Source: Nephrocerus scutellatus (Eukaryota; Arthropoda; Insecta; Diptera; Pipunculidae). From it: a stretch of 64,000 nt of DNA. The notes under the pieces were generated by a model. It ran no database searches and was not told the DNA's origin. It was given only the letters and a program-made list of their open reading frames with translations. The stretch covers positions 37,907,260-37,971,259 of the forward strand of contig OX352761.1 of the NCBI GenBank assembly GCA_947095585.1. The letters are read 5' to 3'. Made by a program: the position numbers and the translations under genes. How positions within the stretch are numbered: position 1 is the first letter of the stretch; every line of letters begins with the position of its first letter. Positions 1 through 64,000 of the stretch are shown here, in pieces.

Positions 1-204
1 CCTTAATAGATAGGCATCCCAAACCCGAACACGTTATATATAACGGGTGTTTTTTTAAGAGGTTGCCGATTTTTTTTTGAATAAAACACATATAAAATTA
101 TGAAATGACCAAAATTTTTTTTTATTTGGTAGATAATTTTTTGGCATTTAACATTTAAACACAATTTCTGGCATATGGCTACCACGACTATTTTTCACAA
201 ATGT

Positions 205-239
<35 letters not shown>

Positions 240-1634
240 CATAATGATTTGCCAAACAATACTGAGTAGAAATGCCACTTTGAGCTGTCAAAACAACTGT
301 CATAAAATAAAACGACATCTATCGGAAAAACAAACCTCCTAAAAAAACACCCGTTATGTGAACATCCGATGAACAACACTTTTTGTAAAAATTTTGGAGA
401 CCCCAAACAAATTTTCTTAAAAAATTAACCCGATGTTCTTCAAATTTTATATACATGGGTATCTCCGAATGACAACACTTTTTGTAAAAAATTTGGGGAC
501 CCAGCCCCCATACTAATTTAAAAACAAAATTAACATGATTTTCTTCATATTTTATACACCGACATGTGTATCTTCGATGGACAAAACTTTTTGTAAAATT
601 TTTAAAAGTGAACGGGCCTTAGGACTGAGAGGTGCCCATATAAATCTTTTAAAAATAATCCTGCGTTTCTTCTAATTTTAAACACATGGGTATCCCCGAT
701 GGACAAAACTTTTTGTAAATTCTTGTAGTTAACACATGTGTCTCCGATGGACAAAACTGTTTGTAAAATGTTTGGAGTGATTGGGCCTTGAGGCCCGAGA
801 GATGCATACATAATTTTTTTTAAAGTTTAGCCTGATTTTTTTTTCTTGGAGTTTTTTAAAAAATTATCCCGACTTCACATTTTAAACACATGTGTACCTC
901 CGATGCAAAAAAAAAAAAAAATTTTGAGTGAACGGGCCATCAGGCCCAGGTGGTGTTTTTCCGATTCTTCCGATTTTCTTCAAATTTTATACACATCTGT
1001 ATCTCCGACGGACAAACATTTTTTTTAAATTTTTGGATAAAACGGGCCCTGAGACGCTAGATGTGCCCATAAAAAAAAATTCAAAAATTAGACCGATTTT
1101 CTTTACATTTTAAACAGATGTGGACAAAACTTTTTGTAAAATTTTTGGAGTGACCGGGCCCGGGCCGGAAATTTAGAAGTGATCGGGGCCCAAGGTAGAG
1201 GACTCCCATACAATTTTTTTACACATGTGTATCTCGTGACAACAGTTTTTGTAAACATTTTGAAGTAAAGGGGATTTAATATTAATTTTTTCCAAATTAA
1301 CCCGGTTCAAACTTTGCACACATTTTAGAGAATTTACATTAAAATTTTTAATTTGTATGGGTTGTTTTTTTAAATTTTCTATAACTTCTCGCCCGAATGT
1401 GTTTGCTTGTTTGATTGGGTGTTGCCGAATCTTTTTAAACCCAAATTTATTCAAACTAGCAAAACTTTCTATAAAAGTTTGTCAGCGATTGGGTTCCAGG
1501 ATCGACTGCTTCAAAATTAACTTGATTTTATTCAAACTTTGCACACACTGAGGGGCTCCCATATAAATTTCTTCAAAACAAACCCGATTTTATTAAAACT
1601 TGCACATCTTCGATTACAGAAATTACATGAACAA
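1..1634. repeat. Head-to-tail HINE/DINE-like repeat copies with ~90-bp internal repeats
   Basis: A degenerate ~80-90 bp motif recurs throughout: 'cccgattttcttcaaattt', an acacatgtgtatctccgatg block, 'acaacactttttgtaaaa', then a gatcgggccc-like block and 'cccatataaatttt'. Copy boundaries are visible near 1,330-1,372 and 1,610-1,640, where an end reading agaatttacat...tttatgggttgttttttt runs directly into a new start reading tttaaattttctataacttc. The full-length copy at 9,840-10,722 shows the whole architecture: T-rich start, 11-bp sub-terminal inverted repeats TAAATTCTCTA/TAGAGAATTTA, and a terminal A5TT/AAT5 hairpin. That plan matches non-autonomous Helentrons (DINE/HINE), but the family name is inference. 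A 33-nt T run lies at 207-239. Nothing here codes for protein. Confidence 0.6.
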
Positions 1635-3490
1635 CTTCTTTTTAAATTCTCTATGACTTCGCGTGCACATGATAAGATTGTTGGTGGAATCTTGAGGTAA
1701 ATTTTTATTCCAATTCCTAAAAAAAAATTACACATGTGTATATGCGATGACAACAGTTTTTGTAAAAATTCGGAAGTAATCGGTGCCCAGGGTCTCCCAT
1801 ATAAATTTTTTAAAATTTAACCCGATTTTCTTCAAATTTTGCACGCATGTGTATCTCGATGACAACATTTTTTAAAAATGTGAAAGTTATCGGTCCCTAG
1901 GGCGCCCATATATAAGTTTTTTTTTTAAATTAACCAGTAACAGATGTGTATCTACGATTAAAGAATTTAAATGAATTTACAGCCTATGTGGCTGTAGCCT
2001 TTTTTTATCCACGTCTATGTTGTCAACCGATAAATTTATTTTTGTTATGAAAACTTTTGAGCTTTATTTTTTCAAATGATAAAAAAACAATACCAACTTA
2101 ATGCGAAAAAAAGCTTTTGTCTTCAGTGAACAAATAAACATTGGACTCATCGCGATCGCGATTCATTTCCTTTAGGTGTATATAAATCGCCCACATAGTT
2201 CGATTTTATAAGCTGAAAAGTACACGACCAGATGTGTGCAGTTACATATTGTAACTATTTATAATATCAATTAATGTGGAAACATTTTCGTATTAGACAA
2301 TTAGTGGAGCTATAATTGCTGTCTAATGAAAACAGTGTTTGTTTCGAACATAACTCCACACACACAGTTCTAGTTCACAATTAATACGAATTTAAAAGTC
2401 AAGATTTGTATTTTTTGGCACTGCGAAATAACTAAATAAAATCGTTTAGACGAACATTTAATGTGTTAGATAATATAGTTTTTACGTTTATTTTCACTTA
2501 TACTTTATATATATATTAAGTGTCTCCCAAAAAATCTTGGATTTTTTAATTGCGTTATGATTTTTTTTACATGCAAATTTGTATACTTTTCGGGAATATT
2601 GATGTTTTGTTAAGGCATGTTACTTACGTTCCTTTCCTGAAAAAAAGACGATGTGGTTTCTAAAATACAAATTATTAAACTATTTTCTTAGCAGTGTTAA
2701 CCAATATGATTTTCTTTTTATAAATACGATTTTATAACAGATTATGTGTTTAAAAATGTACTTTTTATGTTGCGATTATTAAATCCCCCCTTTTAAATAG
2801 AAACAACAATATTTATTTAAAGAAATCAATGACGAAAGACAAAACTAAACATGAATTTTAAGTGTCGATTTGTTGCTTAAATTGAATCCATTGTTATCTG
2901 TTAGTAAATTCGCACTTCCAATTAAAGCCGAATTTTCCACTAAGAGAAAGATAATAAATCGTTAATTTGTTATAATTATTTTGTTTAAAAAAGTGTCTTG
3001 TGGTTTTTGTTCAAATATAAAACTGTGACGGTAAAACATGTTAGTTAGGGTGCCTTCAAAACGTTCCCGTTTTTTGGTTTTTGCGTTCAAAAATAAAGAT
3101 TTGCTAGAATTTGTTTGTTGTTTAAAATTTCATTTATCTGCGCAACCATAACGAATTTTCGCTGTCGTTTTTTGTTAACTGTAGATAATAACTGCGAACT
3201 GTCAATGCTTTTTAATTGGTTTTGATTGTAAGAGAAAGATGACTAATACAACAAGGTATCAATAAATATCTTCAAAAATAAACTTAAGAAAACATTTTCC
3301 ATTTTTTAAAACAACAAAATTATTTTTATTAACATATACCTAAATGCCCAATGCCTAAAAATGTTAACATGACTTTGGGGGCGGCGCCCCCTTTAGGAGA
3401 TAGGGTCTTCCAAAGTTTTCTCAGTGGTTTGATGGATGTTAGGGGGTTAATTGGTATCATATAGAAGGTAATAAATATACCTTTCATCTT
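1635..3490. repeat. Tandem duplication, copy A (1,856-bp unit)
   Basis: The unit begins in a HINE-like start (cttctttttaaattctctatgac) and ends at 'aaatatacctttcatctt'. Every landmark reappears exactly 1,856 bp further on, for example ctatgacttc at 1,651 and 3,507 and aacatatacc at 3,331 and 5,187. I saw one base difference, in the T/A run at the start. The contents are HINE-like repeats to about 1,960, then about 1.3 kb of AT-rich sequence that I do not recognise, then the left arm of an inverted repeat around 3,370-3,485. No convincing gene is present. Confidence 0.9.
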
Positions 3491-5346
3491 CTTCTTTTTT
3501 AATTCTCTATGACTTCGCGTGCACATGATAAGATTGTTGGTGGAATCTTGAGGTAAATTTTTATTCCAATTCCTAAAAAAAAATTACACATGTGTATATG
3601 CGATGACAACAGTTTTTGTAAAAATTCGGAAGTAATCGGTGCCCAGGGTCTCCCATATAAATTTTTTAAAATTTAACCCGATTTTCTTCAAATTTTGCAC
3701 GCATGTGTATCTCGATGACAACATTTTTTAAAAATGTGAAAGTTATCGGTCCCTAGGGCGCCCATATATAAGTTTTTTTTTTAAATTAACCAGTAACAGA
3801 TGTGTATCTACGATTAAAGAATTTAAATGAATTTACAGCCTATGTGGCTGTAGCCTTTTTTTATCCACGTCTATGTTGTCAACCGATAAATTTATTTTTG
3901 TTATGAAAACTTTTGAGCTTTATTTTTTCAAATGATAAAAAAACAATACCAACTTAATGCGAAAAAAAGCTTTTGTCTTCAGTGAACAAATAAACATTGG
4001 ACTCATCGCGATCGCGATTCATTTCCTTTAGGTGTATATAAATCGCCCACATAGTTCGATTTTATAAGCTGAAAAGTACACGACCAGATGTGTGCAGTTA
4101 CATATTGTAACTATTTATAATATCAATTAATGTGGAAACATTTTCGTATTAGACAATTAGTGGAGCTATAATTGCTGTCTAATGAAAACAGTGTTTGTTT
4201 CGAACATAACTCCACACACACAGTTCTAGTTCACAATTAATACGAATTTAAAAGTCAAGATTTGTATTTTTTGGCACTGCGAAATAACTAAATAAAATCG
4301 TTTAGACGAACATTTAATGTGTTAGATAATATAGTTTTTACGTTTATTTTCACTTATACTTTATATATATATTAAGTGTCTCCCAAAAAATCTTGGATTT
4401 TTTAATTGCGTTATGATTTTTTTTACATGCAAATTTGTATACTTTTCGGGAATATTGATGTTTTGTTAAGGCATGTTACTTACGTTCCTTTCCTGAAAAA
4501 AAGACGATGTGGTTTCTAAAATACAAATTATTAAACTATTTTCTTAGCAGTGTTAACCAATATGATTTTCTTTTTATAAATACGATTTTATAACAGATTA
4601 TGTGTTTAAAAATGTACTTTTTATGTTGCGATTATTAAATCCCCCCTTTTAAATAGAAACAACAATATTTATTTAAAGAAATCAATGACGAAAGACAAAA
4701 CTAAACATGAATTTTAAGTGTCGATTTGTTGCTTAAATTGAATCCATTGTTATCTGTTAGTAAATTCGCACTTCCAATTAAAGCCGAATTTTCCACTAAG
4801 AGAAAGATAATAAATCGTTAATTTGTTATAATTATTTTGTTTAAAAAAGTGTCTTGTGGTTTTTGTTCAAATATAAAACTGTGACGGTAAAACATGTTAG
4901 TTAGGGTGCCTTCAAAACGTTCCCGTTTTTTGGTTTTTGCGTTCAAAAATAAAGATTTGCTAGAATTTGTTTGTTGTTTAAAATTTCATTTATCTGCGCA
5001 ACCATAACGAATTTTCGCTGTCGTTTTTTGTTAACTGTAGATAATAACTGCGAACTGTCAATGCTTTTTAATTGGTTTTGATTGTAAGAGAAAGATGACT
5101 AATACAACAAGGTATCAATAAATATCTTCAAAAATAAACTTAAGAAAACATTTTCCATTTTTTAAAACAACAAAATTATTTTTATTAACATATACCTAAA
5201 TGCCCAATGCCTAAAAATGTTAACATGACTTTGGGGGCGGCGCCCCCTTTAGGAGATAGGGTCTTCCAAAGTTTTCTCAGTGGTTTGATGGATGTTAGGG
5301 GGTTAATTGGTATCATATAGAAGGTAATAAATATACCTTTCATCTT
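3491..5346. repeat. Tandem duplication, copy B (1,856-bp unit)
   Basis: This is the direct, essentially identical repeat of the preceding unit. The junction at 3,481-3,500 joins '...cctttcatctt' to 'cttcttttttaattctc' with a CTTC/T-rich microhomology. At the right edge the sequence diverges after catctt into ataaaaaattggg, the presumed original flank. Such near-identity means either a recent duplication or an assembly error. Confidence 0.9.
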
Positions 5347-5650
5347 ATAAAAAATTGGGTTCAATCCAACACCACTCGACAGAGTTAAAGCCAAAAACTG
5401 ACTTTCGCATAAAATTTCAGAAGGGGCGTGTTTGAAAGTTGGCGGGCCTAAATATTCGTATCAAATAAAACTTTTACGGAAAAATCAGTTTTTTGACTAA
5501 ATATTCTGAGGTAGGTTTGATTGCCCCAATTTTTTTTTAGTGGACGGTATTTTCATTAACCTTCATATGATACCAATTACCCCCCAAACCTCCTTCAAAC
5601 CACTGAAAAAAAATCAAAACTTTGAAAACCCCATAAAGGAGGCGTCTCTC
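5228..5650. repeat. Imperfect inverted repeat / foldback element
   Basis: The left arm (5,228-5,340) contains ggcgccccctttaggag, 'ccaaagttttctcagtggtt' and 'ttggtatcatatagaaggt'. The right arm (5,561-5,645) carries the reverse complements in reverse order: accttcatatgataccaatt, aaaccactgaaaa, aactttgaaaacccc and aaggaggcg. The left arm also occurs at 3,372-3,484 in duplication copy A. This looks like the termini of a non-autonomous DNA element. The outer ends and target duplication were not resolved. Confidence 0.55.
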
Positions 5651-6270
5651 CCAAACAAGATGGCGGTTTTCGAGGTCTGATCAATAAGGGCTTACAGAAA
5701 AGGGGTATATTAACCGCTTTACCGTAGCTTAGTCAAGATATGACTATAATATGCTTTGGACCCAAACTCCCGAAATAGATATGGAAAAATGCATAAATAC
5801 ATTTCTTAATGTTGGTATGTAAATATATATCTGTTTTTGTACATGATTGGCGCCCAAAAAATCTTCCATCGCTATTTTATTTGGATTTCTCCTTTCATTT
5901 AATGTATTTAATGTAAAGCACAGTCACAGATATTAAATAACATTAATACAAAAGTAATTAAATAGAATTTTTATTTCTTTTAAAATAAATTAAAAAATAA
6001 ATGTGTAACACCTTTTTTACCCTTTTTTTAATAGGTGAACTCAACATGTCCGCCGCCCAAGAACGCCGATTGTCATTTGCAAGAAGAGCTGAGAGTCTTT
6101 TAGAGAGGGTGAGAATATTGAACACAATCTATGAGGTATTTAATGACCAATCATGATGTTTTGAAAAAAATAAATTTTTAGTATTTTCGAAATAAACCCC
6201 TTTTTGACCACACAGTAATTACATTGCAAAGTAACTAGTATTAGAGCGCTTATTATTTACCCATATATTC
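5651..6270. other. AT-rich stretch, nothing recognised
   Basis: I see no open frame of convincing length, no terminal repeats and no RNA gene. It includes ordinary AT-rich sequence between the foldback repeat and the piggyBac remnant. Confidence 0.5.
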
Positions 6271-6392
6271 CCATGCATGTGCGGTTTCGTTTAATGTAAG
6301 TGAAACTCATTTCAGCTCTTATTTAGAACACTAGGAACACATTTATATATTGCAAATATAAAATAAGTTTTTAGTTTTCGGTTATAATAACC

Positions 6393-6408
6393 ATTCCAAT
6401 AATGGAAC
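6393..6408. repeat. piggyBac sub-terminal palindrome, copy 1
   Basis: attccaataatggaac is a near-perfect palindrome, followed by tgtaggaaaatatga. The same core with the same outward flank (tgtagga/acactaggatga) occurs twice more in the element. It is probably a transposase-binding repeat of the type known inside piggyBac ends; that role is inferred. Confidence 0.5.
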
Positions 6409-6552
6409 TGTAGGAAAATATGACACTCCAATTACATTCTTGCCTTTTAAGATGTAGAAAAAGAGAAACGTATATAGTCAGAACATTTAAGTTTATTTCG
6501 TTTTAAGTATATCTGTATTGGTATTAAAATAGTTATAATTTTTTTCAATAAA

Positions 6553-7849
6553 TTAAAATTGTAGTTTTATTTTCTTGTTATACATTTTATTTTTATGAAA
6601 ACCGATAAAGCAGTTATTGTGTAACGCAACGTTGCAGGTTTCACATTTCATTGTTGTATTTTTGTGGCATAATCCGCAACGGCTTTGTTTATTTTGTCTC
6701 ACGCTGTGGTGTGTCCTGCCGTCTAGTCGAATGCTGTCAGGACCACGTTTTATGACAGCTAGAGAAGTCCTAGGCATTTGTGGTCAACGCTGTATACGAT
6801 AAGTAGTATCACTTGCCTGAAGAAACGTTGTCACAATGTATCTTGTAAAAGAGAGAAAATCGTGGGAATTGTTTCCGTTTGAAAGTGGGGACATCTTGTA
6901 AAGCTGAAAAGCGTTATTGATGCTTACGTTGATTGGAAACATAAGAAGCTGCCAATACCATATTTTCAAACGAATTGAATTTCGATATAGAAGCTATAAC
7001 TGCCAGATGGCAATTTTGATATCAGGTCTAATACGACAGAACCTCCGACACCGAATTCTGGATGAGTATTTCCGGTACTTGCCCCTTGATAAAGCTCTCC
7101 ATAAATCAAGTAGCCAAGGTGAGTACAAATAGACCAGTTTTTATAGCCAAATGGAATTGGTTTTCCGTGAATATGCTACTTAGTGCTATGCTTACCAAAA
7201 TAGGTGATCATTGACTCATCAATACTAAAGTTTTTATCTTCGAACCTATTTCTAGACATAGCAGGGGCTACTCCCTGAAAATTGCAGTCTATACTTTGCT
7301 GCGAATACATTCTGTATCTTGCTACGTTATTGTAGCCTGACAACAATAATATACCAATAAATCGTTTAATAACTGATGTCGTAACTCTAAAACTGTGATG
7401 GCCCTTCTGTATAGCGTTTTTTTCCGTTTCTGAACGCAAAAGTTCGAAAACTTCCTCATCGCAAAAGAGTTCAAAAAAGTTTATTGGGGTATCCAAATCC
7501 TCTAAAAAATTAGATGGATTACACTCCTTTTCTGGTTTTTCGTGATTGTCTAGAGGCTTCCACTTCCTTGATACTATACGCTTTTTTTTAGAGGGCGGAG
7601 GATCTGGTCTATGAGAAAGTTATCCGAAATATCATTTTTTACCTCTATTTCAGGTTTATTTGATACCGTGGCATGGAATTCCGCCTCTGCCAAAAGCTGA
7701 TATTTTGATAAATTATTTATGTTTGGAAATTCTTCATCAGCGCTGTCTTCATCACTCTTATCATTATTTTCTGGTGGCGTTATAAAAATATCGGCAGCTA
7801 AAACATGTTCATCATCTTCTAGATGTGAAATTATTTCATTCACAGTCAT
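6553..7849 (-). pseudogene. piggyBac-like transposase, broken
   Basis: This would catalyse TTAA-specific cut-and-paste transposition. Read on the minus strand, the acidic N-terminal region (start at 7,849: [17 protein letters not shown]) is followed in another frame by the piggyBac core start (DTPINFFELFCDEEVFELL, then SRNRFEDKNFSIDESM at 7,176-7,496). The C-terminal cysteine/histidine domain (CGLCHKNTTMKCETCNVALH) lies at 6,553-6,777. Frameshifts lie near 7,590 and 7,175-6,970, and the central region holding most of the catalytic aspartates is reduced to fragments. It is too short for a full ~600-residue transposase and is certainly inactive. Confidence 0.75.
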
Positions 7850-7928
7850 TCTGAGACAAAATAAATAGAAAAGTCCATAAACTATACTGCTGTCTCATAT
7901 AAATATTACATTGATATATGATCCTACT

Positions 7929-7944
7929 GTTCCAATAATGGAAC
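7929..7944. repeat. piggyBac sub-terminal palindrome, copy 2
   Basis: gttccaataatggaac lies just upstream of the transposase start and is preceded by gatcctact, the mirror image of the flank at 11,593-11,620. Confidence 0.5.
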
Positions 7945-8188
7945 GGTATACATAAATGACAAAAATTTAGAAATAACTTCGTATTTCAATCAATTGTTAG
8001 TGAAAAGCCATAATTCAAACCATCAGGAGTAAATCAACCTAAAGTAGAAGTAGTTTATCAAATAATATATGCATACCATACTTACATTTCGCGACGAGAC
8101 ATTTTTTGTTAAATATTGAAAATATAACACATAATTAAAGTAACCCTTTGCCGCGAATGTGAATCAACCGTTATTTAATTTGACAGTA

Positions 8189-8215
8189 CACCAATACCTC
8201 ACTTTGCGTCGTGGT
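8189..8215 (+). repeat. Tigger terminal inverted repeat, left
   Basis: Begins immediately after TA. At least 24 of the outermost bases match the right terminus with one A/G difference. Confidence 0.85.
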
Positions 8216-8484
8216 TACGTTCCAAAAAAACACGACACAAATTGAAACGACGCAAAGTGAATTATGATTTTCTATAGCAAACCATGTAAAGATTGAAGAT
8301 AGGTTCCAGGGTTACGAAAATACTACTTTTTAAAAAAAATTGAAAATTGAACAAAGTAAACATTTAAACACAAAAATAATATAAAATTTTATTACATACA
8401 TACAAAAAACAAAAACAAAAAACAAATTCAATTAAAACAAAACAAAATATTCAATTAATTTATAAAAAACAAAATAAAAATTAA

Positions 8485-11084
8485 TCACTGTCTGATGAGT
8501 CCATAGTGGCTGTTGTCGTAAGTCGACTTTCTTTCACAAAAAATTGGTCCAATGTTTGTTGAACAGCTTTTTTTCAACGTAAAATAAATTTCCTTGTAGC
8601 AATTTATATTCGTAGCTACCGCCTGGGACACTTCAAAACTCCTTTCGCTGTCAGGATCGTTTTTTAAAAAAATCTCCATAGCTTCGTCAATCAAACACAT
8701 CGCTTTGGAAATTTGTTTGGAGGTTAAATTTTGTTCTTCGGAGATTTCTATTGAACGGTCACTGTCATCTTTTTCATTAGCAATTCCAGTTGCAATAGTT
8801 CTTCATTAGACAATTCTTGGTTGTGCGAGGTTAGCAATTCATTTATATCAGTCTCCTCCATACCTTCAAAATTAGACTCTCTAGCTAAAATAGAAATTTC
8901 ATGACGAACAGCTGGTGTACCATTAACTTCTGCAGTGCATATTCTGTGAACACATTCAGGCCATATTTTGCGCCAAACACCATTCATGCAAGATGGTTTA
9001 ACCTCCTCCCACGAATCGGAAATAATTTCTATGGCTTTCATAATGTTGAACTTTTTCCAAAACTCTAGCATGGTAGGCTTATCTTGTCCATCAGTCTCAC
9101 TTAAAAGAAGTTTAAATGTTCGTCGAAGGTAATAACTTTTAAAAGTCGATATTACTCCCTGATCCATCGGCTGAATAACTGATGTCGTATTAGGCGGCAA
9201 AAATACAAATTTCACGTTTTCTGACAACTCATCAACATAAACTGGGTGGCCAGGAGCATTGTCTACTAGGACCAAAGCCTTGAAGTTTAAGTTTTCCTTG
9301 CTGCAATAAGCTTCAATTTCTGGAATAGCACAAGTTGAAACCCAGTTTTGAAATAATGATGCTGTCATCCATGCTTTTTTGTTTGCTCGCCAGTAGACAG
9401 GAAGCAGATTCTTTGAACAACCTTTCATAGCTCTTGGATTTTCTGATTGATAAATGAGAAATGGTTTAAATTTGAAATCCCCATTTGCATTACCACCAAG
9501 AAGAAGAGTCAGTCTATCCTTGCTAGCTTTAAATCCTGGCGCAGATTTTTCTGTTTTAGATATGAAAGTTCTGTTAGGTAGACGTTTCCAAAATAACCCA
9601 GTCTCGTCAACATTAAAGACTTATTTCGGATCATAGCCACCTTCATGAATTAACGCTTTTAACTCTGTCGGGTAGCGTTCTGCAGCAGTTATATCAGCGC
9701 TAGCTGCTTCGCCTTTCAAAGCAATGCTGTGCAGATTTACTCGAACCTTGAATCTCTCAAACCAGCCCTGACTAGCTTCAAATGTTTCATTCTTGTCTGT
9801 ATTACTACCACTAGCATTATCGTTGGATACTGCTTTACTTTTTTAAATTCTCTATATTAACTTCACTTGCCCGTGGGTCGGTCGTCGGTCGTCTGTCGTG
9901 GATTTTTGCGATCAATTTTTAACCCACTTCCCATGGCCCGATTTTATTGAAATTTTGCACACTTGCGTATTTCCGGAGACAACACTTTCTATTAAATTTT
10001 GAGGCCCCTCGGGCTGCGGGGTCGGGGGGCTCCCAAACAAAAAATTTAAAAAATTTACCCGATTTTCTTCAAATTTTACACACATGTGTATACCCAATAA
10101 ACAATACTTTTTCGAAAATTTGGTAGTGATCGGGTCCCGGGTTCGGCCGCAAGGCCCTTATACATTTTTTAAATATCTGTACTGGCATCAGATATTCGTC
10201 GCCCTTTATGGACTGTGTGCGGTGTGTGCTGCGCAGTCGGCTGCGCTGCATGGTTTTGGTGGTGGTGGAGAGAGAGAGAGAAATCTTAGCGCACGCACAA
10301 ATGAACCCAGCAAATGAAACGAGACATACATGTTTTATGCTTACTTCAACTTACATTTTTATTTACTGAATTGTATTTTTATTGATGTCGTTTTTTTTGT
10401 TGTCGATATCAACTTACAGATAGAACAACAAGTTTTCACAATATTCTGTCATTTGGCGTTTTCATAAATTAGTTCAGAGCAGTCAAAGAGTTCTCAAGAT
10501 AAATGTTCGTGTTTCTTATTTGCTCAGAGTATGAGCGTGCTCTAAGTGCTCAGAATAAAATGATCTGAGCTTTTTCAATTTTAACATCTGATGTCAAATG
10601 TTTGTTTCGATGATTTTCTTCTACAATAAAAAAAAAATGGCCCAGGATCGAGGGGCTCCGATATCAATTTCTGCGATTAGAGAATTTAGATGAAAAATTT
10701 TAATTTTTATGGGTTGTTTTTTATGTCATCAAATAAGCTTTTTGCTTTCGTCTGAATTACCATTTTACTTAATGGTATTCTCTGCGCAACTTGATTTTCA
10801 ATCTAAATAGAAAGCAAGGACTCCATTTTGATCATCAAAGCACTCCTTGTACGGGTCATCGTTTTAGCATCTAATGATGTTGCAGATTTTGCAGCCTCTT
10901 TTATTTTATCCCCATCTCGATCTCTAATAGTTCTGACAGTTGTTGCAGCCAGACCAACCGCCTTTGCTATCTCCACAGCCTTCTCTCCCTTATCAAATCG
11001 TCGCAGAATATCTAATTTTGTCTCTAAGCTGATAGTTTTATTTTTATTTTTGGTAATTCTACCAGCAGAGCCCTTTCCACTCAT
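8485..11084 (-). pseudogene. Tigger/pogo transposase with CENP-B domain, interrupted
   Basis: Start MSGKGSAGRITKNKNKTISL at 11,084 (minus). The first ~90 residues form the CENP-B/pogo helix-turn-helix (ETKLDILRRFDKGEKAVEIA, then TTVRTIRDR). The frame is broken by a stop where Trp is expected near 10,800 and by the HINE-like insertion (9,840-10,722). It resumes with the second HTH (QGWFERFKVRV) and the DDE catalytic core: FNVDETGLFWK (first Asp), LVDNAPGHP (second Asp), QPMDQGVISTFKSYY (third Asp). One stop (TAA) sits just before FNVDE, where Gln is expected. The C-terminal tail (8,485-8,700) is frameshifted. All three catalytic Asp residues survive, so decay is modest, but the gene is not functional. 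Confidence 0.85.
9840..10722 (+). mobile_element. HINE/DINE-like non-autonomous Helentron, full-length copy
   Basis: Inserted between ...DDIK and SKAV... codons of the Tigger transposase, which fixes its ends. It starts in a T run, then TAAATTCTCTA (9,844-9,854), then degenerate ~90-bp repeats (acacatgtgtatacccaata, gatcgggtcccggg) to about 10,170, a short unique core with a GA microsatellite (10,266-10,281), and the inverted copy TAGAGAATTTA (10,678-10,688). It ends in a small hairpin AAAAATT-TT-AATTTTT and 'atgggttgtttttt'. Short sub-terminal repeats, internal tandem repeats, a 3' stem-loop and T-rich target sites are known features of DINE/HINE Helentrons. The assignment is by architecture only. 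Confidence 0.6.
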
Positions 11085-11482
11085 TTGGCTAAAAAAATTA
11101 CAAGTGTATGTAAAAAACTCTGCCAAAAAATTAATTGGAAAAATACTTACCTTTTTTGTAACCAAAAACAACCCGTAAAAATTTATAAAAATTTATTATT
11201 CTCTTTTAAAAAAAAGCACAACACACTAATTGAAACTGAACTCTAAAATTAGCAAAACAAAGGGAAAATAAAACTGTATGTATTCAAATGCGTTGATTTT
11301 CAGTTATAAAGGGAACCCCCGAGTTTTGATGACATGGCGCAACTAGAAACAAACTTTAGAAAAAAAGAAAATTTCAAAAAATTTCGAAAAAAAAATTAAC
11401 GACTCGAACCCAAAACAACGCAACTTCAAAAATCTAACGAAGTACTAATTCAGCAGCGACGCAACTTCGAAAAAACGCAAAA

Positions 11483-11510
11483 CGAAACGACGCAAAGCGA
11501 GGTATTGGTG
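11483..11510 (-). repeat. Tigger terminal inverted repeat, right
   Basis: The reverse complement of the left terminus (cgaaacgacgcaaagcgagg tattggtg), followed by TA. Confidence 0.85.
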
Positions 11511-11592
11511 TATATTATACCAGTGATGCCAGAACCCAAAAACAAATAGGGAATGCGTTTACACACAGATTGTAAAAAATGAAATAGCAACC

Positions 11593-11608
11593 GTTCCACT
11601 AATGGAAC
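11593..11608. repeat. piggyBac sub-terminal palindrome, copy 3
   Basis: gttccactaatggaac, then acactaggatgatactgg, then TTAA at 11,625. This is the copy closest to a recognisable piggyBac-type target site and it defines the right end of the element. Confidence 0.5.
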
Positions 11609-11628
11609 ACTAGGATGATACTGGTTAA

Positions 11629-12080
11629 ATGCAAAAGTTATTTATTGTGCTGTTAAAAATGTTCCATATTAAAAAAAAAAAAAAAAAAAATGGACAGTTG
11701 GAAAATATAGTATGTTGCGAAAACGCACTATTGGCCTAAAAGGGAAATAACAATTTCAAAAAAAATTACTTGGTTTTTTTATTACGAAGTAATAAAATCA
11801 TTAATTTTTCAAGTAATTTATTTTGTTTATTGTAAAATTAAACAAAATGGTGTTATTCACCATTTAAAATGTAATGGCACAATAAAACCATTCACGGAGC
11901 ATGTTTAACATTTTAAATATGAATGACTTTTCCATTCTCTACAGCAATTTTTTTTTATCAACTCCTATTAAAACAATTTTCCGCACTCTTAACAGCTTTA
12001 TTGGCACAGGAATAGGAATAGGATTTAGCTTTGTTAATAAAAAGAACAAGAATTGTTTACATTTCTATCACTTTTTCCTT
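11629..12080. other. AT-rich stretch, nothing recognised
   Basis: Simple A/T runs only (A run at 11,671-11,690). A short plus-strand frame (11,901-12,116) is Phe/Asn-rich and has no recognisable domain. Confidence 0.4.
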
Positions 12081-12552
12081 TTTCTCCTTTTTAGAGAATT
12101 AAAATTTTTGGGGTAAATTCTCTAATCGGGTGATACACAATGTAAAAAGTTTGAATAAAATCGGCTAGATTTAAAAAAAAAATTAAGAACCCCCTTATCT
12201 CGATGAAATACACATGCGTATAAAATTTGAAGAAAATCGGTTACTTTTTAATAAAATTTGTATGGGTGCCCCCGACCCCGGGGCCCGATCACTTCTAAAT
12301 TTTTATAAAAAGTGTTTGCCCAATGGAGATACACATGCGTATAAAATTTGAAGAAAATCGGGTAAATTATGTAAAATAATTGTATGGGAGCCCCTCGGGC
12401 CTCCTAATAATAGGAAGTATTTTCATGGGAAATACACATGTGTGCAAAGTTTGAATAAAATCGGACCTTACGAAGTGTGCTAAAAATTGATCACAAGATT
12501 CTGCCCACCAGCCAGCCGTGGGCACGCGAAGTCAATATAGAGAATTTAAAAA
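12080..12552 (-). repeat. HINE/DINE-like copy, minus strand
   Basis: On the minus strand it starts with tttttaaattctctattgac at 12,552 and 'ttcgcgtgcccacggctgg', then carries four ~90-bp repeats (acacatgtgtatttcccatg, atacgcatgtgtatctcc). It ends near 12,085 with a second agagaatt block. It is the same family as 9,840-10,722, in opposite orientation. Confidence 0.6.
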
Positions 12553-12674
12553 AGTACAAACGGCTTATACTAGCTTATTCCAACAAAAGTAACAAAAAAA
12601 AAATTAAATATCATAACATAACGATACGAGTAAGGTTTGCATCAAATTTAGGAAGTGGTAAAACTCCTGATAAA

Positions 12675-13056
12675 GGTTAGGTTAGGTTAGGTTGCGGTGG
12701 CAGCTAATGCTCACTTAGACCATTCGCGGTCCTTTGTGTTACCACAGGATCTTACACCTTTCCCCTTTTCAGAAGATCCATTCAGAGCTCTAAATGAATC
12801 GGAGTATATCTCGCACTTTGCCGTTTTTGAGATCTGATAGGTTATTCGGCCAGACCGGTCTTGAAATATTGCAAGTGTCGGTGTTTTCCCACCTTACATT
12901 TGTTATTGTTTTTACCTCTTTCCGAAGCTCAAGTTTCAGTGTCGCGATAGGACTCTCCACCTCCGCCCTTTCCGGTAGCAGCTGGAGAGTCGTACCACGT
13001 CCGCCCTCCTGATCAAGGACCATACGCATTTTTACATATCTCATGTTTTTATGCAC
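12675..13056 (-). pseudogene. LINE 3'-end fragment (RNase H tail) with AACCT repeat tail
   Basis: On the minus strand a frame from 13,056 encodes ATLKLELRKEVKTITNVRW, then ENTDTCNISRPVWPN. The W-x(6-8)-C-x-x-S-R-x-x-W-P pattern is typical of the region just after the RNase H domain in I/Jockey-type LINEs. The fragment then runs to ACCGCAACCTAACCTAACCT at 12,675-12,693, a simple (AACCT)n tail where a LINE 3' end would lie. Upstream parts (endonuclease, reverse transcriptase) are absent, as expected from 5' truncation. The exact clade cannot be set from this much sequence. Confidence 0.5.
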
Positions 13057-13322
13057 TTTTTGTTATTGTATATATAATATACTATATTATAGTTACCTAT
13101 TTTATTAAAATAAGAAACATTTTATTTACTCGGGTAACACCATGTGTTTTAGAAAATTAAATAATTTTACTGAAGTTGAAACCTCTTAAGTGATCCACTG
13201 CAGTTTCCAGTAATAAAAATAATGACAAAATTTCCTTGCGAAACTATTTCCACGATGAAGTTGCTGATATGATGCAGCTGTGTGGAGTTTGTGGAATTTT
13301 GTCTGGTACGTTGGCCTTGGAA

Positions 13323-13519
13323 CGTGGCCACACAGGCATGGAAATGAAAGTCATACCAAGGAACGTTGTGGCTACACAACAAATTTGTTGTTGTTTTGCC
13401 TTATTGACGCCGAAAGTCATCATTTTTAGATGATTTTAGGTGGAATCAAGTTCTCTTTCCAACTCACTAAAAAAACTGTTTTGCTTGACATGAGTTTCAT
13501 TCCCATGCTTGTGGCCACG
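13323..13519. mobile_element. Foldback MITE, copy 1
   Basis: The left end cgtggccacacaggcatgg, then aatgaaagtcat, is repeated inverted at the right end (gacatgagtttcattcccat, then gcttgtggccacg). The interior includes a second partial inversion (gttgtggctacacaacaaat). A relative lies at 16,719-16,954. It is about 200 bp, has no coding capacity and no clear target duplication. Confidence 0.6.
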
Positions 13520-13965
13520 ATCTTGGAAATGAACTGGAGTGCAATTCTGCTGAGTAAACTGAAGTGTTTATTTATACATTAATTTTATTGAAGTGATTCT
13601 TTTTTGGTAAAGATACGCATATGGTAATATTATGTTAAAATGCTGATATTATCATGCATAACTGATAAATATTTATGTTTTTATTTTTTTATATTTACTT
13701 CTTTGATTTTACATCAGAAATTATCAGAAATATTCGCTCTGACGCATCGTTAAAGTGAGGCAGAGACAAACAATACTTTGCCAGTTCAATTAAATTTGGA
13801 ATTAGATAATTCCTTATTTTGCGTTCTTTCTTAATTTACCAAACAAGTTTGTAAGATTTCAGAACGCTACTATTAAAAAATTCTGAAAAATTCATAAAAA
13901 CATGAGATTTGTAAAAACAATTCGTATGGTGACCCTTGATCCAGGATAGCAACTTTCAAACCTGT
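13520..13965. other. AT-rich stretch, nothing recognised
   Basis: I found no repeats, frames or RNA genes I can support between the MITE and the Harbinger derivative. Confidence 0.4.
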
Positions 13966-13968
13966 AGT

Positions 13969-14885
13969 GGGATTATGCACAAAAGGCGAGAAGCGAGTTT
14001 TGGTTTGATTTCTCGCCTTTTTGTTTTTCCCGACAGTTTTTTAGCGATTATGCACAAAACGACAAAGGTAAAAGGCGAGAAAATTGAGCAACTATGAATT
14101 TAGCTGTCATATTGTGCTTTTGTTGTTGTTTGAAATTGTATGACATTTTATGTTGTGATATTGTGTTTTGAATTTGAGAATAATAAAAATATTTACATAT
14201 AAATTAAAATTTAAAAATAGATAATTTGCCAATTGCGGTTTTTTTTGATAAAAAAAATTATATGAGAATAATCCGGTCTCGCCTTAATTTAACCTGAATT
14301 AAACCCTTTTGACATCGACGATACAAGGTATATAATTTTAATAGTATACACATATGTATGTTATTTATTTATATATTTAATTAAGTCAATATTTTATCCA
14401 AAAATTCCAGGAACTCTACCGACTACCGAAAGGTTTATTAATTAATTTAATAAATAGTATGAAAGAATATTTTCCAATTGTCAATTGTGTCCCTTGAGCC
14501 GACTTGAATCTCCCGTTAATGAATTCAAAATTTTCCTCCATTAAATTTATCATAGTTATTTTTTGTTGTTTAGTAATTCTTTCCATTTTGTGAAATATAA
14601 TACATATATGCATACTGAAATAGTAATTATAAATATGATAAATTAAATAAAAATAAAAATGTATATTATCACTATTATCTTACCGACAACCAATTCAAAT
14701 AAAAATTTACGTTTATAAAAAAACGTTTATTTCGAAAAACAAAACAAAAGACTTCTCGCTCTACTTCTCACTATGCATTATACATGGACGAAAAAAAGAC
14801 GAGAGCGAGTGTCTACTCGACTATTGCATAATCGCTATTTCTCGCCTTTAGCTCAAAAAAGGCGACTCGCCGTGTGCATAATCCC
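13969..14885. mobile_element. PIF/Harbinger deletion derivative (917 bp)
   Basis: Terminal inverted repeats start GGGATTATGCACAAAAGGCG at the left and end CGCCGTGTGCATAATCCC at the right. They are flanked by AGT at 13,966-13,968 and 14,886-14,888, a 3-bp target duplication as in Harbinger elements. Each end carries further copies of aaaggcgagaa and gattatgcac inside (14,042-14,085 and 14,752-14,850), making compound ends. The DDE transposase gene is missing. Only a fragment of the companion Myb/SANT-like gene remains. Confidence 0.8.
14416..14586 (-). pseudogene. Myb/SANT-like Harbinger companion protein, N-terminal fragment
   Basis: Minus-strand frame starting MERITKQQKITMINLMEENF at 14,586, followed by INGRFKSAQGTQLTIGK. 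The pattern 'QK..L..FME.N..F..GRF' is what I recognise as the start of the Myb/SANT-like DNA-binding protein that accompanies Harbinger transposases. Only about 57 residues survive and the rest of the element's coding region is deleted. The start was chosen because it opens the domain. Confidence 0.45.
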
Positions 14886-15099
14886 AGTCCTGTGCTCATT
14901 ATGATATGAAACCCCTACGCAGTTTGAACGCGATTGGTTGAATGGTTTGGTAGTGGGAACATACATATATCATACAACGTTTTACTGTTTTGGCATAGAT
15001 AATTTATACTTACACACATTTATAAAATACAAAACCAGTAATAAAATATAATAACTTATAACCAGGCCAATTCTAAAAAAATAATTTTTTTTTTAAATT

Positions 15100-15275
15100 A
15101 ATTTCAAATTCAAATTTTGTACAAATGTGTATTTCCGGTGACAATGCTTTTTGTAAAAATTTTGGAAGTGTTCGAGGCCCAGGGCTGCACCCATATAATT
15201 TTTTTTTTAATTAACTCGATTTTTGTACACACATGTTATCGTCGGTTAAAGAATTTACATGAAAAGTTTAAATTT
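15100..15275 (+). repeat. HINE/DINE-like fragment
   Basis: Contains 'aaatgtgtatttccggtgac', a gtgttcgaggcccagggc block and an end-like ggttaaagaatttacatgaa at 15,243-15,262, as at the 3' end of this family. The 5' part is missing. Confidence 0.5.
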
Positions 15276-15838
15276 TTAGGAGTTTTCGATTGCTGAGGAT
15301 GAGAATGGGTGTGAATGAGATAAGGTTGTCCAACTAAATGCAATATTGCCAAAGGCCTCAATGAACCGAATGTCAATTATTATTATTATGTCAAAACCAG
15401 CAGCTTTAGGCCAACTTTAGACCACCTTGGTTGGATGAAAAAAAAAATTTTCTGACTTAATCGAAGTGTATACGTACTAGTTTTATGTTTTAATAATTAC
15501 TTCGAATTTTTTTAAATTCTTTGCTAAACTTCGCGTGCCTGTGAGTTTGTTTGTCTGTTTGTCAGTTTGTTTGTCCGCCTATTTATCTGTCTTGGAATTT
15601 TGGGATCATTTTTTAACCCACTTCCCGAAGCCCGATGTTATGGAAACTTTGCACACATATATATCTCCGATGACAACACGTTCTATTAAAATTTGGATCA
15701 CCTCAGGTCTCAGGGCCGCTACGTGGTATATTTCGATTTTCAATATAACAAACAGTTTTTCAGTTACCACAAAAAAAAATTAAAATTTTTTGTTAAATTG
15801 TATTTTTGATTGCCATATACTCTTATTTTATAGACGTA

Positions 15839-16160
15839 CTAGCTGTAATCGGTGTTATCTGGGACTCCCCTCACCCACAAGATATTAAGACCTGTCAAAA
15901 GTTAAAATAACAGGCGTTGCCTGTCCCCCTCTCCCTAGTGCCCTAACCAAAATGTTCCCCAATCAATTGACCACCCCATTGACCCAAACTTACCCCTTCC
16001 CCACACTAGCCAACCCACTAACCCCCCCCCCCCCCTTTACTGTCCCAAAAATGTAGCGTCCGAAGCAAAAAACCCTGTACCTGATCAAAATCGGTTCGAA
16101 GTTTCGAAGATTACCTCCTACATACAAACAAACTTTACCTCTTTATAATATTAGTTTAGA
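15839..16160 (-). mobile_element. Small non-autonomous Helitron (322 bp)
   Basis: Read on the minus strand it begins TCTAAACTAATATTATAAAG at 16,160, followed by 'aggtaaagtttgtttgtatg' and aaccgattttgatcagg. That is the conserved 5' end seen in many insect Helitrons. It ends ...ccgattacagCTAG at 15,839. The flanking bases are A before TC and T after CTAG, the expected AT target with no duplication. The 3' hairpin is weak. Confidence 0.75.
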
Positions 16161-16718
16161 TTTATTTCAAAACTTGCATTTTATCATTTTTATCATATTT
16201 GACCACATTATGATTTGATCTGTCCAAAATCTTTGTTTGATTACGGATAATGAGCTCATCCAAAACCCTCTCTATAGAAAGCCAAAACCTTCTATCGAGA
16301 GGGTACTGTTTGAGGTGGGTAGACTACTGAATCAGTAATTTCTATACGTTTTATAAACCGTTTGTATTCTCATATTTCTGTTCTGCTTGGTTTTTTGGAT
16401 GTTTATTTTGCCTGTTGATTACTTATAATTTTGTCAGCTTCCCACCTACACACTTTTTAATATAGAAAATAACTAAAAAGTCTAAAATTTGTAATTTATG
16501 GAGATAACAGTCATCAATAATATCAAAACTTTCAGTACATTTCTTAATTTCCTTTCCTTTCTTAATTTCGGCAATAAAATACTTCTTATAACCATAGTTT
16601 AAAAAATAATCGCAGATAATTTTGATAAGCATTTTGACTCCTCAGTAACAATCTCTTCCAAAAAGTCAAATTAGGAATATTCGGAATGCTTAGAATTAAA
16701 TAAAGAAACTCTTAGAGT

Positions 16719-16954
16719 ATGGCTACACGATCATAGGAATAAAAGTCATGTGAGTTGGAAAGAGACAGCTTGATTCCACCGAGAATTCACCAAAAGTCAA
16801 CTACAAAAGATAACATTCGGCGCAACCATGAACGTTCTATATGACAAAACAACAACAAATTGATAAACATACACGCAAAAACACACAGATGCTTCGTTAT
16901 GTGTAGCCACACATTCATTGGCATGACTTTCATTCCCATGCCTATGTGGCCACG
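16719..16954. mobile_element. Foldback MITE, copy 2
   Basis: The left end tatggctacacgatcatagg, then aataaaagtcat, is matched by the inverted right end atgactttcattcccatgcc, then tatgtggccacg. It is related to 13,323-13,519 in opposite orientation, sharing the gtggaatcaag and tttccaactcac blocks. Non-coding. Confidence 0.55.
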
Positions 16955-17261
16955 CACATAGAGTATTAAAGAGAGTAAGAACCTAATAAGATAAAAGAAA
17001 TACATAGAAAGAAAGATAGAAATATCCTCTACTGTACAACGCATTTTCCAAAAGCAATGTGTGTAAGACTGGCCCAAAACTGGCCGAAAAATTAAATTTT
17101 GAATTTTACCAACTTCTTTTAAAGAAAAATACTCTATGTTTTTATTGCTCTATGCCACAAGCCACAAGCAAACAAATACACACGGACGCGAAGTTAATAT
17201 AGAGAATTTAAATATACAGTCCGACATATAACTTTCGTATGCGGTATGCAATCAAAACCTT

Positions 17262-17826
17262 CTCTATAGAATTATTAGACTAACTTTCTTTTTTTAATTT
17301 TTCTATTCGTGACTTAATGCTAAGAATTATTATAATGTATTTTGTTGTTGTTACATTTTGTTAAATTGACAAAATCGGAATCGAACTTTACATTTTGTTA
17401 AATTGACAAAAACTGAAATTGAAATTTACATTTTGTTAAATTGACAAAATTGATAATAAAGAATGTTGAAATTTGATCTACTGACCGTTGAACTAGATTG
17501 CCTTAGAGTCCCCGCACACTAGAGACTTTCTGTCGGCCGATAGTTTGAATCAGTATGAACATGTATGCAAGTGCGCAGACACAACGATTTGGTATCGGCC
17601 GATAAATAAGTTGAATGTGCGACACGATTGCCATTCAACTTTATCTTTGTCTGTGCACTCACCACTAACCCGACTGTTTAATCGGCACTGGCAGCCGAAA
17701 ACGACCAAACTATCGGCCGATAAAAAAGTCTCTAGTGTGCGGGGACTCTTAAAGTGCAACGCTGATGCAACTAGAGTTTAACGGCTTTTGGGTTCGGTGT
17801 TCGTCAGACTAATTGTTGACGTAACC
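17262..17826 (-). repeat. 3' LTR of minus-strand errantivirus, with MITE insertion
   Basis: Homologous to 19,545-19,864 from 'gacttaatgctaagaattat' to ttgacgtaacc. Includes a ~33-bp tandem block (tacattttgttaaattgac, three copies, each with a TTTTGT/ACAAAA inversion) and is split by a 243-bp MITE. The homology is lost at about 17,262, so the distal LTR end seems truncated. Confidence 0.7.
17506..17748. mobile_element. 243-bp MITE with TTA target duplication
   Basis: The termini are long inverted repeats: gagtccccgcacactagaga at the left and tctctagtgtgcggggactc at the right, extending inward through tcggccgata. TTA occurs at 17,503-17,505 and 17,749-17,751. The other LTR of the host element (19,776 onward) reads attgccTTAaagtgcaacg, an intact empty site. 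The 3-bp TTA duplication suggests a PIF/Harbinger-type MITE. Confidence 0.9.
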
Positions 17827-18086
17827 CCTCCCTCCTTTGATTTAGAACTCTCCTGAGTTCTTGTTTCTAATTTCAATGAGATATTTGCTGTATTGCTTTG
17901 GCTAATCCAGCTTGGCTTACAACAACAATCGCAAAGCATAAAGCCGAAAATAAATCCAAAAAAATTTTAGGATTTATAACTAAAGCCATTTTTTAGTTAT
18001 AGCGCTCACCGGCGGTGTTTTGTTTAACACACATAACAATTAAAATGCATCGAAAATTTAAAGCCAAAAGCTGTTTCTTTGTAAAG

Positions 18087-18742
18087 CTAAGCCGGCTTTG
18101 CCAAAGCAATACAGCAATTGTTATGTTTTCTGTTAAAATATGTGTACAACAAAGTAATTACAATAAATGTTACTGTAGAGTGTATTTTCCTATTAAATTT
18201 TATTTCTTTTATTTTCTCCATATTCTCAATTTGGGCGATTATGATTTCGTCAAACGTTTGTTGTGACTTAGTTCCATTAATTTTGAAATTTGAATTTTGT
18301 ATAACAAAGTTTTCCTTAAATTGTTTGTTAAGATTCTTATATGGTACGTTACTAATATATATTTCGCAATTGTTGAATACCAAATAGTTTTTATTTGCTC
18401 TAAATCTTCTTTCATCGCAAGTACTTTCAATTAAGGTTTCAATTTGATTTTTTAATAATATAAGGCCAGTTTCGATTTCAATGACATTTGCATTTCTGTT
18501 AATTATTTTGTTACAGTTTTTATTAAAAATACATAATTGACTTATCTTCAGGTTATTTTTATAAAAATCTTTATTAAATTCGTATTTTTTTTGTTAATTG
18601 TGATTATCTGTTGGTTTTCAAAGATTAGTTCTTCGGATATTTCGTTTCGTAATGGTATGAATATTGACCTCCTTGCTTGTATAGTTTGCTTTGGGATTTT
18701 AATTGAAAAGATTATGCTATCGTCTATATTTGGCGGTGCCAA
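18087..18742 (-). pseudogene. Errantivirus env-like fragments
   Basis: Minus-strand frames at 18,548-18,742 (APPNIDDSIIFSIKIPKQ) and 18,087-18,430 (hydrophobic STVTFIVITLLYTYF near the end) lie where the env ORF of an errantivirus would be, just before the 3' LTR. They are separated by frameshifts and stops. The hydrophobic stretch is consistent with an Env transmembrane anchor. The assignment rests on position and character rather than clear domain motifs. Confidence 0.4.
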
Positions 18743-18930
18743 GTTTTATGTTTTGTAATTTATAGAGATCGATATTATAGTTTAATATCTCATAATTTGT
18801 TAAAATATTGCTGGACATGAGGTCTAACATTATAATTTTTTATATTGAGTGCTTTGTGGTAAAGGGCATGGTAGCTTTCCTTCACGCCAAAGTTCCTGAT
18901 AAGTTCCTTCTTTGTCTCCTGCCATGTTGC

Positions 18931-19161
18931 TTAAGGTCCCAGTGTCCTGGTTACTTCCAATGCAGCTCCCTGGATTTTATTCCCGATGTGTCGTTGGTAT
19001 ACAAAATCTTGGAGTGCTGGGTTGGTGTTAAAGAAGGTCCACTTCCCTGATGAACGATGACAAGGCGTAGTCTTTGGATCCGTTGAATTCCTTGATTGAT
19101 ACGGCTTCCTTAAGGAGTTCTCCCCGGAGAAGACGTAGTTTGCGTCTGCTTGGTTTTCCAT
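18931..19161 (-). pseudogene. Errantivirus gag N-terminal fragment
   Basis: A 76-codon minus-strand frame (MENQADANYVFSGENSLRKP) begins about 300 bp after the primer site, the expected gag position. No capsid or zinc-knuckle motif is included. The reading frame is lost by about 18,930, where the internal deletion starts. Confidence 0.4.
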
Positions 19162-19462
19162 GTTTTAAATATAATTTTATTTTTTTCCATTCGAACTCTT
19201 AGGAGGTTGATGGAGATATTTTAAAAATATATTTTTTTTCACGATTCACTACCGAACTCTTTGGAGTTTGAAGGAAATATTTTAAATATGTATATATATT
19301 TTTCACGATTCAACCCTTTGGAGTTTGAATAAAATATTTTAAATATGTATACTTTTTTTCACGATTCAACTCTTTGGAGTTTGAATAAGATATTTTAATG
19401 TAGATTCACTTGTACATTTTCTGTATCTACAGATTAGAAATAGAATGAAACCTTTTTGTGGT

Positions 19463-19480
19463 TTTAACCGACTGCGCCAA
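19463..19480 (-). other. Primer-binding site, tRNA-Ser-like
   Basis: The minus strand reads TTGGCGCAGTCGGTTAAA directly after the LTR end. It matches the primer site at 32,884 and the group pattern of 17.6/297 elements. Confidence 0.75.
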
Positions 19481-19864
19481 TTAAGTCGCTATTACTTCGC
19501 GCCTTTAAAAAAACAACTTTTTACTTAACTGCTCTGAGTACTTTATTAGACTGAACTTTTTATTTTTAATTTTTCTATTCGTGACTTAATGCTAAGAATT
19601 ATTATAATGTATTTTGTTGTTGTGTTACATTTCGTTAAATTGACAAAATCGGAATCGAACTTTACATTTTGTTAAATTGACAAAAACTGAAATTGAAATT
19701 TACATTTTGTTAAATTGACAAAAATTTAAATTTAAATTACGTTTTGTTAATGTTGAAATTTGAAATGACCGTTGAGATTGCCTTAAAGTGCAACGCTGAT
19801 GCAACTAGGGTTCAACGGCTTTTGGGTTCGGTGTTCGTCAGACGAATTGTTGGATGACGTAACC
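19480..19864 (-). repeat. 5' LTR of minus-strand errantivirus
   Basis: On the minus strand it runs from GGTTACGTCATCC (19,864) to ...cgacttaatt (19,480). It carries the same tattttgttaaattgac-type tandem block as the other LTR and keeps the empty site of the MITE at about 19,776. Confidence 0.7.
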
Positions 19865-19985
19865 CGCATGTGTATCTCCGATGACAACACTTTTTATAAA
19901 AAATTTATAAAGAGATGGGACCCAAGGGCCGAGGAACCCCATATAAATTTCTTCAAAATTTACTGCGTTTAAGTCAATCGAAAAA
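19865..19985 (+). repeat. HINE/DINE-like fragment
   Basis: gcatgtgtatctccgatgac, then aacactttttata, gggacccaagggccg and 'cccatataaatttcttc' are the family's ~90-bp repeat. It is the original insertion site of the minus-strand errantivirus. Confidence 0.5.
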
Positions 19986-20774
19986 TTGGAAATTGGAACA
20001 AATAGTTAAGTTGTGAATTTATTTTAAACCATTGGATTACAAAGGGCCGCAAAATCTAAATATCTAAAATCTAAATAAATACCAAAATAAATAGTTATTT
20101 GTCTTCACGTATAAGACGAAAAATAGTGGTCATTTTTTTCGCTAATATTTAAAATTCTCATGTGGTCATTTCATGCCATAATAATTACAAATATTTTATA
20201 CCATATATTTTTTTATTTCATCCAATCTTATAAAATCTTTCTAAAAGTAAAAATTAGTCAACTAATTAAAATTTTCAACTTCAATTTGTAGAAATATATT
20301 GTAAACACAGACAAGAGTGGCGTGCTCACGGTAACTGTTCAAGTAAGTTTTATCGTATAAGCAGTTGGCGAATTGTAGGAAAAATTTAACATTTTTGTGT
20401 AGGGTGATCTCACACAACAAGAAAAGAGAGCGGTTTTTATTACAGTGCACGATCTCGGATGTAATCGTAAGTTTTGAAAATATTGCACAAACGCTTTATT
20501 TGAATATTATTTTTATTTTAATACATTCATATTTTTATTTTAATACACAATGTTCCAAAAGATTACCTTGAGAACTTCGTCAATACCTATTTTGTTTAAG
20601 TTTTGCAATATTTTAAATGCTTTTTATTATTATTTTATTTATTTATATTATTTATTTATTTATTTTTATTTTATATATACATATTTATTAACTTGCCTTT
20701 GTCTTTCTGTCGGTTTATATGTCATTCTGTCACGCTTTTTTCATTACAAATCTTTGAGTAAGTCTCGTATTTTT
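19986..20774. other. AT-rich stretch, nothing recognised
   Basis: Low-complexity (TTTA)n around 20,625-20,690. I could assign no gene or element. Confidence 0.4.
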
Positions 20775-20930
20775 GGGAGATGACTTTTCGGGGGGTCTTT
20801 TGGCGGTCTTCAGGTGGGACTTGAGGTGGGTCTTGAGGTAGGTCTTGGGTGAGTCATGATGGAGCCTTCAGGTGGGTCTGGAGCGGGTCTTGAGATGGTT
20901 TAAAGAGGATTATAAGTGGAATGTTGATGG
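20775..20930. repeat. Short G-rich tandem repeat
   Basis: Imperfect repeats of a ~15-20 bp motif (ggtgggtcttgaggt, ggtaggtcttgggtg, gagcgggtcttgagatgg). Confidence 0.5.
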
Positions 20931-20934
20931 GCTC

Positions 20935-21440
20935 GTAGTTTTGAGAGTGTTCGTATGGAATTCCGGTATGTAGGACTAAGATGCGACTGTGAGACGTGTT
21001 TCAATGGAAATTCTGTGATCTGGCCAATAGGGTCTGGAATTTTGTGGACCAAGCCATTTCTCAAGCGATTCGTATGAAATTCAGTATGCAGGACTAAGAT
21101 GCGACTATGAGACTTGTTGCAATGGAAATTCTGTGATCTGGCCAATAGGGTCTGGAATTTTGTGGACCAAGCCATTTCTCAATTCGTATGAAATTCGGTA
21201 TGTAGGACTAAGTTACGACTATAAGACTTGTTCCAATGGAAATTCTATGATCTGGCCAATAGGGTCTGGAATTTTGTGGACCAAGCCATTTTTCAAGCAA
21301 TTCGTGTGAAGTTCAGTATATAGGACTAAGATGCAACTATAAGACTTGTTCCAATGGAAATTCTGGGATCAGGCCAATATAGTTTTGAATTTTTGGAACT
21401 AAGCCATTTCTCAAGCGATTCGTATCAAATTTGGTATGTA
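20935..21440. repeat. ~118-bp tandem repeat (four to five copies)
   Basis: Repeat unit: ttctcaagcgattcgtatga, aattcggtatgtaggactaa, gatgcgactataagacttgt, tccaatggaaattctgtgat, ctggccaatagggtctgg, 'aattttgtggaccaagccat'. The copies begin near 20,950, 21,067, 21,181, 21,297 and 21,415. One further diverged unit plus part of another occurs at 50,850-51,000 inside a TIR element, so this is a dispersed satellite-like family. Confidence 0.8.
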
Positions 21441-22450
21441 AGGCTATTTTTACCTTTTAATTTAATCGTAATGTCGGCCACTACGTCAAAGAAGTTTAAC
21501 TTCAACCTCGCGTAAAGGTTACACGCTCATCTTTTTGTTATAATAAAAGTTATATCACAACATTTTTCAATTTATTTATGAAAAGATGTTGAAGCTTTTC
21601 TATACGTTTATGTTAATTTCTGCATTTTAGTGTCACACGTTCAGCTTATATTTCGATTTTAAATCAGGTATATATCATGGATCATATTATAATGATACAT
21701 GGACGCTCTCTGTATCATGTATGATACATAGGACTGTAAACATATTTTAACAATGATTTTCCATTCAATAATTTCTCTCCCAAAAAAAGGAGAAAAAACC
21801 CCATAGTAACAAAAATGTTATTTTTAAAAATAATTCTAAAAAAAACGACTAATGAATGATGAATGAATGTAAAACATGAATAACAGAGTGAATATGAATG
21901 GGAATATTACGGAAGTCACATGATTAAGGATGTGAACACAGTTTTTATACCTTTCTACCTTTTGGTGTGTTGTCAATATAAAAAGGGTTTACTCAAAAAC
22001 CTTAAAAGCAAAACCCATAAAATTTTATAGGCTAATTATTGTAGGAATATTTAAAAAAGAAAATACAAAAAACGGGTACATGCGTTTTTTAAGACACACA
22101 TTAACCACGAAAAGGAGTCAAAAATGTTGTGCGCACTAGAGTTATAAAATATAATTCGGACTATTATATCATCTAATCGCTTACGTATCGTTGATGAGTT
22201 CAACACAAATTAATTTACAAGAAAATATTAAATATATATTTTATTGGTTTAACATTTTTTTTTTTTACTTTTTGTAATATAGTTAATTAATTTAGGTAAA
22301 GAAAATTGAATTTATATCTTATATTTTCAAAATAAAAGCTTTGAAATAAGCTCATTAATTTAGTTTAATAATTTATCTTATAAAATAAATTTTAAATTAC
22401 AAAAATTTAATTGGTTGTGAACAAAATAAAAAAGTGATCTAAATTGAAGA
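21441..22450. other. AT-rich stretch, probable 5' flank of the autonomous Helitron
   Basis: I found no clear coding or repeat structure. Because a Helitron coding remnant starts at 22,451, part of this may be that element's 5' region, but its TC end was not identified. Confidence 0.35.
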
Positions 22451-22635
22451 AATGGTGAAAGTTAAAGATAATTGAAAAAAAAATTCAGAGACAATTAAAA
22501 TATAACGAGAGAAAAATCGTGAAAGACGAAAACGTAAACGGGACGCAGAAAGTATTGAACAACGTGAAGAACGATGATTAAAAGATCGCCAAAGGCATGC
22601 AGCTCGTCCTCAAGAAAAAAATTTAACAAAGAAAA
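22451..22635 (+). pseudogene. Autonomous Helitron Rep-helicase, N-terminal fragment
   Basis: From an ATG at 22,451 the frame is broken by a stop after a few codons, then encodes a charged Arg/Lys/Glu-rich segment (RENREKRKRKRDAESIEQRE) typical of the start of insect Helitron proteins. The sequence stops abruptly at the insertion of the minisatellite-bearing Helitron and resumes after it at 30,865. Confidence 0.5.
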
Positions 22636-22859
22636 CTAAATATATTTGTTTGTATATTTGTGCCTAACTAGCTCTGGAACGCCTTGACCAATTTCAACCA
22701 AACTTGGTACACATATTAATTACTATCCGGAATCAAACATAGGTGGTGGGGGTAGCACGTTTTTTGGCTGTGGGAGGCTGCTGCCACCCCAACCACAGGC
22801 AAAAAACCTGCTTCCCCCTCTGCTACAGTTTTCGGTATCACCGTGATGAATAGTGTTGG

Positions 22860-25800
22860 TAGTACGCTCCTATGGATGAGTTATGTATCGCCGCAGGGTG
22901 GTGGGTTCCCGATAGTAGTGTCGATTCTATGGTTTTCGGGGTCGCTGAGTTGAATGGTGATGGTAACGCAGCTCTAGGAGGATGGTGTCGATAGCTGAGT
23001 GGGGGGGGGGGGTTACCGATATTAATGACGATTCTACGGTTTTCTGGGTCGCTGAATTGAATGGTGGTGGTAAGAGAGCTCTAGGGAATGGGGTCGATAA
23101 CTGAAGGGGGGGGGGGGTTACCGATATTAGTGTCGATTCTATGGTTTTCGGGGTCGCTGAGTTGAATGGTGATGGTAAAACAGCTCTAGGGGATGGGGTC
23201 GATAACTGAGGGGGGGTGACCGATATTAGTGTCGATTCTATGGTTTTCGGGGTCGCTGAGTTGAATGGTGATGGTAAGACAGCTCTAGGGGATGGGGTCG
23301 ATAACTGAGTGGTGGGGGTGACCGATATTAGTGTTGATTCTATAGTTTTCGGGGTCGCTGAGTGGAATGGTGATGCTAAGACAGCTCTAGGAGGATGGTG
23401 TCGATAACTGAGAGGGGGGGGTGACCGATATTAGTGTCGATTCTATGGTTTTCGGGGTTGCTGAGTTGAATGGTGATGGTAAGACAGCTCTATGGGTCGG
23501 GGTCGATAACTGAGGGGGGGGGTGACCGATATTAGTGTCGATTCTATGGTTTTCGGGGTCGCTGAGTTAAATGGTGATTGTAAGACAGCTCTAGGGGTTG
23601 GGGTCGATAACTGAAGGGGGGGGGGGGTGACCGATATTAGTGTCGATTCTATGGTTTTCGGGGTCGCTGAGTTGAATGGTGATGGTAATATAGCTCTATG
23701 GGGATGGGGTCGATAACAGTGTGATGGGGGGTGACCGATATTAGTGTTTTCAGGGTCGCTGAGTGGAATGGTGATGCTAAGACAGCTCTAGGAGGCTGGT
23801 GAATGGTTTTCGGGGTCGCTGAGTTGAATGTTGAAGGTAAGAAAGCTCTAGGGGGATGGGGTCGATAACTGAGGGGGGGGGGTAACCGATATTAGTGGTT
23901 ATTCTTATGGTTTTCGGGGTCGCTGAGTTGAATGGTGATGGTAAGACAGCTCTAGGGGATGGGGTCGATAACTGAGGGGGGTAGGGGTGACCGATATTAG
24001 TGTCGATTCTATGGTTTTCGGGGTCGCTGAGTTGAATGGTGATGGTAACACAGCTCTAGGAGGATGGTGTCGAAAGCTGAGAGGGGGGGTGACCGATATT
24101 AATGTCGATTCTATGGTTTTCGGTGTCGCTGACTTAATGGTGATGGTAAGACAGCTCTAGGAGGATGGGCTCGATAACTGAGGGGGGGGGTGACCGATAT
24201 TAGTGTCGATTCTATGGTTTTCGGGGTCGCTGAGTTGAAGGGTGATGGTAAGACAGCTCTAGGGGATGGGGTCGATAACTGAGGGGGGGCGTGTCCGATA
24301 TTAGTGTCGATTCTATGGTTTTCGGGGTCGCTGAGTTGAATGGTGATGGTAAGGCAGCTCTAGGTGATAGTGTCGATAACTGAGAGGGGGTGACCAATAT
24401 TAGTGTCGATTCTATGGTTTTCGGGGTCGCTGAGTTCAATGGTGGTGGTAAGACAGCTCTAGGGGATGGGGTCGATAACTGAGGGGGGGGGTGACCGATA
24501 TTAGTGTCGATTCTATTGTTTTCGGGGTCGCTGACTTGAATGGTGATGGTAACACAGCTCTAGGAGGATGGTGTCTATAACTGAGTGGGGGGGTTACCGA
24601 TATTAATGTCGATTCTATGGTTTTCGGGGTCGCTGAGTTGAATGGTGTTGGTAAGACAGCTCTAGGAGGATGGTGTCGATAGCTGAGAGGGGGGGTGACC
24701 GATATTAATGTCGATTCTATGGTACAGCTCTAGGGGGATGGGGTCGATAACTGATGGAGGGGGGGTGACCGATATTAGTGTCGATTCTATGGTTTCGGGG
24801 TCGCTGAGTTGAATGGTGATGGTAAGACAACTCTAGGGGATGGTGTCTATAACTGAGTGGGGGGGTTACCGATATTAATGTCGATTCTATGGTTTTCGGG
24901 GTCGCTGAGTTGGATGGTGATGGTAATACAGGCCTATGGGGATGGGGTCGATAACTGTGTGGTGGGGGTGACCGATATTGGTGTTGATTCTAGAGTTTTC
25001 GGGGTCGCTGAGTGGAATGGTGATGCTAAGACAGCTCTAGGAGGATGGTGTCGATAAATGAGAGGGGGGGTGACCGATATTAGTGTCGATTCTATGGTTT
25101 TCGGGGTCGCTGAGTTGAATGGTGATGGTAAGGCAGCTCTAGGTGATAGTGTCGATAACTGAGAGGGGGGTGACCAATATTAGTGTCGATTCTATGGTTT
25201 TCGGGGTCGCTGAGTTCAATGGTGGTGGTAAGACAGCTCTAGGGGATGGGGTCGATAACTGAGGGGGGGTGACCGATATTAGTGTCGATTCTATGGTTTT
25301 CGGGGTCGCTGACTTGAATGGTGATGGTAACACAGCTCTAGGAGGATGGTGTCTATAACTGAGTGGGGGGGTTACCGATATTAATGTCGATTCTATGGTT
25401 TTCGGGGTCGCTGAGTTAAATGGTGTTGGTAAGACAGCTCTAGGAGGATGGTGTCGATAGCTGAGAGGGGGGGTGACCGATATTAATGTCGATTCTATGG
25501 TACAGCTCTAGGGGGATGGGGTCGATAACTGAGGGAGGGGGGGTGACCGATATTAGTGTCGATTCTATGGTTTCGGGGTCGCTGAGTTGAATGGTGATGG
25601 TAAGACAGCTCTAGGGGATGGGGTCGATAACTGAGGAGGGTGACCGATATTAGTGTCGATTCTAAGGTTTTCGGGGTCGCGAGTTGAATGGTGATGGTAA
25701 TACAGGCCTATGGGGATGGGGTCGATAACTGAGTGGTGGGGGTGACCGATATTGTTGATTCTATAGTTTTCGGTGTCGCTGAGTGGAATGGTGATGCTAA

Positions 25801-28800
25801 GACAGCTCTAGGAGGATGGTGTTGAAAAATGAGAGGGGGGGTGACCGATATTAGTGTCGACTCTATGGTTTTCGTGGTCGCTGAGTTGAATGGTGATGGT
25901 AACACAGCTCTAGGAGGATGGTGTCGATAAATGAGTGGGGGGGTTACCGATATTAATGTCGATTCTATGGTTTTCGGGGTCGCTGAGTTGAATGGTGTTG
26001 GTAAGACAGCTCTAGGAGGATGGTGTCGATAGCTGAGAGGGGGGGTGACCGATATTAATGTCGATTCTATGGTACAGCTCTAGGGGGATGGGGTCGATAA
26101 CTGATGGAGGGGCGGTGACCGATATTAGTGTCGATTCTATGGTTTCGGGGTCGCTGAGTTGAATGGTGATGGTAAGACAACTCTAGGGGATGGGGTCGAT
26201 AACTGAGGAGGGTGACCGATATTAGTGTCGATTCTAAGGTTTTCGGGGTCGCGAGTTGGATGGTGATGGTAATACAGGCCTATGGGGATGGGGTCGATAA
26301 CTGAGTGGTGGGGGTGACCGATATTGGTGTTGATTCTATAGTTTTCGGGGTCGCTGAGTGGAATGGTGATGCTAAGACAGCTCTAGGAGGATGGTGTCGA
26401 TAAATGAGAGGGGGGTGACCGATATTAGTGTCGATTCTATGGTTTTCGGGGTCGCTGAGTTGAATGGTGATGGTAAGGCAGCTCTAGGTGATAGTGTCGA
26501 TAACTGAGAGGGGGGTGACCAATATAAGTGTCGATTCTATGGTTTTCGGGGTCGCTGAGTTCAATGGTGGTGGTAAGACAGCTCTAGGGGATGGGGTCGA
26601 TAACTGAGGGGGGGTGACCGATATTAGTGTCGATTCTATGGTTTTCGGGGTCGCTGACTTGAATGGTGATGGTAACACAGCTCTAGGAGGATGGTGTCTA
26701 TAACTGAGTGGGGGGGTTACCGATATTAATGTCGATTCTATGGTTTTCGGGGTCGCTGAGTTAAATGGTGTTGGTAAGACAGCTCTAGGAGGATGGTGTC
26801 GATAGCTGAGAGGGGGGGTGACCGATATTAATGTCGATTCTATGGTACAGCTCTAGGGGGATGGGGTCGATAACTGATGGAGGGGGGGTGACCGATATTA
26901 GTGTCGATTCTATGGTTTCGGGGTCGCTGAGTTGAATGGTGATGGTAAGACAACTCTAGGGGATGGGGTCGATAACTGAGGAGGGTGACCGATATTAGTG
27001 TCGATTCTAAGGTTTTCGGGGTCGCGAGTTGGATGGTGATGGTAATACAGGCCTATGGGGATGGGGTCGATAACTGAGTGGTGGGGGTGACCGATATTGG
27101 TGTTGATTCTAGAGTTTTCGGGGTCGCTGAGTGGAATGGTGATGCTAAGACAGCTCTAGGAGGATGGTGTCGATAAATGAGAGGGGGGGTGACCGATATT
27201 AGTGTCGATTCTATGGTTTTCGGGGTCGCTGAGTTGAATGGTGATGGTAAGGCAGCTCTAGGTGATAGTGTCGATAACTGAGAGGGGGGTGACCAATATT
27301 AGTGTCGATTCTATGGTTTTCGGGGTCGCTGAGTTCAATGGTGGTGGTAAGACAGCTCTAGGGGATGGGGTCGATAACTGAGGGGGGGGTGACCGATATT
27401 AGTGTCGATTCTATAGTTTTCGGGGTCGCTGACTTGAATGGTGATGGTAACACAGCTCTAGGAGGATGGTGTCTATAACTGAGTGGGGGGGTTACCGATA
27501 TTAATGTCGATTCTATGGTTTTCGGGGTCGCTGAGTTAAATGGTGTTGGTAAGACAGCTCTAGGGGATGGGGTCGATAACTGAGGAGGGTGACCGATATT
27601 AATGTCGATTCTATGGTACAGCTCTAGGGGGATGGGGTCGATAACTGAGGGAGGGGGGGTGACCGATATTAGTGTCGATTCTATGGTTTCGGGGTCGCTG
27701 AGTTGAATGGTGATGGTAAGACAGCTCTAGGGGATGGGGTCGATAACTGAGGAGGGTGACCGATATTAGTGTCGATTCTAAGGTTTTCGGGGTCGCGAGT
27801 TGAATGGTGATGGTAATACAGGCCTATGAGGATGGGGTCGATAACTGAGTGGTGGGGGTGACCGATATTGGTGTTGATTCTATAGTTTTCGGGGTCGCTG
27901 AGTGGAATGGTGATGCTAAGACAGCTCTAGGAGGATGGTGTTGAAAAATGAGAGGGGGGGTGACCGATATTAGTGTCGATTCTATGGTTTTCGGGGTCGC
28001 TGAGTTGAATGGTGATGGTAACACAGCTCTAGGAGGATGGTGTCGATAAATGAGTGGGGGGGTTACCGATATTAATGTCGATTCTATGGTTTTCGGGGTC
28101 GCTGAGTTGAATGGTGTTGGTAAGACAGCTCTAGGAGGATGGTGTCGATAGCTGAGAGGGGGGGTGACCGATATTAATGTCGATTCTATGGTACAGCTCT
28201 AGGGGGATGGGGTCGATAACTGATGGAGGGGGGGTGACCGATATTAGTGTCGATTCTATGGTTTCGGGGTCGCTGAGTTGAATGGTGATGGTAAGACAAC
28301 TCTAGGGGATGGGGTCGATAACTGAGGAGGGTGACCGATATTAGTGTCGATTCTAAGGTTTTCGGGGTCGCGAGTTGGATGGTGATGGTAATACAGGCCT
28401 ATGGGGATGGGGTCGATAACTGAGTGGTGGGGGTAACCGATATTGGTGTTGATTCTATAGTTTTCGGGGTCGCTGAGTGGAATGGTGATGCAAAGACAGC
28501 TCTAGGAGGATGGTGTCGATAAATGAGAGGGGGGGTGACCGATATTAGTGTCGATTATATGGTTTTCGGGGTCGCTGAGTTGAATGGTGATAGTAAGGCA
28601 GCTCTAGGTGATAGTGTCGATAACTGAGAGGGGGGTGACCAATATTAGTGTCGATTCTATGGTTTTCGGGGTCGCTGAGTTCAATGGTGGTGGTAAGACA
28701 GCTCTAGGGGATGGGGTCGATAACTGAGGGGGGGGTGACCGATATTAGTGTCGATTCTATGGTTTTCGGGGTCGCTGACTTGAATGGTGATGGTAACACA

Positions 28801-30370
28801 GCTCTAGGAGGATGGTGTCTATAACTGAGTGGGGGGGTTACCGATATTAATGTCGATTCTATGGTTTTCGGGGTCGCTGAGTTAAATGGTGTTGGTAAGA
28901 CAGCTCTAGGAGGATGGTGTCGATAGCTGAGAGGGGGGGTGACCGATATTAATGTCGATTCTATGGTACAGCTCTAGGGGGATGGGGTCGATAAATGAGG
29001 GAGGGGGGTGACCGATATTAGTGTCGATTCTATGGTTTCGGGGTCGCTGAGTTGAATGGTGATGGTAAGACAGCTCTAGGGGATGGGGTCGATAACTGAG
29101 GAGGGTGACCGATATTAGTGTCGATTCTAATGTTTTCGGGGTCGCGAGTTGAATGGTGATGGTAATACAGGCCTATGGGGATGGGGTCGATAACTGAGTG
29201 GTGGGGGTGACCGATATTGGTGTTGATTCTATAGTTTTCGGGGTCGCTGAGTGGAATGGTGATGCTAAGACAGCTCTAGGAGGATGGTGTTGAAAAATGA
29301 GAGGGGGGGTGACCGATATTAGTGTCGATTCTATGGTTTTCGGGGTCGCTGAGTTGAATGGTGAAGGTAACACAGCTCTTGGATGATGGTGTCGATAACT
29401 GAAGGGGGGGGGGTGACCGATATTAGTGTCGATTCTATGGTTTTCGGGGTCGCTGAGTTGAATGGTGATGGTAAGACAGCTCTAGGGGATGGGGTCGATA
29501 ACTGAGGTGGGGTGTCCGATATTAGTGTCGATTCTATGGTTTTCGGGGTCGCTGAGTTGAATGGTGATGGTAAGGCAGCTCTAGGGGATAGTGTCGATAA
29601 CTGAGGGGGGTGACCAATATTAATGTCGATTCTATGGTTTTCGGGGTCGCTGAGTTGAATGGTGATGGTAAGACAGCTCTAGGGGGATGGGGTCGATAAC
29701 TGATGGGGGGTGACCGATATTAGTGTCGATTCTATGGTTTTCGGGGTCGCTGAGTTGAATGGTGATGGTAAGACAGCTCTAGGGTATTGGGTCGATAACT
29801 GAGGGGGGTGGTGACCGATATTAGTGTCGATTCTATGGTTTTCGGGGTCGCTGAGTCTAATGGTGATGGTAATACAGCCCTATGGGCATGGGGTCGATAA
29901 CTGAGTGGTAGGGGGTGTCTGATATTAGTGTTGATTCTATAGTTTTTGGGGTCGCTGAGTGCAATGGTGATGCTAAGACAGCTCTAGGGGGATGGGGTCG
30001 ATAACTGAGTTTGGTGTAGGGGTGACCGATATTAGTGTTGATTCTATAGTTTTCGGGGTCGCTGAGTAGAATGGTGATGGTAATACAGCCCCATGGGGAT
30101 GGGGTCGATATCTGTGTGGTGGGGGGTGACCGATATTAGTATTGATTCTATACTTTTCGGGGTCGCTGAGTACAATGGTGATGCTAATACAGCCCTAGAG
30201 GGATGGAGTAGATAACTGAGCGGGATGACCTATATTAGTGTCCATTCCATAGTTCTCGGGGTCACTTAGATGAATAGTGTTGGAAGGACACTTCTATGGG
30301 TGAGTTGTTTTTCCGGAGGGGGGAGGGTGACAGATATTAATGTCGTTCCATTAGTTTTCGGGATCACAGA
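22860..30370. repeat. G-rich ~100-bp minisatellite with higher-order structure
   Basis: The monomer runs gaccgatattagtgtcgatt, ctatggttttcggggtcgct, gagttgaatggtgatggtaa, gacagctctaggggatgggg, tcgataactgagggggggt, about 100 bp (for example starts at 23,218 and 23,320), giving roughly 75 copies. A truncated monomer (ctatggtacagctctaggg) recurs near 24,717, 25,495, 26,066, 26,840, 27,611, 28,188 and 28,962. From about 24.4 to 29.4 kb blocks repeat with a ~1,345-bp period, a higher-order repeat of about 13-14 monomers. Outer monomers are more diverged (22,860-23,200 and 29,900-30,370). Each unit has G runs of 4, 4 and 7-10. Open frames in it are repeat artefacts. Confidence 0.95.
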
Positions 30371-30836
30371 GATGAATAGTGGTGCTTAGAATGGTACTTG
30401 GCGACCAGCGACCGGATGGATTTCGAGTGAAAAGGGACAGTGTAAAGCAGTTTTTATCACACGAATAGCACTCATTTCGACGGATCTACCTTTTAAATTT
30501 AAGAGATTGCAATTTCCAGTAAAACTTTCTCTTTCGATGACGATCAATAAGTCGGACAGTTTTTAGATTTGAGATTTGAGACAATTTTTTTGTTGCTACC
30601 CTAGAGGGTTCACCTAAGAAATTTATTCTTGCTCTTGAAGGTGAAACTAAAAGCATTGTATAGAACCAAGTTTTGTTTAAAAGTTATATTATTTATTTTA
30701 TTTAAATTTTATTTTATAGTTTGAATACTTTATAATTTAAAATACTTATTTTATTAAAAAAATAGCAATTTTACCTTAAAGATAGATATCATTATTTTTC
30801 CCACCCCTGCCTAATAGAAGATTGAGATGAATAAAA

Positions 30837-30864
30837 ACCTGGGCAACGCCGGGTAATCAGCTAG
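30837..30864 (+). other. Helitron 3' terminal hairpin and CTAG end
   Basis: Stem acctgg/ccgggt (one G-T pair), loop gcaacg, spacer aatcag, terminal ctag. This is the signal that ends rolling-circle transposition in Helitrons. Confidence 0.85.
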
Positions 30865-32660
30865 TAATACTAATAATAAACGGATAAATTCTTTAGCTTT
30901 AGACCTATATGGTATGAAAAATTTTTTATATCCACGTCAAGTTGTTACATTATTAAAAACTAATTTAAGTCGTTATGCTTCTAATTATTTACCATCTGAA
31001 TTACAAAACATTTCTCTAAAATTAGGCAATCGTTGCAAGACTCATTTGACTAATAATCAAATTGAATCCCATATTTCTAGAGCATACTGGAATGAACTTG
31101 ATCCCGGTATAATACCTGATGAAATTGCACTACTTACTTCTGCTGAACGCTGATTAATTTCCCGAATTAACTTATATCTTAAAATTATAAAACTTGATGG
31201 AAGATTTGGTCAAAAAAAAGACAAGCTTTTCACTTTGCTCAAGACGAAATACCTGATCAATTATTACTTCGACCTATTGACGAATGTGGCTTAGTAGTAA
31301 TAACAGAATTTTTGGAAAATGTTAACGCTATTTGACAATTAAATATAAACTTTTCTAGACTTGAAACGGCTCTTTGCTGGCTTATTACTAATAGTCCACT
31401 TTATAACGACGTAACAATTCGAATGCCTGATGAAATTAACATTCAAAATATTTGTGGTGTACCACAAATTCTTCCCATTTCTCGTGTCGAAAGTGTCGAA
31501 TCGTGGAAAGTAAAAGCCATCAAACTCGTGTTCTTCGCGCTAATTTTCATCAGGCTAATCAAATATTTCGAATACATGCAGGACAATAATGTACTGCAAT
31601 AACTGATTTTTATTTTAATTCAAGACATGACTGCGGTGTTGTTATTTGTAATGGTTATTCACTGTTAAATATAAAAAATTTGGCTGACAATATAATTGAT
31701 TCGCATTTGTGTGGTCCAGGCGGAACTTCAACCCATTTAAATTGTCTAACCGGGAAAGCTTGTGTGGTTGAAAAAGAATCTCAAACTGAATTAGTTCGAT
31801 TACTAAAGACGAAGTATAGAAGGTAGAAATCGAAACAAACAATTTACTATTGATGCAATAAATGTAGAAATAATATGTGATACTTTTCACACTTCTAATC
31901 TAATTGCAATTAATTCAAATCCTCATGAAGGTCAACATGCAACATTATCTCAGTCCACATATGTTCCAATAATTCATAGTATTATGTTTCATGCAGAACA
32001 AAATCATCCAAGTGTTTCAGATATTGTAGAAATCCCAAATCGGCAGGACGAAATAAATTTAAAACAAATTAGACCAATTGCTCTAAATAAACAATTAGGT
32101 CCGCCGACTTTCTTTTTGACTTTCAGTCCTAACGATTTAAAATGGCATACTTTTAACTAATGGACGTATAGTGTAGTGGTTGGTGGCGTATAGAAATCCA
32201 GAATGGAGGTTCTCTTCACCTTCATATGGTTATTTGGGTGCAAAATTTTCCATCATTATCAAATCCTGAAACTGTTTATATACTAAATTCAATTATTTCT
32301 TGTCGATTGCCTGATTCAAATGCAGATGAAGCTTTTCATAAATTAGTTAAAGATTGTCAAGCTAATTGACATACTCATTCTTGTTATAAACATGCAGAAT
32401 ACTGTAGATTTGGTTTTCCCCAAAGATTAAGTGATAGAACAAACATTATTGACCCCAACTCAAATGAATTACTGACCAATGGTGGGAGAATATGTATATT
32501 GAAAATACGACGGGATGAGGAAAGTATAAACAATTACAACTCAGTTTAAATTTGTATGGAAATGTTAAATAGACGACAAGTTTCAGCATGTGAGTGCGCA
32601 TTACGTTTATGTCATCTTAAATTAAACAAAACTCCCGTAAAAGTGTTTTTCTCAACACTC
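30865..32660 (+). pseudogene. Autonomous Helitron Rep-helicase, Rep region
   Basis: Several frames joined by frameshifts and stops encode the Helitron-like N region: MKNFLYPRQVVTLLKTNLSR at 30,914, RFGQ then QAFHFAQDEIPDQLL, ETALCWLITNSPLYNDV, and FFLTFSPNDLKWHTF near 32,110-32,155. The HUH nickase motif GGSLHLHMVIW lies at about 32,205-32,240 with both histidines kept. CYKHAEYCRFGFPQ follows at about 32,380-32,420. Rep nicks and joins DNA during rolling-circle transposition. Several in-frame stops are TAA where Gln, or TGA where Arg, is expected. The gene is cut at 32,660 by an errantivirus and resumes at 49,697. Confidence 0.8.
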
Positions 32661-32884
32661 GGTTACATTCCCAGAACACTCTCACATCACTTTATAATAT
32701 TATTCATAATACACATTCATAATATTACTCAGAATTCAGTTCTAAGTTCTCAGCTTAATTAAGTGCTAATAAATAAAAAGTTGTTTTAGAAATTAAAATA
32801 CTTGTGTTTAATTTAGTTGTGGTGTTTTCATTCGAAAACACAAAATATATTTTTTTTAAATAAATACGAATCGGAAACGAAACT
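32661..32884 (+). repeat. 5' LTR of errantivirus, promoter-deleted
   Basis: It is 224 bp against 697 bp for the 3' LTR. Both share the first ~72 bp (ggttacattcccagaacact to aatattactca). This copy then jumps directly to gaattcagttctaagttctc, missing about 473 bp that in the 3' LTR contain the tandem U3 repeats, TATA box and initiator. The polyadenylation signal aataaa (about 32,770) remains. Confidence 0.85.
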
Positions 32885-32902
32885 GGCGCAGTCGGTAGGA
32901 TC
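32884..32902 (+). other. Primer-binding site, tRNA-Ser-like
   Basis: TGGCGCAGTCGGTAGGATC directly at the LTR end, its first T shared with the LTR, as in 17.6/297 elements. Confidence 0.8.
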
Positions 32903-33129
32903 CTAAAAGATAAAGATATCTTGCTTTATTTAAAGTTTAATTCAGGGTCGTCCTTTAACTAATTAAAATAGTTTGCCGGTAAAGTGAAATTACAAAACGG
33001 ACAACAATAAAAAAAATATATACAATCATTAAAGTGAAAAACATAGTGAACCAGATCTTTAAAAGACAATTTCACAAAATCTCATAGAGGGAATGTTTGA
33101 CTAAAAACAATTAAATTAAAAAAATTTTA

Positions 33130-34498
33130 ATGCAACCAGAAGAAATAAAACTTCAAAAGGGAGCAGAAGCAAATAGAAGAACCACACATAGAACAGAATT
33201 CACAAAGTTGGATAGACGACGAAGCAAACAATTGATTTTAAAGAGCATTTTAAAGCAATTCAAGAAAAGTTAAGAAGACAACAGCTTCGAGAAAAAAAAT
33301 TAAATAAAAGTGAAATAAAAGAAAAGAAGGAAGAGCAACTTTACGTGGCATAAAATATCCAAGTCGAAAGCCCCAACGTGTTCCGAAAAATAGATGAAGA
33401 AATTCAGACCATACAACATACCAGCTGCATTAAAATTTGACAGAAAGGAAAGTGATACCTCAGCTATAGAATCAACACAATCAACAGATCCAGCAGTGAT
33501 CCAGCAACTAAAAGAAGAACCAATTGAAGAAAATCTCCAGCAACCAACAAATTCAAAAAATAAGGTAACAATGGCAACTATAACTATTGATCCATTAAAA
33601 TTAGTGAAGAAATTACCATACTTCAACGGTAAAACATGTAATTTAATTATATTCATAAAAAAGTCAGAATTTATAATGAGCACAGTCATTTTACACAATG
33701 AACCCGCAAAAGAATTTATAGTTAGTGAAATAAAATCAAAAATCACAGATTATGGATTAGAAGTAATATTACGGGGTGGTGGTGACCCAAATAGTTGGCA
33801 AAAAGTAAAGAATATATTAATTAGAAATTTCGGAGAGAAAGAATCCTTTTTAAAATTAAAAGAACAAGCAGATAGAGTCTATACTAAGAATATAACTCAG
33901 CTTTATAATTCATATTCAGACATTCTTTGTAGATTAAATAATAAATATTATCTATCGGAAGACAAACCAATAGAATATAATTCTAGCAATAATAAAGCAT
34001 CATTACTAGCTAAATTCTGCGAAAAATTCCACCAAATGCTAGTTCAATTATAATTAAATCATAACATAAAAACTTTAAGTGAAGCTTTCTATAAATTAGA
34101 AGCCTGTCATTGGACAAAGGAAGAAAATAATAATTTTCGAAGTTTTAGAAATAACAATAATAATTTTAATGACAAAAATTATAAACAAAATAATAACTAT
34201 AATACAAATCAAAGAAATAATAGGGATTATAAAAACGAACCAAGAAATTCAAATAACAATAGGAATTTCAATAACAAAGGCCAGAACTTTTATAGAAACA
34301 ATAATCAAAACTATAGGAACCAAAATGAACAAAATTATAGGCAACCAAACAGAAGTGGAAATTTTTCTAATAATAATCGTAACCCATTTGCCACACAAAA
34401 AAAAAGAAATGATCCAGAACCAATGGAAGTAGATCACCTTACTCAAAATACAGCAAATTTTCAAACACCTGCCTCAACAGACCATTACCCTGCATAGA
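33130..34498 (+). pseudogene. gag: Errantivirus gag, broken
   Basis: This encoded the structural Gag protein. A start at 33,130 (MQPEEIKLQKGAEANRRTTH) soon meets a stop. A 219-codon frame (33,394-34,053) carries the capsid-like part (DPLKLVKKLPYFNGK, then VILRGGGDPNSWQKVKNILI). After a stop and frameshift near 34,053 the Asn-rich nucleocapsid-like tail follows (about 34,120-34,440), ending near MEVDHL. No CCHC knuckle is present, as is usual in the 17.6/297 group, whose Gag has an Asn/Arg-rich tail. It is decayed. Confidence 0.75.
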
Positions 34499-34504
34499 TG
34501 TTCA

Positions 34505-35313
34505 TATTCTTAATAAAAAACTTAGATTTTTAGTAGACACAGGAGCAGCTACATCTATTTTAAAAGAAAATATATTCCCAAGACATTTTGAAAGTAAATT
34601 AGACAGTATATAATATAATATATATAATGAAAAACAAGTAAATACTAAAATAATTTTACCATTACCAATCGAATTTAATAAAAGAGAATCAACCATGGAA
34701 TTTTTAATATCTCCGATTACCAACAGTTCATTTGACGGAATTTTAGGAAATAATATCCTTATACCATTAGAAGCCGAAATATCATATTATACTCATACAT
34801 TGAAAATTAAAAATACTAATATCCCATTGCTCCCAAAACCCAAGGAATACCCTTTAGATAGTTATATTCAAGAATTATCAAAAACACAAATAAATTTATG
34901 TGGTATTGATTTAGCTTTACAAGACCTAACCGACAAATTAACTAAACCTTATATGAACAGAGAAGAAAAGATAGCTCTAAATCAAATATTAAAAAATAAT
35001 AAACAATTATTCTATAGAGAAGGAGACATTTTAACTAACGTAAAAGAAGTAACACATAAAATTGAAACTAAAAGTGATAAACCAATATATTCACGTCTAT
35101 ATAGATATCCAGAAGTACATATAAAAGAAGTCGATAAACAAATAATCGAAATGCTAGAACAAGGCATAATAAAAGAAAGCAACAGTCCATACAATGCTCC
35201 TATCTGGGTCGTTCCCAAAAAGATAGACAATTCAGGACTTAAGAAATGATTATATAGATTATAGAAAACTTAACGAGATAACCGTGGAAGACAAGTTTCC
35301 TATTCCAAACATT
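34505..35313 (+). pseudogene. pol: Errantivirus pol, 5' part (protease and start of reverse transcriptase)
   Basis: The protease active site FLVDTGAATSI is encoded at about 34,528-34,560. The frame then has a stop near 34,610. A long frame (34,695-35,249) runs through the linker to the start of reverse transcriptase (YRYPEVHIKEVDKQIIEML, then SNSPYNAPIWVVPKK), followed by a frameshift near 35,245. Translation is cut at 35,313 by the nested element, directly after the PIPN motif. The gene resumes after the CATT duplication at 46,121. Confidence 0.8.
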
Positions 35314-36107
35314 TGTAAGGAAGATTTTGGGCGCTCCCAAAATCACCCATACAATACAGTGTCAACCAACCAACCACCACAACACATCTCAGCGGACCAG
35401 GTTCCACCCTAAATACATTTTTATATATTTAATACATTTCATGAATTAGAATTTGAAATAAAATAAATCTGAAAATTAAATGCCTTAAATTAGAACACTC
35501 ACTATTAGGAACTCACGATTAGAACAAATAATTATAGAATACTTAGAAAGAATATCGGAAATATTCTCGAATAAATTTATTATGTAATACTCACGATTAT
35601 TTTAAAGATTAGAAATAAGCACCCTGAAGAGTAATAAAAATTGTAACGGGCTTTACTCCATAGCACTGCGCCGACAATTGCAAAGCAATACTCATGGCAA
35701 CACACAGCGGTAAATTGAATATTTACGCGAGTGAATGCCAACGAGTAACACGAGAAAACAAAACATTAGAAAGAAAACAAAACATTAGAAAACAACAACA
35801 TAGAACAAGAACAACAACACGGTGCTTGGGTCTAGCATGCAGGAGGATGAACACACATTACGAACGCGGACATTGACACACACAGTACACACATGGGTAT
35901 CAGCATGGCATGCACGCTGCAAGCAGGCAAGTGCAGTATGCATGCGCATACATACGGCGGGGACAAGGGCATGGCGCATGGCATCACATTGCATACAGAC
36001 AGAGACAATGTGTATGCGCATGGCAACGGCAGGGACAAACGAACATACATGACGAACACACATGAAATTATTTCAATGCATGCTGGACCAAAGTACCGTT
36101 AGTTAAG

Positions 36108-36115
36108 TATAAAAG
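36108..36115 (+). promoter_or_regulatory. TATA box of the LTR promoter
   Basis: TATAAAAG in gttaagTATAAAAGaagact. Transcription would start about 30 bp on, near 36,138, placing the hairpin array in the transcribed leader. The same box is at 44,669 in the 3' LTR. Confidence 0.7.
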
Positions 36116-36174
36116 AAGACTGCTGACCGGTCAAAGGGAGAGTTTGTGGTGAACCATCGCACGGTGCAGAGCGG

Positions 36175-36180
36175 GTAAGT
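36175..36180 (+). promoter_or_regulatory. Possible 5' splice site in the leader
   Basis: gcgg|GTAAGT matches the donor consensus, about 37 nt after the presumed start of transcription. If used, the hairpin array would be intronic. A possible acceptor is gcttacctcag near 37,538, but the evidence for it is weak. Confidence 0.35.
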
Positions 36181-36216
36181 GGCCTTGTTTTTAGTCTTAT
36201 TCTAGTTAGTTATACA

Positions 36217-37205
36217 TATCTTACAGCTTCCCCCCACCAGTGGTAAGGGGTTGTAAGATATTATCTTTAGGTTATATATAATTTGTAGCTTCCCCCCACC
36301 CGTGGTAAGGGGTTACAAATTATTAGCGCAGGAATATAGTTTTTCTACGGTTTGTAGCTCCCCCCACCCGTGGTAAGGGGTTACAAACCATCAATATTAT
36401 ATTCACTTGTAGCTTGGCAGAGGTTATACCTCTCCGCAGTTGGTGGCTCAGTTTTTTTGTTTCAGGTTTAGCTTTTTCTACGGTTTGTAGCTTCCCCCCA
36501 CCCGTGGTAAGGGGTTACAAACCATCAATATTATATTCACTTGTAGCTTGGCAGAGGTTATACCTCTCCGCAGTTGGTGGCCCAGTTTTTGTTTCAGGTT
36601 TAGCTTTTTCTACGGTTTGTAGCTTCCCCCCACCCGTGGTAAGGGGTTACAAACCATCAATATTATATTCACTTGTAGCTTGGCAGAGGTTATACCTCTC
36701 CGCAGTTGTTGGATCAGTTCTTTTTAGACGTAGCCATATATACATAGCTTGTAGCTTCCCCCCACCCGTGGTAAGGGGTTACAGGTTATTATTCCTAGGT
36801 ATTATCCATAAGTTATATATGATTTGTAGCTTCTACCACCCGTGGTAAAAGGTTGCAAGTTATTAGAAATAAGGGCTAGGTTCTCCTTTTCTTTATACTT
36901 ATACGGTTTGTAGCTTCCCCCCCACCCGTGGTAAGGGGTTGCAAACCATATATTTCGCTCATAGTTTGGCAGCGGTTATACCTCTCCACAGTTGGTGGAT
37001 CAGTTGTATTCCAGATTTAGCTCTTTCTACGGTTTGTAGCTTCCCCCCACCCGTGGTAAGGGGTTACAAACCATCAATATTATATTCACTTGTAGCTTGG
37101 CAGAGGTTATACCTCTCCACAGTTGGTGGCTCAGTTTTGTTTCAGGTTTACCTTTTTCTACGGTTTGTAGCTTCCCCCCACCCGTGGTAAGGGGTTACAA
37201 ACCAT
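36217..37205 (+). repeat. Array of ten related hairpins in the LTR R region
   Basis: Each unit reads (stem)gcttccccccacccgtgg, taagggg, (stem'). The inner stem ccac/gtgg and the cccc/gggg stem are constant, while the outer stems differ yet remain paired: tatcttaca/tgtaagata (36,217-36,260), ataatttgta/tacaaattat (36,278-36,323), ggtttgta/tacaaacc (several). One unit with G-T pairs is atagcttgta/tacaggttat (about 36,744-36,790), and a variant uses an extended taccac/gtggta core (about 36,815-36,862). In most intervals a second hairpin agaggt-tat-acctct follows, in a ~131-bp higher unit with cttgtagcttggc and ttggtggctcag. The role is unknown. Confidence 0.85.
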
Positions 37206-37445
37206 CAATATTATATTCACTTGTAGCTTGGCAGAGGTTATACCTCTCCGCAGTTGTTGGACAGGGTAACATTTATAGTAGTAAGCCCCATCCCACGCAA
37301 CGCACCATGCGAATGACGAGACCAACTCCCGCGTCAGAGACTTCTGAGTGAGTGAGTAAATTATACTAACCCCATAGAACTCGTGAGTACGTAAGTAAGA
37401 AATTGTACATTTATATAAAGTTGATTATTGTAATTACCGCGATTT

Positions 37446-37451
37446 AATAAA
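37446..37451 (+). terminator. Polyadenylation signal of the LTR
   Basis: AATAAA in tttAATAAAagatctgtcct. The copy that would be used is at 46,007-46,012 in the 3' LTR. It implies an R region of about 1.3 kb, unusually long. Confidence 0.65.
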
Positions 37452-37556
37452 AGATCTGTCCTTATAACTAAAATCTGTTGACTTTAACTTAAAAATTTTC
37501 TGTAACGAACCGCTGGATCCGCTGAGCTTACCTCAGCCTAAGAAACTTCGTTACAG

Positions 37557-37575
37557 TGGCGCCCGAGCAGGGACT
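37557..37575 (+). other. Primer-binding site, tRNA-Lys-like
   Basis: TGGCGCCCGAGCAGGGACT starts one base after the LTR end. It matches the 3' end expected of a lysine tRNA except for one position. Confidence 0.75.
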
Positions 37576-37893
37576 ATTATTCACAGAAAATCATAGACGT
37601 CAACACACGCAAAGGACATCTCCAGTAAAGCTCACAACCCCGCACACACCCCCCACGGAACACTAAGAAGAAAAGAAAAAAAAAACTCAACGCACCGCCA
37701 GCTGCAAACTCGCCACAGCACCACAGAAGACTACGTCTAGTACGCGTCCACGCATCGCCGCTGCAAACTCGCTACAGCACCACAGAAGACAACGTTAATT
37801 TCACTCCGACGCATCAGCCAGTGTAAACTCACCAAGTTCACAGCAGAGGACAACGAGTATTATCACACAGTCCATAGCGATCGACTACCCAGC

Positions 37894-38964
37894 ATGAAAA
37901 CCGCGTGGATATATACGCTCCGGAAGGAGGAGCTGATAACCTACGCCAAGGAATTCGGGTTAGATGAGACCGGCACCGTGGAGGAACTCCGAAAACGCTT
38001 TTCCGCCCATGTCAACGAGGAGGAGCTCAAACCAGAAGCAAAAGAGCGACTTCTCATCTTGGAAACCCAGCACACGAGAAGCGTTTCCCCAACACCTCCC
38101 GCGATTACCGTCACCCAGGTAGAAAATATCAGCTTAAGCCCAGCGACATTCGTCCCACCACGATGTACGTCCACACCATCATATTCAGCGGTCATCGACC
38201 AAGTCAGGAAATGGTCTGTGAAATTCGACGGTGTGCGCGACCCACTAGCCTTCATTGAACGGGTCGAAGAATTATCGGTTGTCTATGGGATAGACAAAGA
38301 TTTCCTACCACGTACGATGCCAGAACTCCTCAAAGATAGGGCCTTGATCTGGTACAGGAACAATAACGGTCATTGGAAGACGTGGGAAACATTTAGGAAC
38401 AACTTCCTGAAGTTTTTCCTCCCAGCACGCTTCTTTGAACGATTGGACGACGACATCCGCCAAAGAAAACAGCTCCGGAAAGAATCGTTTAAAGACTACG
38501 TGATTACTCTCCAGAACCTGATGCGCCACGCCCAGTACAACGAGGACCAGAAACTGGAACGAATTTTCCGCAACAGCCGCCAGGACTACCAATTATACAT
38601 AAAGCGAAAGGACTTCGCCTGCCTCGAAGAGCTGATTAATTTAGCCGAGGATTTCGAGTGTCTCAACTGCGGCAGTCGAAACGACGAAACACCATCACGA
38701 CCACCAAGACAGGACGAGCAGCACCGACAAGTCGCCCAGATGCCAGGAGGAGCAGTCAACCCACGATCAGCATGCCGCCGATGCGGCCAGCAAGGACATT
38801 TTTTGAGAGAATGCCGCAACCCTAGGATTCTGTTCTGCTGGGAATGTGGTAAACAAAATACCAGGAGCATCGACTGCTGCCGTCGACCGGTGGGAAATGC
38901 CAACGGGTTTCGCCGAATGCCAGGGATGGTGGAACCCCAGAATCCTACGCCCCGGCAGAACTAG
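37894..38964 (+). CDS. gag: Gag polyprotein with SAP-like domain and zinc knuckle
   Basis: This 356-residue structural protein forms the particle and binds the RNA. Residues ~8-42 (LRKEELITYAKEFGLDETGT, then VEELRKRF) look like a SAP-type helical domain. Residues ~100-250 form a retrotransposon capsid (KFDGVRDPLAFIERVEEL, ALIWYRNN, then FRNNFLKFFLPARFFERLDD), related to the Arc/Gag family. A CCHC knuckle CRRCGQQGHFLREC starts at residue 294. A second Cys cluster CWECGKQNTRSIDC lacks the His and is degenerate. The start at 37,894 is the first ATG after the ~320-nt leader. Pol is in the -1 frame and the two overlap over 38,853-38,964. Confidence 0.93.
   Translation: MKTAWIYTLRKEELITYAKEFGLDETGTVEELRKRFSAHVNEEELKPEAKERLLILETQHTRSVSPTPPAITVTQVENISLSPATFVPPRCTSTPSYSAVIDQVRKWSVKFDGVRDPLAFIERVEELSVVYGIDKDFLPRTMPELLKDRALIWYRNNNGHWKTWETFRNNFLKFFLPARFFERLDDDIRQRKQLRKESFKDYVITLQNLMRHAQYNEDQKLERIFRNSRQDYQLYIKRKDFACLEELINLAEDFECLNCGSRNDETPSRPPRQDEQHRQVAQMPGGAVNPRSACRRCGQQGHFLRECRNPRILFCWECGKQNTRSIDCCRRPVGNANGFRRMPGMVEPQNPTPRQN
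38892..38898 (+). promoter_or_regulatory. Candidate -1 frameshift site GGGAAAT
   Basis: In gag frame the heptamer reads G GGA AAT, the X XXY YYZ pattern. It lies 40 nt after the last pol-frame stop (TAA 38,850-38,852) and 66 nt before the end of gag. The pol frame is open from here to 42,095. A slip here would yield Gag-Pol, with pol lacking any need for its own ATG. A downstream structure was not established. Confidence 0.65.
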
Positions 38965-39053
38965 AACGACTGAAACATCAGAATGGGACCGAAAACCACC
39001 ACGCAATTAAACACCTACAGATACTTCAGCAAGAAGAGGACCGCATAGCCGCT

Positions 39054-42000
39054 ATGATAACCATAGGAGGAGAAGAAATCACCGCGACAATCGACACAGG
39101 AGCGACGAGGAGTTTCATTAGTGAAGCCTATGCATACGAAGTACGACACACGGGACAGACAAGTAGAACGGCGACATCAGTACGGATGGCGAACGGTACA
39201 ATAAGACGGGTGGAACAGGCGTTCGAAACTACGATAAGATTCGAACACAGCTGCTGCAAGATTCAGCTACTCATCCTGCCAGAGGCCATCGACAAAATAA
39301 TCCTAGGATTAGATTTCCTCAGCCGAGTCAAAGCAACGATTACCCTAGGTGGGCAGACCCTTACACTCAGCGATAATACAACCAATACTCAGCCGGAAGA
39401 ACCGCAAGTGCGTGCAATTCAAAGTAAGACTCCAAGCGACGACGACAAGATCAGATATTTCCTGGACCATGAACTATCGCAGTTCGAGTCAATGAACGGC
39501 GTTTCCAATATAACAAGCCACAGGATCGAGATGCAGGATGACCGACCGTTAAAACAACGTTATTTCCCGAAAAATCAGGCCATGCAGCGTATCATCGACG
39601 AAGAGATCGACGACCTGCTGGAAAAGAAGTGCATCGAACCATCCAAGAGCCCCTACAGTGCCCCAATCGTCCTAGTGAAGAAGAAGACCGGGAAATGGAG
39701 ACTTTGCGTGGACTACAGACAGCTGAACTCTAAGTCTGTTCCAGATGCTTACCCACTTCCAAGGATCCACCACATCCTTGACCGCCTCAGAAACGCAAAA
39801 TACATCAGCAGCTTGGACCTCAAGAATGGGTATTGGCAGATTCCGATGGAAGAGGGCAGTAAGAAGTACACAGCATTCACGGTACCAGGGCGTGGATTAT
39901 TCCAATGGCGCGTCATGCCTTTTGGCCTGCACTCGGCCCCCGCAACGTTTCAGCGAGCACTAGACCAGGTCATCGGCCCAGATATGGAACCTCACGCTTT
40001 CGCCTATCTGGACGACATCGTCGTGACTGGGGAATCTTTGGAGGACCACATGAGGCATCTAAAGGAAGTACTGCGACGGTTACGACAAGCGAACCTAAGG
40101 ATTAACACGGAGAAGTGCGAATTCTTTAAAAGGGAAATCAAGTATCTGGGACACATGGTCAGCGAGCAAGGAATCCACACTGACCCAGAGAAAATCGCGG
40201 CTATACAGGAACTCCGACCACCTGCTACTCTACGAGAACTCCGACGCTGTCTTGGGATTGCCTCGTGGTATAGACGATTCGTTCCTGAGTTTGCCAAGGT
40301 CGTCCAACCACTTACGATCCTCTTGAAGAAAGGGAAACACTGGAAGTGGACCGACGCACAACAAGCCGCATTCGACCAGTTAAAAGACCGACTCACGAAA
40401 GCACCAGTTCTCGCCTGCCCAGATTTCGAAAAGAAGTTTACCCTCCAGACGGATGCAAGCGATTATGGACTTGGGGTGGTACTAACGCAAGACATCGATG
40501 GTCAGGAAAGGGTTATTGCCTACGCCAGCCGCCATCTAAATTCGGCGGAACGCAATTATTCGGCCACAGAGAAGGAGTGCCTCGCCATAGTGTGGGGCGT
40601 CCGTAAAATGCGACCCTACTTGGAGGGGTACCAGTTTACAATCATCACAGATCATTTAGCGTTGAAATGGCTGAACTCGATTGAGAGTCCATCCGGACGA
40701 ATCGCCCGATGGGCGTTAGAATTGCAGCAGTATACATATGAAATACAATATCGACGAGGAAAATTGAATGTTGTTGCCGACGCACTATCACGCCAGCCAA
40801 GGGAGGTCCTGCGGACAGCAGTGGTAGACGACGACGAAAAAGGCTGTAGCTGGCTGGAGAAAAAGAAAACGGAGGTAAGGAAAAACCCTGAGAAATTTCC
40901 AGATTACGTCATAGAGGGCAAAGAACTGTATCGTCACATCTCCCGTCAGACCGCAGATGAGGATTGCACCCCCTGGAAATTGTGCGTCCCGAAGTTCCAA
41001 CGAGCACGTGTGCTAAGGGAAAACCACGACGAACCCACCGCTGGACACTTGGGCATTCGGAAGACCATCGCACGCGTTTTGAATCGCTACTACTGGCCAG
41101 GTATGTTCCGCGACATCAGCCGGTATGTACGGCGCTGCGAGTCCTGTCAGAAGTACAAGTGTATTCAACAGAAGCCGGCCGGAGCCATGCTGTCCCAGAT
41201 CGCAGACGAACCATGGAGTACAGTGTGTGCAGATTTCGTCGGACCCCTACCCAGAAGCAAGCACGGCAACACGGTCATGTTAGTGTTATTCGACAAGTTT
41301 TCCAAATGGACGGAGATCATCCCTTTACGAAAAGCAACGACAGAGTCGTTAAGGAAGGCGTTCCGCGAACGGATATTGGCCAGATACGGTGTCCCAAAGA
41401 TTTTTGTGAGCGACAACGGTGTCCAGTTTACCAGCGGCCTATTCCGAAGGTACCTGCAAGGATTGGGGGTCAAGCACCAGTTCACCGCCCCGTATACGCC
41501 CCAGGAGAACCCTACAGAGAGAGCCAACCGAACGATAAAGACGATGGTCGCCCAGTTCGTTGGCGAACAACACAGGGAGTGGGATGAACTCCTCCCCGAA
41601 ATCTCGTTGGCAATTAATACAAGTATCGCAGAATCAACAGGCTTCACACCAGCGTTTCTCACACAAGGTCGAGAACCTCGTCTGCCACGGACACTCTTCG
41701 ACGAGAGGACGAGCGGAACAGGGCATGTCGAACAGTCACCAAAAGAAAGGGCGGAACGTCTCCAAGAAGTCTTCCAACTTGTACGCAGAAATCTAGAGCA
41801 AGCAGCCCAAAATCAAGCCAGATATTACAATCTCCGGCGTAGACCCTGGAAGCCCACAGTCGGACAGATGGTCCTAGTTAAGCAGCACCACTTGTCCAAG
41901 GCAATCGAAAGTTTCACGGCGAAACTCGCCCCACGGTATGACGGACCACATGAAGTCATCGGCTTTGTATCCCCAGTAATCGTCCAGCTTCGCACAGGCG

Positions 42001-42095
42001 GCAAAACTCGCACCGCACACATCAGCGACCTGAAAGAATATAACAGCGATGACACAGCAGCCCAGCCGAAAGAAGGTACCACCGTCCCAAAATAA
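39054..42095 (+). CDS. pol: Pol polyprotein: protease, reverse transcriptase, RNase H, integrase
   Basis: The coordinates start at the first ATG (1,013 residues), but the frame is open from 38,853 and is probably entered by a -1 slip at 38,892. Domains in order: aspartic protease (DTGATRSFIS, Asp14), reverse transcriptase (PYSAPIVLVKKKTGKWRLCV, LDLKNGYWQIPM, YLDDIVV at 318-321), RNase H (TDASDYG, Asp467; catalytic ITDHLALKW), and integrase. The integrase has an HHCC zinc finger from His658 to Cys695/698, catalytic Asp727, Asp787 and Glu822, and a GPY/F-like C-terminal module (LAPRYDGPHEVIG). Every key catalytic motif is present and no stop interrupts. It makes and integrates the cDNA copy. 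Confidence 0.96.
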   Translation: MITIGGEEITATIDTGATRSFISEAYAYEVRHTGQTSRTATSVRMANGTIRRVEQAFETTIRFEHSCCKIQLLILPEAIDKIILGLDFLSRVKATITLGGQTLTLSDNTTNTQPEEPQVRAIQSKTPSDDDKIRYFLDHELSQFESMNGVSNITSHRIEMQDDRPLKQRYFPKNQAMQRIIDEEIDDLLEKKCIEPSKSPYSAPIVLVKKKTGKWRLCVDYRQLNSKSVPDAYPLPRIHHILDRLRNAKYISSLDLKNGYWQIPMEEGSKKYTAFTVPGRGLFQWRVMPFGLHSAPATFQRALDQVIGPDMEPHAFAYLDDIVVTGESLEDHMRHLKEVLRRLRQANLRINTEKCEFFKREIKYLGHMVSEQGIHTDPEKIAAIQELRPPATLRELRRCLGIASWYRRFVPEFAKVVQPLTILLKKGKHWKWTDAQQAAFDQLKDRLTKAPVLACPDFEKKFTLQTDASDYGLGVVLTQDIDGQERVIAYASRHLNSAERNYSATEKECLAIVWGVRKMRPYLEGYQFTIITDHLALKWLNSIESPSGRIARWALELQQYTYEIQYRRGKLNVVADALSRQPREVLRTAVVDDDEKGCSWLEKKKTEVRKNPEKFPDYVIEGKELYRHISRQTADEDCTPWKLCVPKFQRARVLRENHDEPTAGHLGIRKTIARVLNRYYWPGMFRDISRYVRRCESCQKYKCIQQKPAGAMLSQIADEPWSTVCADFVGPLPRSKHGNTVMLVLFDKFSKWTEIIPLRKATTESLRKAFRERILARYGVPKIFVSDNGVQFTSGLFRRYLQGLGVKHQFTAPYTPQENPTERANRTIKTMVAQFVGEQHREWDELLPEISLAINTSIAESTGFTPAFLTQGREPRLPRTLFDERTSGTGHVEQSPKERAERLQEVFQLVRRNLEQAAQNQARYYNLRRRPWKPTVGQMVLVKQHHLSKAIESFTAKLAPRYDGPHEVIGFVSPVIVQLRTGGKTRTAHISDLKEYNSDDTAAQPKEGTTVPK

Positions 42096-42166
42096 CTAAA
42101 AAAAAAAAAAAGAGAAAAAAAAAATAATAATAAATAAATAGAATTTAAAATACCCCGTTAGCCAAC

Positions 42167-42220
42167 TATAAATAGGACGGCCCTATTCAAGTAGATCATC
42201 AGTCAGTGACCGACGTCAGT
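42167..42220 (+). promoter_or_regulatory. Internal core promoter between pol and the Ulp1 ORF
   Basis: TATAAATAG at 42,167-42,175 is followed by overlapping arthropod initiators TCAGT at 42,199, 42,203 and 42,216. The first has its A 34 bp from the TATA start. The promoter lies in the 178-bp gap after the pol stop and 54-75 bp before the third ORF's ATG, after an A-rich tract (42,100-42,140). The spacing suits independent transcription of the third ORF. It is inferred from motifs only. Confidence 0.6.
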
Positions 42221-42273
42221 AAAGACAGCGTTTTAAGCAGGTTAAGAAGTTTTTTTAAATTTTTTTTAACACA

Positions 42274-43866
42274 ATGGAAAACAAACCAACAACCAAGCAA
42301 AGTTTGGAGGCAGCGAAGAACCAGGCTAGGGAAGAGTTGGAGCGCCTCCAACTGGAGAGGCCAGTTATCCAAGCCATCGGAGACGAGTGGGAGGAGACCC
42401 GAGACCCCAAGACCGGAAGGATGTCGGTCAAACGTCGGCAACCACAGGACCCGTCCGGTACCAAACTGGGACGTACTACAGAGACCCCTTACACCGCCTT
42501 CAAGGAAGAGGAGGCCATCATCCTCTCCAGCGGTGACGATGAAAGCAACGACAATATGACTGGTTACGTCCTCCCACCCAGCAGGAGCAAGACTCAACTC
42601 ACGGTCGAGGACTATGGCCGGTTGAGCATCGGCCGTTTTCTCAACGATCGAATTATCGAATTCTGGCTGCAATGGATCCAGGACAGGCTCACAGCAGGAC
42701 AACGGGCAAAGATCTACGTAGCAAATTCGTATTTCATGGACCGTCTCACGCGAATCAAGCGAGAGGAGGAAGAGACACTGAGCAGCTTGATGGCCCGTCG
42801 ACATGCGGCCGTCGCCAACTGGACGAAGGAGGTGAAAATTATGGAAAAGGAATATCTGGTCTTTCCGATAAATCAGGAGCTCCACTGGTTTCTCGTCATC
42901 GTCCAGCTGGAGAAGGGCCGGAAGGTTCCCCATGGCGAGGTCCTAGTTTTCGACTCCCTCCCTAAAGCGTCAACCAATTACCACACAGAGGTACTCCGGC
43001 AGTACCTTGCGGTAGAAGACCATGCCAGAGGACACGACGGCAGCCCCGGACGACGGTTTACCTCAATAACCCTGCCAGAAAAACGAGTGCGGATCCCACG
43101 GCAGACAAACGGCACCGACTGCGGCTTGTTCCTGCTACACTGCGCGGAAGTTTTCTTAAAGGATCCCACGAGGTTGGTACGGACGCCTAAAGGCCCGGTG
43201 TTGCCCTTCGACCCCAACACAGTATCAGAGAAGAGACGCGAGATCGCGGAGGTGATCCAAAACCTTGCTCAGGGAGGACTACCGAATATCAAGCTCCCAT
43301 ACCGGGAGGGACGCCAACATGCCCCGGTACAGCAACACGACGACTTCGGCGATGGACACAGCGGAAGAGTCAGCAGAGGCAGCGACAACCAGGGGGAGCG
43401 CCAACATTCCCAGGTACAGCAAAGCGGCGGCTTTGACGATGGACACGGCGGGAGCGTCAGCGTAGACAGTGAAACCCGGGAAGACCGCCACCATTCCCCG
43501 GTGCGCATCGGCACACTTAGCGTGGACAACCGGGAAGACCGCCATCATTTCCCGAACCGCGAAGTTCGCGGCGAGAGTAGCAGCTTAGAAGCAATCGAGG
43601 ACAACGGCAGCGGCAACACAACAGCAGAGGAAAAACAATTATCAGAAGAAAGGGGGACGGGCAACGTAGAGCCCCGTTCTCCCAACTCAGTCCGAGGACC
43701 GCTGGACCAGTGGCCCCAAGAGGTTATGCGACGCATCAACCAGGCAACACAGACCCGGAACCGGGGACAACAAATTAAGTTCTACGTCAGAGCAGCAGGG
43801 CATGAGTATCGTGTCCGCATCACCAGGAACGGAGGAGTGGCGGTTCAGCTTGCCAACCCGGAGTAG
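42274..43866 (+). CDS. Ulp1/SENP-like C48 cysteine protease ORF of the retrotransposon
   Basis: This 530-residue protein lies where env would be. Residues ~108-135 (LSIGRFLNDRIIEFWLQWI) match the start of the Ulp1 fold. Catalytic His204 (ELHWFLVIV), Asp227 (VLVFDSLP), Gln277 and Cys283 (RQTNGTDCGLFLLHCAEVF) follow in the canonical order, with the usual six-residue Gln-Cys spacing. Known family members cleave SUMO precursors or conjugates; others remove NEDD8 or ubiquitin or act as viral proteases. Residues 1-100 are charged, ~355-430 hold ~33-residue acidic/His-rich repeats (DDFGDGHSGR, GGFDDGHGGS), and the last ~60 (PQEVMRRINQATQ, then EYRVRITRNGGVAVQL) form a separate small domain. No signal peptide or membrane segment is visible, arguing against Env. 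The ATG context ACACAATGG is good. Confidence 0.9.
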   Translation: MENKPTTKQSLEAAKNQAREELERLQLERPVIQAIGDEWEETRDPKTGRMSVKRRQPQDPSGTKLGRTTETPYTAFKEEEAIILSSGDDESNDNMTGYVLPPSRSKTQLTVEDYGRLSIGRFLNDRIIEFWLQWIQDRLTAGQRAKIYVANSYFMDRLTRIKREEEETLSSLMARRHAAVANWTKEVKIMEKEYLVFPINQELHWFLVIVQLEKGRKVPHGEVLVFDSLPKASTNYHTEVLRQYLAVEDHARGHDGSPGRRFTSITLPEKRVRIPRQTNGTDCGLFLLHCAEVFLKDPTRLVRTPKGPVLPFDPNTVSEKRREIAEVIQNLAQGGLPNIKLPYREGRQHAPVQQHDDFGDGHSGRVSRGSDNQGERQHSQVQQSGGFDDGHGGSVSVDSETREDRHHSPVRIGTLSVDNREDRHHFPNREVRGESSSLEAIEDNGSGNTTAEEKQLSEERGTGNVEPRSPNSVRGPLDQWPQEVMRRINQATQTRNRGQQIKFYVRAAGHEYRVRITRNGGVAVQLANPE

Positions 43867-43874
43867 AAGGGGGG
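43864..43874 (+). other. Polypurine tract of the Gypsy element
   Basis: tagaaggggg-type purine run ending immediately before the 3' LTR TGTAAGG; the primer for plus-strand DNA synthesis. It overlaps the end of the Ulp1 ORF's stop codon region. Confidence 0.7.
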
Positions 43875-46116
43875 TGTAAGGAAGATTTTGGGCGCTCCCA
43901 AAATCACCCATACAATACAGTGTCAACCAACCAACCACCACAACACATCTCAGCGGACCAGGTTCCACCCTAAATACATTTTTATATATTTAATACATTT
44001 CATGAATTAGAATTTGAAATAAAATAAATCTGAAAATTAAATGCCTTAAATTAGAACACTCACTATTAGGAACTCACGATTAGAACAAATAATTATAGAA
44101 TACTTAGAAAGAATATCGGAAATATTCTCGAATAAATTTATTATGTAATACTCACGATTATTTTAAAGATTAGAAATAAGCACCCTGAAGAGTAATAAAA
44201 ATTGTAACGGGCTTTACTCCATAGCACTGCGCCGACAATTGCAAAGCAATACTCATGGCAACACACAGCGGTAAATTGAATATTTACGCGAGTGAATGCC
44301 AACGAGTAACACGAGAAAACAAAACATTAGAAAGAAAACAAAACATTAGAAAACAACAACATAGAACAAGAACAACAACACGGTGCTTGGGTCTAGCATG
44401 CAGGAGGATGAACACACATTACGAACGCGGACATTGACACACACAGTACACACATGGGTATCAGCATGGCATGCACGCTGCAAGCAGGCAAGTGCAGTAT
44501 GCATGCGCATACATACGGCGGGGACAAGGGCATGGCGCATGGCATCACATTGCATACAGACAGAGACAATGTGTATGCGCATGGCAACGGCAGGGACAAA
44601 CGAACATACATGACGAACACACATGAAATTATTTCAATGCATGCTGGACCAAAGTACCGTTAGTTAAGTATAAAAGAAGACTGCTGACCGGTCAAAGGGA
44701 GAGTTTGTGGTGAACCATCGCACGGTGCAGAGCGGGTAAGTGGCCTTGTTTTTAGTCTTATTCTAGTTAGTTATACATATCTTACAGCTTCCCCCCACCA
44801 GTGGTAAGGGGTTGTAAGATATTATCTTTAGGTTATATATAATTTGTAGCTTCCCCCCACCCGTGGTAAGGGGTTACAAATTATTAGCGCAGGAATATAG
44901 TTTTTCTACGGTTTGTAGCTCCCCCCACCCGTGGTAAGGGGTTACAAACCATCAATATTATATTCACTTGTAGCTTGGCAGAGGTTATACCTCTCCGCAG
45001 TTGGTGGCTCAGTTTTTTTGTTTCAGGTTTAGCTTTTTCTACGGTTTGTAGCTTCCCCCCACCCGTGGTAAGGGGTTACAAACCATCAATATTATATTCA
45101 CTTGTAGCTTGGCAGAGGTTATACCTCTCCGCAGTTGGTGGCCCAGTTTTTGTTTCAGGTTTAGCTTTTTCTACGGTTTGTAGCTTCCCCCCACCCGTGG
45201 TAAGGGGTTACAAACCATCAATATTATATTCACTTGTAGCTTGGCAGAGGTTATACCTCTCCGCAGTTGTTGGATCAGTTCTTTTTAGACGTAGCCATAT
45301 ATACATAGCTTGTAGCTTCCCCCCACCCGTGGTAAGGGGTTACAGGTTATTATTCCTAGGTATTATCCATAAGTTATATATGATTTGTAGCTTCTACCAC
45401 CCGTGGTAAAAGGTTGCAAGTTATTAGAAATAAGGGCTAGGTTCTCCTTTTCTTTATACTTATACGGTTTGTAGCTTCCCCCCCACCCGTGGTAAGGGGT
45501 TGCAAACCATATATTTCGCTCATAGTTTGGCAGCGGTTATACCTCTCCACAGTTGGTGGATCAGTTGTATTCCAGATTTAGCTCTTTCTACGGTTTGTAG
45601 CTTCCCCCCACCCGTGGTAAGGGGTTACAAACCATCAATATTATATTCACTTGTAGCTTGGCAGAGGTTATACCTCTCCACAGTTGGTGGCTCAGTTTTG
45701 TTTCAGGTTTACCTTTTTCTACGGTTTGTAGCTTCCCCCCACCCGTGGTAAGGGGTTACAAACCATCAATATTATATTCACTTGTAGCTTGGCAGAGGTT
45801 ATACCTCTCCGCAGTTGTTGGACAGGGTAACATTTATAGTAGTAAGCCCCATCCCACGCAACGCACCATGCGAATGACGAGACCAACTCCCGCGTCAGAG
45901 ACTTCTGAGTGAGTGAGTAAATTATACTAACCCCATAGAACTCGTGAGTACGTAAGTAAGAAATTGTACATTTATATAAAGTTGATTATTGTAATTACCG
46001 CGATTTAATAAAAGATCTGTCCTTATAACTAAAATCTGTTGACTTTAACTTAAAAATTTTCTGTAACGAACCGCTGGATCCGCTGAGCTTACCTCAGCCT
46101 AAGAAACTTCGTTACA
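43875..46116 (+). repeat. 3' LTR (2,242 bp) of the Ulp1-bearing Gypsy element
   Basis: Same length and, wherever compared, same sequence as 35,314-37,555, including all hairpins. The TATA box is at 44,669, the array at 44,778-45,766 and AATAAA at 46,007. Identity of the LTRs implies a recent insertion. Confidence 0.95.
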
Positions 46117-46120
46117 CATT

Positions 46121-48034
46121 GAAGACATTTTTAGTAAATTGGGAAGAGCCCAATATTTTACCACTCTTGATTTAGCGAAAGGCTTCCACCAGATATTGGT
46201 GAATCCTAAAGACAAGTACAAAACTGCTTTCTCAATAGCAAACGGTCATTACGAATTTAATCGGATGCCATTTGGACTAAAACATGCCCCCGCTACTTTT
46301 CAGCGAATGATTAATCACGTATTAGAAGAACTTGTAGGAAAAATATGTGTTGTCTATTTAGATGACATTCTCATATTCAGTACATCATTAGAGGAACATA
46401 TTTGCTCAATTAATAAAGTATTTAAAAAACTTAACCAACACAACTTAAAAATACAAATAGATAAATGTAAATTTCTTAGCAAAAAAAACAGAATATTTAG
46501 GGCACGTAATTACTACAAACGGAATAAAGCCAAACCCAGAAAAAATAACAGCAATCGAAAAGATACCTATTCCTTGTACAACAAAACAAATAAAATCTTT
46601 TCTAGGTCTAATAGGTTATTGCAGAAAGTTTATTAAAGATTATTCAAAGGTAGCAGTTCCTATGACTAAATATCTTAAGAAAGGAACAAAGATAAACATT
46701 AAAGACCCAGAATATATAACAGCTTTTGAAGAACTTAAATTACTCATATCTGATGACCCCGTTCTTAAATATCCTGACTATACAAAGGAATTCGTTTTAA
46801 CAACTGGTGCATCAAATTATGCAATCGGATCAGTTCTTTCACAATCAAATCACCCATTATACTATGCATCTCGCACACTCAATGAACATGAACGCAGATA
46901 TAGCACTATTGAAAAGGAGTTATTAAGTATTGTTTGGTCAACAAAATATTTTAGACCATATCTTTACGGTCGCAAATTTAAAATACAAACTGATCATAGA
47001 CCTTTAGTTTGGCTAAGTAACCTTAAAGAACCAAATTCAAAACTCCAAAGATGGAAAATTAGTTTAAATGAATATGATTTTGATATCGAATATTTAAAAG
47101 GAAAAGAAAATCGCGTAGCAGATTATCTTAGTAGACTCGAAGTAAACGCAGTCAATGGAAACGAAGATTCATCGTTAGCCACAAATCATAGTGGAATAGA
47201 AGAATGAAATGATCACATAGGAATTTCAGAATTACCTACAACTATTTTCAAGCATCAAATAGAAGTTATAGAGTCAGAAGGTGAAGGTAAAAATATAAAA
47301 AATTTATATACAGGTATAAGAAGACTCACTATTAAATCAAAAGATGTAGGCGATTATTTTACTGAAGCATTAAGGGGAATTATTACCCGATCACGGAAAA
47401 GTGGCAGTATATTGTCCAAGTTTACAAAATTCAGGAAAAATATGTTGCGCTTTATAGCATTCAAAGTAAACTAATATTACTAAGATGCACTACTCTTTTA
47501 AAAGATTTAAGTAATGCAAATGATGTGTTGAATCTCATTCAAAGGATTCAAGAACAATTTAATCACAAGAAACATATCTTGAAATTAAAAGTGAATACTA
47601 TTTTCCAAAATTAAGAGAATTAATTAGAAGATACATTAACAATTGTACTGTATGTCAAACAGCAAAACATGATAGAAGTCCAGAAAAAATAAAATTTGCA
47701 ATAAGCAAAACTGCACTTAAGCCAAAGGAGCTTATACACATGGACATTTATATTCCAAGTAAAGATATTTACTTTTTAACAATTATAGACAAATTCAGTA
47801 AACATTTGACAGCCTTTCCCCTAGCTAGTAGAAACACTCATAAAATTATTGAGCAGCTTAGAAATTATATATTAGGAAAACCCCAAGAAATAGTATGGGA
47901 TAATGTATTTAATAGTCTAGCGTTTAAAGAATATTGCAATGAAGAAGGTATTAAAATAAAACTCATAACCCCAAATCATAAGACAGGAAACTCAAGCACA
48001 AGGAAGCACAAGAAGAGAAAAAGAACATATTAAA
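46121..48034 (+). pseudogene. pol: Errantivirus pol, 3' part (reverse transcriptase, RNase H, integrase)
   Basis: Continuation of the pol gene broken at 35,313. Reverse transcriptase core [13 protein letters not shown] and [11 protein letters not shown] (46,340-46,370), then a one-base frameshift in an A run near 46,490. RNase H follows at 46,662-47,207, where the first catalytic position reads [10 protein letters not shown] with Gly in place of the usual Asp. Integrase remains as NNCTVCQ (zinc finger), HMDIY (first Asp) and VWDN (second Asp) at 47,640-47,910. A frameshift at about 47,995 follows, with internal loss around 47,210-47,600. Inactive. Confidence 0.85.
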
Positions 48035-48035
48035 C

Positions 48036-49012
48036 TTGAGAGAAAAAATAGTAAAAGCAGTTAGCATATACAATTGTACAATACATTCAACAACATTAAG
48101 AAAACCTATAGATTTTATTCAAAACAAAATAAAAGTAGAAGAAATAGAAGAGATAAGAAAAAGGATTCAAAAAATTAAAGAAGACAATATTAATAAAAGA
48201 AATCAAAATAAAACTGATTTTATTGAACCAGACTTAAATAAAGATGTTCACGTAAAAGCTGACGTAGTAAGAACAGCAAAGAAAATAAATGCAAAATATA
48301 AGAAAACCAAGATAAAAAAAATTGATAATAAATACCATGCAGATAATAAAAAATTACATTAAACCCATTTCAAAAGAAAATATAAATATCAAAGTAGTGA
48401 TAATAATAATTTAATCTCTTTACATTATATGAAAACAATGAAATAAAATATGTAAAACATTTAAAGAAGAGTCCAATATGTATCCAAAACCTTTATAAAA
48501 CAAAGTATGAAAATTGTAAAATAAGATCAAATAAAGATCAAGAATTAATAGAATTAGAAGATGGACTTATTTTAACAAAAAACCTATTAGAAACAAGCTT
48601 AAGAGAATATTGTAATAATATTGATTATAAAATTGTTAAAAATAACCTAATGGATTTTAAAGATTGTAACATTAAAATAAATACAACTTTATTTTTAAAC
48701 AAAAAGAAACCTTTAAACAAAATATTATAATTCCATTATATAACACATTAAGCTTTACAAAAACTAATGTAACATTAGAAGAGATACATATAAATCAAAT
48801 TGAAAATTTTAAAGAATTGCAAGCTGTAAGATACCAAAACAATGTAAAACATGTTATATCATATACAAGTATCACAATCATAATTATTATAATTGCAATT
48901 CTATTATTATATTATACATGTCGAAAAACCCAAAAAATTAGAATTGAAAATAGAATTATAGATACTCAAGAGAACATAAAACTTAAGGAGGGAGGGGTTA
49001 CATTCCCAGAAC
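48036..49012 (+). pseudogene. Integrase tail and errantivirus env-like remnant
   Basis: A Lys-rich frame (48,036-48,362) fits the integrase C-terminus. Downstream, broken frames (about 48,390-48,790) lead to a 71-codon frame (48,817-49,032) with a membrane segment ITIIIIIIAILLLYYTC and a short basic tail, the usual end of an errantivirus envelope glycoprotein. Start, signal peptide and fusion region are not recoverable by eye. It overlaps the purine tract and LTR start. It is decayed and gives no functional Env. Confidence 0.55.
48983..48995 (+). other. Polypurine tract of the errantivirus
   Basis: taaggagggaggg directly before GGTTACATTCC. The same tract precedes the 3' LTR of the minus-strand element (17,827-17,840). 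Confidence 0.7.
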
Positions 49013-49692
49013 ACTCTCACATCACTTTATAATATTATTCATAATACACATTCATAATATTACTCATACGCGCAGTCCTAATGGAAAATTCCATTCCTTT
49101 TACCAATTTCACAATATGATGAAATCATCTTGTTTATTTCACAATATGATGATATCATCCTGTTTACCAATTTCACAATATGATAAATTCATCTTGTTTA
49201 CCAATTTCACAATATGATGAAATCATCTTGTTTACCAATTTCACAATATGATGAAATCATCTTGTTTACCGTTTACACATTCTTATCTTGTTTACCATTC
49301 TGATCCAAAGACATGTTCTAACATGAATTATAATTACCATATTTTGCGATCTAAGAGATCAACATGTTTACTACGTAAATTCAAAACAAGATCAAAGTCC
49401 AAAAGCTAACAAAGAAGTTGGACAGCACACAAATAGTATATAAGTAGTATGCAAAGCTTCAGTTCAGTTCAGTTCTATTCAACCATTCAATACTTCAGTT
49501 GTATCCAGAAATACAGTTTAAGTTTAACTTGCAATTTAAGAATTCAGTTCTAAGTTCTCAGTTTAATTAAGTGCTAATAAATAAAAAGTTGTTTTAGAAA
49601 TTAAAATACTTGTGTTTAATTTAGTTGTGGTGTTTTCATTCGAAAACACAAAATATATTTTTTTTAAATAAATACGAATCGGAAACGAAACT
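48996..49692 (+). repeat. 3' LTR (697 bp) of the errantivirus
   Basis: Full-length LTR. U3 contains five copies of a 29-34 bp repeat (49,100-49,270) with the palindrome gatgaaatcatc. A TATA box TATATAAG (49,437-49,444) is followed by tandem TCAGTTC initiators at 49,459-49,470 and AATAAA near 49,577. It ends cggaaacgaaact and is followed by the ACTC duplication and Helitron coding sequence. Confidence 0.9.
49100..49270 (+). repeat. Tandem U3 repeats of the errantivirus LTR
   Basis: The unit is accaatttcacaatatgatg, aaatcatcttgttt, five copies, two of them slightly shortened or diverged. Each carries an inverted repeat GATGA-AA-TCATC, the form of a site for a dimeric DNA-binding protein. A different but similarly placed palindromic repeat is in the LTR at 17,352-17,450. 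Confidence 0.8.
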
Positions 49693-49696
49693 ACTC

Positions 49697-49887
49697 GTGT
49701 TCCCGAAAAACGATATAATGTAATTCAATTTTCTAACAATACAACAATAATAATGAATATTGCTAGACAATATTTGACAGCTATTAAAACCAACCTAACG
49801 AATTAGAAAATATGACATTATTTGAATTTGCTATGTTGTACGAACCTATTTATACTCGTAATATTCAAACTGATGATCACGATGATG
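49697..49887 (+). pseudogene. Autonomous Helitron Rep-helicase, middle fragment
   Basis: Continues the frame cut at 32,660 (KVFFSTL, then VFPKKRYNVIQ). MTLFEFAMLYEPIYTRNIQ follows at about 49,812-49,866. One stop is present. Cut at 49,887 by a TIR-type insertion and resumed at 52,036. Confidence 0.65.
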
Positions 49888-52035
49888 CCTGTAACACAAA
49901 CACGCTTCAGCTTCGTCTTCGCTGCGTTACGATGCAGCCGCTTTGAATTTGCTTTGAACGAATTTTCTCTACAAATATGACATTTTTCAAATGAGAGTTC
50001 TGCCACAGTTCTCTGCTTTGAACTGTCAGGCAAATGCAAATGTTCAGCACTTTTGAACTATAGCTTCCGCTTGTAGCTTCGTTATGCAAAATTTGTAATT
50101 GTGGCGTGCGAGACAAAGTGAGCGGGCCGACTATAGTTAAATTGAAGTTTGTGGTTAGCCAGAAGAGATTGGCACTACGCGAATGTTATAGTTATTTTAT
50201 ATCTGCAGGGAAAATATTATCTATAGCATTATGGTAACATTGAAAATATACTTACGAAAGTATATTTTTATGGTAACATTTGGTGAATTTTTCTGTTTTC
50301 CCTCTTCGCACAGCCTTTCTGCTTTTTGCCATAAATTTGCAGATCATTCGTCATTTAGCAGGTTCTCAGTGTTGTGTGGGAAACTGTGTTGCGCACACTA
50401 CACGATCGTATCAGTCGAATTAATCAAAACGATGTTTGGAATGATGTGAATAGGGATTTTCTTATTTCGTTCATCATTACTAATAATAACATGTTATTAA
50501 ACGCATGTGGTTTGTTTTTTTAATGAAAGGCACAACAATCGCAATCGTTTCTTTTAATTTTTATTATAATTAGAGTTTTTCCCTGATTCCATTGATTCGT
50601 TTTCGTATTGCTTTTATCAATGTATCAACAATTCTTAGAAAAAAAATTGAAACCGGCTACAAACGTGAGGATATATCACATTTCTTCGATTTTTGACGTG
50701 ACGACGTCTTACTAGAAGGTATAAGGGGGTGCATGTTCATAAAGTAAAATGTTAAATGTCCACTGTTAATGTCCCATGTTAAATGTCCCATGTTAAATGT
50801 CCCATGTTAAATGTCCTATGTTAAATGTCCCACTTTTAAATATCAGTACTTTGGGAACTAAGCCATTTCCCAAGCGGTTCGCATGAAATTCGGAATGTAG
50901 GACTAAGATGCGACTATAAGACTTGTTCCTATGGAAATTCTGGGATCTGGCTAATAGGGCCTGGGATTTTGGGAACCAAGCCATTTCTCAAGGGATTCGG
51001 GATTGCGGTTAGTTCAATGCCCAACACACACAAGACTAAAACGAAGAAAATAATTATTCGTAAAATTTTTAATATATCACGTTTTTAAAACGAAGTTAAT
51101 AGTATAAAATAAGATTTAAAATTAAAAACTATTCGTGCATCAATTATCTATTGCATTCGCTCCAGATTGTTAATTTTAATTTATTGTTATACTTTTACTT
51201 TCTTTTACATGGTAAAAGGAAGTATAGTAATCATGACAATTTTCGAACTCGGGATTTTTGCAGATTTCGTTTTAAAAACGTGGTATATTAAAAAATTATT
51301 TTTTTCAAATAACTATTTATAAATAGGTCTCGCCGTTTTCGTCATCGGTCTGTAATTCCTACAGGAACAATCATTAGAACCATCGGAATCACTGACAATA
51401 ACGTTAAGGGCCATATTAATAGTCGTGGATAATGCCATTGATTAATCCATTGTATTCTAAAATAGCCACAAGGATACATTTTAGAATCTATGTTTATAAA
51501 TACGAAAATGGGGATACATCCGCCGATTTAAATTATTATATTTCATTTCATTAAAATTAATTTGTTGTAGTCAAAAAAGTTAGGATTATTCTGCAGTATT
51601 AAGTATAATTTTGTGTATCCTAAAAACTCGGCGACGCGAATTTTTGCCTTTCCAAAATATTGTATTTTTCTTTGTGCTTAATAGCACAATAATCGAATCT
51701 TCTAATAACGCTATAATATGCTATAATGTAGTGTTGGTGTTTATTTTTGTGTGCAGTTGTCTACTTCTCTCTCTTTAGAATGTACATAAATCGAACTCCC
51801 TCATAATTTTCTTATTTGTATCTTCATCTCTTTCGTTCGGTCTTCCTTCCTTGTCATTTTTTCTAACATTTTTCTGAATGTAAATCTTGCATTACGTAAC
51901 ATTACGTTTTTTCTTTACAATTGCCAAATGAAACGTTGAAGCCGAAGCAACATTGTGTTAGGAAGCATTGAAATCGTATGGCTGAACTCGTAAACGTTAG
52001 TCGAAGCCGAAGCTGAAGCGTGTTTGTGTTTCAGG
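49888..52035. mobile_element. TIR-type composite element, ends CCTG(A/T)AACACAAACACGC
   Basis: The left end cctgtaacacaaacacgctt, then cagcttcgtcttcg, is mirrored at the right end (gaagctgaagcgtgtttgtg, then tttcagg). Internal marks of the family are gctgcgttacgatgcagccg, gagttctgccacagttctct, gttacgtaacattacgtttt and aaacgttgaagccgaagc. The centre contains a short-ATGTCC repeat (50,745-50,835, 'atgttaaatgtccc'), one unit of the ~118-bp satellite (50,850-51,000), and a ~45-bp inverted repeat (51,045-51,092 against 51,266-51,315). No transposase gene is seen. It is inserted in Helitron coding sequence; the target duplication is ambiguous. Confidence 0.6.
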
Positions 52036-52504
52036 CATGAAGGAGATGACGACGCATATGATTTAAATGATGATGAACAACAAATTTGTTCAAATAGTAT
52101 CATTCTAAAAGATCAACGTCGAAGTAGAATGCGTAAACGTAAAAGAGCAGCTATAGTAAAAGCTCCTAAATTTTCTGTACGTACTGATCTTGATTCTTAT
52201 TTATATAACCAATTAGTATGTCATATACCTTTTAGACAAGAATTGAATCTTGTTCTAAGTTACGAATCTGTTAGATCTGCATTTGACGCTAGAAAAACAG
52301 AATTAGAAGCACGCCTTGATTCTTTAATATCTTTTCGAAATTTTTCTGACGAATTAAATGCTGCTTTAGAACATATGAACACAATTAGTGTCGAAAATAT
52401 TAATGCAATCGATCAAGATTTGATTGCAGAGCTTCCTGAAAACATTCCTCCAGTTCAAATGTCTGATAAGGTTTTTGAAATGAATGTTCAACGACATAAT
52501 TCCT
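52036..52504 (+). pseudogene. Autonomous Helitron protein, Rep-helicase linker
   Basis: A 150-codon uninterrupted stretch (HEGDDDAYDLNDDEQQICSN to VQMSDKVFEMNVQRHNS) fits the region between Rep and helicase in insect Helitrons: acidic start, then basic RRSRMRKRKRAA. It is cut by the next TIR-family copy. The helicase Walker A region that should follow is not found. Confidence 0.55.
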
Positions 52505-53090
52505 GAAACACAAACACGCTTCAGCTCGTCTTCGCTGCGTTACGATGCAGCCGCTTTGAATTTGCTTTGAATGACTTTTCTCTATATGGCATTTCTCAAT
52601 TGAGAGTTCTGCCACAGTTCTCTGCTTTGAACTGTCAGGCAAATGTTCAGCACTATTGAACTAGAGCTTCCGTTTGTAGCTTCGTTACGTAACATTACGT
52701 TTTTTCTTTACGATTACCAAACGAAACGTTGAAGCCGAAGCGACACTGTGTTAGGAAGCATTAAAATGACTGAACTCGTAAACGTCAGGCGAAGACAAAT
52801 CTGCGTTACGATGCAGACGCTTTACATTTGCTTTGAATGACTTTTCTCTATATGGCATTTCTCAAATGAGAGTTCTGCCACAGTTCTCTGCCTTGAACTG
52901 TCAGGCAAAGCAAATGTTCAGCACTTTTGAACTAGAGCTTCCGTTTGTAGCTTCGTTACGTAGCATTACGATTTTCTTTACGATTGCCAAACGAAACGTT
53001 GAAGCCGAGGCCCTCCCGGTCAACCGCATCTTAAACGTAACGTTTATGACATTTTTGTTACACTAAAAATGTCGTAAACGGTACGTTTTT
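52505..53090. mobile_element. TIR-family copy inside the Helitron (with internal duplication)
   Basis: Starts cctgaaacacaaacacgctt as at 49,888. The block gatgcagccgctttgaattt to aacgttgaagccgaagc occurs twice (about 52,540-52,735 and 52,812-53,010). The right end is less clear. Copies in the other units lie at 57,490-58,075 and 62,473-63,058. Confidence 0.5.
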
Positions 53091-53099
53091 GTGAATTCC

Positions 53100-53976
53100 T
53101 TGAAATTGTAGGACAACGAGGCGATAGAAAATTTGTTGATTTATTAAATAATTTACGTGAGGGACGTCTTACTGTTGAACAATATAGATTAATAGTTACA
53201 AAACAATCGACATTTAAAAAATAATAAATTCGCAAAGGGACGAGCCGTACGAATTTTACCAATAAATGCATTAGTACAAAAATATAATGAGTCAGTTATT
53301 AATTCAGTAGATTCAACTATAACAAAATATGTCGTAGTAGCACAAGATCGTTAAGTAGAACAGGATGCACGAAATATAAAACGCCCACTTCAAGATATTT
53401 TACCACAGCAAATTAATAAGACTGGTGGAGTTCCAAAAGAAATTACATTATATATAGGTTTACGATTAATGTTTAGAAAAATTATGATATATATTAAATG
53501 GATTAGTAAATAGTAGTCTGGGTAAAATAATTAATATTATATGGCTTGGTATGAAACATGGTCAGATTTATGCTCAAGACATTCCACGTGTAGAAATCGA
53601 GTTCGACAATAATGTTGGAAACCACATCATTAGACCAATTGAATTAACTTTTGACGCCGAATTTGGATATGGACCCATTGAAAGACGTATGATTCCATTT
53701 GTACCATGTTATGCAGTGACAGTGCATAAACTTTAAGGCTGTACAATTGAATCAGCAGTAGTTAATTTAGTACCAAAATATTTTGCACCTGGATAAAAAT
53801 TGGTCGCTTTAAGTCGATGTACACCATTAAATAGTATTAAAAAAGTCGAGATTGCACCTAATGGATTTATTGAAGGACAAATTAGTAATGACGATGCTCC
53901 TGCTGAAATGGAACGACTTAGAAAATTGCCAATACAACAGCAACTAATTATTGCCTCAACTAAATTATTTATGTAA
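53100..53976 (+). pseudogene. Helitron helicase C-terminal region (unit 1)
   Basis: A Pif1-family helicase would unwind DNA for rolling-circle transposition. Seen in order: GQRGDRKFVDLLNNLREGRL, VEQYRLIV, then after broken frames GLVNSSLGKIINIIW, VEIEFDNNVGNHIIRPIELT, and the conserved motif YAVTVHKL-stop-GCTIESAVVNL, LVALSRCTPLN, ending KLPIQQQLIIASTKLFM and TAA. The N-terminal helicase motifs (Walker A and B) are missing. In-frame TAA replaces the expected Gln in HKLQG and near FAPG-KLVALS. Inactive. Confidence 0.8.
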
Positions 53977-56930
53977 TATAATTTTATAATAATTTAATAA
54001 AAAATGTATACCTAAAAAAATTCATTTTATTCACAGTATATACATCTACTAGGCTAAATATTATTATTGGAAATATTTTTAATTAATCACCTTAATAATA
54101 TAATAAGTGATTCTATAAATACTGGTAGACCAAATTTTTAACTTTGAGAAATGGAATCATTTTGAAAATTATCGACACATAAGAACATTTGAGATTATAT
54201 AATCTGCTTTTAATCCTCATATGCTTAGAGTGGTTCTTTGAGTTTTTAATGATTTTTTTAAGACTAAAACTTCAGATTTTCATTAATAATATTTCAACAA
54301 TATCATTCATTTATGACTGTTTTAGTTGGTATAGATCTACAACCTATTTTATTTCCTACCTTTTGGGGGCTAGTTATGTTTCCATAAAAGCATTTTTTTT
54401 AAAAAAAATTTATATTTTATTTATTTTTATCGATTATACTACAAGGAAATGGTTGGCTCTGCAGCAGGACTAGGTATTCTTGGCGTATCTCATATCTAAT
54501 ATGTAATCTTTCATCGAAGGCTTGGTCTTCGAAATTATATTTCTGTCACGGTCCATTATAATATAGTCAAGGAAGTAAAAGATAAAATACAACGAACGCG
54601 TTGTGGGTTGTACGACGATTTTTAATCTACATATTTGTACTTGTTTTAACTCATTTATCCATTCTTTGAAAAATAACAAGCTCCTATTTTGAAAAATAAT
54701 TTATGTTTTAAAACGTTTTAATTCATAAATTCTGAACAATTAAAACAAAAATAGCAGTATGAAGTTAGCTACGAAGTCGGTCGAGCAGATAGGTTCCAAA
54801 CACACGCTTCGGTAAAAATATAACGCAGGCCAAATAAAAATTGAAATCAAACATAACCAAATCGTAATAAGGTTCGAGTATCGGATGTTTTAAGTACTTA
54901 AGTCAAAGTCCGACAAATCCCAACGCACTCGATGGGTTTTTAAGTAGTTTACTTATTGTACCGGTCCATTCGCATGAAATATCAAAAATATGAAGAAAAA
55001 AAATATCATTTTTATATGATCTTTTTATATGATATGGACATTATTAAAAAGAATTTATGGCAAAAATGTCATTTGTCTAAATACTTTAACGCATGTAAAT
55101 GCCATTATTTTCAAAAAACTTTCCCCGTTTATACTAAATGAGCTTCAATAGAAAATTATCTCTGAAACACTAGTAAAGAGGGTTAATTGGATATCAAACA
55201 ATAACAATTTAAATCACACCGAAATAAGCATTGTTTATAAACTCGTCAGTTTATAGCAACATACATACTAACTGTTTTGGAGTGCTTTGCTAACCTCACA
55301 CTTGAATATCAAGGTGTCAAAGAATTCAAAAATTTGACAGACATACAGATTCATGTTCCGTATGCAAAATTAAAAAATTCTGGACAATTTATAAAAACAT
55401 ACGATTTGGAAAAAATATTTGTATAGGATCCCACTGGGAATATATATGGCAGTTCTAGTTTTCTTTAAATATCAAATCGTAGCTCAAAATTTCAGAATGC
55501 TACTAAAGATTTCGAAAAATTAATAAAAAAAAATAGAGATTTGTAATAACAATGGAGTTTTGATCCAGGAGTCTGATCATTTTCAAAATATAAAGGATAT
55601 AATGAGCAGGTTATGATATAAAACCACTGCGGAAAGTATAAACGTGATCAGTTAAAGAGTTTTTCACCCTACATACACACTGCTACGAAATTTAGGCTTT
55701 CGATTTCGTAAAGGATTAAATAAAATACACAAGTTTATTAATTTACAAATAACAACTATAATAAACAAACAGTAAAAATAACACAAGTTCACAATTTATA
55801 TTGGTGATAACTTTAAATGTACACAAAAATACTTATTACAACAACACTTGTATTTTAATATAATTCTCTTAAGTGGTAGCAGTATTACTTTCTTTCTTTA
55901 TGTCCTTTATCCACTTGGATCCTAGGGCCTCTACTACGCCTACGCGCCATCGCGTGCGGTTTCTGGAAATGAGCTTCAGCTCTCTCGAACTCTTCCCCAA
56001 TTGCCGTGACTCCTCCTTAACTGTTCTGCGTCATGTATTTCTCGGACGACCCGTTCTTCTACCATTCTGAGATAATACATTGCATAGCGTAGTTTGCTAT
56101 GGAACTGTTGCCTTTTCAGGCTTTCGATTTCGTGAAGGATTAAATAAAATACACAAGTTTATTAATTTACAAATAACAACTATAATAAACAAACAGTAAA
56201 AATAACACAAGTTCACAATTTATATTGGTGATAACTTTAAATGTACACAAAAATACTTATTACAACAACACTTGTATTTTACTATAATTCTCTTTAGTGG
56301 TAGCAGTATTACTTTCTTTCTTTATGTCCTATATCCACTTGGATCCTAGGGCCTCTACTACGCCTACGCGCCATCGCGTGCGGTTTCTGGCAATGAGCTT
56401 CAGCTCTCTCGAACTCTTCCCCAATTGCCGTGACTCCTCCTTAACTGTTCTGCGTTTATGTTTTAAAACGTTTTAATTCATAAATTCTGAACAATTAAAA
56501 CAAAAATAGCAGTATGAAGTTAGCTACGAAGTCGGTCGAGCAGATAAACGCACGCTTCGGTAAAAATATAACGCAGGCCAAATAAAAATTGAAATCAAAC
56601 ATAACCAAATCGTAATAAGGTTCGAGTATCGGATGTTTTAAGTACTTAAGTCAAAGTCCGACAAATCCCAACGCACTCGGTGGGTTTTTAAGTAGTTTAC
56701 TTATTGTGCCGGTCCATTCGCATGAAATATCGAAAATATGAAAAAAAAAAAAAAAAAAAAATCATTTTTATATGATCTTTTTATATGATATGGACATTAT
56801 TAAAAAGAATTTATGGCAAAAATGTCATTTGTCTAAATACTTTAACGCATGTAAATGCCATTATTTTCAAAAAACTTTCCCCGTTTATACTAAATGAGCT
56901 TCAATAGAAAATTATCTATGAAGCATTATG
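53977..56930. other. AT-rich interior of the tandem unit, with internal duplications
   Basis: Two internal direct repeats are clear: 55,692-56,030 against 56,118-56,455 (gctttcgatttcgt to ttaactgttctgcgt) and 54,701-55,165 against 56,456-56,925 (tttatgttttaaaacgtttt to agaaaattatct). A more GC-rich patch (ggatcctagggcctctacta, then cgcctacgcgccatcgcgtg) lies at 55,918-56,060 and again at 56,341-56,456. Short frames here show no family I recognise. The same content recurs at 58,962-61,915. Confidence 0.6.
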
Positions 56931-57473
56931 GTAACATTGTTTTCCCTCTTCACACAGCCTTTCTGCTTTTTGCCATAAATTTGCAGATCATTCGTCATTT
57001 AGCAGGTTCTCAGTGTTGTGTGGGAAACTGTGTTGCGCACACTACACGATCGTATCAGTCGAATTAATCAAAACGATGTTTGGAATGATGTGAATAGGGA
57101 TTTTCTTATTTCGTTCATCATTACTAATAATAACATGTTATTAAACGCATATGGTTTGTTTTTTTAATGAAAGGCACAACAATCGCAAGCGTTTCTTTCA
57201 ATTTTTATTATAATTAGAGTTTTTCCCTGATTCCATTGATTCGTTTTCGTATTGCTTTTATCAATGTATCAACAATTCTTAGAAAATAAATTGAAACCGG
57301 CTACAAACGTGAGGATATATCACATTTCTTCGATTTTTGACGTGACGACGTCTTACTACAAGGTATAAGGGGGTGCATGTTCATAAAGTAAAATGTTAAA
57401 TGTCCACTGTTAATGTCCCATGTTAAATGTCCCATGTTAAATGTCCTATGTTAAATGTCCCACTTTTAAATAT

Positions 57474-60400
57474 CAACGACATAATTCCTGAAACACAAAC
57501 ACGCTTCAGCTCGTCTTCGCTGCGTTACGATGCAGCCGCTTTGAATTTGCTTTGAATGACTTTTCTCTATATGGCATTTCTCAATTGAGAGTTCTGCCAC
57601 AGTTCTCTGCTTTGAACTGTCAGGCAAATGTTCAGCACTATTGAACTAGAGCTTCCGTTTGTAGCTTCGTTACGTAACATTACGTTTTTTCTTTACGATT
57701 ACCAAACGAAACGTTGAAGCCGAAGCGACACTGTGTTAGGAAGCATTAAAATGACTGAACTCGTAAACGTCAGGCGAAGACAAATCTGCGTTACGATGCA
57801 GACGCTTTACATTTGCTTTGAATGACTTTTCTCTATATGGCATTTCTCAAATGAGAGTTCTGCCACAGTTCTCTGCCTTGAACTGTCAGGCAAAGCAAAT
57901 GTTCAGCACCTTTGAACTAGAGCTTCCGTTTGTAGCTTCGTTACGTAGCATTACGATTTTCTTTACGATTGCCAAACGAAACGTTGAAGCCGAGGCCCTC
58001 CCGGTCAACCGCATCTTAAACGTAACGTTTATGACATTTTTGTTACACTAAAAATGTCGTAAACGGTACGTTTTTGTGAATTCCTTGAAATTGTAGGACA
58101 ACGAGGCGATAGAAAATTTGTTGATTTATTAAATAATTTACGTGAGGGACGTCTTACTGTTGAACAATATAGATTAATAGTTACAAAACAATCGACATTT
58201 AAAAAATAATAAATTCGCAAAGGGACGAGCCGTACGAATTTTACCAATAAATGCATTAGTACAAAAATATAATGAGTCAGTTATTAATTCAGTAGATTCA
58301 ACTATAACAAAATATGTCGTAGTAGCACAAGATCGTTAAGTAGAACAGGATGCACGAAATATAAAACGCCCTCTTCAAGATATTTTACCACAGCAAATTA
58401 ATAAGACTGGTGGAGTTCCAAAAGAAATTACATTATATATAGGTTTACGATTAATGTTTAGAAAAATTGTGATATATATTAAATGGATTAGTAAATAGTA
58501 GTCTGGGTAAAATAATTAATATTATATGGCTTGGTATGAAACATGGTCAGATTTATGCTCAAGACATTCCACGTGTAGAAATCGAGTTCGACAATAATGT
58601 TGGAAACCACATCATTAGACCAATTGAATTAACTTTTGACGCCGAATTTGGATATGGACCCATTGAAAGACGTATGATTCCATTTGTACCATGTTATGCA
58701 GTGACAGTGCATAAACTTTAAGGCTGTACAATTGAATCAGCAGTAGTTAATTTAGTACCAAAATATTTTGCACCTGGATAAAAATTGGTCGCTTTAAGTC
58801 GATGTACACCATTAAATAGTATTAAAAAAGTCGAGATTGCACCTAATGGATTTATTGAAGGACAAATTAGTAATGACGATGCTCCTGCTGAAATGGAACG
58901 ACTTAGAAAATTGCCAATACAACAGCAACTAATTATTGCCTCAACTAAATTATTTATGTAATATAATTTTATAATAATTTAATAAAAAATGTATACCTAA
59001 AAAAATTCATTTTATTCACAGTATATACATCTACTAGGCTAAATATTATTATTGGAAATATTTTTAATTAATCACCTTAATAATATAATAAGTGATTCTA
59101 TAAATACTGGTAGACCAAATTTTTAACTTTGAGAAATGGAATCATTTTGAAAATTATCGACACATAAGAACATTTGAGATTATATAATCTGCTTTTAATC
59201 CTCATATGCTTAGAGTGGTTCTTTGAGTTTTTAATGATTTTTTTAAGACTAAAACTTCAGATTTTCATTAATAATATTTCAACAATATCATTCATTTATG
59301 ACTGTTTTAGTTGGTATAGATCTACAACCTATTTTATTTCCTACCTTTTGGGGGCTAGTTATGTTTCCATAAAAGCATTTTTTTTTAAAAAAATTTATAT
59401 TTTATTTATTTTTATCGATTATACTACAAGGAAATGGTTGGCTCTGCAGCAGGACTAGGTATTCTTGGCGTATCTCATATCTAATATGTAATCTTTCATC
59501 GAAGGCTTGGTCTTCGAAATTATATTTCTGTCACGGTCCATTATAATATAGTCAAGGAAGTAAAAGATAAAATACAACGAACGCGTTGTGGGTTGTACGA
59601 CGATTTTTAATCTACATATTTGTACTTGTTTTAACTCATTTATCCATTCTATGAAAAATAACAAGCTCCTATTTTGAAAAATAATTTATGTTTTAAAACG
59701 TTTTAATTCATAAATTCTGAACAATTAAAACAAAAATAGCAGTATGAAGTTAGCTACGAAGTCGGTCGAGCAGATAGGTTCCAAACACACGCTTCGGTAA
59801 AAATATAACGCAGGCCAAATAAAAATTGAAATCAAACATAACCAAATCGTAATAAGGTTCGAGTATCGGATGTTTTAAGTACTTAAGTCAAAGTCCGACA
59901 AATCCCAACGCACTCGATGGGTTTTTAAGTAGTTTACTTATTGTACCGGTCCATTCGCATGAAATATCGAAAATATGAAGAAAAAAAATATCATTTTTAT
60001 ATGATCTTTTTATATGATATGGACATTATTAAAAAGAATTTATGGCAAAAATGTCATTTGTCTAAATACTTTAACGCATGTAAATGCCATTATTTTCAAA
60101 AAACTTTCCCCGTTTATACTAAATGAGCTTCAATAGAAAATTATCTCTGAAACACTAGTAAAGAGGGTTAATTGGATATCAAACAATAACAATTTAAATC
60201 ACACCGAAATAAGCATTGTTTATAAACTCGTCAGTTTATAGCAACATACATACTAACTGTTTTGGAGTGCTTTGCTAACCTCACACTTGAATATCAAGGT
60301 GTCAAAGAATTCAAAAATTTGACAGACATACAGATTCATGTTCCGTATGCAAAATTAAAAAATTCTGGACAATTTATAAAAACATACGATTTGGAAAAAA

Positions 60401-62456
60401 TATTTGTATAGGATCCCACTGGGAATATATATGGCAGTTCTAGTTTTCTTTAAATATCAAATCGTAGCTCAAAATTTCAGAATGCTACTAAAGATTTCGA
60501 AAAATTAATAAAAAAAAATAGAGATTTGTAATAACAATGGAGTTTTGATCCAGGAGTCTGATCATTTTCAAAATATAAAGGATATAATGAGCAGGTTATG
60601 ATATAAAACCACTGCGGAAAGTATAAACGTGATCAGTTAAAGAGTTTTTCACCCTACATACACACTGCTACGAAATTTAGGCTTTCGATTTCGTAAAGGA
60701 TTAAATAAAATACACAAGTTTATTAATTTACAAATAACAACTATAATAAACAAACAGTAAAAATAACACAAGTTCACAATTTATATTGGTGATAACTTTA
60801 AATGTACACAAAAATACTTATTACAACAACACTTGTATTTTAATATAATTCTCTTAAGTGGTAGCAGTATTACTTTCTTTCTTTATGTCCTTTATCCACT
60901 TGGATCCTAGGGCCTCTACTACGCCTACGCGCCATCGCGTGCGGTTTCTGGAAATGAGCTTCAGCTCTCTCGAACTCTTCCCCAATTGCCGTGACTCCTC
61001 CTTAACTGTTCTGCGTCATGTATTTCTCGGACGACCCGTTCTTCTACCATTCTGAGATAATACATTGCATAGCGTAGTTTGCTATGGAACTGTTGCCTTT
61101 TCAGGCTTTCGATTTCGTGAAGGATTAAATAAAATACACAAGTTTATTAATTTACAAATAACAACTATAATAAACAAACAGTAAAAATAACACAAGTTCA
61201 CAATTTATATTGGTGATAACTTTAAATGTACACAAAAATACTTATTACAACAACACTTGTATTTTACTATAATTCTCTTTAGTGGTAGCAGTATTACTTT
61301 CTTTCTTTATGTCCTATATCCACTTGGATCCTAGGGCCTCTACTACGCCTACGCGCCATCGCGTGCGGTTTCTGGCAATGAGCTTCAGCTCTCTCGAACT
61401 CTTCCCCAATTGCCGTGACTCCTCCTTAACTGTTCTGCGTTTATGTTTTAAAACGTTTTAATTCATAAATTCTGAACAATTAAAACAAAAATAGCAGTAT
61501 GAAGTTAGCTACGAAGTCGGTCGAGCAGATAAACGCACGCTTCGGTAAAAATATAACGCAGGCCAAATAAAAATTGAAATCAAACATAACCAAATCGTAA
61601 TAAGGTTCGAGTATCGGATGTTTTAAGTACTTAAGTCAAAGTCCGACAAATCCCAACGCACTCGGTGGGTTTTTAAGTAGTTTACTTATTGTGCCGGTCC
61701 ATTCGCATGAAATATCGAAAATATGAAAAAAAAAAAAAAAAATATCATTTTTATATGATCTTTTTATATGATATGGACATTATTAAAAAGAATTTATGGC
61801 AAAAATGTCATTTGTCTAAATACTTTAACGCATGTAAATGCCATTATTTTCAAAAAACTTTCCCCGTTTATACTAAATGAGCTTCAATAGAAAATTATCT
61901 ATGAAGCATTATGGTAACATTGTTTTCCCTCTTCACACAGCCTTTCTGCTTTTTGCCATAAATTTGCAGATCATTCGTCATTTAGCAGGTTCTCAGTGTT
62001 GTGTGGGAAACTGTGTTGCGCACACTACACGATCGTATCAGTCGAATTAATCAAAACGATGTTTGGAATGATGTGAATAGGGATTTTCTTATTTCGTTCA
62101 TCATTACTAATAATAACATGTTATTAAACGCATATGGTTTGTTTTTTTAATGAAAGGCACAACAATCGCAAGCGTTTCTTTCAATTTTTATTATAATTAG
62201 AGTTTTTCCCTGATTCCATTGATTCGTTTTCGTATTGCTTTTATCAATGTATCAACAATTCTTAGAAAATAAATTGAAACCGGCTACAAACGTGAGGATA
62301 TATCACATTTCTTCGATTTTTGACGTGACGACGTCTTACTACAAGGTATAAGGGGGTGCATGTTCATAAAGTAAAATGTTAAATGTCCACTGTTAATGTC
62401 CCATGTTAAATGTCCCATGTTAAATGTCCTATGTTAAATGTCCCACTTTTAAATAT
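57474..62456. repeat. ~4,983-bp tandem unit, copy 2
   Basis: Nearly identical to copy 1. Differences seen include the length of an A run (56,743 against 61,727) and scattered single bases, such as tcagcactttt against tcagcaccttt. Confidence 0.93.
58085..58961 (+). pseudogene. Helitron helicase C-terminal region (unit 2)
   Basis: Same broken reading frames and same in-frame stops as 53,100-53,976. It therefore arose by duplication after decay, not by a new insertion. Confidence 0.8.
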
Positions 62457-64000
62457 CAACGACATAATTCCTGAAACACAAACACGCTTCAGCTCGTCTT
62501 CGCTGCGTTACGATGCAGCCGCTTTGAATTTGCTTTGAATGACTTTTCTCTATATGGCATTTCTCAATTGAGAGTTCTGCCACAGTTCTCTGCTTTGAAC
62601 TGTCAGGCAAATGTTCAGCACTATTGAACTAGAGCTTCCGTTTGTAGCTTCGTTACGTAACATTACGTTTTTTCTTTACGATTACCAAACGAAACGTTGA
62701 AGCCGAAGCGACACTGTGTTAGGAAGCATTAAAATGACTGAACTCGTAAACGTCAGGCGAAGACAAATCTGCGTTACGATGCAGACGCTTTACATTTGCT
62801 TTGAATGACTTTTCTCTATATGGCATTTCTCAAATGAGAGTTCTGCCACAGTTCTCTGCCTTGAACTGTCAGGCAAAGCAAATGTTCAGCACCTTTGAAC
62901 TAGAGCTTCCGTTTGTAGCTTCGTTACGTAGCATTACGATTTTCTTTACGATTGCCAAACGAAACGTTGAAGCCGAGGCCCTCCCGGTCAACCGCATCTT
63001 AAACGTAACGTTTATGACATTTTTGTTACACTAAAAATGTCGTAAACGGTACGTTTTTGTGAATTCCTTGAAATTGTAGGACAACGAGGCGATAGAAAAT
63101 TTGTTGATTTATTAAATAATTTACGTGAGGGACGTCTTACTGTTGAACAATATAGATTAATAGTTACAAAACAATCGACATTTAAAAAATAATAAATTCG
63201 CAAAGGGACGAGCCGTACGAATTTTACCAATAAATGCATTAGTACAAAAATATAATGAGTCAGTTATTAATTCAGTAGATTCAACTATAACAAAATATGT
63301 CGTAGTAGCACAAGATCGTTAAGTAGAACAGGATGCACGAAATATAAAACGCCCTCTTCAAGATATTTTACCACAGCAAATTAATAAGACTGGTGGAGTT
63401 CCAAAAGAAATTACATTATATATAGGTTTACGATTAATGTTTAGAAAAATTATGATATATATTAAATGGATTAGTAAATAGTAGTCTGGGTAAAATAATT
63501 AATATTATATGGCTTGGTATGAAACATGGTCAGATTTATGCTCAAGACATTCCACGTGTAGAAATCGAGTTCGACAATAATGTTGGAAACCACATCATTA
63601 GACCAATTGAATTAACTTTTGACGCCGAATTTGGATATGGACCCATTGAAAGACGTATGACTCCATTTGTACCATGTTATGCAGTGACAGTGCATAAACT
63701 TTAAGGCTGTACAATTGAATCAGCAGTAGTTAATTTAGTACCAAAATATTTTGCACCTGGATAAAAATTGGTCGCTTTAAGTCGATGTACACCATTAAAT
63801 AGTATTAAAAAAGTCGAGATTGCACCTAATGGATTTATTGAAGGACAAATTAGTAATGACGATGCTCCTGCTGAAATGGAACGACTTAGAAAATTGCCAA
63901 TACAACAGCAACTAATTATTGCCTCAACTAAATTATTTATGTAATATAATTTTATAATAATTTAATAAAAAATGTATACCTAAAAAAATTCATTTTATTC
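62457..64000. repeat. Tandem unit, copy 3 (cut by window end)
   Basis: Follows copy 2 with the same aaatatca|acgacat junction and continues to the window edge, so the array may have more copies. Confidence 0.9.
63068..63944 (+). pseudogene. Helitron helicase C-terminal region (unit 3)
   Basis: Third copy of the same fragment, with the same stops and one visible change (RRMIPF to RRMTPF). Confidence 0.8.

Follow-up and report, generated by a model that had tools for sequence, protein, structure and literature searches.

What is a protease gene of the SENP type doing inside a fly retrotransposon? The gene, ORF3, lies in a window of 64,000 nucleotides (64 kb; the whole stretch of DNA analysed) from the pipunculid fly Nephrocerus scutellatus (contig OX352761.1, positions 37,907,260 to 37,971,259), and all features of the element described below are on the + strand. 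Flies silence transposons via SUMO-dependent heterochromatin, and counter-defence by animal transposons is, to our knowledge, hardly known; a transposon-encoded deSUMOylase would be a candidate that is testable in existing fly cell assays. The reading that we prefer, with a little less than even confidence, is that ORF3 is an element-borne deSUMOylase of SENP6/7 type which weakens SUMO-dependent silencing.

Structure and insertion of the element

A complete and recent Ty3/Gypsy element occupies positions 35314-46116, inserted within the pol gene of another, older Gypsy element. The 5' LTR (35314..37555; 2242 bp, TG...CA ends, tandem repeats of 131-134 bp inside) is followed by a primer-binding site, TGGCGCCCGAGCAGGGAC (37557..37574), which we take to be of tRNA-Lys type, and the 3' LTR (43875..46116; 2242 bp) is preceded by a polypurine tract, AAGGGGGG (43867..43874), that separates it from the end of ORF3. 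The gag gene (37894..38964) encodes a Retrotrans_gag domain (9.3e-10) and a CCHC knuckle. The pol gene (39054..42095) encodes aspartic protease, RT, RNase H and integrase (H2C2 and core), and its frame, a -1 frame that is open from 38853, overlaps the gag end. Assignment to Ty3/Gypsy follows from the LTRs, target-site duplication, primer-binding site, polypurine tract, gag, and a pol ordered PR-RT-RH-IN.

The original prediction of a young, complete Gypsy element is borne out by the two LTRs, which show no difference over their full 2242 bp, and by the target-site duplication CATT on both sides (left copy 35310..35313, right copy 46117-46120). Joining of the flanks with a single CATT restores one open RT frame of the older element, and the insertion into its pol was therefore clean. 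The remainder of the 64-kb window yielded no further copy of the element, and pol matched the older element only. Long LTRs, of about 2.1 kb, and a primer site of tRNA-Lys type are features also of Ulysses (Osvaldo/Ulysses group, Drosophila Ty3/Gypsy). The term 'ORF3' is absent from the accessible part of PMC5408442.

Each LTR contains a series of repeats (36271-37260 and 44832-45821), with five copies spaced at 131-134 bp apart from one gap of 417, and this series is a possible binding array. The N-terminus of gag (37924-38046; residues 11-51) is SAP-like (SAP_new25, E 7.3e-5, 22.8 bits, under the Pfam cut-off of 26.3). SAP is a chromatin-binding type of domain that is present also in PIAS SUMO ligases.

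ORF3 as a gene of the element

ORF3 (42274..43866) comprises 530 codons without a stop, encoding 530 aa; it starts 178 bases past the pol stop codon and ends 8 bases short of the 3' LTR. Its codon usage correlates with that of its own element (0.78 with pol and 0.72 with gag, against 0.81 between gag and pol), the corresponding values for the older element being 0.08 with pol and 0.02 with gag. The likeness to its own pol, and the place ahead of the purine tract and 3' LTR, confirm the earlier view that ORF3 belongs to the element.

A possible core promoter (42167..42204) is located 70-107 bases upstream of the ORF3 start, and pairs TATAAATA (42167-42174) with TCAGTC (42199-42204) at a spacing of 34. 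A TATA/Inr pair of this type arises in 25 of 5000 dinucleotide shuffles, and the whole window, both strands taken together, contains six, that of ORF3 included. No splice donor agreeing with the consensus at 8 of 9 positions was seen in 37556-38100, and no AG upstream of ORF3 is preceded by 14 bases that include over 8 pyrimidines. Since the stretches scanned hold no convincing splice sites, a separate ORF3 transcript could arise from the possible TATA/Inr pair.

ORF3 was also described at the outset as standing in place of env. The position is right, between pol and the 3' LTR, but there is no sign of an env having been displaced. The protein has no transmembrane segment (highest KD19 1.13) and is therefore not an envelope; it gave no match to an envelope family, Peptidase_C48 being the sole Pfam family at E ≤ 1.

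The protease domain and its probable substrate

The Peptidase_C48 domain (PF02902) covers ORF3 residues 121-325 (42634..43248), with an E value of 7.6e-23 and a score of 81.9 bits, the curated cut-off being 20.7. It contains H204, D227, Q277 and C283, in the right order and aligned with the HW, LDSL and Q...DCG motifs of SENP7, so that the C48 catalytic set is intact, as predicted; in addition, the stretch RRHAAVANWTKEVKIMEKEYLVFPINQELHW parallels a SENP7 stretch. By sequence, 17 distinct chains of the Protein Data Bank match ORF3 at E ≤ 1, and all are SENPs or Ulps, with the highest score for human SENP7 (98 bits), followed by SENP2 (48.7), SENP1 (47.9), Ulp1 (27.4) and a yeast-type Ulp2 chain (23.4). 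ORF3 has the Ulp1/SENP fold, and both checks that had been proposed, for a Pfam C48 match and for an Ulp-type fold, thus came out positive. The sole NCBIfam match was non-significant (E 0.042; 13 bits, where the cut-off is 250).

With SENP7 the nearest among solved SENPs, ORF3 belongs, to judge by sequence, to the SENP6/7 (Ulp2) type and not to Ulp1 in the strict sense. The label 'Ulp1/SENP-like' accordingly holds for the C48 match and the Ulp/SENP fold, but not for Ulp1 itself. SENP6 and SENP7 (Ulp2; MEROPS C48) have the Peptidase_C48 domain and H-D-Q-C set in common with ORF3, and SENP7 also the stretch RRHxxVxxWT...P[IV]N...HW. They differ in that ORF3 is part of a retrotransposon, carries a C-terminal module in addition and does not have the large loop insert of the SENP6/7 catalytic domain; the unaligned stretch from HW to LDSL measures 12 residues in ORF3 and 68 in SENP7.

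The structural neighbours of ORF3 include the NEDD8 protease and bacterial deubiquitinases, and an enzyme acting on NEDD8 or ubiquitin instead of SUMO might, for example, shield element proteins from degradation. The sequence matches point elsewhere, however, as all 17 chains at E ≤ 1 are SENP1, 2, 3, 5, 7, Ulp1 or Ulp2 and SENP8 (the NEDD8 protease) is absent, and we regard such a specificity as the least probable of the readings considered here.

The proteases of some DNA viruses have the same fold, and ORF3 could by analogy be a second viral protease that acts on Gag-Pol or on itself. Processing of Gag-Pol had been named as the main alternative to an anti-silencing role, but it is weakened by pol's own aspartic protease domain (gag-asp_proteas 2.6e-12). 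ORF3 is moreover nearest in sequence to SENP7 and not to viral proteases, and a BFVD search of viral structures gave no match at E ≤ 0.001; a second processing protease is thus very unlikely. With ORF3 no envelope, and with pol supplied with a protease of its own, what remains is a deSUMOylase that would act on host or element proteins.

Two further segments lie behind the protease domain. Imperfect 87-bp tandem repeats (43308..43502) encode a low-complexity linker, and the C-terminal module (43714..43863; residues 481-530) is alpha-beta-beta-beta, with a helix predicted at 482-494 and strands at 501-507, 510-516 and 522-526 (pLDDT block means 71-80).

Relatives of the element and origin of the protease

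Of 7958 proteins scored in a search with pol, 5678 matched at E ≤ 0.001, and the top 120 of these were examined. The species-named proteins among these 120 are from Drosophila and Musca autumnalis to rank 73, with bees and an ant lower, a distribution that points most probably to a higher fly as host. One of the 120, P0016 (1483 aa, from another source, with a pol 60% identical), carries a C48 domain fused in frame behind pol. It was the only one of the best 120 with PF02902 in the precomputed Pfam column and the only one matched by ORF3 with blastp or phmmer at E ≤ 1, and in a Pfam scan of seven of these proteins C48 turned up in none but P0016 (E 5e-21, residues 1104-1273). Its catalytic residues H1180, D1207, Q1251 and C1257 are all retained. 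The C48 protease is therefore not private to the window's element, and the proposed check for other Gypsy elements with C48 after pol has yielded one, P0016.

At least 179 aa follow the pol match in 21 of the 120; three were dropped, as the match stops inside pol, and of the remaining 18 long pol-fused extensions one, that of P0016, contains C48, in a set of 120 of which few could show any ORF3. Searches of the protein database found no relative of whole ORF3 among the 7995 best candidates scored, nor of residues 97-340 among 973 candidates, within length limits that hide fusions such as P0016. No matches were obtained in the viral contigs, for which ORF3, pol and an alignment of pol (A1) served as queries, or in the genome contigs scanned with ORF3. 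Scanning of the genome contigs with A1 gave 10 loci, in bacterial or archaeal bins; no stop-to-stop frame of at least 120 aa at any of the 10 matched ORF3 by phmmer at E ≤ 1, a result of little weight, as several of these short contigs end within pol or not far behind it.

In a quick pol tree (75 rows out of 115 long enough, with P0034 left out) the window's element falls within a set of 36 (SH-aLRT 100), with P0002 nearest by path; P0016, P0010 and P0032 belong to the same set, without resolved order. The C48 domains of ORF3 and P0016 are 31% identical over 202 columns and 25.7% identical in a five-way alignment, in which each is nearer SENP7 (32.6% for ORF3, 32.0% for P0016) than the other. 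The P0016 domain also scores highest with SENP7 (74.9 bits, against 38.8 for SENP2). In a five-row C48 tree P0016 groups with SENP7, and ORF3 lies on the SENP1/2 side (88/91), both on very long branches. As this tree separates ORF3 from P0016, it does not demonstrate one common capture; the sequences would fit two captures as well as one that was followed by fast change.

These relationships bear on whether ORF3 is a passenger, that is, a recently captured host SENP6/7-like transcript without function in the element. The single copy seen within the window would agree with this, and ORF3 and P0016 are ungrouped in the five-row tree, and each closer to SENP7 than to the other, as would be expected of two independent captures. 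Against it, the 530 codons have stayed open with every catalytic residue present, P0016 retains all four as well, the codon usage of ORF3 is the element's own and the branches in the tree are very long. The tails of ORF3 and P0016 are, in addition, alike, with a score reached by 4 of 2000 shuffles. A functionless passenger is accordingly improbable.

The tails of P0010, P0034 and P0032, relatives without C48, have the pattern xVxGxxYRIxVxRxGxVxI, 3 residues from the end. A search pattern composed after the tails had been seen matches 4 of 19 sequences (these three and ORF3, but not P0016), none of 2000 shuffles of each of the four, and nothing within 133,519 residues of pol parts. The P0010 and P0034 tails are homologous (E 9.9e-11). 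A profile of the two gave a non-significant result with ORF3 (E 0.14), which was outscored by one of 3800 decoys by whole-sequence score and by two by best-domain score. A tail common to ORF3 and these relatives is likely but not proven.

A weak SIM-like motif, AIILSSGDDESN (42514..42549; residues 81-92), precedes the protease domain of ORF3. A strict SIM definition, applied to 20 rows (the 18 extensions, whole ORF3 and the first 112 residues of ORF3), missed this motif and matched one row, P0010. The definition was loosened after this miss, which makes the SIM result post hoc; in the loosened form it matches 3 of 19 sequences (ORF3, P0010 and P0034) against 0.48 expected, but also 12 of the 120 sequences of pol or gag-pol parts and 205 of 2000 shuffles of ORF3. 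The SIM-like motifs of ORF3 (residue 81), P0010 and P0034 are hence suggestive only. Acidic stretches that resemble SIMs, counted by neither definition, are present in the pol-fused extensions of P0032 and P0035 (ATIDLPSSEE and DLTVSSSSDADDE).

Possible function in SUMO-dependent silencing

On the preferred reading, a deSUMOylase directed at silencing, ORF3 would consist of a low-complexity N-terminus, the deSUMOylase and the small alpha-beta-beta-beta module at the C-terminus. It would be translated from a transcript of its own or, in P0016-like relatives, made as the end part of pol, and would work as a free protease. Acting in the nucleus, it may strip SUMO, perhaps as chains, from silencing factors at copies of the element, with Panoramix or partners of Su(var)2-10 as candidate targets, and SUMO removal would lead to less SUMO-dependent heterochromatin and to transcription of the element. 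What the analysis shows is the gene, its position, fold and intact active site, and a relative built alike; proteolytic activity, SUMO as the substrate, action in the nucleus and a benefit from reduced silencing are what we infer.

Published work on Panoramix, as far as the accessible portion goes, is in keeping with such a role. Silencing by Panoramix in fly ovarian cells requires SUMO; a SUMO fusion with a cleavable end was mostly stripped by host enzymes and gave weak rescue, and a non-cleavable fusion rescued to about the wild-type level (PMC13195609). Su(var)2-10 is a SUMO ligase thought, in the text available, to connect Piwi with SetDB1 (PMC7272611). In yeast, activation of Ty1 has been ascribed by the authors, in the part of the report accessible, to lowered SUMOylation, in mutants of the deSUMOylase Ulp1 or of its pore tether (PMC8585004). 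A SUMO-dependent repression of Ty1 also agrees with the proposed role, with the reservation that, as these mutations affect a deSUMOylase or its tether, the direction of the SUMO effect on Ty1 is not simple.

A less probable reading, to be taken seriously nonetheless, is that ORF3 deSUMOylates the element's own Gag, integrase or pol, so that host SUMOylation would not interfere with particle assembly, nuclear import or integration, and leaves silencing unaffected. That the element has a deSUMOylase is established as far as sequence allows, the C48 of P0016 lies within the pol frame and might be packaged with pol, and a direct role of Ulp1 and OTU domains in transposition has been suggested (PMC2836005, accessible part). 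The window's ORF3, however, is a reading frame apart from pol that has a start, and possibly a promoter, of its own, and the other relatives with a pol-fused tail are without C48.

The anti-silencing reading can be extended to a fly Gypsy clade with a SUMO-handling ORF3, as a counter-defence of animal retrotransposons against SUMO-dependent piRNA silencing. A common alpha-beta-beta-beta module would be aimed at the element's own chromatin, possibly at the 131-134-bp LTR repeats (compare plant VANC on tandem repeats), and would be fronted either by a SENP6/7-type protease or by a SIM-like serine-rich arm. This specific form is speculative, and we consider it unlikely.

Comparison with other mobile elements

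Proteases of this class occur in several DNA transposons. Plant Mutator-like elements (KIU/VANDAL) resemble the window's element as transposons with an Ulp-type protease domain, but are plant DNA transposons; VANC-type proteins, which some of them encode, reverse silencing, according to the accessible parts of two reports (PMC13317346, PMC10398659). Ginger1 (PMC2836005) and Crypton (PMC3212892) have C48 fused to or beside the recombinase, and the Ginger1 transposase is related to Gypsy integrase, as described in the available sections of both sources (PMC2836005, PMC3212892). Unlike the window's element, these are DNA transposons, of DDE or tyrosine-recombinase type, and do not use reverse transcription. 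The LTR retrotransposons of bdelloid rotifers share the arrangement of a captured enzymatic ORF3 downstream of pol, the enzymes being a GDSL esterase and a DEDDy exonuclease, and the words 'Ulp1', 'SUMO', 'cysteine protease' and 'peptidase' are absent from the accessible part of that text (PMC5408684).

Within the accessible portions of the open-licence PubMed Central literature, which does not extend to subscription papers and Repbase reports, no report of C48 in an LTR retrotransposon was found. LTR retrotransposons would join Mutator, Ginger and Crypton as groups that have taken up C48 proteases, and uptake by several groups hints at SUMO as a pressure point shared by hosts and mobile elements.

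Surroundings of the element in the window

The older, broken Gypsy element (33394-49029) that hosts the insertion contains a gag-like frame, pieces of pol and an env-like piece that Pfam matches to 'Gypsy' (1e-4), under the cut-off; it would appear to be of errantivirus type. Remains of DNA transposons occur at 7182-11189 and 31807-32157, and comprise DDE_Tnp_1_7, which we take to be of piggyBac type, DDE_1 with CENP-B_N, presumably of pogo/Tigger type, and a Helitron_like_N piece under the Pfam cut-off. A satellite with a unit of roughly 102 bp extends over about 7.5 kb (22895-30381) and is G-rich on the + strand, with a GC skew of about 0.5. Tandem units of about 4985 bp occupy 50000-64000, with the same frame recurring at 52782, 57767 and 62750.
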